Shown one piece after another: positions 1 to 64,000 of a stretch of DNA of 64,000 bases. Each line of letters opens with the position of its first letter. Positions within the stretch are counted from its first letter, which is position 1. Location of the stretch: positions 124,001-188,000 of the forward strand of contig JAGYJE010000001.1 of assembly GCA_018402305.1 (NCBI GenBank). The letters run 5' to 3'. The position numbers and the translations under genes are program-made. Under the pieces are notes generated by a model that worked only from the letters and a program-made list of their open reading frames with translations, did not search any database and was not told the DNA's origin. The stretch comes from Puniceicoccaceae bacterium. GTDB lineage: Bacteria; Verrucomicrobiota; Verrucomicrobiia; Opitutales; Coraliomargaritaceae.

Positions 1-1
1 C

Positions 2-310
2 TGGCCTCTCTATGCCGTTGAATCCGTGGGCAGCAAAGACTTCCATAAACCCTTTGCGTATCAAAACGGCGGCGACTGGCCCTGGTGGGGCGGTCGAATC
101 GTTCAGGGCTTGGCTGTCACCGGTCTAGTCGACGAAGCGGAGGAAGTCTTGATTCCGATACTGGAGATGGTGGAGGAATTTGACGGATTCTACGAATGGC
201 ATGGACCGGACGGCACACCGCACGGTTCAAAAAGTTTCCGGGGCGCGGCGGGTGCTGTCTGCAAAGCGATCAGGATGCTCAGCGCTGAACCCCTGAAATC
301 TTACCGATAG
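2..310 (+). CDS. C-terminal fragment of a probable (alpha/alpha)6-barrel glycosidase, truncated by the window edge
   Basis: Frame is open from base 2 (WPLYAVESVGSKDFHKPFAYQNGGDWPWWGGRIVQGLA...); the YQNGG.WPWWGG motif is typical of six-hairpin glycosidase C-termini. Confidence 0.5.
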   Translation, partial: WPLYAVESVGSKDFHKPFAYQNGGDWPWWGGRIVQGLAVTGLVDEAEEVLIPILEMVEEFDGFYEWHGPDGTPHGSKSFRGAAGAVCKAIRMLSAEPLKSYR

Positions 311-449
311 GCATTCCATTCTGGCGGCTCGAGATCCCCTGGGGGTGGGTTGCAGAGGGGATCAATGAAGAATGGTTCTAACAACTGTTAGGAGGGGAGA
401 ACGGGAGAGGGAGAATTATTGCTTGACGCCCCGAAGTCGGCCTATTGCC

Positions 450-463
450 TCCAATCGATTGTA
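450..463. promoter_or_regulatory. Imperfect LacI-type operator TCCAATCGATTGTA overlapping the lacI-like start codon
   Basis: Same core CCAATCGATTG as the sites at 1521, 5235, 8267 and 10135. Confidence 0.55.
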
Positions 464-1485
464 TGAGTGCCACTCGATTGACTTTGAAAAAGATTTCCGC
501 GGATTTGGGGCTGGATCCGGGGACCGTCTCGCATATCCTGAATCATGATGATGATCGCTATAGTGCCGCGACGCGGGGTCGGGTCATCGGCTACGCCCGG
601 AGGGTGGGCTATCGCAGCAATACCCTGGCCCGAGCCATGCGCACGAAAAAGACCGGGATTGTGGGGGTGCTTTTCCGGAAGGAACCGGGGCATCCACTCG
701 CGAACGAAGGTTTCTACATGCGTCTAATCGAGGGTTTGGAGAGTGAATTGCTGGATCATCATTACAAGATTCTGCTCTCTTCGGTCAACGACTCTGATAT
801 CGCTGCCGCCAAGGTGCCCGATATCTTGCTGGATGGCCTCGTCGAGGGCTTGGTGATCATCGGAAGCCGTGATGAGAGGTGGCTGCGTGCCGTAGGCAAG
901 GAGAATCCTAATCTGGTCTTATTGGATCAGGACTTGGAGGAATTCCATTGTGTGATCGGTGATTATGTTCAAAGTGGCCAAATCGCCGCTGAACATCTAC
1001 TGGCCTTAGGACATCGCCGCATCGGTGTGATTACCAGCCTAGAGGAAGATCCCAATTTTTCCAGACGAATCGAAGGCTTTGTGGACGTTATCAAAGCACG
1101 GGGGGGATGCCCCCCGGTCAGAATCTTCAAGGGCGATCCCTGGGGGGACGGGGGTGGTGACGTCGCCCGGGAACTTCAGAAAGAGGGCTTGCAGGGTATC
1201 ACCGCGCTGTTCGCGGTCAACGATCACCTCGCCCTGGGAGCCATCCGTGAGTTTACCCGTGCCGGGGTGGGGATTCCGGCGGAACTTTCCATTGTCGGGT
1301 GTGATAATCTTCCAAGCGGCACTCTGATCGACCCCAATCTCACGACGATACAAATTCCCAAGCGGAAGATGGGGCAGGAGGGCGCACGCCGCTTAATCCA
1401 CCTATTGGAGGTGTCCGAATCCAGCCCGCAAACCATCATTCTTTCAACCTCTTTGGTAGCCAGAGAAAGTTCGGCGGAGGTGTAG
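463..1485 (+). CDS. LacI family transcriptional regulator
   Basis: N-terminal HTH TLKKISADLGLDPGTVSHILNHDD...SAATRGRVIGYARRVGYRSNTLARAMR, then periplasmic-binding-like domain; ATG at 463 preferred over the upstream TTG at 445. Confidence 0.93.
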   Translation: MSATRLTLKKISADLGLDPGTVSHILNHDDDRYSAATRGRVIGYARRVGYRSNTLARAMRTKKTGIVGVLFRKEPGHPLANEGFYMRLIEGLESELLDHHYKILLSSVNDSDIAAAKVPDILLDGLVEGLVIIGSRDERWLRAVGKENPNLVLLDQDLEEFHCVIGDYVQSGQIAAEHLLALGHRRIGVITSLEEDPNFSRRIEGFVDVIKARGGCPPVRIFKGDPWGDGGGDVARELQKEGLQGITALFAVNDHLALGAIREFTRAGVGIPAELSIVGCDNLPSGTLIDPNLTTIQIPKRKMGQEGARRLIHLLEVSESSPQTIILSTSLVARESSAEV

Positions 1486-1520
1486 CCTCAAAGCCGTCCC
1501 GGGACGTTTCCGATTCTACT

Positions 1521-1540
1521 AAATCCAATCGTTTGGATTT
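1521..1540. promoter_or_regulatory. LacI-type operator AAATCCAATCGTTTGGATTT
   Basis: 20-bp palindrome with one mismatch, upstream of the 1596 ORF, followed by TTGACT. Confidence 0.7.
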
Positions 1541-1595
1541 GACTTTGGTAAATCCGGTTTCAACCTGTTCAGTTCTTACACTCTTACACACTTTT

Positions 1596-3638
1596 ATGAA
1601 TACCTCGCATCTGCCTGACAGATTCTTCCATCCCATTGGTGAAAACGGTGGCTATCGATTTATGGAGCTTCCCACGAGCGAGGGGCACAATGCCGCCTGG
1701 GACCTGGCATTGGCTCGCAGCGGGAATGTCTACATCCCGATGTGCGGCGAGGCTTCCAAGTCCGTGGAGGTCGAGCTTTTCCAATACGACGCGGAATCGG
1801 ATGAGTTGTCATCCTGTTTCAAGATGGGGGACGCTTTTTATCGGGAGCCGAACACGATCCCCCATAGCAAGATTCACACCAGCCTGGCGGAGATGGAGGA
1901 CGGCACTCTGCTCATGGCGACGCATACGACGGCCGCCTCAAAAGGCCGCCCGGCTTGGCTCTTCGAGCAAAACTATCTGGACTTGAACGAGGGCTTTCCG
2001 GGATCTCATGTGCTGCATTACAATCCTCAGAATGGAAGTGTGCGCAGCCTGGGCATTCCCTTCCCGAGGGATTCGATCTACGGGGCGGTCTATGATGCCG
2101 CCACCCACGCTTATTGGTTCACAACTTTTCTACGCGGCCATTTGTGCCGCTGGAGTCTGGACAGTGGCGAACTGGTGAATCTTGGCCAGTTCGCGGAAGT
2201 TGGATCGTATTGTCTCTTCAGTGATGATCGACGCAATTTATACGCATCGAGTCGGTCGGGGCATTTGTTCCGAGTGCAAATGGACAGTTTGAAGGTGGAG
2301 CATTTAGGGAAAATGGAGGGAGATGATCATCCGGACACAAGGGTGCACCGCATGGTGGCGAAAAAGACCCGGCATCCCGACGGGCGTATTTTTATGGTGG
2401 TTCATTTTTGCAATCGGCTGACAATTCTCGATCCGAAGAGCGGACAGATTTCCTACTCCCGCTCGCTCATACCGAGTTGCTGTCCGACTTTTCAAAAGAC
2501 CAAAATCAACATGGCGCATTGGGACAGTGACGGGGTCTTATGGTATGCCATGACCTTTCCCTACAACGAGGGAGGAGTCGGCTGCACTCTGCAACTTTTC
2601 CGCTGGAGCGGGAGTGACGCCTCCGAGCCGGATTACCTGGGCATGATAGGGTCCGAGGCCCGCGCATCCGCCTCCTGCGGCAGCTCGGCCTATTGCGCGA
2701 AAACCGACCGGATTTATCTGGCCGATACCAACCACGGCGAAATACCACCGGGCTTGGGTATCCTGGATCTGGCGAAACTCCGAGAGGGACGTCATCCGGT
2801 CGCCAGAAAAAAAACGGTGGATGCCAATGCCTACCTGCTCTTTGACGAAGCGGCCGATCTCTATCCGGGGAGCCATTACGAAGAGGCGGTCCATGAGTCG
2901 CGGGAGACTTTGAAATTTCTCCATTCGGCTCAAGCCTTCATCCATGAATCCGCCAATCCCTATGTGCAGGCAGGAAGTATTGATGCGCTGCGTGTCTGGG
3001 AGCAGGTGCCATTCGGCGAAGGCGCGGTGCTGGCCATGGATTTTGATAGCGAGGCCGAGAAGGTGATTTGCTGGACAGGGCACTGGAAGGGAGGTATAGC
3101 CAAATGGAGAATTGAAATCCGTGATGGCTTGGTGCTGAACATTGAAAGAGCCGAACGGGAGATTCCCCGATTTTCTCAAAAACCCTCGGATCGTGTTCAA
3201 TCGGTGGCCCGGGCAGGACGGCGTTATTGCGCGGAGGTCACTGCGGAGCTCCGTTTGGAGTCGGGCGGCCTGCTGCGAGGCACGGAGGATGGCTGTGTTT
3301 TTCTCGTTTCCCCTGATGGGGTTATGTGTTCCTATGGCTCGCTCTCGGGCGGAGTCTCGATCCGGATGTTGACCGGGGGCCGGAGTTCTACGAACGAGTT
3401 CGTGGTCTTTGGAGTGGCCTCCGGTCCGAATGATCTAGGACTGCTCTTTGTCTGGTCGGTAGAGCGGGGCCTGCTCGAACTGGGTCGGGTCTGTGCGCCC
3501 GGTTCAGCCCTCGATCCACAGCAGTGTTTCAGCACACAACCGTCCTGCTTGTTATTTGATCCAGCATCACAGCGTCTTTTGGTGGGTTGTTCCGATCAGT
3601 TGGGAACGGTCTACTCCTTGCATGGAGTGCTCGTGTAG
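1596..3638 (+). CDS. Hypothetical beta-propeller-like protein
   Basis: Long ORF; repeated G..Y..D..RNLY-type blade segments; first ATG after the operator is at 1596 (MNTSHLPDRF). Confidence 0.7.
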   Translation: MNTSHLPDRFFHPIGENGGYRFMELPTSEGHNAAWDLALARSGNVYIPMCGEASKSVEVELFQYDAESDELSSCFKMGDAFYREPNTIPHSKIHTSLAEMEDGTLLMATHTTAASKGRPAWLFEQNYLDLNEGFPGSHVLHYNPQNGSVRSLGIPFPRDSIYGAVYDAATHAYWFTTFLRGHLCRWSLDSGELVNLGQFAEVGSYCLFSDDRRNLYASSRSGHLFRVQMDSLKVEHLGKMEGDDHPDTRVHRMVAKKTRHPDGRIFMVVHFCNRLTILDPKSGQISYSRSLIPSCCPTFQKTKINMAHWDSDGVLWYAMTFPYNEGGVGCTLQLFRWSGSDASEPDYLGMIGSEARASASCGSSAYCAKTDRIYLADTNHGEIPPGLGILDLAKLREGRHPVARKKTVDANAYLLFDEAADLYPGSHYEEAVHESRETLKFLHSAQAFIHESANPYVQAGSIDALRVWEQVPFGEGAVLAMDFDSEAEKVICWTGHWKGGIAKWRIEIRDGLVLNIERAEREIPRFSQKPSDRVQSVARAGRRYCAEVTAELRLESGGLLRGTEDGCVFLVSPDGVMCSYGSLSGGVSIRMLTGGRSSTNEFVVFGVASGPNDLGLLFVWSVERGLLELGRVCAPGSALDPQQCFSTQPSCLLFDPASQRLLVGCSDQLGTVYSLHGVLV

Positions 3639-3668
3639 TATCGAGAATTTGCGAAGTCACGACTTAAA

Positions 3669-5195
3669 ATGAAATACAACGTTTTGATGATTCTAGCCGA
3701 CCAGCACCACGCGGGACTGCTCGGGTGTGCGGGCGATCCCCAGGTGAAGACTCCCAACCTGGACCGGTTTGCGGCGTCGGGCGTGCGCTTCGCTGAAGCC
3801 TATTGCCAAAATCCGATTTGCACACCCAGCCGGGTGAGTATTCTTTCGGGGCAGTATTGTCAAAACCATGGCTACTACGGCCTTTCCGGTCCGTCCGAGC
3901 CGAGGCTATCCAATTTGTTTCGTCATTTCAAACAGGGCGGATACCGGACGGCAGGGATCGGCAAACTTCATTTGCCGGACTCTCCGCGCAATTGGATTGC
4001 CGATGATGTCGACCTATTCGCCGACTCGTATGAAATGGAAACTGGAGGCGAGGGTGATTCCGAGTATCTGCGTGCGCTTCAGCGCGACGGCCTTCGCGAA
4101 CTCGAGGATAGCTGGCACAATCCATATGAATATGGCGAAGCTTTGATTCCTCTGGATGCCATGCCTTCGAAGATGCCTTTTGAGCGGACGCAGGAGATGT
4201 GGTGTGCCGACAAGGTCATCGAGTTCATCGGCTCGGGCGACGAACGACCGTTTTTCATTCAAGCCAATTTTCAGAAACCGCACCATCCGCTCCTGCCGGT
4301 GAAAGCGTTCTGGGACCAGTATCCCGAGGATCTCGATCTTCCGGAGAGCTATGGAGAAAATCTGCATCACCGAGCACCGCACTTTCGGCATACTGCGGAA
4401 AATGCCCGCAGCTATTCCTGGGACTTTGCCGAGCCGGGTGAGGATGAGCTGGCCGGACCGCGACGGGCATGGCGGGGCACCCTGGCCTGCGTCACACAGT
4501 TGGATGCGGTTTTCGGGCGGCTGATGGACTTCCTTGAAAACGCGGGTCTCGCGGAAAACACCATCGTCATTTACGGCAGCGACCACGGCAGCTACCATAC
4601 GCGGCATGGCTTGCTTGAAAAGGCACCGGGCATTTGCTCGCAGGATGTCTGCCGCGTCCCTATGCTCTGGCGCGTGCCCGGGTTGACGCCCGAGAGCGGC
4701 ACCGTCTGCGGGGAACTGGTTGAAAACATCGATATGGCATCGACGCTCCCGGAGCTCTGCGGACTCGAAGCGATGGAGTCGGCGGACGGGTGTTCCCTCC
4801 GCGGCCTTCTGGCAGGCGCTCAAGAGCCGATCCGGGAAGTCGCGGTCACGGAAAACCCCTGGAGCAAGTCGATCCGTTGGGATCGCTGGCGGATGGTCCA
4901 CTATGTCGACGGTACCTTTCCTGAAAAAGGGCTGGGGGAACTCTACGACCTGGTGGCCGATCCGGGAGAAAGGGAAAACCTCTACGCCGCCGAATCACAC
5001 CGGGGCGTCAGGGACGCGGGCATACGGAAACTCTGCGATTGGCTGATCCGTAGCCGCCGTGTCCGAACCTCCCATCCCGCCGTGTGGACGGTGGACGAAA
5101 CGAACCGAGCGGTCTGCTACCCGACCTGCGAAGACGGCTTCGCGCCTTCCCGGTATCAACCGAGGAATCGGAAAGGCGATATTAAATACCTTTGA
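3669..5195 (+). CDS. Type I (formylglycine-dependent) sulfatase
   Basis: N-terminus NVLMILADQHHAGLLGCAGDPQVKTPNLDRFAASG and Cys-type active-site motif C-T-P-S-R in NPICTPSRVSILSGQ. Confidence 0.95.
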   Translation: MKYNVLMILADQHHAGLLGCAGDPQVKTPNLDRFAASGVRFAEAYCQNPICTPSRVSILSGQYCQNHGYYGLSGPSEPRLSNLFRHFKQGGYRTAGIGKLHLPDSPRNWIADDVDLFADSYEMETGGEGDSEYLRALQRDGLRELEDSWHNPYEYGEALIPLDAMPSKMPFERTQEMWCADKVIEFIGSGDERPFFIQANFQKPHHPLLPVKAFWDQYPEDLDLPESYGENLHHRAPHFRHTAENARSYSWDFAEPGEDELAGPRRAWRGTLACVTQLDAVFGRLMDFLENAGLAENTIVIYGSDHGSYHTRHGLLEKAPGICSQDVCRVPMLWRVPGLTPESGTVCGELVENIDMASTLPELCGLEAMESADGCSLRGLLAGAQEPIREVAVTENPWSKSIRWDRWRMVHYVDGTFPEKGLGELYDLVADPGERENLYAAESHRGVRDAGIRKLCDWLIRSRRVRTSHPAVWTVDETNRAVCYPTCEDGFAPSRYQPRNRKGDIKYL

Positions 5196-5234
5196 CTGGA
5201 AAATCTGTCAACAGGGCTATGAATCCCCCTTGAC

Positions 5235-5248
5235 TCCAATCGATTGGA
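5235..5248. promoter_or_regulatory. LacI-type operator TCCAATCGATTGGA in a sigma70-like promoter
   Basis: Perfect palindrome directly after TTGACT (5230-5235), with TATCTA about 16 nt downstream; 22 bp upstream of the pseudopilin ORF. Confidence 0.72.
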
Positions 5249-5269
5249 TTCTATCTATTACTTAAAACA

Positions 5270-5986
5270 ATGAGTATCTTTTCCATGAAGTCTCCGTCCC
5301 TCCGCTCCCCGCTGAACGGAAGGCATCCCCGTGTGACCGCCGGATTCACTTTGATCGAGCTACTGGCCGTGATTGTGATCGTGGCGATTCTATTCGCCAT
5401 CCTGATACCAGTTCTGGGAAAAATGCGAGCACGTGCGAACGAGACGAAATGCGTGCAGAATCTGCGTACGATTGGCACCGGGATCCAGCTTTATGCGAAT
5501 GACAACGAGGGGGCGATTCCGAGTGGTTTTTCCATCGACGCTGAAGGCAATCCAACTCAGTTGTGGCAAAATGCGCTAGAACCTTATCTGGAGCTTCCCA
5601 AGTGGAGTTTGAGATCTCGCACCGTCTTTCAGTGTCCCTCCGCCAAGGGTCTTCCGGATGGCAGCACAACTGTTGGAGGTGCCACTACCTATGGGATGAA
5701 TTATTGGTTAGGTTTCAGGCCGCCTGGGAGCACCCCCATGACGGATCGTTTTTTAGGGATACCGGATGGGAGACGACTCGTCCTGGTGATGGATCAGCCT
5801 TTGATCAACAAAGATTATACGACGCCTGCGTCCTTCAGTCTCTCGACCGAGCGAAACGCTGAATATTTCCGTCACAACGGGAAGGCGAATGTCCTCTGGA
5901 CCGATTTATCCGTCTCGGCGGCCACTGAGGAGGCGTTAACAAAGGATTTGGGCAACTTGGAAAAGTCACTTTGGCGATTCAGGTAA
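5270..5986 (+). CDS. Prepilin-type N-terminal cleavage/methylation domain protein
   Basis: GFTLIELLAVIVIVAILFAILIPVLGKMRARANETKCVQNLRTIGTGIQLYANDNEG; C-terminal HNGKANVLWTDLS resembles H-X9-DG. Confidence 0.9.
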   Translation: MSIFSMKSPSLRSPLNGRHPRVTAGFTLIELLAVIVIVAILFAILIPVLGKMRARANETKCVQNLRTIGTGIQLYANDNEGAIPSGFSIDAEGNPTQLWQNALEPYLELPKWSLRSRTVFQCPSAKGLPDGSTTVGGATTYGMNYWLGFRPPGSTPMTDRFLGIPDGRRLVLVMDQPLINKDYTTPASFSLSTERNAEYFRHNGKANVLWTDLSVSAATEEALTKDLGNLEKSLWRFR

Positions 5987-6058
5987 AAAAATCACCAATC
6001 CGATTCTCTCGTGTGCCCAATCTCGCAAATATCTTTCACTCAATACTAATCAAACATC

Positions 6059-8143
6059 ATGAAAAAATACTTCTTCCTTTCGCTCTTATCGTTTTGTCTC
6101 AGTCTCTTCGCATGGGCGGGGGACGAGTTCTCCTATGAGGACGTTTTCAAAACCCTTAAACTGCCACCTACCTTTTCAATTGATCCCGAGGGTGCCCGCG
6201 ACGGTGGGCCCGCGCTGATGCAAAGCAAGCAGCCGGATGATAAACATCAATTCCTGGTTTTGCATGCCTTCAAACCGGAATACCCCAAATACCAGTTTGG
6301 TGGATGGGTGCGGGTGGATCCAGAGCTTACTGGCTCCAGGGATGCTGCCGGATTTTTCATGCAGACCTCCGGCATCGACGGGATGCAAAGGAGCTATTAT
6401 ATCGGCGGTGCCGGAGACGCGGGACGAGTTCTCCCGGCCGATGGCACTTGGCAGTATGTTGAGGCCGTCTTGGAAATTCCGGACGAAGCAGTGTATGTTC
6501 AGTTTGGTGTCAGTTTTCGGGGAGGTTTAAGCAGAACAAAAGGAAAGTATTGGGTCGACGGTGCCTTCGTCAAACCTCTACCCATGGATCAGGCTTCGGC
6601 CTCGGTTGCGGTGAGGCATCCTCTGGGAGGGCGACTGGTTGGTGATTCGACGGTAAATGTTCGGGTAGAAGGATCGTTTTTCGGCACCTACGGCGAGGAT
6701 ATGAATGACTTTTTTAAAGTGATTGAATTGGGCGAGGGGGATCATGTGATCCGTCGGGTCTACCACATTGACGAAGCGATTGAGTTCGAGTTGTCGCCAG
6801 CGGATTATCCTACGGGAGTGGACATTCCGATCCGCTTTCATCTGGAAGAAAAAGAGTCCGGCAAAGTGCGTTCTGAAATTGCCTCGACCAGCTTGCGACG
6901 GGTCGAGATCGACCCCGCCAACAGTGTGACTGTCGACGAAAGAGGGCGGACGCTTGTCAATGGCCAGCCGTTCATGCCGATCGGGCTTTACATGGGGGTC
7001 GAGAATCGGGTCGATACGCTGATGACGGAACACTTCGAGTTGATTGCGGACTCTGACTTCAATACCGTCAAACCAAACACGATTCTTAAATCTTCAATCT
7101 TAAGAAGAGAACGGACTGCCGAAGAAATACTTGCCATCTTTGATGAGCTGGAGGCTTTTGGTCTTAAGTGTGTTCTGCACATCTCGAACGTCAAAGATTT
7201 CAGGGATGATGCACATCGGAAGAAATATCTTGGTATGTCTTACAACGCAGTAGAGAAGTGGCAAGGGCTGGAAGGATCAAATGCGATCCTCCGAAAGGTA
7301 GTCGAAACACTGAAAGGCCACCCGGCACTCCTTGCATACTACACCGGAGATGAACTGCGTTATTCCTGGAAGGATGTCTTGGTTGAAAAGCGATTACTCC
7401 TGCGGGAGATAGATCCTTCCCGTCCAACCTGGGGCGTTTTCATGCACATGCATTTAATCCCTCGAATGCTCGACTGCTATGACATCATTGGTGTGGATCC
7501 TTATCCGATCCGTCCATTCTATGGAAGTATCGGAGAAGTGCAAAAGTGGGCATGGGAGGCCAATCGCTCCGGTTGGCCACACTGGGATGTACCACAGTTG
7601 CATAATTTCGGACAATATAATTCAGCCCCACGGCGCTATCAGGACGACCCCGAGGCTTTCAAGCAACGAGACCAGCGTGCACCCAATCTTGACGAGCTGA
7701 AGGCCATGGTCTTGACCATGGCTGTTGAGGGGAGTAAGGGCTTTCTCTTTTACGCCTACAATGGCTTGCTCTTCGAGGCTCCCACAATTGGCGAAACCTT
7801 CGAGCAGCGCTGGCAAGATGCCAAAGATGTGGCAACGCTTCTCAAGCACTTGGAGCCTTTCATCATGTCCGACCATGACCGGGAGGAAATCAGCTGGGTC
7901 CGCGGTAACCCGGATGTAGTCGGGACTCGTATGCTTGCGGATGACGGTCGAGAGGCGGTGATCGTCGTCAATATGGTCAATCAGACGCGTGAAGTGGTCT
8001 TTCGGGTCTCTTCATCTGTGCAACCGGAAGTTGTCAGTGGTCACCGCGTCGTCATGTCGCCCTTCGATGGCGGCTATGAGCTGACTTGGAGCTCGGACCT
8101 GGTGGATTCCCTGGTTTTGCAAATATCCGACACTGAAAGCTGA
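6059..8143 (+). CDS. Secreted glycoside-hydrolase-like (TIM-barrel) protein
   Basis: Signal peptide MKKYFFLSLLSFCLSLFAWA; VDERGRTLVNGQPFMPIGLYMG and LLAYYTGDELRYSW resemble GH2/GH42-like barrels. Confidence 0.65.
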   Translation: MKKYFFLSLLSFCLSLFAWAGDEFSYEDVFKTLKLPPTFSIDPEGARDGGPALMQSKQPDDKHQFLVLHAFKPEYPKYQFGGWVRVDPELTGSRDAAGFFMQTSGIDGMQRSYYIGGAGDAGRVLPADGTWQYVEAVLEIPDEAVYVQFGVSFRGGLSRTKGKYWVDGAFVKPLPMDQASASVAVRHPLGGRLVGDSTVNVRVEGSFFGTYGEDMNDFFKVIELGEGDHVIRRVYHIDEAIEFELSPADYPTGVDIPIRFHLEEKESGKVRSEIASTSLRRVEIDPANSVTVDERGRTLVNGQPFMPIGLYMGVENRVDTLMTEHFELIADSDFNTVKPNTILKSSILRRERTAEEILAIFDELEAFGLKCVLHISNVKDFRDDAHRKKYLGMSYNAVEKWQGLEGSNAILRKVVETLKGHPALLAYYTGDELRYSWKDVLVEKRLLLREIDPSRPTWGVFMHMHLIPRMLDCYDIIGVDPYPIRPFYGSIGEVQKWAWEANRSGWPHWDVPQLHNFGQYNSAPRRYQDDPEAFKQRDQRAPNLDELKAMVLTMAVEGSKGFLFYAYNGLLFEAPTIGETFEQRWQDAKDVATLLKHLEPFIMSDHDREEISWVRGNPDVVGTRMLADDGREAVIVVNMVNQTREVVFRVSSSVQPEVVSGHRVVMSPFDGGYELTWSSDLVDSLVLQISDTES

Positions 8144-8266
8144 ATTGTCAGGGACAGGCGTAGCGGCCTCCTTCTGGATATTAAAGATTGAATGAATTTC
8201 TGACACAAAACCCTCGGCTATGCTATGTGAAATTTTCCCAAAAGATGGTCAAAAATTTATTTGACA

Positions 8267-8282
8267 ATCCAATCGATTGGAT
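8267..8282. promoter_or_regulatory. LacI-type operator ATCCAATCGATTGGAT (perfect 16-bp palindrome)
   Basis: Immediately 3' of a TTGACA -35-like hexamer (8261-8266), upstream of the ThuA ORF. Confidence 0.8.
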
Positions 8283-8353
8283 CATTGATGAAATATCTTC
8301 AGCCAAATCTGTTGCTCTCACCATCCGAAAAACAAAACCCTATCAACTGAACA

Positions 8354-8989
8354 ATGCAGGACGACAAGCCTATCAAGGTCATGGTTATGGGTGGACACAC
8401 CCAGGGCTTTCACCAGTTCTCCATCATGGGACCGATCTATGAGGACTTCCTCACAGCGGCCGGTTTCGAGGTAACGCTCACGGAGGACCGTGACGATTTC
8501 ACCAAGGAGCGGATCGCGCCGTATGATGTGATTGTGGATTATACAACCGGAGGGGACCTGACCGACGAGCAGCGAACCGGTTTGCTGGGCGGCATCATCT
8601 CCGGAAAGGGATTCATCCCCGTTCATTCGGCGGCGGACTCATTCAAGGGAACACAGGGGTATATCCCCATGGTCGGCGGCAAGTTCCTGACGCATCCGGC
8701 GGGCACGGTCGATTTGACCTTCAATATCCTCGACCGCCATCATCCGGTCGTTGCGGGTATCCCGGACTTCACGATGCCCGAAGAACTGTACCTGATGGAG
8801 ACCTACGGTCATTTCGAGCTTCTGATGAGCACATGGTACAAGGGTTTCGCCCGTCCCATCACATGGATAAAACCCTACGGGCACGGACGTGTGCTCTACA
8901 CCGCCCTGGGACATGGCGAACCCCAGACCCGCAATGCAAACTTCCAGCGCCTCATCGTCAACGGTGTCAAATGGTGTATGGATAAATAA
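8354..8989 (+). CDS. ThuA-like domain protein
   Basis: VMVMGGHTQGFHQF...GFEVTLTED...YDVIVDYTTGGDLTDEQRTGLLGGIISGKGFIPVHSAADSF...GG.F..HP is typical ThuA. Confidence 0.9.
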   Translation: MQDDKPIKVMVMGGHTQGFHQFSIMGPIYEDFLTAAGFEVTLTEDRDDFTKERIAPYDVIVDYTTGGDLTDEQRTGLLGGIISGKGFIPVHSAADSFKGTQGYIPMVGGKFLTHPAGTVDLTFNILDRHHPVVAGIPDFTMPEELYLMETYGHFELLMSTWYKGFARPITWIKPYGHGRVLYTALGHGEPQTRNANFQRLIVNGVKWCMDK

Positions 8990-9024
8990 CGGCTTCCAAT
9001 ACCAACAACGCAAGGAGTCAATAG

Positions 9025-10059
9025 ATGGCCAGGTTTGAACACGCGCAAGATATCAAGGTCGGGATCATCGGCTACGGCGGTGCCTTCAACATGGGCAAGG
9101 GGCACATGAGCCAGCTTATCGCCCAGGGGGCGACGCCCGTCGCGGTGGCGGAGCCGGATGCCGCGCGGCGCGCCGTCGCAGCCGAGGAGTTCCCAGGGAT
9201 CGAAACGTACGCCTCCGGCAAGGAACTCTTGGAGAAATCCGACGCCAACTTCATCGCGATCATCACGCCGCACAACACGCATTTCGAGCTGGCAGCGGAA
9301 TGCCTGAAGGCCGGACGGAGCGTCTGCTGCGAAAAACCGCTGGCGGTGACGACCGCGCATTGCCGCGAGCTGATCAAACTGGCCGACGAGAACAATGTGC
9401 TCTTGACGACCTATCATAACCGGCACTGGGACGGCGGCATCTGCAAGGCGATGGACTTCGTGAAGCAGGGACTCATCGGTGAGGTCGTGCGGGTCGATGT
9501 GCGTACGGGCGGTCACCGCTGCCCGGGGAAATCTTGGCGCGGCAGCAAATCAATCTCGGGTGGCCTGCTCTACGACTTCGGCGTCCATTTTACGGAATAT
9601 GCGCTGCAACTGCTCGACGACGAGATGGTCGAGATCTTCGGCTGGGCCCGGTGCGGCTACTGGAACGACAAGAGCCCCTGGGGGGACGACGTCAATGAGG
9701 ACGAAGCCATGGCCGTGGTGCGCTTTCGTGGTGGCGCCCTGTATACCCTGCGGATGACAAGCCTGGACCCCGAAGTCGACCCGTACAGCGTCAAAGTCAC
9801 AGGCACCCAGGGAACGATACTGTTCAGTCCACATGGCAACTATCGCCTGGTGTCCATCCAGCATGGCGAAAAGCTCATCGCCGAGGGTCAGGAGCCGCCC
9901 CCCCAGTGGCACCGTTTCTATGAGAACGTTGTCGATCATCTCGTCAACGATGCCGACCTGGTGATCACGGCGGCGTATGCAACGCGTTGCATTCACGTCT
10001 TGGAGCTCGCCGGTCGCAGCGCCCGCGAAGGCCGCACCCTCCCCACGGAAATGGGCTGA
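9025..10059 (+). CDS. Gfo/Idh/MocA family oxidoreductase
   Basis: VGIIGYGGAFNMGKGH NAD-binding motif and CLKAGRSVCCEKPLAVT motif. Confidence 0.95.
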   Translation: MARFEHAQDIKVGIIGYGGAFNMGKGHMSQLIAQGATPVAVAEPDAARRAVAAEEFPGIETYASGKELLEKSDANFIAIITPHNTHFELAAECLKAGRSVCCEKPLAVTTAHCRELIKLADENNVLLTTYHNRHWDGGICKAMDFVKQGLIGEVVRVDVRTGGHRCPGKSWRGSKSISGGLLYDFGVHFTEYALQLLDDEMVEIFGWARCGYWNDKSPWGDDVNEDEAMAVVRFRGGALYTLRMTSLDPEVDPYSVKVTGTQGTILFSPHGNYRLVSIQHGEKLIAEGQEPPPQWHRFYENVVDHLVNDADLVITAAYATRCIHVLELAGRSAREGRTLPTEMG

Positions 10060-10134
10060 GCGCTTCTGCCGCGCTACCCACGCCGAAAAAGGGGAAAGGA
10101 CATTTCCAAAAAATGGTCAAAAATTTCATTGACA

Positions 10135-10150
10135 ATCCAAACGATTGGAT
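10135..10150. promoter_or_regulatory. LacI-type operator ATCCAAACGATTGGAT
   Basis: One mismatch from a perfect palindrome; directly 3' of TTGACA (10129-10134), upstream of the PEP-CTERM gene. Confidence 0.78.
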
Positions 10151-10208
10151 ATGTTCTGGAATTTTCTGCTGAAATTCTGTTTCTCTCACCATCAAAAAAA
10201 GTATACCA

Positions 10209-12122
10209 ATGAAAAAAAACCTCATAGCTCTAGCGCTCGGTGCGGCCTTGGCAGCGCCGCATCTTCACGCCGCCGACTTCTACTGGGCACCGTCAACCGG
10301 TGCCGGAGGGAATGGCGACTGGAACACGTCCGATGCATTCTGGGCTCCCAACTCAGACGGCACTGGCACCAAAACCATCTGGAATAACACACCTGTCGAC
10401 AACGATGCGGTCTTTGGCGGCACCGCCGGGACGGTTTCTGTCGTCACTGGAGTGAACACCAATCGTCTGACGTTTGCCGTCGATGGCTACACTTTGGGTG
10501 GAGCCAGCACGATCACACTCAACGGCTCCGCGCCGGTTTTCGAGGTCGCCTCCGGTTCCACCGCCAATGTTTCGGCAGTGATTGGAAGCACGGCCTCGGG
10601 CAACATTTCCTTCCAGGGAGGGGGCACTTTGATTTTGACGGGTGCCAATACTTTTTCGAACCAACTGAATCTGAATGCGGGCGAGTTCCGTCTGGGATCG
10701 GGTGGGGTGGTAAACCTCGGATCGAATTCGATTTTTATGGGGCAGAACTCGAATGACGGGAATTTGCTGCGCATTGATTCCGGTGGCTCCCTGAGCGTCA
10801 GTAATCTCAACCTAGTCAATGGAGACGGACGGCGCACCGGGACGGTCACTCAGAATGGAGGTACTGTGACGGTCTCCTCTAATCTGATGATGTCATCCAC
10901 CGGTGGAGTGGGGAATTCGGGTCCAGGTTGGAATGCCACCTATAATATGAATGGCGGTAATCTAGCCGTCGTGAATATTTTATCGGTTGGCAGAAACGGT
11001 GCGGCGACTTTCAACCATTCCGGAGGCGTGACCAACTTGACCCGAACATTCGACGCCCTGCAAATCGGCGATTATGCGGAAGGGTCCTTCAATCTCACCG
11101 GAGGCACAGTCAATGCGGTTTCAGGTACTCTTAGCTCGACAAGGAACCTGTTGATCGGGCATCGTGGCGGTGACGGAACGTTGACGATCAATGGCGCAGG
11201 CGCGGAGCTTCTGGTTAGAGGCACTGGATCCTTGGCCAATAACGATTCGAGCACCACCGGATCGACTGCTACCGTCAATTTGCAGGAAGGCACACTGGCC
11301 ATCAACGGCTTGACCCGTGGTTCCGGTACCGGCACCGTTAATTTCAATCTCTCGGGGGGAACACTACGTCCCTACGATGCCGATTTCATCGTCGGTTCCA
11401 GCACTGCCGCGAATAATTTCGATATCGTCCTCTCCGGCAGTGGGTCCGAGATCTCAGGCATTGATGCCGCCACATCGACCGATCGGGAGGTGACGATTCA
11501 TTCAGCGCTCACGGGATCTGGTTCCATCACATTCAACGGAGGGACCATCCGACTCATGACGAGCAACAGCTTCGGCGGTGATGCCACAGTTTCTTCCGGC
11601 TCCTTGATTCTGGAATCCGGCGCATCCATGACGAATGCAGCTTCCATTCACGTCTCGAATGGAGCGACCTTGAATAATTCAAGTCTGGCTTCCGTCGACA
11701 ACGCATTGAGTCTGCAAGAGGGTGCCATTCTTGCGGTCAGCGGTTCAGGCAGCGCATTTGGGCCAGCTGGCGTCACTCTATCGGCCAATCTCGCGGATGG
11801 TTTTGATCTCATCGATGTCGGCAGTTTTTTTACCAAGGGCGGCGAGTTGAGTTTTGATCTGACCGGAATTTCAGAGGGCACGTATTCTCTCTTCTCGTCT
11901 GCCCCCTCGGGCGCTTTTGATTCGGTATCAATTGGTGCTTCCGCTCTGTTTTCCGGAGATGGCGGCAATACATTCAGCGGCGCGGGTCCGGGCGGATTTA
12001 CCTACACGTTCTCCAACTTGGACAACACCTTGGCGGTCATCCCCGAACCATCCGTATACACGCTTTTGCTGGGAGCCATGGCTGTTGGTCTTGCCTCGCT
12101 CCGCCGCCGCCGTCGGAATTAG
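10209..12122 (+). CDS. PEP-CTERM sorting domain protein with autotransporter-associated beta-strand-like repeats
   Basis: Signal peptide; GG.LILTGANTFS and VTQNGGTVTVSSNL repeats; C-terminus VIPEPSVYTLLLGAMAVGLASLRRRRRN. Confidence 0.93.
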   Translation: MKKNLIALALGAALAAPHLHAADFYWAPSTGAGGNGDWNTSDAFWAPNSDGTGTKTIWNNTPVDNDAVFGGTAGTVSVVTGVNTNRLTFAVDGYTLGGASTITLNGSAPVFEVASGSTANVSAVIGSTASGNISFQGGGTLILTGANTFSNQLNLNAGEFRLGSGGVVNLGSNSIFMGQNSNDGNLLRIDSGGSLSVSNLNLVNGDGRRTGTVTQNGGTVTVSSNLMMSSTGGVGNSGPGWNATYNMNGGNLAVVNILSVGRNGAATFNHSGGVTNLTRTFDALQIGDYAEGSFNLTGGTVNAVSGTLSSTRNLLIGHRGGDGTLTINGAGAELLVRGTGSLANNDSSTTGSTATVNLQEGTLAINGLTRGSGTGTVNFNLSGGTLRPYDADFIVGSSTAANNFDIVLSGSGSEISGIDAATSTDREVTIHSALTGSGSITFNGGTIRLMTSNSFGGDATVSSGSLILESGASMTNAASIHVSNGATLNNSSLASVDNALSLQEGAILAVSGSGSAFGPAGVTLSANLADGFDLIDVGSFFTKGGELSFDLTGISEGTYSLFSSAPSGAFDSVSIGASALFSGDGGNTFSGAGPGGFTYTFSNLDNTLAVIPEPSVYTLLLGAMAVGLASLRRRRRN

Positions 12123-12160
12123 TCACCTGTTCCAGCTCACATCAAATTGTATTATAGTTG

Positions 12161-12260
12161 CTGCCTCCTGGCGATGGATCCACGCAAAGCGGAAGTCTGA
12201 GATGCCTGTCATCTCAAACAGTTCCGTCCGGATGACGATGGCTTCATGCTCAGGAGGCAG
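12161..12260. repeat. Intergenic inverted repeat CTGCCTCCTG / CAGGAGGCAG with an inner GAGATG/CATCTC hairpin
   Basis: Perfect 10-bp arms at 12161-12170 and 12251-12260; inner arms 12199-12204 and 12210-12215; followed by ATTTTTG. Confidence 0.5.
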
Positions 12261-12389
12261 CATTTTTGTGCCAGGAATGACGACCACTCAGGGTGCGTGC
12301 TCCGGTCGATAAAATCACAGTGCGCATCTTTAAAGATTTTTGGAATCCCTTCCGCCTGGTAGTTCTTATTTAATCATTAAGTTTGTTAG

Positions 12390-14117
12390 ATGACTTTCAA
12401 AAAACACTTCAATAGATTTTCCAGTTTCTTGCTTGCATTGGGCTTCACCCTGCCATCCGTTCACGGGCAGGAACTTTATGTCGTAGACCCGATGGAGTCG
12501 ATCTATGCGGATGCCCGGCCCTCTCCATTGGGAGGTACGATTTTGAGTTCTGGCGTGGGTGGGGAAATGATACTGCAAATCGCTTATTTTCCGAGAAATC
12601 TGGAAGAAAGGTATCCCAGCTTAAGCTTGGAAGATGAGAGCGGCGCAACCATTGAGGCAGAATGGTTTAAGTTATCCTTTGTTCCAGTAGAGCAAAATAC
12701 AGCACTGTCCCATGGAACAGTAAAAAGGGATCCGCGTAACAATCCTTTTATCATCCGCAAGGCCCCGTTTGATATGGCGGATGTGATGATACCCTTTGGC
12801 TCAGATGAGGGGGGCTTGCTCGCTCGCGGCACGGAAGAGCTTCCGGAAGGCCTCAAAAGAGAATACTACGCCGTGCGCTGGCTGATAGAGGAAACGATCA
12901 CGAGGGGTCTGCAGACACTCGTGGTGCGAGCGGTTGATGCAAGCGGCAAGGAAACCACGACTCATTTTCAACTGGAGGTCGCCCCCGTGCGTATTCCTCC
13001 CGCCTCTCAGGGTTCATTCCGCCTGACGCAAACCAGCAGTCTCTCGGCGATTGCCAAGTATCATAATTTGGAGCTTTGGAGCGAGGAATTCTGGGAGATG
13101 TACAAAAAATATGCCGAAATGCTGGTTCAAGGCCGACAAAATACAGCACGTCTGTTGTTTGCGGATTTGGCGCGCGGCTGTCCCACTGGAGAAGAGCCTG
13201 AGTTTAGTGAGAGGCTGCGCCGAAACATACAGGTATGCCTCGAAGCTGGAATGAGGGATTTCACCGGTGTCGGACTACTCTACGGCATTCTGCCACGAAG
13301 CGACACCACGAACCCGCGAATGGGAGTTCTTCATTACAGCGATTACATGCTGAATACCCCAAAGGGCGATGCCAAGTTTCACGCTCTACTCGATCAGATT
13401 AATGAGGTCGTGGTTGAGAATGACCTCCATGATCGTTTTAGAATGCAGGTCTTCGATGAGGTGCCCGAGCATTTCAACAATCTTTACGGGCAAGCTGCCG
13501 CAACGATACGCGCACGCATACCCGGCGTCAAAATTTATGAAGTGATCAATTCTCCCAACCTGGGTATTGCCGAGCATGTGGACGAATGGATTCCGATGCC
13601 GAATGTCTACATGGCACAGAGAGAATTTTTTGAGGCAAGAAAAAGGGAAGGAGCCGATGTGGGCTTTTATGTCTGCACGGGCCCCGGGGGGGCTTGGATA
13701 AATCGACTACTTGACCAGGAGAGGGTGCGCATTGCGCTCACTCCCTGGTTTGCGCATGGCTACGGATTCTCTACCTTTCTTCACTGGGGCGCCAACAGCT
13801 GGCTGGCAAATCCATTTGAACAGTCTGCCGTATTCGTGGGCTACGGTGACCGGGAAACGAATTTTTTGCCTGCGGGTGACACGCATATTCTTTACCCGGG
13901 CCCCGGCGGGCCATGGCCCAGCCTTCGCCATGAAGTCCAGAGGCTTGGAATCGAAGATTATGAGGTTTTGCGCAAGATTTCAAAAAACGACGAAACGTTT
14001 TCCAGGCAGTTGGTCTTTGAGCATTTCCCATTGATGAATGATCACCCTCGCGATGGCGCATCTTACTGGAAGGCGAGGCGCACGCTTCTATCGGCTGCCA
14101 GTAGTCTCGCGGATTAG
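12390..14117 (+). CDS. Secreted DUF4091-like glycoside hydrolase-like protein
   Basis: Signal peptide; C-terminal WPSLRHEVQRLGIEDYEVLRKI typical of DUF4091. Confidence 0.75.
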   Translation: MTFKKHFNRFSSFLLALGFTLPSVHGQELYVVDPMESIYADARPSPLGGTILSSGVGGEMILQIAYFPRNLEERYPSLSLEDESGATIEAEWFKLSFVPVEQNTALSHGTVKRDPRNNPFIIRKAPFDMADVMIPFGSDEGGLLARGTEELPEGLKREYYAVRWLIEETITRGLQTLVVRAVDASGKETTTHFQLEVAPVRIPPASQGSFRLTQTSSLSAIAKYHNLELWSEEFWEMYKKYAEMLVQGRQNTARLLFADLARGCPTGEEPEFSERLRRNIQVCLEAGMRDFTGVGLLYGILPRSDTTNPRMGVLHYSDYMLNTPKGDAKFHALLDQINEVVVENDLHDRFRMQVFDEVPEHFNNLYGQAAATIRARIPGVKIYEVINSPNLGIAEHVDEWIPMPNVYMAQREFFEARKREGADVGFYVCTGPGGAWINRLLDQERVRIALTPWFAHGYGFSTFLHWGANSWLANPFEQSAVFVGYGDRETNFLPAGDTHILYPGPGGPWPSLRHEVQRLGIEDYEVLRKISKNDETFSRQLVFEHFPLMNDHPRDGASYWKARRTLLSAASSLAD

Positions 14118-14134
14118 TCTACGAATGAGATCGC

Positions 14135-15877
14135 ATGCAATTTAACATCTTCCACCGTATAGGATCTGAAAGTCATTTGTCGATCGTCAGCCGTCAGCAA
14201 GAGCTGGTGCATGGCCTGGGAATGAATGCCACTTTGTTTCTGAGTTACCGGAACCTCTTTGAGCCCGAAGTCCTCGCTTTTGCGCTTGAGCAGTCTGCCA
14301 AGTATGGCGATGAGATTGGCCTGGGCCTGCATGATCTCGGGGGGCCGGGGATGGAAGACATCGAAGGCAATAACCCGGCCTTTTGGCTCTTTGATTTTGC
14401 CACGAAGAAAATCGTTCTGGAGCGGATTCGCCATCGATGGGAGGAGCTTATGCCCGGATTGCCCACCTCGGCGGCTTGCTACCATCTCGACAGCAGCAGT
14501 CTGGATGCCTTGGAGGAATTCTGGCCAACAGTAAAAACAGCGGTGGGCGGCTGCTTCGAGGAAGGGGTGCGGGTTTTTCACGGCTGCAATCACTCTTGGC
14601 ATCTTTTTAATGAAGGCATGCCCTGGAATCCTTACGTGCCCTCACGCAACCACTCTCTGCGGCCAGCCGCCAATACCGGGGAGGCCCGCGACATAGTATT
14701 GGTTCCCCATCTGATGCGTGATATGAGTCTGGCCTATGAGGGCAGAAATGATTTTTGGGCCAGCCATCCGCCGAATGTGGCAAGGGGCATGGGCAATGAG
14801 GCCACATTCTGTCCTTATGACCTGAACCTGGTCGATCAATTTCGCTGGCAGGAGAAATTCAACCATGGCTATGCCTATTATAATACATTTGTCGGTGCTT
14901 CCTGGTTAAAATGGGGCCCCAACAGCGAGCACCCTCCGGAAGTCAATTGGCGGCTTTACGAGCAGATGCTGACTTATCTGGCTGAGTTGAAATCCGAAGG
15001 GAAGGTGAAAGCAATGACACTCTCGGCTTACGGGGAATGGCATCGGCAACATCGGAAGCCGTCCTCTCCGCAACGCTATTGGGCGAAGGAAATGCTCTAT
15101 GGTTCAGGTAAGCACTACTTTTGGTATCAAGACACTGCCATGCGCTGTCTGATTGATACGACCCAAGGTGGCAGCATCGGAGACCTGCGTCCCTATTGTT
15201 CGCAATATCCTGTGCGCCTGGGAGCGGATACACCGCATCTGCAATTTGGAACCTACCCTTACCTGATTCAGTCGCAGCACCGCGTCGGTTTCCCCAACCA
15301 CCACGAGGACGGAACGAGGACGACCTTTTTGCTCGTCTGCGGCGAGGAGACTCTCGACTTCGCGACCAAGCGGACAAAGATTCAGCGGCTGGCCTTGGGA
15401 GACGACGAGGATCAGGTGATTTTGGAAGCCATCCCATTCGCTTTCGCGAATGGGTGCCAGGGTGTCGTCCGAAGTAGAATTGTCTTCCCGCACCGGAGCG
15501 GACGTATCGTTTTTCGGCGTGAAATCGAATTGGAAAGCGAGGGAGCGAACCCGCTCTTTGCCCATGAGTATTGCAAGCTAGCCCCCGGGATCACTGAGTA
15601 TCCTCAACGAATGGATACAGTTGCCATGGTATTGGAGGCAGAGCGCAAACCCTATAAATATTCAGGTTTGGCTCAGTCTATGGACACGACTGAGGTCGGG
15701 GCGGAGTTTCCCGACTTTAACCTTTCGGTAGCGTTGGCAACAACCCATTCCGCGTGCCGGGGTTCCGTCAGAGACGGAAATCTTTTCTCTCCCTTTGTGA
15801 CGCTTCAGTTGGAGCTGCCTATTCAATCCTCAACAACAATAGAATCATGGCTGACGCTTTCAAAGATACCAGAGTAA
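14135..15877 (+). CDS. Hypothetical protein, possible polysaccharide deacetylase-like N-terminus
   Basis: Long ORF 17 bp after the DUF4091 gene; GLGMNATLFLSY...EIGLGLHD pattern. Confidence 0.5.
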   Translation: MQFNIFHRIGSESHLSIVSRQQELVHGLGMNATLFLSYRNLFEPEVLAFALEQSAKYGDEIGLGLHDLGGPGMEDIEGNNPAFWLFDFATKKIVLERIRHRWEELMPGLPTSAACYHLDSSSLDALEEFWPTVKTAVGGCFEEGVRVFHGCNHSWHLFNEGMPWNPYVPSRNHSLRPAANTGEARDIVLVPHLMRDMSLAYEGRNDFWASHPPNVARGMGNEATFCPYDLNLVDQFRWQEKFNHGYAYYNTFVGASWLKWGPNSEHPPEVNWRLYEQMLTYLAELKSEGKVKAMTLSAYGEWHRQHRKPSSPQRYWAKEMLYGSGKHYFWYQDTAMRCLIDTTQGGSIGDLRPYCSQYPVRLGADTPHLQFGTYPYLIQSQHRVGFPNHHEDGTRTTFLLVCGEETLDFATKRTKIQRLALGDDEDQVILEAIPFAFANGCQGVVRSRIVFPHRSGRIVFRREIELESEGANPLFAHEYCKLAPGITEYPQRMDTVAMVLEAERKPYKYSGLAQSMDTTEVGAEFPDFNLSVALATTHSACRGSVRDGNLFSPFVTLQLELPIQSSTTIESWLTLSKIPE

Positions 15878-16065
15878 TGCGCTGCCCGGTTTGTTTCTCA
15901 AGGGACACGGATGTGCTGCTTGAGCGCGAAGATGAACTATTCTACTGTGTAAAATGCAGTTTCACCGGGAGGGAATCGGAGATTCGCAGTATGTATAAGG
16001 ATATTCAGAAGAAATTCCAAAGAGCGTCACATCGTATAGATATTCAAGCAATCGAAGAGATGTAA
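15877..16065 (+). CDS. Small zinc-ribbon protein
   Basis: MRCPVCFSRDTDVLLEREDELFYCVKCSFTG (CPxC...CxxC); ATG overlaps the previous stop (TAATG); alternative ATG at 15847. Confidence 0.65.
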   Translation: MRCPVCFSRDTDVLLEREDELFYCVKCSFTGRESEIRSMYKDIQKKFQRASHRIDIQAIEEM

Positions 16066-16458
16066 AAAAATGAATCTGAACATTTAGGCGTAATTAATTT
16101 TAAACAGGAATATATGGATTTCGCCGAGTGGTTATTTTCACGGTGCCCATGACCGCCGTGGATGGTTTAGTGTGGGTTATCGCTCCCCGAATGACCGGAC
16201 TTTCTCGCTCGTTCGCCGTCCACTGGAATGCACCAGGGATGTGCTTAAATGCTTCGAAGTAGTGAAGGTTTTGGGCGAGCTGATTCCCGACGCTTGGGAA
16301 GCCGCAGCACGATCCAATCTCAATGCTATCTGCAAAACACTCAGCAAATTTGTAATTAGTGGCCACACTCATCCACTGAGCACATGGCCGGAGATTGCCT
16401 TATTGCTTAGTTTGAGGGAACTTCCCCAGGAAATCTTGGCAGAGGTTTTTCCACAGGG

Positions 16459-16766
16459 ATCTTTGATTTTCGGGGCAAAAAGAAACAACATAGAAATGTT
16501 GCTTTTGAAGCTTCCGGGGATTTTGGTTTGAAGGATGCCCAGAAAACCCACAGCCATCGCCAGAGAGGCGCGCGAGCGCATCATCGAGACCGTTGCCGGA
16601 ATGCCTGAGGGGGCTATGTTGCCGACCACGCGCGAACTGGGGGAGACGCACGATCTGCATCCTTCGACGATTTTCCGGCTCTTGCGGGATTTGGCGGCGG
16701 AGGGCTACGTTTGGCAGAGTCCGAATCGTCGGTTTTATCCGGCGGGGGCGCAGAGCCACACTCTGC
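16459..16766 (+). repeat. Copy A of a ~308-bp direct repeat (upstream region plus DNA-binding domain of a GntR-like gene)
   Basis: About 94% identical by eye to 32289-32595. Confidence 0.85.
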
Positions 16767-16845
16767 CGGGAGAAGCCGCTTGTTTTTCGTTTCGCCGGAG
16801 GACAACACGGCCTTGGCCTTGAGCGAGTTGATTTCTTTGGGTTAA
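16535..16845 (+). pseudogene. Decayed GntR-family-like regulator: intact HTH, internal deletion, frameshifted remnant of effector domain
   Basis: MPRKPTAIAREARERIIET...GRRFYPAGAQSHTLPGE matches ORF 32364; then another frame reads LFFVSPEDNTALALSELISLG*, matching VVFVSPEDNAALALCEMIRR of the full copy. Confidence 0.82.
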
Positions 16846-16853
16846 GCACTAGA

Positions 16854-18089
16854 ATGGTTTCATTCGACATGAAAAAGCGGAAACTTAAAAACTTAAGGCA
16901 ACCTCTCTTGAGTAAATTCGGGGTATCAACGATTGCGCTTTGGATCGGCTTGGATACCTTGTATGGTCGGGCGGCTTTATCTGGAATTTTGAGCTACATG
17001 AAACGTAATCCTGGCTGGTCCATTCCGATGAATGGAATCGAGCCAGTCAACCAATCGAGTGAAACCGTTTCCCGACTAGCAACCGGCCTGATTGGCCAAT
17101 TTTACACGGAAGCTGAAGTTTCTCAGGCCTTATCCTTTGGTATCCCGGTGGTGAATTTGACCGAAGGTCCGTCCGGTTGTAATTTGCCGACAATCTGTCT
17201 TGATAATGTGGCAGTGGGTCGGACGGCGGCAAAGCATCTAGTCGAAGTCGGCTGCCGTTTTCTGTATTGTCTCCATGACCCAAAGATGGGGTATTCACGC
17301 AAGCGATGGGAGGGGTTTCAGGCATTTGCCATGGAGGAAGGTCTTGACGTTACCGCGATACCACAGGATTTGAGCAAACCATTGGCTGCGATTATTGATA
17401 AAAGAAATTTTCAGGAAATTGCCAGGCATCTGCCTTCGGGCAGTGGGGTATTTGGAGTCAACGACACGGTGGTTTTCGGCTTCATGCGACATTGTGTGGA
17501 TATTGGAAGATCCATACCTTCGGAAATCGCGGTGATGGGTTGCAATGATGACGATGTCCTCTGCCAACTGGCTTCGCCCTCCATTACCAGCATCCAAGTT
17601 CTTGGGCACGATATCGGGTTCAAAGCCGCAGAACTCTTGGATACCTTAATCGGTCGCCGACTTGCGGAACTCCCGCACAGGCAAAAAGTCTTACCAGGCA
17701 GACTCATCTCAAGGGAGTCATCGGACCGGCTTGCGACGTTGGATCCGAATTTGGCCCAAGCGTTACGATTTATCCGGGAGCATGCGACACAGCCGATTTA
17801 CGCGTCGGATGTGGTTGAGGCAAATAAACTGAGAAGGCGCGCTCTGGAGAATCTTTTTAAGCAACATGTGGGGCATGGCATTTACGAGGAAATACGTCTC
17901 TCGCACTTAAGATCCGTTGAGGATTTGCTTGAAAATTCGGATCTTACGATCGCTCAAATTGCAACGCAAACAGGTTTTGTTACGGCACCCTCTTTAGAAC
18001 GGGCGTTCATGAAGAAAAACGCTTGCACTGCTTCAGCCTGGAGGCAGTCGAATCCAAAATACATAAACCGAATTCGATGCGCTAAATAG
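16854..18089 (+). CDS. XylR-type transcriptional regulator (periplasmic-binding-like domain fused to AraC HTH)
   Basis: VVNLTEGPSGCNLPTICLDNVAVGRTAAKHLVEVGCR...VFGVNDTVVFGFMRHC; C-terminal AraC HTH LSHLRSVEDLLENSDLTIAQIATQTGFVTAPSLERAFMKK. Confidence 0.9.
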   Translation: MVSFDMKKRKLKNLRQPLLSKFGVSTIALWIGLDTLYGRAALSGILSYMKRNPGWSIPMNGIEPVNQSSETVSRLATGLIGQFYTEAEVSQALSFGIPVVNLTEGPSGCNLPTICLDNVAVGRTAAKHLVEVGCRFLYCLHDPKMGYSRKRWEGFQAFAMEEGLDVTAIPQDLSKPLAAIIDKRNFQEIARHLPSGSGVFGVNDTVVFGFMRHCVDIGRSIPSEIAVMGCNDDDVLCQLASPSITSIQVLGHDIGFKAAELLDTLIGRRLAELPHRQKVLPGRLISRESSDRLATLDPNLAQALRFIREHATQPIYASDVVEANKLRRRALENLFKQHVGHGIYEEIRLSHLRSVEDLLENSDLTIAQIATQTGFVTAPSLERAFMKKNACTASAWRQSNPKYINRIRCAK

Positions 18090-18187
18090 ATATTTCTATG
18101 CGCATTCCGTCACTTGCCACATGGGATGGGGCGGGTAAATTCATCGCTGACACTTTTTCCAACTAACATGAAACCACCACAAAAATT

Positions 18188-19063
18188 ATGAAAAATAAAA
18201 TGAGTCACACATTAGTTATTGCAGCGCTTGGCTTCACCCTGCTTGCAACTACAAATCATGCACAAACATTGGTAGAATACCGTTTCAATGATGCAGTAGC
18301 TGCTACCAGCACAATAAACAGCGGATCTGCTGGCGGGTCTGCAAGCTTGAGCGGTGCTGCGGTGATATCTGCTGACACTCTTGGAGTCTCGGGTCTGGTC
18401 GGCGACCGTGCCTTGGATAATTCGGCTGTGCAAATGGGTGCCAGTCCTTCAGACCCGGGTGGTCGGGCAAGTCAAAGTTTAACATTCAGCAGTGGGATCC
18501 AATCCGGAACCTTTGTTCTTTGGTTTAATGCCGACTCGAATCCACTGGGCACGAATGCCCGGCTAATTGGCGACAGTCCACGCCAGCAGGTGCTTTTTGC
18601 TGAGACGGGTTTGCAGATCCAGGGCTTCGGTTTGGGCGGAGTGACCGCGCCCACAGCCAGTATCGGCTCACTGGACGACCCGGGTGAATGGGTGTTTTTG
18701 GCGATAACCTTCGATGCCATTGCAACCAGCAACAACATAAACGTCTACTCTGGTAGCACGACGGGTGCAGTCTCACTGATCAGCACCTTGTCTGATGCCA
18801 CTCAAGGGGCATTCACCTCCACAGAAAACCTGAACATCGCAAGTAGCGCCTCCGATACGTTCCGTCCCTTCGAAGGTTTTCTTGATAATGTCCGCATTTA
18901 TGCGGCAGAGGACGCTTCAGGGGCATTGGGACTGGGGGCTCTTGAGAGCATAAGGCAATATGATCTGGTCACCGTTCCTGAACCTTCGGCCGCTGCGGTC
19001 ATTATGGGGCTATTGGTCTCAGCTGTGATATTTCAACGCCGCCCGGTCATGTCGCGCCGATAA
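18188..19063 (+). CDS. PEP-CTERM sorting domain protein with LamG/concanavalin-like domain
   Basis: Signal peptide; WVFLAITFDAIATSNNINVYSGS; C-terminus VPEPSAAAVIMGLLVSAVIFQRRPVMSRR. Confidence 0.88.
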   Translation: MKNKMSHTLVIAALGFTLLATTNHAQTLVEYRFNDAVAATSTINSGSAGGSASLSGAAVISADTLGVSGLVGDRALDNSAVQMGASPSDPGGRASQSLTFSSGIQSGTFVLWFNADSNPLGTNARLIGDSPRQQVLFAETGLQIQGFGLGGVTAPTASIGSLDDPGEWVFLAITFDAIATSNNINVYSGSTTGAVSLISTLSDATQGAFTSTENLNIASSASDTFRPFEGFLDNVRIYAAEDASGALGLGALESIRQYDLVTVPEPSAAAVIMGLLVSAVIFQRRPVMSRR

Positions 19064-19085
19064 TCAATCATTCACATTTCTGCGC

Positions 19086-19126
19086 AACCGGGTGACCTCT
19101 CTTGTATAGGCCACCCGGTTTTTTTT
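19086..19126 (+). terminator. Rho-independent terminator
   Basis: AACCGGGTGAC...GCCACCCGGTT stem followed by T8. Confidence 0.85.
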
Positions 19127-19161
19127 CAGCCTGCATAAATATTTAACCTAAACGTAAATAG

Positions 19162-20358
19162 ATGGATCTCGAATACTGCCAAGGTGGTGCAAGATCAGGA
19201 GTCTCTGGTGCACGTGAGCAGTGGGAAGCCTGGTTTTTAGAACTGGTCGCACCGCTATTCAATAACCCAACGGCTTGGGGTGAAACTGACTCGAAACTAT
19301 TTTCCAGTTCAGTGGCCTCACTTGAGGCATTTTCTAGAACTCTGTGCGGCATCGCTCCCTGGTGTGAATGTGAGGGACATTTCGGGCGCGCACCGACCAC
19401 TCAAGTCATTGAATCCATAGAGGCATTCTTTCTCAATAAAACGAACATTAATAAAGTATTTGGTGACGATCTCTCAGCCCAGCCTCTGGTCGAAGCAGCT
19501 CTCATTTCACAGGCGTTATTACGTGCTCCGAATTCGATCGGCAAGCACTTAAAAGGGCGGGCACGGGATAATCTAATCTTTGCACTCAGGAGATCGCGAC
19601 GTGTTAAACCTTGCTTTAATAATTGGATACTTTTTTCGGCAATGGTGGAGTGTGGACTACGTGCACTCGGTTGTGAGGATTGGGATTGCGTCCGGATCGA
19701 CTACGCCCTGCGTCAATTCGATCAGTGGTATGCAGGAGATGGACACTACAGTGACGGTCCGAATTTCGTATTTGATTACTACAATTCCTATACCATCCAT
19801 CCTATCCTCGTAGACATTGTGCGATGTTTCACTGGAGAGCGGCTTATAGAAGGTAATGAGCGGAAAATTATTGAGCGAGCGACGCGTATGGCCGGCCATT
19901 TGGAAGCTATGATTTCCCCGGAGGGAACTTTCCCCTTGATTGGGCGTTCGCTAGCCTATCGATTTGGCATCCTTCACGGTCTGGCTCAAGCTGCATTACA
20001 CGACAACCTCCCCTCGGAATTGCCCTCCGCTGCGGTACGCTGTGCCATGTCAGCAGTGATGTCTCGTTTCTTCACTGCGGATGGTTTTTTTGATGATAAG
20101 GGCCTACTTACTATTGGCTTCATCGGATCACAATCCGAAGTTGGAGAATCCTATGTCAGCCAGGGAAGTGCGTATTTTTGTGCGATGGCATTTCTCCCTC
20201 TTGGATTGCCAAAAGAACATCCATTCTGGTCGGAGCCCGATGCTCCCTGGAGTACGAAGTCTGCTTGGAATGGAGTTTTTCCAAAGAAGAAAGGCATCTC
20301 TGAGGTGAATAGTCAGCTTGCCGCCCCTAAAGCTTTGTCTCCGGCTTTTGTGGTATGA
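19162..20358 (+). CDS. DUF2264 domain-containing protein
   Basis: LEAFSRTLCGIAPWCE, YSDGPNFVFDYYNSYTIHPIL and RATRMAGHLEAMISPEGTFPLIGRSLAYRFG. Confidence 0.85.
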   Translation: MDLEYCQGGARSGVSGAREQWEAWFLELVAPLFNNPTAWGETDSKLFSSSVASLEAFSRTLCGIAPWCECEGHFGRAPTTQVIESIEAFFLNKTNINKVFGDDLSAQPLVEAALISQALLRAPNSIGKHLKGRARDNLIFALRRSRRVKPCFNNWILFSAMVECGLRALGCEDWDCVRIDYALRQFDQWYAGDGHYSDGPNFVFDYYNSYTIHPILVDIVRCFTGERLIEGNERKIIERATRMAGHLEAMISPEGTFPLIGRSLAYRFGILHGLAQAALHDNLPSELPSAAVRCAMSAVMSRFFTADGFFDDKGLLTIGFIGSQSEVGESYVSQGSAYFCAMAFLPLGLPKEHPFWSEPDAPWSTKSAWNGVFPKKKGISEVNSQLAAPKALSPAFVV

Positions 20359-20437
20359 AATGCCAGGCTTCCACTCGATGAACCGGGTGTGCTGCGTCCT
20401 TTTAGATGCGGCCTGCTTTGGGGGTGCCGTTGATAGT

Positions 20438-22834
20438 TCAAGCGGGGTGCAGTAAGTAGCTACCTCCGGATTCAGTTGGAAGAGCGAGAATGCGACCTTC
20501 CTGCTCAATGATTTTCGGGTTCGGAGAATTCTCAGTTTCAACTATCGGCAGACTGTTTGACCAGGGGTTTTCGATTCGAAAAAGGCCACCTGCCTCGCTA
20601 AGAATTTCTATGGATTGTACCGCACCATCCTTACGACTGGCGGACAGCAGAAAAGCACCTTCTGCGCGCAAAGTTTGAAAGCTAGCATCCTGGCAAAGAG
20701 GCAATCCCGGAAATAAGCGGATGTATCCCTCCCAGCTTTGCAGAAGCATCTCCTGTATGGCACCCACGATGCCGAGAGATTCCGACCAGGCACCGACGTG
20801 GCCGTAGTTACCCACGGACATTGCCCAGAGAAGCCCGTTGTCATGAGTCCAGCGATCAAGTAGTGACACGGTGGGAAGAAAATCACGGTCGGGAATAAAA
20901 CGGCGGGTGCGGAGAGCCTGAATGATTTGAAAGGCGAGCTTGCCAGGATACCAGCGGTAACTTTCACTGTCGGGATCGAGGAAGGCTGGTTGTGCGCTTG
21001 GATCATCCGAAATTTCGCCGCCGTCAAAGCAGTAGAGTTCAGGAGCCAGATCGAGACTTAGTTTCGTTGCTTCTGCGGGAAGGCGGACGAGAATATGACT
21101 CCAGGTTTCAATCAAATCGGGATCGACTCCAAGCACCTTTGCCGCTCCAACCGCAATGTGCAGGCAATAGCGGGCATGGCGAAGAATCTGTGGACGATCC
21201 ATGAAATCCTCCGACTTGCCGGAGAATCCGTCCTCCCCCTGATTTGAGGGAAAGGCATGGTAGAGACCGTCCGCACCTAACTGTAGAAAGTCAGTATAAA
21301 ATAGAGCACAGTCGCGAAGCACCGGATATCCGGTTTTAACCAGCCAATCATGATTCTGAGTGTATTGAAAACGCCACCAATACCGGTTTGCCGCCCATCC
21401 CGTCATGTAGGCCATGCGGCCCATGGGGACAGCACCCAGAGGGTCATCGGACGGATGTGTGGCGAACCCGCTAAGCTGAATAAATAGGCCACGGCAGCCA
21501 TAGTAGTCCCGTGCGATCTTTCGGCCGATTGGGAGAAAGAAATCCATTGCTCTAAAGTAGGCGTCGCCGATTTCCGGATGGTTGGCTGCGTAGTCTCCAA
21601 GAAAGATCGACTGTAAATTATAATTCGTATGGTAGTCGCCATGCCAAAGAGAATAATCACCAAGCGTGCTAGGTAGGAAAAGGCCCGGAGGTACCGTGTC
21701 TGCCCGATAGGTAGAACGCTTGGCATGAAGCGATGCAGTCCACAAATCCTGGAGACGCGTCTCGGCGAGCGTCAGGCTGGAACGTTCCCAGAATTTTTGT
21801 GCTTCGTTACGGGAGGAAGAGCGCCAACCCGAAAAGCTTCCCTTCGCCATCGTCGGAAGTCTGGTAGCGGTGCCTTCGGGATCGGAACTTGTCGAAACGC
21901 CTATGGCAAGCGTTCCTTCCTCGGCATCGGGAAGCAAGTGAAGCATGGCACCCCCCATCGCTTCGGATGTAAGCGGCTCTATTTGCAGTCCTTCTGTAGA
22001 GAGCGGAGCCATCGCACATTGGAATCCATTTTGGAAAACAGTGTCTGCAGGGAAATGTTGGACGATCGCGCCATTTTCGATCAAAACCGGCGGCAGGGGA
22101 CTTGCCTTGGGGCCGGCTTTGGATCGAATGCCGGGATGCCGGTGTTGTGCAAAATGCGCTTCCCCGGCTTTTGCGATTGTCGGGTCGTTCCATCGGTAGA
22201 GTCGAAACCAGACGGGCTGGGCTGGGCCCACGCCTTTAAAGTCGCCGGTCGTACGCGTCAATTCATTCCAGCCCTCAAGCTTCCACTTCAGGCAAAAAAC
22301 ATTATCCAATGCAGCAATAAAGCAGACGAGGGATAGGTGCAGGCCACCCTTCCAGCGGCATTCCACGGTGATCTCTGCCGATTCAATATCAAGCGTCTGG
22401 TTGATTTCCAAGCCCTGTGCATCGGAAGGAAGTCGCATCGCAAGTTCACCCACGGGTTTGGGACATGGGTAAGGAAAGGCTTTATAGCTTGGGGGATTGC
22501 CCTGGCAAATCTCCCGCATCCGGGCCTCGTTGCTACTACCGTTTTTGGCATGGACGGGACCTCCGTAGGGTCCGCACTCCCAGCCTTCGACTTCGATGCC
22601 CCGACGCACCTCGTCGATATGTGCCGGTTTTGGATCCTGACTACAATCATGCCTTCGATCCCATACATCACCTTTACCGAAGCGAAAGCGGATTTCATCC
22701 GCTGCTTGATAAACACTGACTGAAAGGTCGCCGTTTCCAAGTATCAGGCCATCCTGAGGAACAAGTAACAGGCGATTAATCACGATTTTATTCATAGTGG
22801 AAATAGGTTGATATTGAGTGTTAAAGATCTTCAT
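20438..22834 (-). CDS. GH95-like (alpha-L-fucosidase-like) six-hairpin glycosidase
   Basis: LILGNGDLSVSVYQAADEIRFRFGKGDVWDRR and SLWHGDYHTNYNLQS; barrel segments NQGEDGF..K; alternative start MNKIV at 22795. Confidence 0.7.
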   Translation of the reverse strand: MKIFNTQYQPISTMNKIVINRLLLVPQDGLILGNGDLSVSVYQAADEIRFRFGKGDVWDRRHDCSQDPKPAHIDEVRRGIEVEGWECGPYGGPVHAKNGSSNEARMREICQGNPPSYKAFPYPCPKPVGELAMRLPSDAQGLEINQTLDIESAEITVECRWKGGLHLSLVCFIAALDNVFCLKWKLEGWNELTRTTGDFKGVGPAQPVWFRLYRWNDPTIAKAGEAHFAQHRHPGIRSKAGPKASPLPPVLIENGAIVQHFPADTVFQNGFQCAMAPLSTEGLQIEPLTSEAMGGAMLHLLPDAEEGTLAIGVSTSSDPEGTATRLPTMAKGSFSGWRSSSRNEAQKFWERSSLTLAETRLQDLWTASLHAKRSTYRADTVPPGLFLPSTLGDYSLWHGDYHTNYNLQSIFLGDYAANHPEIGDAYFRAMDFFLPIGRKIARDYYGCRGLFIQLSGFATHPSDDPLGAVPMGRMAYMTGWAANRYWWRFQYTQNHDWLVKTGYPVLRDCALFYTDFLQLGADGLYHAFPSNQGEDGFSGKSEDFMDRPQILRHARYCLHIAVGAAKVLGVDPDLIETWSHILVRLPAEATKLSLDLAPELYCFDGGEISDDPSAQPAFLDPDSESYRWYPGKLAFQIIQALRTRRFIPDRDFLPTVSLLDRWTHDNGLLWAMSVGNYGHVGAWSESLGIVGAIQEMLLQSWEGYIRLFPGLPLCQDASFQTLRAEGAFLLSASRKDGAVQSIEILSEAGGLFRIENPWSNSLPIVETENSPNPKIIEQEGRILALPTESGGSYLLHPA

Positions 22835-23173
22835 TTAAGCTTATTTATAATTAGTTATACATTTTTATAATACCTAAGTAATAAAACGTTAAACTAATGC
22901 TTTTCAGGTAAGCAATTCGATGAAATTTGAATTCAATATCACCGTCGGAACTCGTTTCATTGCTACTTGTCAATGCTGATCACGAAAACAGATAAAATTA
23001 ATTAAGACGTATGAATGTAGCCGACAGAGGGTTTTTTTACGAGTTGACGAGCACCTCCAGGATTAAATCGGCAGTCGAAGATCGCTTTTTAAAAGTATAA
23101 TAAATAAGTTTCAAAATTACAATATCCGTAATCGATCTACGCCGCTATACTGGCAATTCCATCAGTAAAAATC

Positions 23174-26100
23174 ATGTATAGATCCCATTTAACTTCCTGC
23201 ATCGTCACGCTTGTTCTCGTCATGGCTTGCCACTTAAATGCACAGGCAATCCTCGAAGAGCTCCTGAGAGACGACTTCGACCGTTACAATTCGCAGACAT
23301 GGGGCACCGCTCCTGTCGGCGCCGAGATCGTCTTTCGCAATCAACTGAATCAAACGAATGGCTCCATTCGGATGAATCCGCGGGCCGGGGGATGCTACAT
23401 TATTAGTGACGAGATGTTCAGGGAAGCTTCAATGGAGTTTGAAGTTAAGGTGAATTCGTTAAGCACGGATTCGACGAATTTCTATTATTTCGGGTTTCAC
23501 AACACACAGCCGTGGACGCGCGATCTCCTTTGGTTGGTTGTCCAGGACAGTTCAATCAAATTGCAGGCGAGGGAGAACGGCGGAGCCTTTTTTGAGCAGC
23601 AAATCGGCAATATCCCCTTTGACCGATGGGTCAAATTCGTTATAAGTCGCAAAGGGAAACAGGTTGTGGTCGAAATGGACGGCAGAGCCGTTCTCGACCT
23701 AAAGAGGCCGGAGTTCTCAGATTCACCAATGTCTGCGTTTTTTGGTGCAAACACAATTTCTGGATCGAAGCGCGCTGATCTGCAAGTGGACAGTGTTCAG
23801 GTTAACGGGGATCCTGCATTGCAAGCTGCGGCTTTACGGGAGACACGGCTGATCAGCGAAGAAGAAAAGGTTATAGCGAGCCGGTCACAGTCTGTTTCCG
23901 GTGGCGACTGGGAGGTTGTTATGCACGACGGGGAAATTCGTCTCTCGAACCCTGAAGCGTCCTACGCGTTCTCTTTGCTGGAGGGAATTCAGTGGAGTGC
24001 GGTGGACCGCCGCGAAGGTGATGGCAGCGTCCCTGCCATCAGTCCGGGAACCGCCTGTCCGCTGTATGTCTTGAGGGCGGGAGATCAGAATCTTGATTCC
24101 AGGGACTTTCCTCTGGAGGAGGTTTCCGTTTCACCGGGCAAGCCACGCTTTGAGGTCGTTCAGTATGATCCGACTTCAGGACTCTCCACTCGCTTCGAGG
24201 CGGAGCTTCGCGACGACTCCAGTTTGGGTCTTTCCCTTGAGGTGACAAACCGAAGTGGCGTGGAGCAGGTCTTGCAGACAACATTCCCGGTTCTTCAGAA
24301 TATCGAGATCGACGGCAAATTGGATAATTTGAACTACTTTTTTCCCTGGCGGGGAGGGTTGCTGGGAACGGTGGCTTCAAGCTTGGCGACAGAGTATGGA
24401 GGACTGGGTTGGATGCAGGTTATGGCAGTATTTAATTCGGAAGCCCGCAGCGGAATCTTTTTCTATCCGGAGGATGCCACCGGCACTACCAAGGGTCTGA
24501 TGCTTAAGAAGGCTTTTCCCGGAAGTGAGGATAGGGTTAACTTCAGCGAAGTTCTCTATCCCGAAGAAATGCCCAGTATAAATCTGGCTCCCTCTAGCGG
24601 GATGGGCATGGCGGTTTACTACAAGAGGCAAGCTCTGCAGCCGGGGGGGGCCATTGCCTTCCCGACCACCCGACTGAAGGCGTATGACGGTGACTGGCGC
24701 GAGCCTTTGGACGAGTATGTCGCGTGGACACGGGAGTGGTACCGACCGGTCAAGGTGCCTCGTTGGTTCAAAGAGAGTTACACTTTTTTGAATCAGCATC
24801 CCCAGTCCTATTACGACAACGAAAAGGACGAGTATATTGGGGCGAGGGCGTTGGTTGGATCGGAGCATGTGGTGCAATGGGCTTTCTGGGAGAGCTTGAA
24901 AGTGCCTCATGTCGGACCCAATTACAATGGGCACCCAGAATACCAACCGGGAGACTTTGTTCCATCTATCCACCGAGGCGGTCTTGCTACCTTTAATGCC
25001 GAGATCGCAGCGTATCGGGCGAAGGGAACCCGGTTTGTTCCCTATATTAATTATCGTTTTTGCTTGCGGGCCAGTGAAGTCGGCACCCAGCACACAGACT
25101 GGGCTGCGATCAGGAAGCCGGGAGGCGATTATATCTGGTCTCCTTGGCCGGAGGAGAATCTAAACATGTGTTTTTATGATCAAGATAAGTGGGCTGCCTT
25201 CATCGCCAGCACGACACAGAGGTTGGTTCGGGATACCGGGATGAGCGGGATCTATCTTGACGAGTTGCCGCTTCAGCACGCCTGCTTCAATCCCGCCCAC
25301 AGGCATTTGCAGAACGGCAGCCCGACCTCCAAGCAAGACATGGCGGAAAGCCTGACCATGGTCCGGGATGCCATGAAAGCGGCCGATCCTCAAGCGGTTC
25401 TGTGGACCGAGCATGTGGGGAGTGATTATATGTCTCAGTTTATCGACGGATCCTGGACGCAGACCTACTGCCGGGCTTTTCCCTTCACGGAGAAATACTT
25501 CGATGCCAACCGACTGGTCTATTTCCGTTTTCTTTTCCCCTCGGTCAAGTTGGCTGAATGGGGAAGTAGTGAGCGGCACATCAACCGCTACTTTTTTAAT
25601 GGGATGGGATGGGATTTCGGCACGGGAGACCGTGCGCTCTCCAGAGTCTTGGGTAATATTTTGAAAGCCAATTCGGATGCCATTCAGACAATGACTCCCG
25701 AGCCTTTGGTGCCGACCAGCCATCCCGGTCTCCTCGCCAATCGCTTTGATGCACCCGGTAAAATCGTTTACACCTTGTATAACGTGCATGATCAAGGGAT
25801 CACCGCGTTCATTTCCGAACCAGCTCCTTTCGAAGGGCATTATGTTGAATTGGTCGACGATGTGGAGATCAGTCCAGACGGGACCGGTCAGATGCAACTA
25901 ACGATGGCTCCGGAGACAGTCAAAGCAGTCGTCTTACTCAGAAACATCCTCGAAGTCTCCCAGACAGGCGGCAAGGTGGTTGTGAGTGTGCCGGAGGAAT
26001 TTGCCAGCAGTGAATTACTAGTCTACGCCGACGTGGATGATTCGCACTTGCTCTCTTCGAAGGGAATAGCCATGAGCTTGAATGATGGCAGCGCAGAGTT

Positions 26101-26209
26101 TACAGTTGAGCAAACATTTGACTTCCATCCCCGACGACTGATCATCAAATTGCAGGAAGATGGCTATCTTCAGGATCAGCGTGTTCTCGTAATCAGTCCG
26201 GCTGGATAA
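23174..26209 (+). CDS. Secreted DUF6259-like protein with N-terminal LamG-like domain
   Basis: Signal peptide; LLRDDFDRYNSQTWG; TIM-barrel-like AAYRAKGTRFVPYINYRFC...DTGMSGIYLDELP. Confidence 0.6.
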   Translation: MYRSHLTSCIVTLVLVMACHLNAQAILEELLRDDFDRYNSQTWGTAPVGAEIVFRNQLNQTNGSIRMNPRAGGCYIISDEMFREASMEFEVKVNSLSTDSTNFYYFGFHNTQPWTRDLLWLVVQDSSIKLQARENGGAFFEQQIGNIPFDRWVKFVISRKGKQVVVEMDGRAVLDLKRPEFSDSPMSAFFGANTISGSKRADLQVDSVQVNGDPALQAAALRETRLISEEEKVIASRSQSVSGGDWEVVMHDGEIRLSNPEASYAFSLLEGIQWSAVDRREGDGSVPAISPGTACPLYVLRAGDQNLDSRDFPLEEVSVSPGKPRFEVVQYDPTSGLSTRFEAELRDDSSLGLSLEVTNRSGVEQVLQTTFPVLQNIEIDGKLDNLNYFFPWRGGLLGTVASSLATEYGGLGWMQVMAVFNSEARSGIFFYPEDATGTTKGLMLKKAFPGSEDRVNFSEVLYPEEMPSINLAPSSGMGMAVYYKRQALQPGGAIAFPTTRLKAYDGDWREPLDEYVAWTREWYRPVKVPRWFKESYTFLNQHPQSYYDNEKDEYIGARALVGSEHVVQWAFWESLKVPHVGPNYNGHPEYQPGDFVPSIHRGGLATFNAEIAAYRAKGTRFVPYINYRFCLRASEVGTQHTDWAAIRKPGGDYIWSPWPEENLNMCFYDQDKWAAFIASTTQRLVRDTGMSGIYLDELPLQHACFNPAHRHLQNGSPTSKQDMAESLTMVRDAMKAADPQAVLWTEHVGSDYMSQFIDGSWTQTYCRAFPFTEKYFDANRLVYFRFLFPSVKLAEWGSSERHINRYFFNGMGWDFGTGDRALSRVLGNILKANSDAIQTMTPEPLVPTSHPGLLANRFDAPGKIVYTLYNVHDQGITAFISEPAPFEGHYVELVDDVEISPDGTGQMQLTMAPETVKAVVLLRNILEVSQTGGKVVVSVPEEFASSELLVYADVDDSHLLSSKGIAMSLNDGSAEFTVEQTFDFHPRRLIIKLQEDGYLQDQRVLVISPAG

Positions 26210-26262
26210 TTCTAATGGGTATTCATTCACTGTATCATTAAAGGAAGGGTCGATCAAAGCTT

Positions 26263-26934
26263 ATGAGAATTCGATCTTCGACTAAAAGTGCCGCCTTCAC
26301 GCTACTGGAGCTGCTTGTGGTGATTGCAGTTATTGCTATTCTGTCCGCGATTCTTATCCCTGCCATCAAAGGTGCAAGGGAAAGAGCCAATGAGGCGACA
26401 TGCCTTGCCAACTTGCGGCAGTGCGGCACGCTCATTCTCATGTATGCCGCTGACGCAAATGGCCGGATGCCAGCCTCGGGGCCTGATGGTAGTTGGGATG
26501 ACGAATTGCTGAGGAACGGCCTTATATCGGACTTTTCTCTGACGCGTCAGGGCTGTCCTGAACACCGTGAAACGCTCTCCGCTACCTACGGCTATAATTA
26601 CATGCAGCTGGGGAATGCCCAATCGCCCCAGATCGGAAGTCGTCCGGTCCTTCAGATTGAAAATCCTTCAGAGACAATTATGGTAGCCGACGGTCATAAT
26701 CTTCCTTCGACCACATGGCCACATCTCGTGTATTGGGAGGATTCTTTTTGGACAGGAGACAGGGCACCACTTGGGCACCGGGAAGGTATTAATGTAGTCT
26801 GGGCAGATGGGCATGCCAGTTGGATATCGATCGATAAGGTCTACCCCATGCCACCTCAAAAACTGCCCGACCTGACGCAAGGGTACAACCTTCCCGTGCC
26901 CTACCACTTTGCCCGGATCAAAACAGCCCCGTGA
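26263..26934 (+). CDS. Prepilin-type N-terminal cleavage/methylation protein with H-X9-DG motif
   Basis: AAFTLLELLVVIAVIAILSAILIPAIKGARERANEATCLANLRQCG; GHREGINVVWADGHASWI. Confidence 0.93.
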   Translation: MRIRSSTKSAAFTLLELLVVIAVIAILSAILIPAIKGARERANEATCLANLRQCGTLILMYAADANGRMPASGPDGSWDDELLRNGLISDFSLTRQGCPEHRETLSATYGYNYMQLGNAQSPQIGSRPVLQIENPSETIMVADGHNLPSTTWPHLVYWEDSFWTGDRAPLGHREGINVVWADGHASWISIDKVYPMPPQKLPDLTQGYNLPVPYHFARIKTAP

Positions 26935-26952
26935 CAAGAATACTAGCTGTAA

Positions 26953-28128
26953 CTATTGCTCTTTTCTGCTTTTTTCATTATGCAAATATTTCGCGGCCCA
27001 TCTGCGCGGTGTCGTGCCAGTGGCTTTGACAAAGGTGTTATTGAAATAATTTGGTGAGCTAAACCCGCAGGCTGCGGCCACTTTCTTCGCAGGAAAATTC
27101 CCACTGCGGAGTAGAGATTTAGCTTTTTCGATACGACTTCGGTTTATTTCCTTAATGATCGAGCGGTTGAGGTGCTGCCGAAAAAGCTGGCTTAGTATTG
27201 TTGACGAAAGTTCGACATGGGCTGCGACTTCACCAACACTGATTGACTTATCCAGATTATCCTCGATGAAGCGGATGGCTCGTGCGACTCGAATATCCGG
27301 AACCGCGACCGAATTCGTGCTTTGTCGTACCACGATTTCTATGGGTGCCAGAACCTTGACCGCACTTTTGTGTGCTTTTCCGTTCATTACTTTATCTAAA
27401 AGTTTGCCACCTTCGTAGCCCAGCCCAGAGATGCCGACTCGGATACTGGAGAGCGGTACGGGTGCGTAATCGCAGATCATTTCCTGATTGTCAGTTCCGA
27501 GCACTGACACTTCTTCAGGAACGTGAAGGCCAAGTGCGAGTGCACAGCTGATAACATGCACACTGGTTACATCGGCTGGTACGTAGACAGCCACTGGCTT
27601 TTTTGCCCGCTTAAGTGCAAGTTCAATCGGATGTTGCATATTGGCACGGGAAAGTGATTCGCCGATCCATACAGATTCAACAGTATTTCCTTTGGTCTCA
27701 ACCGTATCAACAAAACTCCGGATTCGCTCGCGAAAGAACGTACGTCGTTTCTTACCCACCGTCAGGAAGTTTTTATAACCAAGGCCCAAAAAGTAATCAG
27801 CGGCCAAGCGACCGCATTCATGGTCGTTGATCATGACTCTTGGAAAGCCTGCTAAAAGGCCTTCATCGCTGTTGTTCAGAACAACGGTTGGCACTTTCAT
27901 CTTTTTGATGATTTCCGCCGCTTTTCTTTCTGGCCCGATCATGCAAAGAATGCCATCCACCTTGAGTGACTCGCTCGACCATTGGTGAACCATGGCAAAA
28001 TCAAAGATCACCGACCAGCGATTTTCTTTTGCGAATCGAGCAAATCCGGTCAGGATTCTCTGGTCATACCAACCCAGATAGACGGCTACTGTTTTGCATG
28101 TTTTTTCTTTGGATCCAGTCTGTTTCAC
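26953..28128 (-). CDS. XylR-type AraC-family transcriptional regulator
   Basis: VLGTDNQEMICDYAPVPLSSIRVGISGLGYEGGKLLDKVMNG plus C-terminal HTH KKVAAACGFSSPNYFNNTFVKATGTTPRRW. Confidence 0.93.
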   Translation of the reverse strand: MKQTGSKEKTCKTVAVYLGWYDQRILTGFARFAKENRWSVIFDFAMVHQWSSESLKVDGILCMIGPERKAAEIIKKMKVPTVVLNNSDEGLLAGFPRVMINDHECGRLAADYFLGLGYKNFLTVGKKRRTFFRERIRSFVDTVETKGNTVESVWIGESLSRANMQHPIELALKRAKKPVAVYVPADVTSVHVISCALALGLHVPEEVSVLGTDNQEMICDYAPVPLSSIRVGISGLGYEGGKLLDKVMNGKAHKSAVKVLAPIEIVVRQSTNSVAVPDIRVARAIRFIEDNLDKSISVGEVAAHVELSSTILSQLFRQHLNRSIIKEINRSRIEKAKSLLRSGNFPAKKVAAACGFSSPNYFNNTFVKATGTTPRRWAAKYLHNEKSRKEQ

Positions 28129-28330
28129 AGGTTTAACTATTTCGTGAATCGTAAAAATAACAACGGAAATGTATTAACTTTGCCTCTGCAAAAATGCAAC
28201 AATCTTTCTTATAAAGTGCAATAGCTGAGATCTCAAACGAGTGTTATCATGCTAAGAGTTATCGTATAGTATTGGGTCGCTTAATGCCTTTTATACAAAT
28301 ATTCAATACAAACCAAAAATACAAAACCTA

Positions 28331-29083
28331 ATGAACGAAAAATCATTCAATCGAGCCATCTTTTTCTCACATAATGTCAGAGTATTCAGTGTAGTTTCAC
28401 TCTCTATCTTGATAGTCCAAGTCCTCACACTCGCGGGTCAAACCGAGGGGCGCGACAAAGTTCTGCTTGACTGGTCATTTGATTCGGCCTTCGGCCAGCG
28501 TCTAATCGGCAAGGCGGATGGTGTCATTGCCCTGCCGATTGGACTCGGCGGTGACGCCCTTGCCTCGGAAACGGCCGGGCCTTCCGCCAATGAAGAAGCA
28601 TGGCAGTTTCATGTTATCCCGGATGGAGAGAGTGGGGGCTTGGAAACCTTCCTGGAGTCTGGCATCGAATCTTTTTCATTAGGAGTAGTCTTTAAGCCGA
28701 AGGAGGCAAGCGTGCCGGAGCACGTTCAGTATTTAGCTGGGATCAGCGATCGGGCCTTTCTTAGGATAACCGAAGCCAATATGTTGGAGGCGGGTCTTCG
28801 TGGCACTGACGATGTGTGGGTGCAGGTGCGATTCCCCTTGTATAAGATTCGGCCGCTCAACCAGTGGATCCAGGTGGAAGTGCGCTATGAGAGCCAAGAG
28901 CTTTCCCTCATTGTTAATGGTCAAGTTGAAGATAGCTTGACTCTCAAACATTATAGAATTTTCAGCGGTGCACGCTTTGTAGTCGCAACCTGTCCATGGG
29001 ATTCCTCGACCGGGCATTTTGTGGGTTCAATCGCTTCTCTAAAGCTTGCGATGATCGACGAATCATCTGGGTCGTCACGCTAA
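28331..29083 (+). CDS. Secreted LamG-like hypothetical protein
   Basis: Signal-like N-terminus; VLLDWSFDSAFGQRL...LNQWIQVEVRYESQELSLIVNGQ. Confidence 0.55.
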   Translation: MNEKSFNRAIFFSHNVRVFSVVSLSILIVQVLTLAGQTEGRDKVLLDWSFDSAFGQRLIGKADGVIALPIGLGGDALASETAGPSANEEAWQFHVIPDGESGGLETFLESGIESFSLGVVFKPKEASVPEHVQYLAGISDRAFLRITEANMLEAGLRGTDDVWVQVRFPLYKIRPLNQWIQVEVRYESQELSLIVNGQVEDSLTLKHYRIFSGARFVVATCPWDSSTGHFVGSIASLKLAMIDESSGSSR

Positions 29084-29178
29084 GAGTTTGCCGTAAGCGA
29101 CTGATGACCGGCGGTGTGGGTCGCATTTTGGTTTGTTGTCTATTAACCGGTTACAGGGGGATTTTACCCCAGCAGCTT

Positions 29179-32100
29179 ATGAGTGTTCCGAAGACTCCCT
29201 ATATCCAGCTTGTCATTCCTCGAATTGCCGCTGCGATCCCCAGACTTGAGAAAAGGATATGGAAAATAGATCCCGATCCGCTCCCCGTCGCGATGACGGC
29301 TCCTTGTTCCGCGCACAAAAACTATGGCGGATTTGACTGGAACGCTGCGGAGCGGATCCAGAGCTATCCGTACTTCTGGGGACGAATTTACGATCAGGCG
29401 TGGTTCCGAATTGCCGTCTCCCGTGAGTCTCTACTGGAACGGCAGTTTCTTTTTTGGAAGGACCAGGCGGAGGCCACGCTTTACGTGGACGGCCATCCTT
29501 GGTCCGGCTTCGATGTCGCTCATCGCCATGCCCTGCTTCCTGCGCACTTTCAAGAATTAAGCGTCGAAGCCATCTGCTGCCAATCGGCTATTTGGCATCC
29601 CGACGCTACCGGTATCGATTCTCCTGGAAGTCGTTTTGAAGGCGCATTCCTGGGAACTCGCGACGAGGCAGCATGGAAACTGTACCATGATTTCAAAGTT
29701 CTTTTCGATTTGGCCATCTACCTTTGCCGGAGGGATGGCTACGATCCGGAGGATCTGGTCAAAAGTGAGCGCTACAGGAAACCTTTGGAGAGATTGTCAC
29801 CTCAAGCGCGTAGGATCTTCACTGAGTTGGATCGCTTGGTCGATTATTTTGAATCCGGTAGGATCGATGTTGTCGATGAAAGACTTGTCCATCTTTATGA
29901 GGTCTTGCGTTCCGAGATTAGTTCCATGCGGATAACGTTGACTGGGCACGCACATATCGATCTTGTCTGGCTTTGGCCGGAGGCAGTAGGTGAGGCGAAA
30001 GCCGTGCATACTTTCGCCACTGTCAACCGCCTGATGGATCACTATCCCGAATTCTATTTCGCTTATTCTCAACCGGCGAGCTATGAAGCAGTGGCACGAA
30101 GGTCGCCTGCGCTCATGGCTGAAGTCGAGCGTCGGATCGCCGACGGGCGTTGGGAGCCGACCGGCGCATTGTATGTCGAAAGCGACACGCAATTACCCTG
30201 TGGCGAGGCACTGCTCCGGAGCTTCACAGTCGGACAGGAGGCGTTTGAGAAACTCACGGGAAAACCGAGCAAGGTTGTTTGGTTGCCCGATGTCTTCGGC
30301 TACTCCGCATGCCTTCCGCAGCTCATGAGGGCAACCGGAGCGGAGTATTTCTTTACGACAAAGCAAGCGTGGAGCAACTCCACCCGATTTCCTTTCAGCA
30401 GCTTCCGTTGGCGCGGTCAGGATGGGACTGAAGTGATCGCGCATGTGCTCCATAGTCTCTTGGCCAATGGATATAACACCACTACGATGATCGAAGAGAT
30501 GGTGGAACCTGCGCTTTCCCATCAACAAAGTGGCCTCCACCCAGAGGCGCTGATTCCAGTGGGCTACGGGGATGGGGGCGGCGGGCCGACCGAGGAGATG
30601 TGCGAACGGGTTCAGCGGATTAGAGCGCTTGATGGGGTCCCGCCACCCGAATGGGGACGCGTCGACCGGTTCTTCGAACGAATGGAGCCTATCCGGGAAT
30701 CTCTGCCCGTCTGGCATGGTGAAATTTATCTCGAGTATCATCGAGGGGTGCAAACAACCCACGTACGCTTGAAGCAGGATTTCAGGGGTCTTGAACGAGC
30801 CCTGCAAACGCTTGAGGCGACTCATGCTTTGCATGGGGAGGGCCCGATACCAGAGCGGTTTTGGAAGCGCCTGATTTTTGCTCAATTCCATGATTACATA
30901 CCCGGTAGCAGCGTCCACGAAGTGTATGCAGAAGCACTGCCCGAATTAAGATCTCTGGCTGAAGAGGCACTTCAAGGTGTGGAGAACTTTGGCCAAGGCA
31001 GCCGCTCGGCTTGGTTCAACCCGCTTCCCTATGTGATTGACCATGTATTTGAGGAGGAAGGTGTAGGGCGTCAGATCCGTCTGCCACCACTCTCCAAAAC
31101 AGTTCTCGAAGAATCGGTCGGCTTAAAGTTCAAACCCGTGGAAGCGACGGAGACCTTGCTACAGAATGAACGGGTCCAGGCCACGTTCAACGCAGATGGT
31201 GAAATAGGTGGCCTGCGCATCGACGATTACCCGATCGCCATCAAGAACTCCCTTAACCAGCTGTTTGTTTATCCTGATCATCCGGTTATGTTTGAGGCAT
31301 GGGATATCGACCGGCAATGCCCTGCGAATCCGGTTAAACCGGTCGGGGTGTGCGGAGCGGCCCAAGTTGAGAAGAGTGCTACCGAGGCGAGCCTTCGTTT
31401 CTGTATTCGATTGACGAAAAAGAGCACGGCGGATATATGCTACATGCTTCGAGTAGGGGAGCCCTTTCTCCGCATTGTTTACAAGATTGACTGGCAGGAT
31501 ACGGAGACTTTGCTCCAAGCGCATTTTCCAACCGCATATATCGGTCATAGTGCGCGCTTCGGCGCTCCGTTCGGAAGCACGAAAAGGCCGCAGATGGCCT
31601 CGAATGCCGCAGCGGACGCCCAATTCGAGGTGCCGGCGAGTCGGTGGGCGGTCGTGTCTGATGACAACGAGCGGGATGCTCTTGCTCTTATTTCCAAAGA
31701 CCGCTATGGCTTCGGGTGTCGCGACGGACTGTTGCACGTAAGCCTTCTGCGCAGTGCTTTGATCACCGATGCCGTCCGCAATCGGGATCTGCGGCAGCGG
31801 GAATACCCGCACGATTATTCCGACTTGGGACAGCATCGTTTCGAACTTCTAATTGCGGCAGGCGGTGCAGATGCGCCTCGTTTCGAGCAAGCCGCCGCGC
31901 TCGCGGACATTGCCTATAGCGCGCCAATTCTGTGCCGTTGCGGGGAATCCATGTCCGCGGGTTTAGTTGGGATCACCGGAGGCGATACGCTCATTCCCTC
32001 TTGGGTGAAGCCGATAGATGGAGGAAACGGTTATATACTAAGGCTTCACGAAACCCGCGGCTACGGCGGTGAGGTAATGTTTGAGGTGGCCCCGGGATGG

Positions 32101-32214
32101 AAAGTTGAACATTGCGATGTTTCGGAGTTGTCAGCAAGCCCGCTTCTTGGGAACTGTCTTACCTTCAAGCCGTATTCGATTGAGTCCGTCCGTTTTTCTC
32201 ATATGACACTCTGA
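29179..32214 (+). CDS. Alpha-mannosidase, glycoside hydrolase family 38
   Basis: GHAHIDLVWLWPEAVGEAK, ADGRWEPTGALYVESDTQLPCGEALLRSF, VVWLPDVFGYSACLPQLM, RLIFAQFHDYIPGSSVHEVY; ATG 29179 avoids overlap with the previous gene. Confidence 0.93.
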   Translation: MSVPKTPYIQLVIPRIAAAIPRLEKRIWKIDPDPLPVAMTAPCSAHKNYGGFDWNAAERIQSYPYFWGRIYDQAWFRIAVSRESLLERQFLFWKDQAEATLYVDGHPWSGFDVAHRHALLPAHFQELSVEAICCQSAIWHPDATGIDSPGSRFEGAFLGTRDEAAWKLYHDFKVLFDLAIYLCRRDGYDPEDLVKSERYRKPLERLSPQARRIFTELDRLVDYFESGRIDVVDERLVHLYEVLRSEISSMRITLTGHAHIDLVWLWPEAVGEAKAVHTFATVNRLMDHYPEFYFAYSQPASYEAVARRSPALMAEVERRIADGRWEPTGALYVESDTQLPCGEALLRSFTVGQEAFEKLTGKPSKVVWLPDVFGYSACLPQLMRATGAEYFFTTKQAWSNSTRFPFSSFRWRGQDGTEVIAHVLHSLLANGYNTTTMIEEMVEPALSHQQSGLHPEALIPVGYGDGGGGPTEEMCERVQRIRALDGVPPPEWGRVDRFFERMEPIRESLPVWHGEIYLEYHRGVQTTHVRLKQDFRGLERALQTLEATHALHGEGPIPERFWKRLIFAQFHDYIPGSSVHEVYAEALPELRSLAEEALQGVENFGQGSRSAWFNPLPYVIDHVFEEEGVGRQIRLPPLSKTVLEESVGLKFKPVEATETLLQNERVQATFNADGEIGGLRIDDYPIAIKNSLNQLFVYPDHPVMFEAWDIDRQCPANPVKPVGVCGAAQVEKSATEASLRFCIRLTKKSTADICYMLRVGEPFLRIVYKIDWQDTETLLQAHFPTAYIGHSARFGAPFGSTKRPQMASNAAADAQFEVPASRWAVVSDDNERDALALISKDRYGFGCRDGLLHVSLLRSALITDAVRNRDLRQREYPHDYSDLGQHRFELLIAAGGADAPRFEQAAALADIAYSAPILCRCGESMSAGLVGITGGDTLIPSWVKPIDGGNGYILRLHETRGYGGEVMFEVAPGWKVEHCDVSELSASPLLGNCLTFKPYSIESVRFSHMTL

Positions 32215-32288
32215 CAGAATGCTGGATTTTGTCTTTTCCGCGATTCGAGACACTTCATCAGAAGTGCCTAAAGATGGTCTTCTTTCAA

Positions 32289-32595
32289 ATCTTCAGTTTT
32301 CGGGGCAAAAGAAACAATATAGAAATGTTGCTTTTGAGGCCTCCGGAGATTTTGGTTTGAAGAATGCCCAGAAAACCCACAGCCATTGCCAGAGAGGCGC
32401 GCGAACGCATCATCGAGACCGTTACCGGAATGCCTGAAGGGGCTATGTTGCCGACTACGCGCGAACTGGGGGAGACGCACGATCTGCATCCTTCGACGAT
32501 TTTCCGGCTGTTGCGGGATTTGGCGGCGGAGGGCTATGTTTGGCAGAGTCCGAATGGTCGGTTTTATCCGGCGGGGGCGCAGAGCCACACCCTGC
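32289..32595 (+). repeat. Copy B of the ~307-bp direct repeat
   Basis: About 94% identical by eye to 16459-16766. Confidence 0.85.
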
Positions 32596-33398
32596 GGGGG
32601 GCACCGCTTTGTTTCATCGGGCGCGAGTTGCTCCAGTGGAGCCGCCTCTATCAGGAGATACTGGAGGGAGTCTCTGAAGTCTGTGCGGCCAATGGGAGTC
32701 CGCTGGTTTTGCTTTCTTCGCCCACGCTGGTGCGGCAGGAGGCTCCGGCTAGTCCGATTGAGCGGGCTAGCTTAAAGCAGCAGGGTGTAGAGATGACCCG
32801 ATTGACTTCGGCCATTCCGAAGGGCTGCGCGGGCTATGTATTCGACCACTTATGGAAGGGGGCGGTCATTCAGACGGCGCAGACGGGCGGGGGGACTTCG
32901 CTCCAGTTGCTGCATCCGAAGTCGCCGATGGAGTCGGTCCAGCCGGACTATTTGGCTGGGGCGGGAATGGTGGCTGAGCACTTGCGGTCTGAACCCGTGC
33001 CGCGGGTTTATCTGATCCATCCGTTCGAGGGGGATCCCGCTGTGGATGCGATGTTAGATGCGCTACGGCAGGCGTTGGCACCTTTCGGTCCCAGGGAAAT
33101 GTCTCTGTCTGATGCTGGCCGGGCTTTTTCGGGCAGGGCCGGAAGCAGTCGAGTGGTTTTCGTTTCGCCCGAGGATAATGCGGCTTTGGCTCTGTGTGAG
33201 ATGATCCGGCGGAGCCGTTCTGCCATCTCGAAGACGGCGCAGGTGATCGCGACTCAGGGGACGGGTTTGGTCACTGCGCCCACTTTGAGGCTGCGCTATG
33301 ACTATCGTCGGCTTGGGCGCAGTGCAGCGGCACGTATTTTGCACGGGACTCAGTTGATCCCGGTGCCTCCGATGTGGATTCAGCCAGAGATTGACTAA
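32364..33398 (+). CDS. GntR-family-like regulator with LacI/periplasmic-binding-like effector domain
   Basis: REARERIIETVTGMPEGAMLPTTRELGETHDLHPSTIFRLLRDLAAEGYVWQSPNGRFYP; effector VVFVSPEDNAALALCEMI. Confidence 0.85.
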   Translation: MPRKPTAIAREARERIIETVTGMPEGAMLPTTRELGETHDLHPSTIFRLLRDLAAEGYVWQSPNGRFYPAGAQSHTLRGAPLCFIGRELLQWSRLYQEILEGVSEVCAANGSPLVLLSSPTLVRQEAPASPIERASLKQQGVEMTRLTSAIPKGCAGYVFDHLWKGAVIQTAQTGGGTSLQLLHPKSPMESVQPDYLAGAGMVAEHLRSEPVPRVYLIHPFEGDPAVDAMLDALRQALAPFGPREMSLSDAGRAFSGRAGSSRVVFVSPEDNAALALCEMIRRSRSAISKTAQVIATQGTGLVTAPTLRLRYDYRRLGRSAAARILHGTQLIPVPPMWIQPEID

Positions 33399-34180
33399 GC
33401 CGCGCTGGCACCCAGTCGTCGAAAGGCAGCTGGGCTGATGCCGCGCACGCGGGTGAAGGCTCGGGTGAAATGGTGGCGGTCGCAAAATCCACAATCGATA
33501 GCCACTTGCTCGATACTATCCTCGCTATGGTGAAGTCGCAGACAGGCCGCGGCGATGCGGCGTTCGCTCTGATAGCGGGCGGGTGTTTGCCCGAGATCTT
33601 CCCTGAAGCGTCGGATAAAAGCGTTCAGATTCATGCCGATTTCCTGTGCGACCTTGGTGACCGACACAGACTTCGGCAGATTGCTGTCAATGATGCGGAG
33701 GGCTTGGCGGATGCGCGCGGAATGCGCGGCTTGCCCCCGGCCAAAGTGCGCCTTTGGGAGTCGGGAGAGTGCCTCGCTAACGAGCGCCACGATCTGCCAT
33801 GGGTGGGCCTCGTCCGGACGGGCTGAAGTGATGGAGCGTAAGGTGGCCTGCTGTTCTTTGTTCGCTGTCAGGCGGATCACCTCCTGCCTCGCAGCGTCAC
33901 CGGAGATTAGAAAGTGCACATAGAGGTGGAGGGGTGATGACTTGCTTTCGGTTGCGTAATTCGTCTCCGGTGGGATGAGGAAGAGTGCCCCGGGATCCAT
34001 CTCGATGCGCCTTGACTCGACCTTAATGACCGCTCCAGGCTGAGCGTTCCAGTAGAATCTCCAGTAGGGCGCCCGAAGGTTGGCGTGGCACCAGGCTTCC
34101 AGCGGATACCAGTCCGCAGTCAGGATATCGAGGCTTGCGGGACCCTTACTGCCGATCTCAGATGCGTAAAACATGCACAA
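33395..34180 (-). CDS. AraC family transcriptional regulator
   Basis: LPKSVSVTKVAQEIGMNLNAFIRRFREDLGQTPARYQSERRI...IEQVAIDCGFCDRHHFTRAFTRVRGISPAAFRR. Confidence 0.93.
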   Translation of the reverse strand: MCMFYASEIGSKGPASLDILTADWYPLEAWCHANLRAPYWRFYWNAQPGAVIKVESRRIEMDPGALFLIPPETNYATESKSSPLHLYVHFLISGDAARQEVIRLTANKEQQATLRSITSARPDEAHPWQIVALVSEALSRLPKAHFGRGQAAHSARIRQALRIIDSNLPKSVSVTKVAQEIGMNLNAFIRRFREDLGQTPARYQSERRIAAACLRLHHSEDSIEQVAIDCGFCDRHHFTRAFTRVRGISPAAFRRLGASAA

Positions 34181-34233
34181 AATAAGTGATTGAATCTATA
34201 GCTTTGGCGAGTCTGTTTCTGCTAAAGTTGGGC

Positions 34234-36291
34234 ATGAAAGAATTGATGACCCAACTCCGTTTCCGCCAGATCCATCTGGATTTTCACACCTCACCGGCCA
34301 TCCCCGGGATTGGTGTCGACTTTGAGAAGAAGGAATGGCAGGCCTGTCTGAAGTCGGCGGCAGTCGATTCGGTCACCTTGTTCGCCAAATGCCATCACGG
34401 CGTCAGCTATCATCCAACCGGTGTGGGGCGAATGCATCCGCACCTTGAATTCGACTTGCTGAAAGCGCAATACGAGGCGACCAAGGAAATCGGAGTAAAC
34501 GCGCCAATTTATTTGTCTGCAGGGGTCGATAATCTGGCATCAGAGATCCATCCGGAATGGCGGGAAGTGGACAAGGGCGGGCGCTACACAGGCTGGGCGA
34601 GGTCGCCCTTGGAGGCTGGCTTCCATATGATGGATTTCCACAGCCCCTACCTCGATTATCTCTGCGAGCAGATCCGTGAAGTGGTTGAGCTTTTCCCGGA
34701 CTGTGACGGCATCTTTCTGGACATTATCACGCAAAGCCAGTCCTGCGGCCGTTGGAGTCTGGAGTTTATGCAGGCCAACGGTCTGGATCCCAAAGTCGAG
34801 GCGGACCGCAAGGAGTCGTCGCGGTTAGCCTTGGAGAAATACTACAAAATGACGACCGAGGCCGCGCGGAGCGGACGCCCCGACATGCCGGTCTTCCACA
34901 ACGCGGGGCACATCCCACGGGGCCAGCGCAGCATCTTGCAGTATTTCAGCCATTTGGAATTGGAATCGCTGCCGACCGGAGGCTGGGGCTACGATCACTT
35001 TCCGATGTCGGCTAAATACGCTTGCAACCTGGAGCATGACTTTCTCGGGATGACGGGTAAGTTCCACACCACCTGGGGTGAGTTCGGGGGCTACAAGCAT
35101 CCCAATGCGCTGCGCTATGAATGCGCCGCCATGCTCGCGTATGGTGCGAAATGCAGCGTTGGGGACCAGCTGCATCCAAATGGTAAACTTGATCCGTCGA
35201 CCTATGAAATTATCGGGGCGGCCTACCGCGAAGTCGAAGCCAAGGAGGCCTGGTGCAAGGGCGCCGAGCAAGTCTTCGACCTCGGTGTCCTTTCCAGTGA
35301 GGCTGAGAGTGGATCCTTTCGCGACAGTCCAGCGGACGAAGGCGCCTGTCGGGTTTTATTGGAAGGGCACATTCTGTTCGGGCTGGTCGATCGTCAGATG
35401 GATTTTGCGCCTTACAAAGCACTCGTACTTCCGGATGACATTCGCATCGATTCCGAACTGAAAAACAAACTCGACAGCTATCTGGCGCAAGGGGGCAAGC
35501 TGATTTTGTCCGGTGAAAGCGGATTGGAAAAAGACGCGGAGCGGTTCGCCTTCGACATTGGAGCGGATTATGAAGGATTGAGCCCTTACTTCCCGGATGA
35601 CGAAGAGGCCAATCGCGGGCACGACTACGTGTTGCCGGTCGAGACCCTGCGTGCCGATTTCGTCAATCAACCGCAGATCATGTATGATCGCTCGCATCGT
35701 ATCCGGGTAACCACGGGGGCGTCTCTGGGCGACATTTACGACCCCTATTTCAATCGCACCTGGGAGCATTTCTGCAGTCACCAGCACACCCCCAACCAAC
35801 CGGAGGCTTCAGGCTATCATTGTGGGGTGCGCAAAGGAAACATTCTCTATTTCAGCCACCCTGTTTTTCGGCATTATCGTCAATACGGAGCTGTGGCCTA
35901 CCGCGAATTCATTATCAGGGCGATCCGTTCGTTGCTTGGCACCGACCTGAGTTTGGAGACCAATCTACCCTCGACCGCGCGGATTAGCCTGACCCGGCAA
36001 CCGGCGCACAACCGCCACGTGCTACACCTGCTCTACGCTCCGACCATCAGCCGTGGCGGAGTGGTGCAACTTTCCGGAGGCAATGCCAGCGGCGGTCGAA
36101 GCGTCGAAGTGATCGAGGAGTTGCCGTCGCTGCATGACGTTAACGTGTGCCTCAAACTGCCGGGTTCGGTCGGGAAAATCGAGGCGCTGGACCCCGCAGT
36201 CGAATTTGTGTCCGAGCAGAGCGACGGCAAAGTAGAAATCAAAGTAGTCCAGTTTAGCTGCCACGCCATGTTCGCCATTGCCGCGGACTAA
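34234..36291 (+). CDS. Alpha-amylase/beta-galactosidase-like TIM-barrel protein with trimerisation-like domain
   Basis: DSVTLFAKCHHGVSYHPTGVGRMHPHLEFDLL, CDGIFLDIITQ, KALVLPDDIRIDSELKNKLDSYLAQGGKLILSGESGL. Confidence 0.75.
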   Translation: MKELMTQLRFRQIHLDFHTSPAIPGIGVDFEKKEWQACLKSAAVDSVTLFAKCHHGVSYHPTGVGRMHPHLEFDLLKAQYEATKEIGVNAPIYLSAGVDNLASEIHPEWREVDKGGRYTGWARSPLEAGFHMMDFHSPYLDYLCEQIREVVELFPDCDGIFLDIITQSQSCGRWSLEFMQANGLDPKVEADRKESSRLALEKYYKMTTEAARSGRPDMPVFHNAGHIPRGQRSILQYFSHLELESLPTGGWGYDHFPMSAKYACNLEHDFLGMTGKFHTTWGEFGGYKHPNALRYECAAMLAYGAKCSVGDQLHPNGKLDPSTYEIIGAAYREVEAKEAWCKGAEQVFDLGVLSSEAESGSFRDSPADEGACRVLLEGHILFGLVDRQMDFAPYKALVLPDDIRIDSELKNKLDSYLAQGGKLILSGESGLEKDAERFAFDIGADYEGLSPYFPDDEEANRGHDYVLPVETLRADFVNQPQIMYDRSHRIRVTTGASLGDIYDPYFNRTWEHFCSHQHTPNQPEASGYHCGVRKGNILYFSHPVFRHYRQYGAVAYREFIIRAIRSLLGTDLSLETNLPSTARISLTRQPAHNRHVLHLLYAPTISRGGVVQLSGGNASGGRSVEVIEELPSLHDVNVCLKLPGSVGKIEALDPAVEFVSEQSDGKVEIKVVQFSCHAMFAIAAD

Positions 36292-36371
36292 ACGGCCGTT
36301 TTCCTCCAAACATTCACTTCGAAACCAACCCGCGAAAAACAGAAAAATGCTCAAAATCCAACGTAATACAT

Positions 36372-36854
36372 TTGGTGCACTCCGGCAGCGACAAGTTTTC
36401 GCTCTACCCGATTATCAACAAGCTGATTAAGCAACATGGCGTAGGTCTGCACGTAAAGACCGCCGGCACAACTTGGTTGGAGGAAGTGATTGGTCTGGCA
36501 CGCGCTGGTGGCGAGGGACTTAAAATCGCCAAGAAAATCTATGCGGGCGGAGTCGAACACTTCGAGGCTCTGACCGCGCCCTATAGCACGGTCATCGATA
36601 TCGACCCAACCAAGCTGCCTTCAATCGACGAAGTTAACGATTGGACTTGGGGTCAATTTGTGGCCGCCCTTGAGCATGAACCGTCCAACCCGGCCTACAA
36701 TCCCCACCTGCGCCAACTCATCCATGTTGGCTTCAAAATCGCTGCAAAGATGGGAGACCGCTATGGCGACGCCCTCAAATTGCATGCCGACGTCATCGGC
36801 GCAGGAGTCACCAACAATCTCTGGGCTCGCCATATCAAACCGATCTTCGGCTAG
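36372..36854 (+). pseudogene. 5'-truncated tagaturonate epimerase-like (UxaE) C-terminal fragment
   Basis: MVHSGSDKFSLYPIINKLIKQHGVGLHVKTAGTTWLEE resembles the UxaE C-terminal half; starts at TTG mid-domain with no plausible N-terminus upstream. Confidence 0.65.
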
Positions 36855-36858
36855 TTTT

Positions 36859-37722
36859 TTAGGTGAGGCTTTTGAGAAGGCCGAAGGTTTCGGAAGTGAA
36901 TGCGCCTAATTTGTCGTGCATGAAGTTTTCGAGGGGGGCTTTGCTGTTGATCAAGTCAGACAGATCGATTGCATACTGCACGCGGTTGGCATGATCGACA
37001 CAGTGTGAGCTGAAAAAAGTGGCATTGGCCATACGGCGGCCCTCAACGGCGAGGTCGTAGCGTTTGCCGCCGGTGATTTGGGAGTCGAAGACGCCGTTGA
37101 GGGCGGCGGCGAGGTTGGGATGGGCACTGACGTCATGGACCGTTTTCTCGGCATCGGGCAGCCAGTCCAGGCCGCGCCAGACTTCGCAGCCGAAAAGTTG
37201 CCGGGGGCGTTCGGCGGCGGGGAGTTGGTGGATGGCATCGAGGGTGGCCAGGAGCACACCGATATGGGTGGCGTGTTTGTCAAATGGGTTGTGGGTATAG
37301 ACGACTTCGGGCTGAGTGGCTTTTAAAAGTCCGAGCAGGTCTTCGCTCAAGGATGCACGTTGCCCGGCAGATTTAGCGTGGGCTGAAGGATGCGCGAGCT
37401 GCGCCATGAAGCTGTATTGTCCGATCTGTGCGGCGGTGTTCTGCTCGGCCACCCGAACGGTCTTCATCTGGTCATCGGAATAGTCGGCGTAGGCACCCGT
37501 TCTCGAACTACCCGCTCCATCGGTGCAAGTGATCCCGCCGAACCAGTGGTCGGTCCGCTGAAAACACGCAAGGATGCCATGCAGGGCCATGAACTCGAGA
37601 TCATCCTGATGGGCACCAATTCCAAGGTGGGTGGTTCGCGAGAGGGCAGCCTCGCCGGGCGTGCCGTCGGGAATGTGGAGGCTGTTATTGGGCTGCGAAA
37701 GAGTGGAGTGGACGTCGAACAT
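36859..37722 (-). CDS. PIG-L/LmbE family deacetylase
   Basis: LGIGAHQDDLEFMALHGI, TGAYADYSDDQMKTVRVAEQ, PEVVYTHNPFDKHATHIGV; the ORF extends upstream into repeat-derived sequence, so the start is uncertain. Confidence 0.85.
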   Translation of the reverse strand: MFDVHSTLSQPNNSLHIPDGTPGEAALSRTTHLGIGAHQDDLEFMALHGILACFQRTDHWFGGITCTDGAGSSRTGAYADYSDDQMKTVRVAEQNTAAQIGQYSFMAQLAHPSAHAKSAGQRASLSEDLLGLLKATQPEVVYTHNPFDKHATHIGVLLATLDAIHQLPAAERPRQLFGCEVWRGLDWLPDAEKTVHDVSAHPNLAAALNGVFDSQITGGKRYDLAVEGRRMANATFFSSHCVDHANRVQYAIDLSDLINSKAPLENFMHDKLGAFTSETFGLLKSLT

Positions 37723-37860
37723 TGAACTCTGAACGTTGAATATTGAATGGATAGTGAGGCGGCTGCACCGCGGCATTGAAAGGTGATTTAGGAAATTTGA
37801 AGCTTGTAGGAACCGGGTCGATTTGAATCGAAAATGTTCGATGTTCGATGTTCGATGTTC
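37717..37860. repeat. Compound inverted repeat: GAACATTGAACTCTGAACGTTGAATATTG arm and (GTTCGAT)n arm
   Basis: TGTTCGATGTTCGATGTTCGATGTTC at 37835-37860 is the inverse of the GAACATTGAA...-type arm at 37717. Confidence 0.7.
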
Positions 37861-39247
37861 AAACCCTCGGTAGGCTGGCGGCGGCCACAGCCTGGCCGTG
37901 GCGTTTGGTGGTTTCGTCGGGCGTTTGAAAGGCGATTTTTGAGGAGAGCTCGGGGAACTCCAGGTCAAGGACCTCACGCGCTTGTTTGAGGATGTGCTCG
38001 CCGCCTGGTCCGGAGCTGACACGCCCTAGAACCAGGAGGTGGCGGAAGTCGTAGAAGTCGGCATAGTGAGCGATGCTGTAGCCGAGGTAGGTGCCGATGC
38101 TTTGGTAGATCCGGACAGCCCGCTCGTCTCCTGATTTAATTTTGCTTTGCACGAGTTCGAGCTTTTCGGGTGCGCCCATTGCCTCGTCAGTTACGATCCC
38201 GGAGGCGGGAAGCAGGCGGGCCACGGCTTGTTGGGAGAAATACTGAACCCCGCAGCCGCTATCGCCACTCCACTCGTCGGCCGGTGCGTCTTCGCGGTAG
38301 TCAACGGGCGTGAAGGCCAGTTCATTCAGCCAGCCGGTGACCTTACCATGGGGGTCGATGTAGCCGCCGGCCTGACTGGTCCCCATGGAAATGCCGAGGA
38401 CGGCGTTGTCTTGAATGGCCATGGCTCCGGCGATCGCGGTGACGTCACCATCGTTGGCCACCTCAAAAGGGATGCCGCCCCAGCGGTGCTTTAACTCTTT
38501 GAAAATCCCCCGAATGTGGCGTTCGAAATCGGCCTCGCGGATTCCGCGGAAGAGCGAGCCAACCCGCGGCTCGTTGTTGATATAAATACCAGCCGCGCTG
38601 CCACCGATCGCATCAACCGACGGCAGGTGCCGCGCGGCGCGTTCCAGGCTGTCCTGAATGCCAGCGATGTGGTAGTGGGGATCCCCTTCGAAGTAGGGGT
38701 CCCATTTAATTTCTTCCGAAAAGACAACCTCGCCGTCGATCAAAGCCGCGCACTTTCGGTCGCTGCCCCCCAGGTCGAAACCGATGCGATTGCCCGAAAG
38801 GTCAATGGGCTCGGCGTCTTTTGAAGGGGCACTTGGCTCAATTGCATCGTGAGCCGCCGCCTCAAACGTCAAAGGAGCGCCGAAGCAACGCGGGCCGATG
38901 AAGCAGCTATCAAAATGTCGCTCGCCGGATTCGCCGTAGACAGCGGACAGACTACGAATGATCTCCGGGGCTCCCGCAATACGAACGCGCGGCCCGCCCC
39001 AGGCCCAGAGCAAAAACTTTACGATACGCTCGACATACTTAAGGTTTAGACTTTTGAACTCGGGCGCATCCGGCAGGAGGATGGAGTCGAAGGTCCAGCG
39101 GGCCTGGGCATCCCGCTCGATAGCGATGCGTATTTGACGGCTGCCAGCGACGGACTGGGCCAGTTGACGATAGCTCCGGTTCCAAAGTGCGGCTGGTAAA
39201 AAGCCGGGGTCGAGGCTGGGCTTGATTTTTGGAGGGGTGATTTGCAT
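37859..39247 (-). CDS. ROK-like family protein with N-terminal extension
   Basis: RIGFDLGGSDRKCAALIDGEVVFSEEIKW, GGSAAGIYINNEPRVGSLF, EVANDGDVTAIAGAMA, LGISMGTSQAGGYID; ATG 39247 just after the nagB stop. Confidence 0.85.
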   Translation of the reverse strand: MQITPPKIKPSLDPGFLPAALWNRSYRQLAQSVAGSRQIRIAIERDAQARWTFDSILLPDAPEFKSLNLKYVERIVKFLLWAWGGPRVRIAGAPEIIRSLSAVYGESGERHFDSCFIGPRCFGAPLTFEAAAHDAIEPSAPSKDAEPIDLSGNRIGFDLGGSDRKCAALIDGEVVFSEEIKWDPYFEGDPHYHIAGIQDSLERAARHLPSVDAIGGSAAGIYINNEPRVGSLFRGIREADFERHIRGIFKELKHRWGGIPFEVANDGDVTAIAGAMAIQDNAVLGISMGTSQAGGYIDPHGKVTGWLNELAFTPVDYREDAPADEWSGDSGCGVQYFSQQAVARLLPASGIVTDEAMGAPEKLELVQSKIKSGDERAVRIYQSIGTYLGYSIAHYADFYDFRHLLVLGRVSSGPGGEHILKQAREVLDLEFPELSSKIAFQTPDETTKRHGQAVAAASLPRV

Positions 39248-39248
39248 G

Positions 39249-41165
39249 TCAATGTGCGGGAGCCCAACGTTTGAAGCACTCGATGGCTTCGTAGTCGGCA
39301 AGGCCGAGGGCATCGTAGGTTGCGGCGGTGGCTTGGTTGATTTGATGGGCGAGGTCCCAGGTGTTATGGGTCTTTTTTTCGGCGGTCCCGGCGCTTTGAC
39401 TGCGCTGGCTTTGGTGTTGGTAGATGCCCTGGATCTTGTTTTCGAACTCATCGGGCGAGAGTGGCACGGCCATATCGATTTCGTGCGTTTCCCACTCCTG
39501 GCCGGGACCGCGGTAGAGCCAAATAATGCAATCCTGAACCCAGTCGGCATGACTGCACTCCTTGAGTGCGCGGCAGAGAATGTCAAAGCAGAGGGCGGGC
39601 ACGGAAAGCGGATCGTGGCCGTAGCCGGTCGCAAAAATTTGATGCGGTTTCAGGGAATCGAGCAGCGCACGCATAGCGGCCACATCGGCATCCTCGGCGA
39701 CGAAGCGGCGATAGCGGCCTTTTTCGTAAAAGGGTAGATCCATGAAGTGCAGTCGATCATTGGACACACCGAGTGTGCGGGCGGAGGCGCGCGCCTCACT
39801 GCGCCGGATTAGCCCCTTGAGGTGACGAATCTCAGCGGTGTCCGCTCCGAAGCTTCCCTTTGCCTCCAATTGACGCTCGACTAGCCGGGCAAAGGAGTTG
39901 TCCGTTCCGGATTGGCCTCCATCGGCCAATTCAATCATGAGCTCAATGGCGCCACGCACATCTTCGTCGGGAACGGCAAGATTACCCGTTGTTTGGTAGG
40001 CCACCGTCAACAGGTGGCCTTGCGTGGTCAATCGGTTGAGAGTGCCACCCATGCTGTAAACGTCATCCAGCGGTTCAGGACTAAGGACGAGTGAGCGCTT
40101 GGGGAATGGATCGGCGCGTTCCGGGCGGTTGGAGTCGTCGGCACCGGGCTTGCCGCCGGGCCAACCGGTAATGGTGTGCTGTGTTATGTTGAAGAGGTCA
40201 ATGTTGACGTCGTAGGCGCGGCCGCGCTCGGTCAGGAGGTCGGCCATGCCGTTTTCGGTGTAGTCCTCGTCGATCAATTTGAGGAGGGATTTGCCGGTTT
40301 TCCCAGCAAGCCAGAGGACGGCTTTGCGCGTCATCTCCGGAGTCCAATCGACCGGACCGACCAACCAGGGGCAACTGATGCGGGTGAGTTGACCGGCGGC
40401 GGCACGGTCGATGCAAAAACGGCAGTTAGCGTGCCGCTGCAGAAAGGTGGCCGGTATGGCCTCGGTGGGCGCTCCCTCCACCGTGCGGGCGATGACGGAG
40501 GCTTTCCCTTCCCCCCAGGCCAGAAGAAAGACCTGACGGGCGGCGAGGATGGTGCCAACGCCCATGGTAATGGCGTGGCGGGGAACGTTGGCCTCCCCGA
40601 GGAAATCGCGTGCGGCGTCGCGGCGCGTCAGGCTATCGAGCGTGACCAGGCGTGTGAGCGTCTCGGGGCCGGAGCCGGGCTCGTTGAATCCGATGTGCCC
40701 CGTCCGGCCAATCCCGAGTATCTGGATGTCGATGCCTCCGGCATCGGTGATCGCCTGTTCGTAGGCATGACAGGAGGCGTAGGCCGCTTCGCGTTCAACC
40801 CTGCCGTCTGGCACATGGGTGTTTTCAGGCTTCAAGTCCACATGGTCAAAGAGCTGGTCGCGCATGAAGCGGCGGTAGCTTTCCGGGTGGTCACCATCGA
40901 GTCCGTAGTATTCGTCGAGGTTAAAGGTCACTACATTGGCGAAGCTCAAGGCCTCTTCCTGGTGCATGCGAATGAGTTCGCGGTAGAGCCGGACGGGTGT
41001 CGAGCCGGTGGCCAGACCAAGGACAGTTGGTTTACCCTCAGCCTCGCGGTCACGAATCAATTCCGCAATGGCGGACGCAACAACCTGGCAGGCTTCGTCG
41101 GCGGACTCGTAAATGTGGGTGGGGATCTTCTCGCGCTGATTCAATTCAGAATTGGTAGATTGCAT
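39249..41165 (-). CDS. nagB: Glucosamine-6-phosphate deaminase-like protein fused to PIG-L-like C-terminal domain
   Basis: VLGLATGSTPVRLYRELI, VVTFNLDEYYGL, ILGIGRTGHIGFNEPGS; C-terminal LSPEPLDDVYSMGGTLNRL is a degenerate PIG-L motif. Confidence 0.92.
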   Translation of the reverse strand: MQSTNSELNQREKIPTHIYESADEACQVVASAIAELIRDREAEGKPTVLGLATGSTPVRLYRELIRMHQEEALSFANVVTFNLDEYYGLDGDHPESYRRFMRDQLFDHVDLKPENTHVPDGRVEREAAYASCHAYEQAITDAGGIDIQILGIGRTGHIGFNEPGSGPETLTRLVTLDSLTRRDAARDFLGEANVPRHAITMGVGTILAARQVFLLAWGEGKASVIARTVEGAPTEAIPATFLQRHANCRFCIDRAAAGQLTRISCPWLVGPVDWTPEMTRKAVLWLAGKTGKSLLKLIDEDYTENGMADLLTERGRAYDVNIDLFNITQHTITGWPGGKPGADDSNRPERADPFPKRSLVLSPEPLDDVYSMGGTLNRLTTQGHLLTVAYQTTGNLAVPDEDVRGAIELMIELADGGQSGTDNSFARLVERQLEAKGSFGADTAEIRHLKGLIRRSEARASARTLGVSNDRLHFMDLPFYEKGRYRRFVAEDADVAAMRALLDSLKPHQIFATGYGHDPLSVPALCFDILCRALKECSHADWVQDCIIWLYRGPGQEWETHEIDMAVPLSPDEFENKIQGIYQHQSQRSQSAGTAEKKTHNTWDLAHQINQATAATYDALGLADYEAIECFKRWAPAH

Positions 41166-41199
41166 ACGAATAGAGTAGCAAAGAGGCGGTGTTAAAATC

Positions 41200-42153
41200 T
41201 TGCCTGTTTCGGACATATATTTGATTGTTTCGGAAGTGAAAAAGAGTGATGGAGTACCCAATGACCTTCCAAAGCATCTGCCGGAGCCGGTCGATTACTA
41301 CGAAGGGGTCGACGTGCCCGGCCGCTGTGTCAGCCGTCGGGTTTTGCTCTTTCAGCGGCTCAGCCGCGAGAGTCTCCAGCAGAGGCACCTCGCCAACCGC
41401 ATGCATCACCGCTATGTCCTCATGCATGTTCTGGAAACTGGTGGGATCGTGAGTGTGGACGGGAAGGGCCTGCGCCTCGAAGCGGGAGATTCATTGCTGG
41501 TGTTTCCCTATCAGTTCCACCACTACATCGACTTGGACGCGGATTCGCTGCGCTGGATTTTTGTGACCTTCGAGTTGCAGCAGGGTGGCCTGCATCTGGA
41601 GGGTCTGCGCCATTGTGTGTTGCGCACGGAGGACCCGCTTTTAGAGTCGCTAAAGCAGATCGCGGCGATCTGGGTCGAGGAGGCCCCGGCGGAGCGGGCA
41701 GGGGTCCTTCCCCTGGTCGACCAATTGCTCATGCGGTTGCCGCGAGTGGCCGCTCCCCAGAGACCAGGGCGGCGAGCGGGTATCGCCTCAGACAGCTTGG
41801 TCGCCGAAGCCGAAACACTGCTGCTGCGCTCGGTTCGCGAGGGGTGGACCCTGCACGAGGTGGCACGCAGGATGCACCTTTCGGAACGGCATCTGCGCAC
41901 GCGTTTCGAGCGGCAGACCGGCGTTTCCTTGCGGGACTACCGGAATAATTACCAATTGAACCGCGCAATCGATTTGATGCGTGATGCCACCCTCAGTCTA
42001 TCCGACGTCGCGGAACTCAGCGGGTTCAACTCGCAGTCCGTTTTCAGCCGATTCGTCAGGCGTCAAACGGGACAGGCCCCCCGGGAGCTCCGGAAACGTC
42101 TGCTTACCGGAGATACGAATTGGCTGACTGAAAATAGACACCTCAGTGAATAG
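41200..42153 (+). CDS. AraC family transcriptional regulator
   Basis: Cupin-like N-terminus; WTLHEVARRMHLSERHLRTRFERQTGVSLRDYRNNYQLNRAIDLMRDATLSLSDVAELSGFNSQSVFSRFVRRQTGQAPRELRK; start codon uncertain. Confidence 0.9.
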   Translation: MPVSDIYLIVSEVKKSDGVPNDLPKHLPEPVDYYEGVDVPGRCVSRRVLLFQRLSRESLQQRHLANRMHHRYVLMHVLETGGIVSVDGKGLRLEAGDSLLVFPYQFHHYIDLDADSLRWIFVTFELQQGGLHLEGLRHCVLRTEDPLLESLKQIAAIWVEEAPAERAGVLPLVDQLLMRLPRVAAPQRPGRRAGIASDSLVAEAETLLLRSVREGWTLHEVARRMHLSERHLRTRFERQTGVSLRDYRNNYQLNRAIDLMRDATLSLSDVAELSGFNSQSVFSRFVRRQTGQAPRELRKRLLTGDTNWLTENRHLSE

Positions 42154-42458
42154 CTCTTGGGGGTATAAGAAGTCTGAATTTCCGGGAAATGGATTGCGCT
42201 CGGTTGGGTGGGCGGACGAGTGGTGATTCCAATGCCGAGAATTTGGGATCCTATGGTGCAGCCGCTTTCTCTCTCTGCCATTATGGCAATAATCCTAGAA
42301 GAATGAGTTGGAGCCCTGAGACCTGAATTAGTATATGTGCATCAATACGTTACAAACCCCAAGACTATCGCCCTTTTGGCAAAACAAAAAATGGCCATAA
42401 CTAGATGACTATCCATACTGGCCTCTGACTTCCTGACTTCCGAGTGACCCGAAAATCA

Positions 42459-42750
42459 GGTTCTTCGCTATTTTTAATGGATAGCTGATATCTGCTCTGA
42501 TTTTTACCACCCGCTTACGCTGGAGGCACCGAGGCACAGAGGCGGGTTGGTTAAGATGCAGGGAAATTTCAGGGATGCGGTTTTGAGGAGGCAGATGGGC
42601 TCAAACGTCTCGTGTTGTCATTTCAAGTGAATCACCCCCTCCGTGCCTCCGTGGTGAAAACGAACCAGTATCGAATCCCATGCCCTTCCTCTTCCCGGAG
42701 ATCCATGCGTGTTCCAATTTTCATTCATCCATCAAAAATAGCGAAGAACC
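42459..42750. mobile_element. MITE-like non-autonomous element, 292 bp, with 24-bp TIRs and 8-bp direct repeat
   Basis: Left TIR GGTTCTTCGCTATTTTTAATGGAT (42459-42482), right TIR complement GGTTCTTCGCTATTTTTGATGGAT (42727-42750); flanking GAAAATCA at 42451-42458 and 42751-42758. Confidence 0.82.
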
Positions 42751-42800
42751 GAAAATCAGACTGTAAATATTTGATTATCAACAAACGAAACCGGTCATAG

Positions 42801-42940
42801 GGTGTCCCGCTGAAAATCGTAATTCTGATCGTCCTCGTAATCCTAATCGATTCATCGAACTTGTAGGTTTCCATGCAGTCAGTACCCTAGCTTTCGGAGT
42901 AACCTCGATTACGATTACGATTATGAGCTAAAGGTGTCCC
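42801..42940. repeat. Small repeat unit with degenerate inverted TAATCGTAATCGTAATCG arms flanked by GGTGTCCC
   Basis: GGTGTCCC at 42801-42808 and 42933-42940; interior CGTAATTCTGATCGTCCTCGTAATCC versus CGATTACGATTACGATTATGAG. Confidence 0.5.
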
Positions 42941-43250
42941 AATTCGGAAGTCAGGCGGGCTTGATGCTTTCCCAACCCGCGCAGCTTGCCCTCCGTGGTT
43001 CTCACGGAGCTTGGGCAGAAGTACCGATTAGCGACGTTTCGGCTGCGGGATCATCGAGGTAGCTTTCAATCGTCCCTCAAACCCTCTCGACCTGCCAGTT
43101 GAGCAAGGCGCGCTTCGTTTTGCTGAATTCGATGTCAATGAGATGGATGGGCTCGCCTTTTCCGCGGTAGGGGGCGGCGTAGTCGTTCCTTTATCCTATG
43201 GCAGAGCCATTCAGATTGACTTGATCGCTCGTGCCAAGCAGGCTCCGTTC

Positions 43251-44105
43251 ATGAACTTTTATGGTATCCTGGTTGGTCTGGTTCTCTTTAGTTTATCCAC
43301 TTTGTTTGCGGATGATGGAAGCGTTCACGATGCTTCAAGAGGTCCCGTTGTGTTAGGGGAACTGCCAACGGTTGAAGCGCTTTGGGCGGGCTATTTGGAC
43401 TCGAATGGAGGGCGTCGAAATATTGAAGCGGTGCAATCGATCCAAGTTGAGGGCCACATCCGTTTGCCGGGTGAGGCCCCGGCGGAGAGCTCCGCTTTTC
43501 GCGTCATACGCAAACGGCCCGGATTACTGCGTCAGCATATTACCTTCCCCAATGAGGTGGTTCGGCAGGTTCTAGTCAACGATCGCGGTGCGTGGGCCAA
43601 ACTTATTTTTTCGAATGGTGAGGAACGCAGCCAAGAGGTGAGCGAACGCGAGCAGGCAAGCCTGCGCCAGGCAGTCCGCATGGAGTCACCTTTTTTGCAG
43701 ACGGAGGGGCGCCCCGATTGGCTGCGGCTGCGCGGCCTGGAGACGATGGAGCGGCCGGATGGCGGGATAATGGAGGCCTACCGTGTGGAGGTTCTGCCCA
43801 AATCCGGTTTACCCTTTGCAGAGATTTGGCTCAACACTGAAGATTTTCAAGAGCGCAAAGTTGTCATGCGGCCGGAGGAAGCAATTCCGGGTGCGCTTTC
43901 GCAGACGGTGCTCTACCATGATTATGCGCAAGTGGACGGGGTTCACTATGCACGATCACTTCATTTCTATACCGACGGGCAGCCGCAGCAGCGAATTGAG
44001 GTCGAGCGTTTGCGGATCAATGTCGGGATATTTGACAGCTATTTTGAGGAAGTCCGCTTTATGGAGACTACCAAGCCCCTGGAGGGCAGTTCGGGCGAGA
44101 AGTAG
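43251..44105 (+). CDS. Secreted LolA-like / outer-membrane lipoprotein-sorting-like protein
   Basis: Signal peptide MNFYGILVGLVLFSLSTLFA; LWAGYLDSNGGRRNIEAVQSIQVEGHIR... beta-rich pattern. Confidence 0.55.
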   Translation: MNFYGILVGLVLFSLSTLFADDGSVHDASRGPVVLGELPTVEALWAGYLDSNGGRRNIEAVQSIQVEGHIRLPGEAPAESSAFRVIRKRPGLLRQHITFPNEVVRQVLVNDRGAWAKLIFSNGEERSQEVSEREQASLRQAVRMESPFLQTEGRPDWLRLRGLETMERPDGGIMEAYRVEVLPKSGLPFAEIWLNTEDFQERKVVMRPEEAIPGALSQTVLYHDYAQVDGVHYARSLHFYTDGQPQQRIEVERLRINVGIFDSYFEEVRFMETTKPLEGSSGEK

Positions 44106-44135
44106 ACGACTTTCCGGAGCGGGACGGGCGGCTTT

Positions 44136-44858
44136 TTAATCGCGGCGGAATTCAGGCACGACTTTGAGCATGACAGCGCCGAGGCGGGCGTTCTCGGAGG
44201 GGGCGATGAAGACGAGTCGGCGGCTGCGGGGGTCGTCGAGCCAAATGGTTGAGTAAACGATGGTGATGCCGCCGTCGTCCTCTTCGATAGCGATGACGAC
44301 GGATCGATTGCCACCGTCGCCGAGGGAGAAATTGACCGGTTTCCAGTTTCCCGGCAGGGTGAGGCGTTGCTCACGGGTGGCGAGGATAAGGTCGCGCTCG
44401 ACCGTGTTGACAATGCGAAATTGTCCCCAGGGGAAGTCATCCGTAGCGTCTTCGATCACAATGGAGCGGAGCCCGATGGGATTTCGGCTGGAGGGTAGGA
44501 GGATGACGAGGGGCTGACGCAGCCCTGCGGGCACATCGACGACGAGGTGAGGGATCGTTTCCCAGTTCAATTCTCCCTCGGGGAGCACCGTCTCGCGCGC
44601 GAGGAGCCTGAAGCTTCGCTGGCCCCCGGGCTCTGCCGGGGGCAGACTCAGTGGTTTGGAGCGTTGCAGGGGATGCAGACCGGCCACCGGGGTCCGCTGG
44701 CCCGCGCTGAGGAGGTCAAGTTCCTTTGCGGCGGTGCCCTCATCCCAGGCGAGGAAGCGAAGCTCGGCAGCCGCCAAGCCGGGGCCGCTGCCACAAAGAA
44801 GTAAGACGAGTAGGCAACCGCGCCAGCGGCGGAGAAAAACTGTTAAAAACGGATTCAT
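44136..44858 (-). CDS. Secreted hypothetical protein downstream of the Verru_Chthon A-like gene
   Basis: Signal peptide MNPFLTVFLRRWRGCLLVLLLCGSGPGLAAA; ATGA overlap with the upstream stop. Confidence 0.65.
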   Translation of the reverse strand: MNPFLTVFLRRWRGCLLVLLLCGSGPGLAAAELRFLAWDEGTAAKELDLLSAGQRTPVAGLHPLQRSKPLSLPPAEPGGQRSFRLLARETVLPEGELNWETIPHLVVDVPAGLRQPLVILLPSSRNPIGLRSIVIEDATDDFPWGQFRIVNTVERDLILATREQRLTLPGNWKPVNFSLGDGGNRSVVIAIEEDDGGITIVYSTIWLDDPRSRRLVFIAPSENARLGAVMLKVVPEFRRD

Positions 44859-47800
44859 AGGTCGATTTCCCGCAGGGCCACCACGACGAAGCGCCGCCCG
44901 AATGCCTGGTTGATCTCGGAAAGTGCGGCGAGCGGGGTCTTCTCGGGTGGATCGCTGGGGTCTGTCCAATCCGGCACGCGTTGCACAACGGCTTCGAAGC
45001 CGACGCGGATGGTGGCTTCGCCGAGCGGGTTGGTCGACTCACCGATTGAGCGGACGATGAAGGTGTCGGAGCGGACGGTCAGACTGTTGCCCAGCGAGTG
45101 CAACACGTCGGCCTGGGTGAGCCAGCCTGGGAGGCCGACCCCGGTGTAGGGGTCCGGGAGATTATTCCCGTGGGGGTAGGGTGCCGTGTCAAAACGCTGG
45201 ATCCGGTGGGCATTATTGAGACCGGCCCGGTCGATGGCCGCCTGCAGTGCGCCTTTTCGGGTGGATGGCTGGCGGCCGCTCCGAGTTGGCGCGCGACGAA
45301 TTCGCCCATCGATTGGAAGGGGCCGCGCTCGCGCACCTCGTCGACGATCTCGCGGGCGAGGGCTTGAATCTCGGGGTCGCTCAATTCCCGGAAGCCGACC
45401 CAGCTATCGTTGGCTTCGCCAATCGGCTGCGTCAGTCGGTGGAAGGTGCTGCCGCTGGGGGCGTGGGTTTCGGGCTGCCCATCGGGTGAGCGCGTATTCA
45501 GCTGCCGTCCGCGCAGGCTGGCCAGCGCGGCCGTCCAGGCCTCGACGGAGGTGGAGTTGACATTGAAGCCACCCTCCTGCAGGAGGTGTGCGGCTACTTT
45601 GAGGGGGCGGTCCGCCGCGGTCAGGCGCGCCTCGGTTTGGGCTCTATCAAAAGCGCCCAGCCAGGGGCGCAGGCGCGGGTTGCGCAGCGGTGCCTCGCGT
45701 GGGTCGTCCAGCCAATCGCTCAGCTCAGAGTTGCCGGTCCGAGCCACACCCGCGTCGAGGGAGGAGAAGAAAAATCCATCCCAGAGCGCATGATTGAGCA
45801 GGAAGGCGTGGTCGTAGATGGCTAAATTAGGGGAAAAAGACTCGCCTGTGCTGCTGCTGCGAACCTCGCGCGCCACCTCGTCGGTATCGAGATAGGGGGA
45901 GGCCCAGGCATTGCCAAAGGCCTGGGCCGGGGCGAATGCGGTGTCCACGAGGTCGGCGTTGCGAAGGGCCGCCAGGTTGAGGAGCGGCTCAGTGGGGAGC
46001 GAGAAAAAGGGCAGGCGGTCGCGCCCCCGGATACTTTCGTTGGATGCACCGTAGTAGGTGCGCTGGGCGTCGGGGGTCACTTGCAGACCGGAACCCAGGA
46101 AGTCGGCTACCGCTCGGAAGTCGGTCTGATAGTGCGGGCCGGAGGTAAAGTCGGCCCCGGACAGGAGGGTGTTGACGAAACGCTGCCGCGGGTTGGTGGT
46201 GAGCAGGAGATTCGACAAATTACCGACCTCCCCGGCCGTCCGGTTGAAGGTCTCCAGCACGGCGACGGGCCGGGGGGACTCTAATGCCGAAGCTGTTAAG
46301 CGCGGAGAAGTGACTATTTGATCTTCGTATTCGTCGACATCTACGAAGTTGTTGGTGGACTCACCATCATTGTCACGGTAGACCATGACTTCCGATAAGA
46401 TGGCGATCTCGGCCCGACGGTCAAGACGCCCCTCGTTCTCCAAGGTCATCATGTAGTGGAAGCGCCTGTTGGCGAAGTTTGCGGAAATGCGGATTTCGTC
46501 TGTGGGCTCGATGGGCATGGTCCAATTGGCTTTACTCTGGGTGGAAATTCCTCGATCAAGGCGGACCGCAAATCCTCCCCTGAAATTATTATAATCGGCC
46601 TCGCTTTCGAACGGCTTCATGCGAAGCGTCCTCAACGCATCGCTTCCTGTGCGATCGTAAGGAACCGGAATCGAAGTTGCCGGACCAAACAGCCGAACTT
46701 CGCCCGCGCCAATTACGATAGGACGCCGGGTGCTATCGCTGCCAGTGCGGGTTATTTGAAGCAGGAAATATGGATCGAGAGAACGGCCCGACCCTGGCGA
46801 GTTAGGTAGTCCCCTGCCGAGGTGACCGCCCATGTAACTGTGGCCGTATTTATATTCAAAGATATGATCTCCCTCCTCGTTCTTCCGGTATAAATCGATT
46901 TCGAATCCAAGTGGAAAATCGAGACGCGGATGCGCAAAAAAAGCGGGGGCCTCGATGGGCTGGTCGTAGGGGTTCCAAAGGACTATTAAGGGGCATATGA
47001 CCATACGGAGAACCGAGGGATCGTTTGGATCGACCCATGGACTGAAAAATAACAGAATACGGTTAAGAACGGGGGCGACACCGCCCTGCGTCGGCTCGGA
47101 ACCGCTCCAGTAGGGGCTCTTGTTTTTTGTGACGGAAAAGGGATCGCCGGGGTTGGTGACCTCCAGATACTTGCGGTAGAAGTCGCGCAGGTGATCAAAA
47201 GTCGGCACGGCGCCGGTGGTGAAGGTCCGTGTCTCGTCGGCGCGCCCGTCGTAGTCGACCGTGACGACCGGTGGTCGAGCCGAATTGATCGGGGTAAAGA
47301 GCGGTTGCTCGCCCCCCGGTGCCGGGCCGTCGCGAAAGGGATTGGGCGAATCGCCCCAGAGCCTCGCGTTGAAGTCGGAATCGCCCATTTCAAAGGCAGC
47401 GGTCAAGTCGGTCTTCAGCCCGCCCCGCGCCACATCGGCCAAGACCGAGCGGGAGACGGTGGTCCAGTCCGCCGAAAGTTGGTTTGGCGCGTCGCCGCTG
47501 TAGGCGTAGGCCGGATCCAGGCTCAGATCGCCCAGCGAACGAACGCGTTCGCGCCGCTGGGCCCAGCCCTCGCTTGGCTGGGTCAGTGTCGGGCCGCTGC
47601 TGTTAGCAATGCCGATGCCGGGGCCGGCCGGGCTGGCAATGGTGTCGGGCGTCGGGCGCGCGCCCGTATCCTCCCCAAGATTCAGGCGAGCCTTGAGCCC
47701 CTCATCCGACACCGCCCAGGCAAAGCCGCCCCGGCCATCGGTGTACGGCACAAATTGGGCCCGCAGATCGAAACCATCGGCTGCCTCCGTAAAGAGGGCG

Positions 47801-48270
47801 CGCTCTTCGTCGGGCTGAACCGGCGCGTCGATGAAACTGCTCGCTTGCAGAAGCGCCTCCGGACCGGAGACCAACCAGCGCTGGAAGGCCCGCTGCTTTT
47901 CGGCTGCGTAGCGCGGGGCACGCGCCCTCGGGTTGTCTAGCTGCGCGGCGCGGGCACTTTCCCACACGCCAACCATAGCGGAGCGGGCGGAGGCGGGGTC
48001 GAGCAGATCTGCTTGTGCTGTGACACGGCGATCCTCCCCCAGTTCGCGCTGGAGTGTGCCGATCGCTTGAAGTAGGCCCAAGCGGGCGTTTTCCCGGGCC
48101 TCGAGCCGGTCGAGCGTGGCTGCGGCATTGGTTGTTTCAACAGCGGCGAGTGAAAAGATCGAAAGGACCAGGATCAGGACAAAGGCCATCGCCGACAAGG
48201 CGAGCACCAGCGCAAAGCCCTCGCAGCGGCGTGGACAGGGTTTTGAATGGTTGATGGATTTCAGTGCCAT
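44855..48270 (-). CDS. Verru_Chthon cassette protein A-like, interrupted by a frameshift near 45251-45275
   Basis: N-terminus GFALVLALSAMAFVLILVLSIFSLAAVETTNAAATLDRLEARENARLGLLQAIGTLQRELGEDRR; C-terminus continues in a second frame (GALQAAIDRAGLNNAHRIQRFDTAPYPHGNNLPDPYTGVGLPGWLTQADVLHSLGNSLTVRSDTFIVRSIGE...). Confidence 0.72.
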
Positions 48271-48607
48271 TTGAGCGTAATCAGGCTTAATCAGGAAATT
48301 GGCTGTCGTTTATTGGTTTTATAAATCGACCAAATATTAACTCAGTCAACGCTTTAAAAGTGACAAACAAGTGAAATAAGAAGGGCGCAAACACGCGGTT
48401 GTTGAGCCCAAATAGCCCTAATTCAGAGGCAATCCGTGTTTTTAAATTAGCAGGAAGGTGGCCGTTGGTAGTGCGCCGGACCGCTCCTGTTGCGCTTAAA
48501 AAGCGACCACCGGGGTTCTTTTAAGTTATGTGCAAGGCGAAAAAACAAGATGGCTCGATCGCCCCCGTGCTTTTTGCCCGGCTGGCGGTACCAGGAAACT
48601 GGAATGT

Positions 48608-48622
48608 AAACTTAATAAGTTT
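48608..48622. promoter_or_regulatory. Palindrome AAACTTAATAAGTTT in the divergent intergenic region
   Basis: 6-bp inverted arms, about 100 bp upstream of the 48715 start. Confidence 0.3.
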
Positions 48623-48714
48623 ATTTTGTTGCATTAAAGTAACAAAAAAACAATTGATTGAGTAAATTCATTCTTTATCCATAGCGATCTCTTCTCTAAA
48701 ACTAACATTCAATC

Positions 48715-49986
48715 ATGAAAGTCGATCCTATGAAAATGAAACCACTCGTTTCAACAGCCATTCTGAGCTCTGCGCTGGGAATGTTTTTCGCAAGCAACGC
48801 CGCCGCCCAAAGTCTTTGGACGGGTGGTACCGGTGACTATTCCACAGCCGGAAACTGGACCCCTTCCGGCGTGCCGAGCAGCGGCACCGCCATCGAGATT
48901 AACTCGGGGGAGGCGACATTTTCCGGTTCCGACGCGAACTACGAGCGCGCGGCGACCAGCACCATCGATGGCGGCGCCCTGGTTCTCGATAACGCCCGCT
49001 TTCTCAACGGGCGCGGCGGCCCCGCTATCTTTAATATGGAATCGGGCTCGCTCACTCAGAACGGCACTTACTTCATCGTTGCCCAAAATAATGCGGGCAC
49101 TTTCAACCAGAACGGCGGCACGGTCAACCTCGATCTGAGACGCGGGTTTTTTATAACCGACGGCTCCGCCGGGTCCAATACGGGAACCTATTCGTTAACC
49201 GGCGGCACGCTCGACGTCAACCTGAACGGTCTCGAGTCCAATAACGATGCCCACAATTTTCAGATGGGCCGCTCCAGCGCGGGGGCCGATTTGTTTCATG
49301 TCGACGGGGGCACCTTCAACCTCCGCAACTCCGGCACTCTTGGCACGACGGACAAGCGGGTCTATATCTTTCGAGACTCCACCTTCCGGGTCGATAGCGG
49401 AATTGTCGATGTCGCGGGCATGACTTTTTTCACAGTGGGCCGCGGTGTCAACGCCGGAAGAACGGCTAACTTCCTCGTCAACGGTGGCGATACCGACATC
49501 GCGGTGACCAACGCCTTCATTGTTGGCGGCGGTCAGGACGGCTACATGCAAATGACGAACGGAACACTGGATATTTTACAGTCCAACAACGGCGGCGGTA
49601 ATTTCTGGATCGGCGACACATCGACCACTGCGTCGGCTGTAGTGGAGCAGAGCGGGGGTGATATCACGGTGGCTGGGCAATTGTTACTGGCGCGAAATGT
49701 GAACAATAATGCCAGATACACAATGTCCGATGGGACATTGAGTGCCGAAGACATTGATGTGGTCAACGGCACGGGTCTTTTCGAATTCAACGGCGGCACG
49801 ATCACCCTCGACGGCGACCAAACCAGCTTGCTCAGTGAAGCCTGGTTTGATGCAGCGCCGGGTGCCTTTGCCGAGTTCGATGGGACCTCCACGACTCTGG
49901 CCATCCCTGAGCCTGCCATGGCTTCCGCCCTGGCCGCATTGCTCGCGCTGGGTGCGGCTGCGATGCGCCGCCGTCCGCGCGCTTAA
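48715..49986 (+). CDS. PEP-CTERM beta-solenoid-like protein (paralogue 1)
   Basis: SLWTGGTGDYSTAGNW...GGDITVAG repeats; C-terminus IPEPAMASALAALLALGAAAMRRRPRA. Confidence 0.9.
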   Translation: MKVDPMKMKPLVSTAILSSALGMFFASNAAAQSLWTGGTGDYSTAGNWTPSGVPSSGTAIEINSGEATFSGSDANYERAATSTIDGGALVLDNARFLNGRGGPAIFNMESGSLTQNGTYFIVAQNNAGTFNQNGGTVNLDLRRGFFITDGSAGSNTGTYSLTGGTLDVNLNGLESNNDAHNFQMGRSSAGADLFHVDGGTFNLRNSGTLGTTDKRVYIFRDSTFRVDSGIVDVAGMTFFTVGRGVNAGRTANFLVNGGDTDIAVTNAFIVGGGQDGYMQMTNGTLDILQSNNGGGNFWIGDTSTTASAVVEQSGGDITVAGQLLLARNVNNNARYTMSDGTLSAEDIDVVNGTGLFEFNGGTITLDGDQTSLLSEAWFDAAPGAFAEFDGTSTTLAIPEPAMASALAALLALGAAAMRRRPRA

Positions 49987-50031
49987 TGGTATCGACTCCA
50001 ATGAAAGCCGAGCCTTGGCTTAGTTTCGCGG

Positions 50032-50061
50032 GGGCGGCGGTTGGCTGCCGTCGCCCTTTTT
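50032..50061 (+). terminator. Rho-independent terminator between paralogues 1 and 2
   Basis: GGGCGGCGG-TTGGCTG-CCGTCGCCC stem followed by TTTTT. Confidence 0.72.
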
Positions 50062-50080
50062 CCACAACACATACAAATCC

Positions 50081-51307
50081 ATGAGGCTTCCCGTTTTTTT
50101 ATTTTCAGTTTTTTTCGTATCCCTCGCTGCCAACAGCGCGTTTGGGGCAGAGCGTGAATCGCTCTGGCGCTCGGGCAAGGGTCTTTACAGCGACGAGCAG
50201 CGCTGGCGCCCGACGGGCGTCCCCGCCAGTGCAACGCCCATTCGGATCGAGGGTGGTCAGGTGGACTGGGTCGAGTCGGCGTCCTTCGATTTGAGTCGGG
50301 CGGCGGCTACCTTCATTGATGGCGGCACGCTCCATTTGGTGGGCACCTTCCGTAACGGGGTGGACGGTGCCGGGGAACTACAGCTTGAATCCGGTGAGAT
50401 TCGCCACAGCGGGAACTTTTTTGTCTTGGGGCACAACGCGCCGGGAAAGATGGTCATGACTGGAGGCCGCTTCGAAAGCGATGTGGCGAGCGGCTTTTTC
50501 TTTAGCGACCACGCAGGGGCACCGGTTGAATTCCTCATGCAGGATGGCGCTTTCGAGGTAAGCTTCCGAGAGCGTAGCGACTATGAGGAGCGCTGGCAGT
50601 CCTTCATGGGCAAGGCACAGAATGACCGATGGACGATTCAGGGCGGCAGTGTTGAAATCGATGCGGGCAACGCACCGTTTTTTGGTGATCGGGAAAACCC
50701 CGGGGATGCAAATCGCTTTCGCGCCATCGTTGTTCGCCGCAGCTCGACGATAGAGATCAATGGTGGTTCGGTGCGGTTTCTGCGTCCGGAACGTCTCGCC
50801 ATCGGTGAGAGGACCCCGGGCAATGCCTTGCTCAAACTGGATGGGGGGCGTCTTGAAGTTTTGGATACACGAGGACTGGACGGCGGCATCGCGGTGGGCG
50901 TCGACAGTGAGGGGGTTGTCGTGGTCAACGACGGCCAGCTCACGGTCAGCGTGGCCGAGAACGACGCCGGTCGAAACTGCGGTTTTTTGGTGGGTGCCGA
51001 TGGCGGCTACGGCAGTTTGGAGATCAACGGCGGGGTGGTTGATTTGGCCGGGCTGGACATTGAGATTGCACGCGGTCGCAACAGCGTGGGCCAGGTGCGG
51101 ATGACCGGTGGGGCGCTGCGGGCAGGCGATATCCGGCCCGCAGACTCCGCGACTTCGGCCCGGTTTCAATTTGAGGGCGGTCTCATCGTGCTCGCCGGTG
51201 ACCGCCGCGACATCCTCGACGAAGCCTTCTTTGAAGCGCGGGGCCGTGTTTCGGCCGATTACAACCCGCTCGCTGATGAAACCCGTCTCTCCCTCCCCAG
51301 CCGCTAA
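50081..51307 (+). CDS. Secreted beta-solenoid-like protein (paralogue 2), no PEP-CTERM tail
   Basis: ESLWRSGKGLYSDEQRWRPTGVP... same module order as paralogue 1; ends at DETRLSLPSR. Confidence 0.85.
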   Translation: MRLPVFLFSVFFVSLAANSAFGAERESLWRSGKGLYSDEQRWRPTGVPASATPIRIEGGQVDWVESASFDLSRAAATFIDGGTLHLVGTFRNGVDGAGELQLESGEIRHSGNFFVLGHNAPGKMVMTGGRFESDVASGFFFSDHAGAPVEFLMQDGAFEVSFRERSDYEERWQSFMGKAQNDRWTIQGGSVEIDAGNAPFFGDRENPGDANRFRAIVVRRSSTIEINGGSVRFLRPERLAIGERTPGNALLKLDGGRLEVLDTRGLDGGIAVGVDSEGVVVVNDGQLTVSVAENDAGRNCGFLVGADGGYGSLEINGGVVDLAGLDIEIARGRNSVGQVRMTGGALRAGDIRPADSATSARFQFEGGLIVLAGDRRDILDEAFFEARGRVSADYNPLADETRLSLPSR

Positions 51308-51309
51308 GT

Positions 51310-52371
51310 ATGCTTATGTCGATCCCCCACCTACTCCCCCGTCGCCAATTTATCAAAACCGCTGCCCTCGGTGCAGGCGGTGGCCTCGCTGCGCAAGCAC
51401 TGGGCCCGTCCGCTCTATCGGCGGCCGCCGCTGAGAATCCGCGTCCGCTCCGTGTGATTCACATGACGGACCATCATTTGATGGATTTCATGAACCAGCG
51501 GGGCTCCCAAGCCGGCATCGAAGCCGCCTACGCGCATGCCATGAGTTTGAAGCCCGATGTGATCGCCAATGGCGGCGACTTCTTGACGCACTCCATCGAG
51601 CGCCCGCTGGCCGACATGCAGAAGGATGCCAAGATCATCAACGGCATCCTCCCGACCTCCGGGGTGCAAGTGGTCAACGCCTGTGGCAACCATGACATCT
51701 GGGGCTGGAAGAAATCGAAGTCCGGCGCGACCGGGCGGGAGCCGCTATTCGGGAAGAACTTTTTCCGGGAATACTTCGGGGAGGGTGCGCTCTACCGCCG
51801 CGTCGATTTGGGCACTTGGACGATGCTCGTGCTGGACTCCGTGCAACCCTGGGAAGAGGGCTATCAGGGCGGGCTCGACGATGCGCAGTTCGAGTGGCTG
51901 CAGGGCGAGCTGTCCGCCTCGGACCCGGCCAAACCCATCATCATTCTCTCGCATGTGCCCGTGCTCAGCGCGGGACTTATGCTGCAGGATACCCGCCTCG
52001 GTCCGCCCGATGACCACGCACGCGGCGTGACGATGCCAAAGGGGAGTTGCCATCAGGATCTCTGGCGGGTGGCGGATGCCTTTTGGCGGCACGGCAATGT
52101 GAAAGTCGTGCTGAGCGGCCATGTCCACGTCGATGAGCGGATCGATGTGCTCGGCAGTAGCTACCTGAGCGGTGGGGCGGTTTGTGGCTCCTGGTGGATC
52201 CCCCGCGAGCAGATGGCTATCCGTGCCACCCGGCGCGAGCGAAAAATGGGCAACCCGCACCTTATCCGCACCCCCCGGGCCGATCCCGGCTTCCGCGTCT
52301 TTGATCTCTATCCCGACGGTCGCTTCGACCACGAATATGTCCTGTTCCCCTGGGAGTTCGTCCGGGAATAG
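51310..52371 (+). CDS. Metallophosphoesterase with twin-arginine signal
   Basis: RRQFIKTAALGAGGGLAAQALGPSAL; MTDHHLMD, NGGDFL, CGNHDIWG, LSHVPV, VVLSGHVHVDE. Confidence 0.93.
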   Translation: MLMSIPHLLPRRQFIKTAALGAGGGLAAQALGPSALSAAAAENPRPLRVIHMTDHHLMDFMNQRGSQAGIEAAYAHAMSLKPDVIANGGDFLTHSIERPLADMQKDAKIINGILPTSGVQVVNACGNHDIWGWKKSKSGATGREPLFGKNFFREYFGEGALYRRVDLGTWTMLVLDSVQPWEEGYQGGLDDAQFEWLQGELSASDPAKPIIILSHVPVLSAGLMLQDTRLGPPDDHARGVTMPKGSCHQDLWRVADAFWRHGNVKVVLSGHVHVDERIDVLGSSYLSGGAVCGSWWIPREQMAIRATRRERKMGNPHLIRTPRADPGFRVFDLYPDGRFDHEYVLFPWEFVRE

Positions 52372-52427
52372 CTGCCTGCATCCCTCGCTTTCATTACCAA
52401 TCCACTCACAGCCATCAAGGAACTCAA

Positions 52428-55400
52428 ATGAAAACTGCCTGCGCAAAGATCTCCCTCGCCCTCGCTGTCACGGCATCTCTGATACATCCCCTGCATGGCC
52501 AGTCCACCTGGACGGGCGGGGTCGGTGATTACAACGAAGCGGCCAACTGGTCCACCGGAATCGTGCCCGATGCCACCGCCGAAATCATTCTCGGCAGTGG
52601 AACGGCCCAGCTTAGCGGCTCGGACAACTTGTTTGAACGGGCTGCGGCGAGTCGAATTGACGGGGGTGCACTGGAGCTAGACGACTATCGCTTTCTCAAC
52701 GGTCGGGGTGGACCGGCCACCTTCGACATGGTCAGCGGCTCCCTGGACATGGCGGGCACGTATTTCATCGTCGCCCAGAACAACGCGGGCACCATCAACC
52801 AGAGCGGCGGCACGGTCACTCTGGATCTGCGCCGGGGCTTTTTCCTTGCCGACACCGCCGCCGGATCGAATACCGGGACCTATGCCTTAACCGGGGGCAC
52901 GCTCGATGTCAGCCTGAACGGCTTGGAGGCGAACAGCGATGGCCACAACTTTTGGTTGGGCCGTTCCAGCGCGGGCGCGGATTTGTTTCAGGTCGACGGG
53001 GGCACCTTCAACCTGCGCAACAGCGGGACGCTCGGCGATACGGACAAGCGGCTTTACATCCTGCGCAACTCCACTTTCCAGGTCGATAGCGGGGCTGTCG
53101 ATGTCGATGGTATGACCTACTTCGTAGTGGGCCGGGGCAATCACCCCGGCACCAAAGCGAATATGTTTATCAACGGCGGCACGACCGAGGTGGGCGTGAC
53201 CAATGCCTTCATCGTGGGCGGTGGGCAGAGCGGCCATCTTCGGGTTAACGACGGCACGCTCTCGGTTGTGCCCTCACACACCGGTGCGGGGGATTTTTGG
53301 ATTGGTGACGGTGGCAGCACCACCTATGCCACCGTCGAGCAGACCGGGGGCACCCTCGACATCGCGGGCACCCTCACCCTTGGACGCAATGCCAATGTCG
53401 ATGCGCCGGAATATTTGCTGCGCGGCGGCAACCTGGTGGCAGGCGCTTTGCAGGCGGGCCTCAGTCCCAACGGGCGTTTCTACTTTCAGGACGGGACGAT
53501 CCAGATCGCCGGTGACGGCAGTACCCTGGTGTCCGAGCCCTGGTTCATCACCTTGGGGACGCCCCAGGCGATTTACGACTCGATCAGCGATCGCACAACG
53601 ATCACGACCACGGCCCCCGCCACCACGCCGGCCAGCTACCGCTATTTCCGCTTTCAAGCCGACTTGCTGGGTTCCGCTCTGGAGGCAGGCACGGTGCAGC
53701 TGGCGGAATTTGAATTTCTCAATGCGGGTGCGGCGCTCGACCTAAGCGCCGCCACCGTGACCAACCCCGGCGGCGACAACCTGATCGTGGACGACGCACC
53801 GGTCCATCCAGCCGATTTAGTGGCCGATGGGAACGTCAACAGCAAATGGCTCGACTCGAACAACGCGCCCCTCGTTTTCGATTTCGGCAGCGAGGTCACG
53901 ATCGACGGCTATCGTTTCACCACGGCCAATGATTTGCCCGCGCGCGATCCTGTGCGCTGGACCTTGGAGGGCAGTGCTGACGGTTCCAATTGGGTGGTGA
54001 TCGACCGTAATATTCGGGCCGACCTCACGCCCCGTGGGCGGCAGCTGCGTACGCTCGACTTTCCGCTGCCCGCCTCGGTCGAGGAGGGGGATCTGGTTTG
54101 GACGGGCTCCGAAAGCGGCGACTGGGACTTGAGCGATCTCAACTGGGATGAAGGCGGTGCCCGCTCCTGGAACAACGCCGGTCTCCCCGCGAGGGCGACC
54201 TTTGACGGGGCCACGCCCCTGGCCATTACGGTGACCGAGCCCGTCACTATTGGTGAAATGGATTTTCAGGCACCCGGCTATGCGATCGGCGGCTCGGGGC
54301 CGCTCACACTGGCCGGTGCCGCGCGCGTCGAAACCAGCGAGGATGCCACCATCAGCACGCCCATCGAAGGCATCAGCGGTTTGAAAAAGACCGGTTCCGC
54401 CCAGCTTACGCTCTCCGGTGCCAACAGCTACAGCGGAAGCACCACGGTGGATGCGGGTGAATTGAACATTGCTGGGAATGGCTCCCTGAGCGGGGGCGGC
54501 GGTTTCATACTCGCAGGCGGCGCTAGCGCACGGGCCACGCTGCGTATCGACACCACCGATACGGTGGAGGCACCCGGCGCGATGATCGTCGGGGGCGGGC
54601 AGGACGCCGCCGCCGCGGTCCGTCTGTTGTCCGGGACCTTGGTCACAAACGGCCCCGGCGTGACGTACACGGAATTCGGAGGCGGTGCCAGCAGCACAAA
54701 AACCGCTGCCTACGGCGCACTGCACCTTGAGGGTGGACGCTTCGACGCGGGCGGCGGGGGAAGTGCTTCCGGGATTCGCGTGGGCAACGACGGCCTTGGC
54801 TTGATCGAACAGACGGGCGGCGAGCTGATCGTGCCCCGCTGGTTCGCCATCGGCGGCGAGGGGAATCTCGAAGGCGAAGGTGTCGTCAATCTGTTGGGTG
54901 GCACGACGGAGGTGGCGTCCGGCTTCCGCTTTCTCATCAGTGACCGTACCGGCTCCATCGGGACGTTGAACATCGGCAGCCTCGCGGGTGGCTCGGCTGA
55001 GGTGACGAGCCTGAACACGACTGGGCTGACCGTCGGTTCGAATACCAATGCCGAGCGCGCCACGCTCAATTTAAACGCCGGCCAATTGACCCTCGGCGGA
55101 CCGCTCTACCGGAACAGTGCGAATGCGACGGCAATTGTTAATTTAAATGGCGGCACGCTCCGGGCCGGTGCGGATGAGAGCGTTCTGGTGGCCGACAGTC
55201 TGACCGCCGCCAATCTTTTCCGTGGGGGTTTGACCGTTGATACCAACGACTTCGTGAGCCGCATCACCGCTGACCTGATCCGTCCGCTGGGCAGCGGGGT
55301 CTACCCGGCGGGTGGCGAAATCGCCGTGCCCGACGGCGGGAGCGGCTACCTCGGCGCGCCCATCGTGCGGGTGGCCACGGATGGTTCCGGCAGCGGTTTG

Positions 55401-56564
55401 ACGGCGACGGCCCGCCTCGATGGGGACGCCGTGGTGGCCGTCGTGCTGACCAGCCCGGGGGAAAGCTTTGCCGCGGGTGACCTCGTCAGTTTCACCTTCC
55501 ACGGAGGCGGCGCGACCGCGCCTGCCGTCGACTTTGACTACGAACTGACGCCGGGCGACCTCGCCGACAACGATGCAGGCACGCTCACCGTGACCGGCGG
55601 CGGCCGTTTGATTCTGGACGGCGAAGTCGCCTCGACCGGAGCCACGCAGGTGCTCGGTAACAGTATCCTCGAAGTGAATAACTTCCTCGGTGAGACCGAG
55701 CTAACGGTGGGTCCCGGGTCGACCTTGACCGGGGCCATCGATACACTCGGGGCGGTCAACATCAATGGGAGCTTCGCCCCCGGCACCGGGGTCGGTCTCG
55801 CGAGAGGCCTATCCGCCATCCGCTTCGGTCCCGATGCCAGCTATCAGTTTCAAGTCGTGGACTGGACCGGAACAGCTGGCTTGGGCTATGATTCAGCGGA
55901 ATTCGATGATACGGCGCTGAGCACGACCACGAGCCAGCCGTTCCGGGTGGAGATCGACGGCACCGGCATTCGTAACTTCGCCGAGGAGAACCGCAGCTTT
56001 GTTCTCGTCGACTCCTTCTCCGTGAGCGGATTGACGGCGGATAACTGGACCGTCTCGACCAGTAATTTTCCCGGTTCGGGTACATGGGCAGTGGAGGATC
56101 AGGACGGGCGTCTCGTGCTGGCCTACACCGCCGGCTCGGTGCCCTTCAGCCCCTACGCCTTCTGGGCCAGTGGATTCGAGGAACTCACGGACGCCGATCC
56201 CGCGGCCGATCCCGATGGCGACGGCCTGCCGAACCTACTCGAATTCGTCCTGCTAAGTGATCCCACCGTGCCCAACGCAGGCAATTTGGCTCAGGGCGCC
56301 CTCGACTCGGCGGGCGATTTTGTCTTCACCTTTGTCCGCAGCGCGGAGTCGGTGTCGGCAACGTCGCAGTCCTTCCAATACAGCGAGGATCTGGTCTCCT
56401 GGACGACCCTGCCGATCCCGGCCAGCAGCACCGGCAACATCCAGATTGAGACGGACGTGCCAGCCGCCGGCAGTGAAACGGTGACCGTTCGCATCCCTGC
56501 AACCGACCCGGCACGGGAACGCCTCTTCGGGCGGCTTCAAGTGCTGGAAGCTGCGGTGGATTGA
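52428..56564 (+). CDS. Giant secreted beta-solenoid-like protein (paralogue 3) with discoidin-like domain and autotransporter-associated repeats
   Basis: STWTGGVGDYNEAANW; YRYFRFQADLLG...KWLDSNNAPLVFDFGSEVTIDGYRFTTANDLPARDPVRWTLEGSADGSNW; LTLSGANSYSGSTTVDAGEL; C-terminal DPDGDGLPNLLEFVLLSDP. Confidence 0.92.
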   Translation: MKTACAKISLALAVTASLIHPLHGQSTWTGGVGDYNEAANWSTGIVPDATAEIILGSGTAQLSGSDNLFERAAASRIDGGALELDDYRFLNGRGGPATFDMVSGSLDMAGTYFIVAQNNAGTINQSGGTVTLDLRRGFFLADTAAGSNTGTYALTGGTLDVSLNGLEANSDGHNFWLGRSSAGADLFQVDGGTFNLRNSGTLGDTDKRLYILRNSTFQVDSGAVDVDGMTYFVVGRGNHPGTKANMFINGGTTEVGVTNAFIVGGGQSGHLRVNDGTLSVVPSHTGAGDFWIGDGGSTTYATVEQTGGTLDIAGTLTLGRNANVDAPEYLLRGGNLVAGALQAGLSPNGRFYFQDGTIQIAGDGSTLVSEPWFITLGTPQAIYDSISDRTTITTTAPATTPASYRYFRFQADLLGSALEAGTVQLAEFEFLNAGAALDLSAATVTNPGGDNLIVDDAPVHPADLVADGNVNSKWLDSNNAPLVFDFGSEVTIDGYRFTTANDLPARDPVRWTLEGSADGSNWVVIDRNIRADLTPRGRQLRTLDFPLPASVEEGDLVWTGSESGDWDLSDLNWDEGGARSWNNAGLPARATFDGATPLAITVTEPVTIGEMDFQAPGYAIGGSGPLTLAGAARVETSEDATISTPIEGISGLKKTGSAQLTLSGANSYSGSTTVDAGELNIAGNGSLSGGGGFILAGGASARATLRIDTTDTVEAPGAMIVGGGQDAAAAVRLLSGTLVTNGPGVTYTEFGGGASSTKTAAYGALHLEGGRFDAGGGGSASGIRVGNDGLGLIEQTGGELIVPRWFAIGGEGNLEGEGVVNLLGGTTEVASGFRFLISDRTGSIGTLNIGSLAGGSAEVTSLNTTGLTVGSNTNAERATLNLNAGQLTLGGPLYRNSANATAIVNLNGGTLRAGADESVLVADSLTAANLFRGGLTVDTNDFVSRITADLIRPLGSGVYPAGGEIAVPDGGSGYLGAPIVRVATDGSGSGLTATARLDGDAVVAVVLTSPGESFAAGDLVSFTFHGGGATAPAVDFDYELTPGDLADNDAGTLTVTGGGRLILDGEVASTGATQVLGNSILEVNNFLGETELTVGPGSTLTGAIDTLGAVNINGSFAPGTGVGLARGLSAIRFGPDASYQFQVVDWTGTAGLGYDSAEFDDTALSTTTSQPFRVEIDGTGIRNFAEENRSFVLVDSFSVSGLTADNWTVSTSNFPGSGTWAVEDQDGRLVLAYTAGSVPFSPYAFWASGFEELTDADPAADPDGDGLPNLLEFVLLSDPTVPNAGNLAQGALDSAGDFVFTFVRSAESVSATSQSFQYSEDLVSWTTLPIPASSTGNIQIETDVPAAGSETVTVRIPATDPARERLFGRLQVLEAAVD

Positions 56565-59500
56565 GACCTTGGTCGATGGTGCGATTTGATAGGTCCTGTT
56601 CTTTCATCAGCCTCTGCCTGGCACTGAGCGGCTCTGCCCTCGATGGCCAGGCAGTCTGGCTGGGCGGGACGGGCGACTTCGCGGAGGGCAGCGGATGGAG
56701 CGGTGGCACCGTGCCTCTGGAGACGGAGGCTGTGCGCATCAGCAGCGGCACCGCCTCGCTTGATGGAGAAAATCTGTTGCGCTCGGCCACGACCACGCTC
56801 GACGGCGGCGGTCTGTCCGTGTCCAACGCCTCCTTCCTGCAGGCGGGCACGGCCGCGGCGCGCTTGGAAATCTCTGATGGGCGCTTCGATTTTAACGGCC
56901 CCATCTTTAGCCTGGCCTCGCGCTATGAGGCTGAAGTGGTGCAGACGGGCGGCATCGTGGAGGCCACCGTGACGCGCGGCATGTACTTTAGCCGAAGCGG
57001 TGCCCTCTCCGGACGCCGCACGGATTTCCGCATGGAGGATGGCCTCTTTGAAGTGACCTACGCGGTGGCCAACCCATCGCCCTCGGAGTTTCAATTCATG
57101 GGGCAAAACGGCAACGACACCCTGGTCATCAACGGTGGACTCATGCGTTTTGATGGAGGCACCCGGAGGCGTATGGACTTGCAGCGCAATGCGCGCATCG
57201 AAATCAATGGCGGCGCATTTGAAGTGAGCGGATTCTCCCGCTTCTCCATCGGTCGGGACCGGGCGGGGGAGGCCTCGGTTACCGTCAATGACGGTGCCTT
57301 TCGCATGTTGGAGAGCCGGGTCGACGCGGGCGGTATCACCATCGGCGATTACACCGACGGCCGCCTGAACCTCAACGGAGGCCGCGTGGAAGTGACGCCC
57401 TCATCGACCAACGCGAGCTCCCGGCGGAGCGGTCTAATTGTCGGGCGTAAGGGGAAAACTGATACCGGGCGCTCGGAGGGAACGGTGTTCCAAAGCGGTG
57501 GCGTCTTCGACCTGAGCGGGCTGGATTTGACCCTGGGCGACAATGTGAACGGGAGTTTCGGCGGGCGGGGTCGCTATATTATGACGGGGGGGCGTTTGCT
57601 CGCCCGCAAGGCCGGGACCTGGAGTGGGGGCACTTACCAGGCCGACGAGCCGGGCGATTCCTACTTCTTTTTTCACGCGGGCGAAATTGTCTTGGCCGGC
57701 GACCAGCGGGATTGGCCCGATCAGGCCTTTGTTTATTCGCGCTCGGCCATCCAGCGCGAATACGATGCGGTGGCCGATGAAACACGGCTCACGGCGGTGC
57801 CGGATTTTAGCCACCCAGCCACCCACGCCTATTTTCGTTTCAGCATCGACCGGCGGCGGGGTGGTGGCTCCGACCCTCGGGAAATGGTGCAACTTTCGGA
57901 GTTTGTCCTGCTGCGGGACGGGCAGGCCATTGCCATGAGCGAGGCAACGGTCAGTAACCCAGGCGGCAGCAACCCGAGCGGGGAGGAGCCCTTCCGTAGT
58001 GTCGATGGGGATACAGAAACCAAATGGCTGGACTTTAATGGCGAACCTCTCGTCTTTAGTTTTCCGGAACCGGTTACGGTGGATGCGTATCAATTTGTCA
58101 CAGCCAACGACTTCCCCGACCGCGACCCGGCGCGTTGGACTCTGGAGGGCAGCGATGACGGCGAAATCTGGGTCGTGCTCGACCGACAGGCGCGGAACTA
58201 CCCGATCTCAAAGCGGCGCTTCGAGGCGAGCCTGCCCTTCGCTTTGCCTGCGACTCCCGATGCACCCTATGCACCCCCCGTTTTTCAGCTTCGTTACCTG
58301 CGCTTTCAGCCCACCTCCACACGCGAGCCCGAGGCCGGGGTGACCCGGCTGGCCCGCCTCGAATTTTACCGTGACGAGACGCGGGTCTTTCCCGATGCAA
58401 TCGAGTCAATCATCGCCGGCGGTGCGACGGCGGCCGAGCGCGAACGCGTCAACGACGGCCTCGTACGCAGCGAGTGGGAAGAACGGGCGAGTGGCGGCGG
58501 GCTGGAGTTTGATTTTGGCAGTGAGGTGGCGCTGGATTCTTTTTTGCTGGCGACCGGCGGCTCCGATTCGGGAGCGGATCCAATACGTTGGCTCATGGAG
58601 GGTAGTTTGGACGGGGTCTTTTGGTTTCCTCTGGATGATCGGCGGGTGCAGCCCTTTGGCACCCCGAGTGGGCGTTACACTGCCTCGGCGGTGACCGCTT
58701 TTCAGCCAGTCACACCAGACGGGCTCGGTCTGGAGTGGCGTGGCTTTCAGGATGGTGTTTGGAATACCAGCACGGCCAACTGGGACTCGGCGGGGCCGAC
58801 ACCTTGGCGCAATGGCGGTGGATTCATTGCGGAGTTTGGCTCGCTCGGGCCCAAACGCGTCGATGTCGAGGGCACGATCGAGGTGGATGGGCTCTTGGTG
58901 AGCGAGCCGAACTACCGATTCTCCGGCGACGGTCCGGTGGTCTGGCTTGGCAATGCCGAAGCTGATTTGAAGGCGGATGTCTTATGGTCGGTCCCCGTGG
59001 AAGGGGTATCGGGCTGGCGCAAACGCGGTGCGGGCGCGTTCCGGCTGCGTGCACCCGCGACACTGGCCGGGCGGGTCGATATTGAGGCGGGTGCGCTGAG
59101 CTTGGATAATGGTTCGGGCTGGTCGGGCGGGAGCGAGCTGCGAGTGGGCTCGGGGGCGGGCAGCCGGGGTCAATTGAGCTTTGTTGGAGCGGGGGATTAT
59201 GACTTTGCCTCCCCGACCTCCGAAACCTGGGTCGGTGCCGACATCGACGCCAGCGGCGGCGTCTGGCAAAGCTCGGGCGAGGTCCGGCTCGGCGGCCCTG
59301 CGAGCGGCTACCTGCGGCTCGGCGGCAGTGCGGGTGCCTACGGAGCTTGGCAGCTACAAGGCGGACGGCTCGACGCCTCCACCGGAGGGCGCTCGGGCGC
59401 ACGGGTCGGCGATGGCGGGCACGGTGTCTTTCACCAGAGCGGCGGGGTCTTTCTTTGCGAGCGTTGGTTCTCCATCGGTGGCGACGGGGGCGCGGCGGGT

Positions 59501-61186
59501 GCTTCGGTGGCCAGCTTCACGGGGGGGCGTGCGGAGCTTGTATCGATAGGTCGGATACAGCTGGCCGAGCGGACCGGCTCCATCGGGACGCTCAACCTCG
59601 GGACACAGGCCGGTGGCAATGCCGAAGTGGCGGCCCAGAGTGAACAGGGTATTATTGTTGGCCTGGGCGATGCCGCGACGCGGGCGGCCGTTCATTTGAA
59701 CGCGGGCACGCTCGTTTTGCACGGACCCCTGCACCGTTCAGGTAGCGGTGTCGACGCGGTCGTCGGGGCGGATGGCGGCACGCTGCAAGCGGGTCGGGCT
59801 GACATCGTGCTGGCCGCAGACTCGCTGAGCGGAATCGATTTCTACCGCGGTGGCCTGGAGGTCGCTACGGCTGGCTGGGATGTGACTCTGGATACCCCCC
59901 TGCGGCCCGCCGAAGGCGCGGGCTTCTACCCGCAAGGCGGCTGGCTTGCCGTCGCCGATGGCGGGGCCGGCTACGTCGGTCCGCCCCTCGTCGAGGTGAC
60001 AGGCTCCGGCAGTGGCTTGCCGCCGCAAGCCATTGTGGTGATTGAGGACGGGGTGGTCACGCGGGTGCTGATGACGGCCCCCGGGGAAAATCTCGCACCC
60101 GGTGAGACGCTGTCTTTTCGCTTCGTCGCGGGTGGCCCCGAGCGGGCGGCGCCGGATTTCACCCATATCCTGAGTGGCGACGAACTCTCCGCCGAGCGCG
60201 GTGGTTTGCGCAAAACCGGGAGCGGGCGATTGTTTCTGACCGAAGGCCTCGGTCCGGTGGGAAGGTCCCGTGTCGAAGCGGGAGAATTGGCCCTCGCCAC
60301 CGGCAGCACGAGTGAGGCGGCCATCGAGGTGGGCGCGAACGCCGTCCTCAGTGGCGCCTTCAACGCTTCGGGGGATCTGAAGATTGCCGGGCGTTTCGCG
60401 CCGGGACCGGCGGCGGCTGCAGTGGAACTCGACGGGGAGCTGGTCTTCGCTTCGGGTAGTGTATTGGAAATAGAGCTACAACGCATGGATGCCGTCCCCG
60501 GCACCGACTATCCGGATATCCGCGGGAAGCGGACTCGCTTTCAGGGGTCGGCCGCGAATCCGGTGCGCGTCGAGGTGGACCTGAGTGTTTGGGCGGCGGC
60601 CCCGGCGGGCAACCGCGATTGGGTCCTCCTCCGCAGTGACCAATTTTCTGGTTTTTCTGAGGACGCCGTCGAGCTGCAGCTTTCGGGCGCACCGGGCGGT
60701 GGTTGGTGGCGCTTGCAGCAAACGGGCAGCGAGCTTCGTCTGGCGTATCGAGTCGAGCCGGAGGGTGATTATCTGGACTGGTTGGGCGTCGAGGATGCGG
60801 GTGCGCGTCCCTCCCCCTTCGATGATTTAAACGGTAGTGGACGGGCCAATTTGCTCGAATATATCCTCGGTGGATCGGCCGATCAAAGCGGTCTGGCCAG
60901 TGAGTTCCGCTTCGATCGATCGGACGATTCGTCGGGTCCGGTGGTGCAGTTTCGCCGGAGGATCGCCGGGGCGGGCCTGGGACGTCATTTTTTGGAGTCG
61001 AGCCCGGATCTCGTGGAATGGGAGCGGCGTGAATTGTTGCCAAGCGCCGCTGACGGAATCATCGTGGAGATGATTCCCGAGCAGCCGACCATGGAAACCG
61101 TAACCGTTGAACTCGGCTCTGAAGAGCTTGCAGACCGCGCCTTTATTCGCTTCGTCGTGGAACCTTATCCAGAACTCATTCCTTAA
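56561..61186 (+). CDS. Giant secreted beta-solenoid-like protein (paralogue 4) with two discoidin-like segments
   Basis: AVWLGGTGDFAEGSGW; HAYFRFSIDRRR...KWLDFNGEPLVFSFPEPVTVDAYQF and LRYLRFQPTSTREP...LEFDFGSEVALDSFLL; TTGA overlap with the upstream stop, ATG at 56576. Confidence 0.92.
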   Translation: MRPWSMVRFDRSCSFISLCLALSGSALDGQAVWLGGTGDFAEGSGWSGGTVPLETEAVRISSGTASLDGENLLRSATTTLDGGGLSVSNASFLQAGTAAARLEISDGRFDFNGPIFSLASRYEAEVVQTGGIVEATVTRGMYFSRSGALSGRRTDFRMEDGLFEVTYAVANPSPSEFQFMGQNGNDTLVINGGLMRFDGGTRRRMDLQRNARIEINGGAFEVSGFSRFSIGRDRAGEASVTVNDGAFRMLESRVDAGGITIGDYTDGRLNLNGGRVEVTPSSTNASSRRSGLIVGRKGKTDTGRSEGTVFQSGGVFDLSGLDLTLGDNVNGSFGGRGRYIMTGGRLLARKAGTWSGGTYQADEPGDSYFFFHAGEIVLAGDQRDWPDQAFVYSRSAIQREYDAVADETRLTAVPDFSHPATHAYFRFSIDRRRGGGSDPREMVQLSEFVLLRDGQAIAMSEATVSNPGGSNPSGEEPFRSVDGDTETKWLDFNGEPLVFSFPEPVTVDAYQFVTANDFPDRDPARWTLEGSDDGEIWVVLDRQARNYPISKRRFEASLPFALPATPDAPYAPPVFQLRYLRFQPTSTREPEAGVTRLARLEFYRDETRVFPDAIESIIAGGATAAERERVNDGLVRSEWEERASGGGLEFDFGSEVALDSFLLATGGSDSGADPIRWLMEGSLDGVFWFPLDDRRVQPFGTPSGRYTASAVTAFQPVTPDGLGLEWRGFQDGVWNTSTANWDSAGPTPWRNGGGFIAEFGSLGPKRVDVEGTIEVDGLLVSEPNYRFSGDGPVVWLGNAEADLKADVLWSVPVEGVSGWRKRGAGAFRLRAPATLAGRVDIEAGALSLDNGSGWSGGSELRVGSGAGSRGQLSFVGAGDYDFASPTSETWVGADIDASGGVWQSSGEVRLGGPASGYLRLGGSAGAYGAWQLQGGRLDASTGGRSGARVGDGGHGVFHQSGGVFLCERWFSIGGDGGAAGASVASFTGGRAELVSIGRIQLAERTGSIGTLNLGTQAGGNAEVAAQSEQGIIVGLGDAATRAAVHLNAGTLVLHGPLHRSGSGVDAVVGADGGTLQAGRADIVLAADSLSGIDFYRGGLEVATAGWDVTLDTPLRPAEGAGFYPQGGWLAVADGGAGYVGPPLVEVTGSGSGLPPQAIVVIEDGVVTRVLMTAPGENLAPGETLSFRFVAGGPERAAPDFTHILSGDELSAERGGLRKTGSGRLFLTEGLGPVGRSRVEAGELALATGSTSEAAIEVGANAVLSGAFNASGDLKIAGRFAPGPAAAAVELDGELVFASGSVLEIELQRMDAVPGTDYPDIRGKRTRFQGSAANPVRVEVDLSVWAAAPAGNRDWVLLRSDQFSGFSEDAVELQLSGAPGGGWWRLQQTGSELRLAYRVEPEGDYLDWLGVEDAGARPSPFDDLNGSGRANLLEYILGGSADQSGLASEFRFDRSDDSSGPVVQFRRRIAGAGLGRHFLESSPDLVEWERRELLPSAADGIIVEMIPEQPTMETVTVELGSEELADRAFIRFVVEPYPELIP

Positions 61187-61208
61187 ATCCAATGAACCCT
61201 CAAAGCCC

Positions 61209-63191
61209 ATGAACATTCTGTCTCCACTCGACTGGACGATTATCGTCTGCTTTATTCTTCTCATCACGGGCGCAGGCCTATTGATGTCCAAGCGCGCCGC
61301 CAGCGGCTGGGATGACTACCTGCTGGGCGGGCGCAAGCTGCCCTGGTACCTCCTCGGCATGTCGGGGATGTCAAAGTGGTTCGACGTGGCCGGGACCATG
61401 ATCATCACCTCCTTTTTGTTCATGTTGGGGCCGCAGGGGCTCTTCGTGGAGTTCCGGGGTGGGGCTGTGCTGGTGCTGGCTTTTCTTCTCGTCGTGGCGG
61501 GCAAGTGGAACCGCCGCTCCGGTTGCCGGACGGAAGCGGACTGGCAAATTTTCCGCTATGGCACAGGTAAAGACGCCGACGCGGCCCGCTTTCTCGCAGC
61601 GATCGTGGGCATCCTCGCGGTGGTCGGAGGGCTCGGTTATCTCGTCAAGGGGGCCCAGCTCTTCCTCGGCATGTTTCTGCCCTTTTCCCCCACCGTGGCG
61701 GCACTCAGTCTGGTCGGGATCACTACACTCTACACCATGTTTGCCGGGTTCTACGGGGTGGTTATTACGGATTTGATTCAGGGCCTGGTCATCCTTCTTT
61801 GCTCCGTCATCATCGGGATCATCGCCTGGTCGGCCATTGGTAGTGTCGAGAGCCTCGGGGCGACGGCGACCGCCGTCACGGGGAACGCGGGCTGGCTGGA
61901 CTACGCACCGGCCTGGAATGTGGACATGCCGGAGGCTTACGGCGCCTATGAGGGGCTGATTTTGGTGATGCTCTTTTACCTCATCCGTAACACCTTCTCC
62001 GGGGTGGGCGGAGGCAGCGAGCCGCGCTTCTTCGGTGCCAAGAGCGACCGCGAGTGCGGGCTGCAATGTTTGCTTCAGGGTGCGGTGGTGATGTTTCGCT
62101 GGCCGATGATGATCGGGATTGCGGTGCTCGGTATTTTCTTTGTCTCCCGCGAGATGCCGGATGCGGCCATTCCCCAAGAAGCCGCCCAAATTCTCAAAGA
62201 GCAGCATCCCACTATTCGGGAATCCCAGTGGGTGGGAATGGTTTCCGGCTATGCCAATCGACCCGAGGCGGTCGATGCGGCGCTGCAAGCGGATTTAAGT
62301 CGGGTGCTGGGTGAGGACTGGCCGGAGAAACTGCGCCTGGTCGGTTACCACGGCACGGTCAACCCCGAGCTCATCCTGCCCGCCGTGATCAAAACGGAGC
62401 TCCCCGTCGGCCTGCGGGGGCTCCTTCTGGTGGCCATGCTGGCGGCCCTCATGTCGACCTTTGACTCGGCCCTCAACGTGGCCAGTGGGCTCTTCGTCAA
62501 CGACATCTACCGGCGCTGGTTGCGACCCAAGGCGAGCGAGAAGGAATGCGTGCGTGCCTCCTATGTGACGGTTCCCCTGCTTGTCATGCTGGGTGTCTGG
62601 CTGGGGCTCGGCGCACACAGCATCAATGACATCTGGGGCTGGTTGGTCATGGGGCTGGGCACGGGGTCGGCGGCACCCGCCATTCTGCGCATGATCTGGT
62701 GGCGGATGAACGGCTGGGGTGTGGCGGCCAGTCTCTTTTGCGGAACCATTGCCGCGATTTTGCAGCGCGCCCTCATTCCCGAATTGAATGAATGGTTTCA
62801 GTTTCTGCTCATGGGCACGATTTCCTTTTCCGCCGCGATTGGGGTCAGTCTGCTGACCCGCCGCACCGACGACGCCACGGTGCTTAACTTTTACCGAAAG
62901 ACCAAGCCCTTTGGCTGGTGGAGGCCGATCCGCAGTCAACTAGCGGAGTCCGAGCAGCAGGCCATCCTGCGGGAGAACCGCACCGACATGATCGCCATCC
63001 CCTTCGTCCTGCTCGCCCAGGTCACGCTCTTCTTGATCGCCATGCTCGTGGTCATTCACGACTACGCCGGGATGCTGACGGTGCTGCCGCTCTTCCTCAT
63101 CGGTGCGGCCGGTATGTGGTGGTTCTGGTGGCGTCCTCTGGATGGCATGGAGGGCGGCGGACGTCACAACACAATCCAGTCTTCCAAGTAA
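61209..63191 (+). CDS. Sodium:solute symporter family protein
   Basis: MNILSPLDWTIIVCFILLITGAGLLMSKRAASGWDDYLLGGRKLPWYLLGMSGMSKWFDVAGTM; about a dozen hydrophobic segments; GLLLVAMLAALMSTFDSALNVASGLFVNDIY. Confidence 0.94.
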   Translation: MNILSPLDWTIIVCFILLITGAGLLMSKRAASGWDDYLLGGRKLPWYLLGMSGMSKWFDVAGTMIITSFLFMLGPQGLFVEFRGGAVLVLAFLLVVAGKWNRRSGCRTEADWQIFRYGTGKDADAARFLAAIVGILAVVGGLGYLVKGAQLFLGMFLPFSPTVAALSLVGITTLYTMFAGFYGVVITDLIQGLVILLCSVIIGIIAWSAIGSVESLGATATAVTGNAGWLDYAPAWNVDMPEAYGAYEGLILVMLFYLIRNTFSGVGGGSEPRFFGAKSDRECGLQCLLQGAVVMFRWPMMIGIAVLGIFFVSREMPDAAIPQEAAQILKEQHPTIRESQWVGMVSGYANRPEAVDAALQADLSRVLGEDWPEKLRLVGYHGTVNPELILPAVIKTELPVGLRGLLLVAMLAALMSTFDSALNVASGLFVNDIYRRWLRPKASEKECVRASYVTVPLLVMLGVWLGLGAHSINDIWGWLVMGLGTGSAAPAILRMIWWRMNGWGVAASLFCGTIAAILQRALIPELNEWFQFLLMGTISFSAAIGVSLLTRRTDDATVLNFYRKTKPFGWWRPIRSQLAESEQQAILRENRTDMIAIPFVLLAQVTLFLIAMLVVIHDYAGMLTVLPLFLIGAAGMWWFWWRPLDGMEGGGRHNTIQSSK

Positions 63192-63202
63192 AGTTAAACC
63201 CA

Positions 63203-64000
63203 ATGCTCTCGAAATTCACCCAATTCCTCTCCCTGAGCATGAGCCTGACCCTGAGCCTGCCCCCGCTGAATGCCCAATCGACCTGGAATGGCGGCGCGGG
63301 CGATTTCAACGAAGCGTCCAACTGGTCGCCCTCGGGGGTGCCGGCACAGAACACGCCTTTGACCATCGCGGCGGGCACAGCTACGGCCAGCGGGAGCGAT
63401 AGCTTTTTCGAGCGCGGCGCGGATACCCGCATCGAGGGCGGCGATTTGGTTCTCAATAATCTACGCTTTCTCAACGCCCGGGGAGGGGAGGCTCGCTTCC
63501 GTTTGGATGCGGGCTCCCTCCAGCACACGGGCACGTATTTCATCGTTGGCCAAACCACGAGCGGGCAATTTATTCAGCAGGGTGGTGCGGTCCAGACAGC
63601 CGTCAGCCGGGGCTTCTTCCTCTCCGACGGCGGCGGCGGGAGCAGCCTTCTGCAGTTGTCCGGGGGCAGTTTTGCGGTGGAGATGAACGGAACTTACAAC
63701 ACAGAGCTGCATAATGTCTGGATGGGACGGGGCGTGGCCAACGGCGGAGCGAATGATCGCCTGGTCGTGGATGGCGGCAATCTTTCGATTCGCAATACCG
63801 CCACCGCTCCGAGCGAGCGCTGGTTTAAAATGACCCGAAACTCAAGCCTGCTACTCGAATCGGGCCGCATCGATTTGCTCGACTTTCAAGCCGTGGCCAT
63901 CGGCCAGGGGCGTTCCGGTGTGGAGGCCTCGGACACGGCCAGCATGATTTTGCGTGGCGGCACGATGCGGGCGGAGGTCCGGGTTGCCTTCGTGCTTGGC
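63203..64000 (+). CDS. Secreted beta-solenoid-like protein (paralogue 5), truncated by the window end
   Basis: Translated by hand: MLSKFTQFLSLSMSLTLSLPPLNAQSTWNGGAGDFNEASNWSPSGVPAQNTPLTIAAGTATASGSDSFFERGADTRIEGGDLVLNNLRFLNARGGEARF...; frame open to base 64000. Confidence 0.88.
   Translation, partial: MLSKFTQFLSLSMSLTLSLPPLNAQSTWNGGAGDFNEASNWSPSGVPAQNTPLTIAAGTATASGSDSFFERGADTRIEGGDLVLNNLRFLNARGGEARFRLDAGSLQHTGTYFIVGQTTSGQFIQQGGAVQTAVSRGFFLSDGGGGSSLLQLSGGSFAVEMNGTYNTELHNVWMGRGVANGGANDRLVVDGGNLSIRNTATAPSERWFKMTRNSSLLLESGRIDLLDFQAVAIGQGRSGVEASDTASMILRGGTMRAEVRVAFVLG

Follow-up and report, generated by a model that had tools for sequence, protein, structure and literature searches.

Organization of the gene cluster

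The window (the whole 64-kb stretch of DNA that was analyzed) ends inside a cluster of 11 genes, all located on a single strand over 28 kb, and domains can be assigned across all 11. The stretch described in a first-pass annotation is the first (5') part of this cluster, which continues for about 13 kb beyond the window and stops near position 76949 (window numbering, on L007). Five of the genes encode proteins that share an N-terminal module (module 1) and are named SolA to SolE. The features found inside the window are:

48618..48643, + strand: cis-element AGTTTATTTTGT-N4-TTAAAGTAAC, 71 nt upstream of the SolA ATG
48715..49986, + strand: SolA, 423 aa; signal peptide, module 1, PEP-CTERM-like tail
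50033..50055, + strand: terminator-like hairpin between SolA and SolB (consensus match only)
50081..51307, + strand: SolB, 408 aa; signal peptide, module 1
51310..52371, + strand: Tat-exported (RRQFIK) calcineurin-like metallophosphoesterase; PF00149, E 2.7e-12; GD, GNHD, H and GHVH motifs
52428..56564, + strand: SolC, 1378 aa; signal peptide, module 1, F5/8 type C, PATR, module 2, TSP3-like C-terminal domain
56561..61186, + strand: SolD; signal peptide, module 1, F5/8 type C, module 2, C-terminal domain
61209..63191, + strand: SSF sodium:solute symporter; PF00474, E 2.7e-30
63203..64000 (window-truncated), + strand: SolE; signal peptide, module 1, LamG, SASA carbohydrate esterase, C-terminal domain

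Past the window edge come the rest of SolE (982 aa in the full genome, ending at 66151), then the genes for a GH38 alpha-mannosidase, a PATR protein (gene 9), a phosphodiesterase of the NPP type, and a fusion of module 2 with a purple-acid-type phosphatase.

The open reading frames at 48715, 50081, 52428, 56561, and 63203 lie where the first-pass annotation had placed them, and the near-abutting junctions that it described are present (TAA-GT-ATG at 51305, a 4-nt overlap at 56561, and 11 nt ahead of 63203), bearing out the tight packing of genes in the same direction. For SolD, an in-frame ATG at 56576 is an alternative to the TTG at 56561, and the symporter start was corrected to ATG 61209. 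Judging from the sequence, the SolA gene probably forms a separate or attenuated transcript, because its protein has a PEP-CTERM-like tail and the terminator-like hairpin lies 3' of the gene.

The paralogous solenoid proteins

The proposed five-member paralogy holds, with pairwise BLASTP E-values from 1e-145 (SolA-SolC, 62% identity) to 2e-25 (SolA-SolD, 28%). Module 1 is about 370 aa long, shows 45 invariant columns when all five paralogues are aligned, and retrieves exactly SolA to SolE, plus one weak sixth match, from its own genome. The closing motif attributed to the four complete members is near-exact in SolB and SolD only, and is loose in SolA and SolC. Module 1 is predicted to adopt a beta-solenoid fold: the AF2 model is an all-beta solenoid (pLDDT 83, pTM 0.85), in agreement with the secreted beta-solenoids first suggested. 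A match to a known Pfam family, named at that stage as a possible refutation, was not found above threshold, and an assignment to Pfam or NCBIfam was ruled out for SolA, which has no match at E≤0.01. Foldseek searches of the SolA model against the PDB returned nothing at E<0.001; the best match was UpaB (E 0.16), autotransporter beta-helices were among the nearest, non-significant matches, and Cthe_2159 also ranked without significance. SolB shows similarity to the Cthe_2159 carbohydrate-binding beta-helix domain (PF14262), but at E 1e-4, under the curated cut-off, so that carbohydrate binding by SolB is putative.

The cluster resembles PATR/autotransporter-associated beta strand proteins (PF12951, TIGR02601) in its general solenoid style and in the PATR repeats of SolC and gene 9, where one or the other model scores above cut-off (in SolC, outside module 1). 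Unlike PATR proteins, module 1 matches neither model, nor do SolA, SolB, or SolD, and no autotransporter beta-barrel is detected by Pfam. Module 2 occurs in SolC, SolD, the phosphatase fusion, and a second locus; it is termed a solenoid solely because of its glycine-rich repeats and PATR context, and has only a weak local profile match to module 1. The locus offers two rare solenoid families without a name, fused to enzymes.

A PEP-CTERM-like tail is visible in the SolA sequence and model, although neither SolA nor gene 9 gives a PF07589 match at E≤0.01. The genome contains two exosortase genes (PF09721, above cut-off), and for SolA and the PATR protein, processing via the PEP-CTERM/exosortase route is probable. 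The remaining solenoid proteins carry a different C-terminal domain, a candidate sorting domain distinct from PEP-CTERM. The exosortase genes, the non-significant autotransporter beta-helix matches, and the reported association of PEP-CTERM/EpsH systems with exopolysaccharide (PMC1569441) would suit an adhesin or extracellular-matrix locus, in which PEP-CTERM solenoids would assemble or reshape exopolysaccharide made by the cell itself, and the enzymes would modify this polymer. This is nevertheless very unlikely, as the 11 genes include no glycosyltransferase or polymer-export gene, and the presence of an importer and of an exo-mannosidase in the cytosol speaks for a catabolic role.

Enzymes, transporter, and proposed substrate

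SolE carries SASA (PF03629, E 7e-29) and Laminin_G_3 (E 3e-10) domains. The GH38 protein has no signal peptide, scores above the cut-offs of PF01074, PF09261, and PF07748, contains the catalytic motifs SHWDREW, CDLFGH, and HPHDS, and matches the bacterial GH38 structures 3lvt (E 1.6e-85, over the length of the protein) and 2wyh (E 1.7e-75); the latter is SpGH38, an alpha-1,3-mannosidase (PMC2815779). The three phosphoesterases of the cluster belong to two unrelated superfamilies, and their motifs are present in the sequence.

This gene content is of the polysaccharide-utilization type. As in the CAZyme gene clusters of non-Bacteroidota and the polysaccharide utilization loci (PULs) of Bacteroidota, co-directional genes encode surface-binding-type secreted proteins, an esterase, a glycosidase, an importer, and accessory hydrolases. 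Unlike those systems, the cluster has an SSF symporter and no SusC/SusD domain among its 11 genes, its surface proteins form a set of paralogous beta-solenoids not represented in Pfam, and it encodes three phosphoesterases. Polymer capture at the surface by bacteria devoid of SusC/SusD is poorly understood.

With moderate confidence, the cluster can be read as a glycan-utilization locus for a phosphate-substituted, alpha-mannose-containing glycan. The domain content of the whole cluster favors this reading, in which a surface location, polymer binding, and a substrate bearing both phosphate and alpha-mannose are inferred. The solenoid proteins, all secreted and several bearing F5/8C or LamG domains, would bind the polymer outside the cytoplasm and keep the enzymes on it. 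There, the SASA esterase would strip acyl groups, and phosphate would be cleaved and removed by the Tat metallophosphoesterase, the NPP-type phosphodiesterase, and the purple-acid-type phosphatase that is fused to module 2. The mannose or small alpha-mannoside set free would enter through the SSF symporter, and GH38 would complete its breakdown in the cytosol. The theme of surface capture plus uptake put forward in the first-pass annotation finds partial support, and the genes further along the cluster, for the esterase, GH38, the phosphodiesterase, and the phosphatase, lend it weight; the trio of solenoid, symporter, and phosphoesterase does not stand as a conserved unit.

When B. thetaiotaomicron degrades alpha-mannan, GH38 releases the mannose that is linked to phosphate, and the phosphate is taken off by phosphatases (PMC10154615). 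The cluster shares GH38 and phosphatases with these PULs, which act on phosphate-bearing mannan (PMC10154615), but differs in its surface proteins and importer and in having no GH76, GH92, GH99, or GH125. The lack of endo-mannanase (GH76, GH99) and GH92 among its 11 genes argues against the phosphate-bearing alpha-mannose reading. So does the breadth of calcineurin-like and NPP-type enzymes, whose many substrates include nucleotides and lipids. A literature search found no phosphomannan cluster of this type described in Verrucomicrobiota.

Distribution and genomic neighborhoods

Module 1 is rare, occurring in 7 of 388 genomes of the phylum at E≤1e-12. A second, class-wide search added no genome, and a search among named organisms gave a single weak match, a Chthoniobacterales MAG. 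The symporter and Tat phosphoesterase are not neighbors of module 1 elsewhere, which is one of the two outcomes that the first-pass annotation had named as refuting its proposal. The trio is absent around homologues of module 1 (G074, G578, G586, G519, G634), GH38 (G073, G156, G048, G098, G005, G124, G022), the phosphoesterase (G194, G215, G220, G155), and the symporter (G026, G022, G075, G098, G115).

In four other genomes, symporter orthologues (46-49% identity) have genes for mannose enzymes close by: GH99-family genes in G026 and G115 (above cut-off) and in G075 (below cut-off), and GH38 in G115 and G022, the latter also with phosphomannose isomerase and a ROK kinase. GH38 orthologues share 43-50% identity, and the G156 copy adjoins a D-lyxose isomerase and a PfkB kinase, plausibly a route for free mannose. 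Together with the GH38 structure matches, these mannose-linked neighborhoods argue for the phosphate-bearing alpha-mannose reading. So do the three phosphoesterases of the cluster and an independent module-1 gene in G074, which is located immediately 5' of a LamG-GH92-metallophosphoesterase fusion. Against the reading, its phosphate part draws on one genome and one partial parallel, module 1 has no phosphoesterase link in G578, G586, G519, and G634, and the neighborhoods of GH38 and SSF orthologues contain neither module-1-family solenoids nor phosphoesterases of the cluster's type.

The substrate could instead be a non-phosphorylated, acylated or N-glycan-like alpha-mannoside, with the phosphoesterases acting elsewhere. 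GH38, SASA, SSF, and carbohydrate-binding-type domains constitute an ordinary glycan set, and in G634 a GH29 gene comes after the module-1 gene, the neighbors noted there including no phosphoesterase. This alternative is, however, unlikely: the cluster has three phosphoesterases, of which one is joined to module 2, a module that the cluster also carries in SolC and SolD, and G074 has the GH92-phosphoesterase fusion.

A second locus with a common upstream element

The same genome contains a second locus (contig C23) that combines module 2, a secreted Exo_endo_phos enzyme, a PhnX-like hydrolase, and a phosphonate-type ABC transporter. A copy of the cis-element is found there (C23:129082-129107), identical to the first at 23 of 26 positions, a level reached by none of 300 shuffled pairs. 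At up to 3 mismatches, the full 26-bp element has these two sites only in 3.1 Mb (control, 0); the half-element GTAACNTTAAAGTAAC alone is not specific (4 matches vs 7 in the control). The best models for the ABC genes are PhnS2/PhnT2/PhnU2 (TIGR03261/TIGR03265/TIGR03262; E 1e-106 to 1e-148), as in the AepXVW/PhnS2T2U2 2-aminoethylphosphonate transporters; unlike these, they score below the NCBIfam equivalog cut-offs and accompany a module-2 solenoid and an Exo_endo_phos enzyme.

This second locus, through the common element, also favors the phosphate-bearing alpha-mannose reading. Tentatively, the two loci may form one co-regulated system, in which surface solenoids would display esterases and phosphoesterases and thereby harvest both sugar and phosphorus from glycans decorated with phosphate or phosphonate, the sugar entering via the SSF symporter and the phosphorus compound via the ABC transporter.

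The same content is compatible with a regulon mainly devoted to phosphorus scavenging, where solenoid/LamG scaffolds would hold secreted phosphoesterases that draw on a wide range of sources to free phosphate or small organophosphorus compounds, and GH38, the esterase, and the symporter would be passengers or recyclers of the sugar part. The three phosphoesterases, the shared element, and the second-locus genes fit this possibility, and AepXVW transporters import 2-aminoethylphosphonate in marine bacteria (PMC8316502). It is nonetheless doubtful, as neither locus has a convincing E. coli-type PHO box, the transporter falls below the equivalog cut-offs, and symporter orthologues are tied to mannose enzymes rather than to phosphate genes.

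The cis-element ties a glycan cluster to a phosphonate-type uptake cluster, providing a testable case that some such bacteria use glycans as a joint source of carbon and phosphorus. A looser third copy of the element precedes the PATR gene, at 69294-69317 in window numbering (L007).

Module 1 and the five paralogues

By sequence comparison, a module of ~370 residues (module 1) is common to the N-termini of the proteins from ORFs 48715, 50081, 52428, 56561 and 63203, the solenoid proteins SolA to SolE. The paralogy proposed in the first-pass annotation is not due to chance, since pairwise BLASTP E-values range from ~1e-145 to 2e-25 and a search of the whole genome with SolA returns the five copies (plus one weak sixth match); the gene junctions also proved to be as described on re-inspection of the sequence. 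SolA has no match in Pfam or NCBIfam; SolB alone matches Cthe_2159, a carbohydrate-binding domain, at a score below threshold. An all-beta solenoid is predicted for module 1 (pLDDT 83, pTM 0.85) by AlphaFold, with solely the window's five modules as input, after which come a linker of low confidence and a helix that corresponds to the PEP-CTERM-like tail of SolA. No significant solved structure is found by Foldseek, where the UpaB autotransporter ranks first; many of the weak matches, though not every one, are beta-helices.

Extent and layout of the cluster

The window corresponds to G000:C1:124001-188000. Its gene content is compatible with Verrucomicrobiota, the assignment made in the first-pass annotation. 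In the adjoining 20 kb, genes on the same strand run on to about 76949 (window numbering); the first-pass annotation described real paralogues with a plausible theme, but had seen the cluster's first part alone.

Genes from SolE onwards, all on the same strand
63203 onwards (SolE): module 1, LamG and SASA carbohydrate esterase
After SolE: GH38 alpha-mannosidase
After the GH38 gene: PATR protein with a PEP-CTERM-like tail
After the PATR gene: NPP-type phosphodiesterase with LamG
After the NPP-type gene: metallophosphatase of purple-acid type (PAP), N-terminus formed by module 2

Module 2 (~450 residues) also occurs in SolC and SolD, C-terminal to F5/8 type C domains. Motif searches recover the expected catalytic motifs of the GH38, SASA, NPP and PAP proteins, and all but the first of the Tat metallophosphoesterase, which was read from the sequence (DHH in MTDHH). 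The gaps between genes are, in order, 94, 2, 56, -4, 22, 11, 133, 385, 71 and 30 nt. A terminator-like hairpin lies 3' of SolA (50033-50055), and a much stronger one (12 pairs and a T run) lies 3' of the PATR gene, beyond the window (L007:9754-9785). The cluster therefore probably comprises several transcripts, two of them opening with a solenoid gene whose product has a PEP-CTERM-like tail.

A C-terminal domain of ~110 aa (TSP3-like D.DGDG..NLLE, then a stretch ending F.RL.V) is common to SolC, SolD, SolE, the NPP protein (L007) and two proteins of contig C23, and is also carried by homologues in genomes G634 and G586. It is a candidate sorting domain replacing PEP-CTERM.

A second locus and a shared upstream element

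Second locus, same genome, G000:C23:129211-143308 (L104:4211 to L105)
Secreted protein with a PEP-CTERM-like tail
LamG and Exo_endo_phos protein
Amidohydrolase
PhnX-like HAD hydrolase
ABC transporter (top NCBIfam models PhnS2, PhnT2 and PhnU2, all below equivalog cut-offs)
Module-2 protein, 50% identity to SolC

Because this locus also holds a module-2 protein, module 2 is paired with organophosphorus genes twice within one genome. The ABC genes may be comparable to the AepXVW transporters, through which marine bacteria take up 2-aminoethylphosphonate (PMC8316502).

A 26-bp element, AGTTTATTTTGT-N4-TTAAAGTAAC, lies 71 nt upstream of SolA and 103 nt upstream of the first gene of the C23 locus. 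The two upstream regions match at 23/26 positions, which none of 300 shuffled pairs reaches, and the 3.1-Mb genome holds no further site at ≤3 mismatches; since these two sites served to define the pattern, the independent evidence is the shuffle test and this uniqueness, not presence at the sites. A looser copy, GTTTATT-N12-GTAAC, within the 385-nt gap upstream of the PATR gene, is the sole further match in 151 kb of the genome, with none in shuffles. The other PEP-CTERM-type genes examined (10209, 18188 and L009:6844) have no such match.

Homologous neighbourhoods and the putative substrate

Module 1 is rare: a phylum-wide search of 388 genomes gives matches in 7 at E≤1e-12, and none at strict thresholds in other members of the genus. 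In G074, a PEP-CTERM-tailed module-1 gene is directly upstream of a LamG, GH92 alpha-mannosidase and metallophosphoesterase fusion (2436 aa, L028:12033-19346). In G578, two proteins keep the SolC order of module 1, F5/8C and PATR (36% identity over SolC 27-808); both are at contig ends with no adjoining symporter, and the sole phosphoesterase-like ORF seen is ~8 kb away. A GH29 fucosidase gene follows the module-1 gene in G634. Symporter, Tat phosphoesterase and solenoids are not conserved as neighbours.

Mannose is suggested by two independent neighbourhoods. In G026, G075, G022 and G115, the symporter orthologue (46-49% identity) has GH99-family, GH38, phosphomannose isomerase or ROK kinase genes in its vicinity, and the one in G098 has no obvious neighbours of this kind; the GH38 orthologue of G156 adjoins D-lyxose isomerase and PfkB kinase genes. 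A phosphate substituent is suggested by the presence of three phosphoesterases in this locus, by the fusion of one of them to module 2, by the fusion protein of G074 and by a precedent in B. thetaiotaomicron (PMC10154615).

Domains, gene order, motifs, the predicted module 1 fold and the shared element are established; by type this is best read as a glycan-utilisation cluster. A glycan or organophosphorus catabolic locus is probable, alpha-mannose as part of the substrate is reasonably likely, and the combined statement, a locus for a phosphate-substituted, alpha-mannose-containing glycan, is evenly balanced. In the proposed mechanism, the solenoid proteins would be secreted and displayed on the cell surface, the polymer would be bound by solenoid, F5/8C and LamG parts, acyl and phosphate groups would be taken off outside the cell, the symporter would import mannose or a small mannoside, and GH38 would hydrolyse in the cytosol. 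New here are two rare, unnamed solenoid families fused to enzymes, and a putative regulatory link between the cluster and a phosphonate-type locus.

Other genes of the genome

Two minus-strand genes (44136-44969 and 45079-48270) encode a small protein and its prepilin-like 1063-aa partner (GFALVLALSAMAFVLILVL), with no Pfam match. The pair recurs close to glycan-type loci in G073 and in G026, where it directly follows the symporter orthologue; the large protein also occurs in G156. Neighbouring sugar genes at 3669-42153 include a sulfatase, GH123, GH95, a second GH38 (28996) and GHL6, together with a Glucosamine_iso and PIG-L fusion, an AraC regulator and a PEP-CTERM-type solenoid at 10209. 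On contig C12 (L009:6844-10364), a PEP-CTERM protein with a W.G opening adjoins an NPCBM and LamG protein, forming another small solenoid-type cluster.
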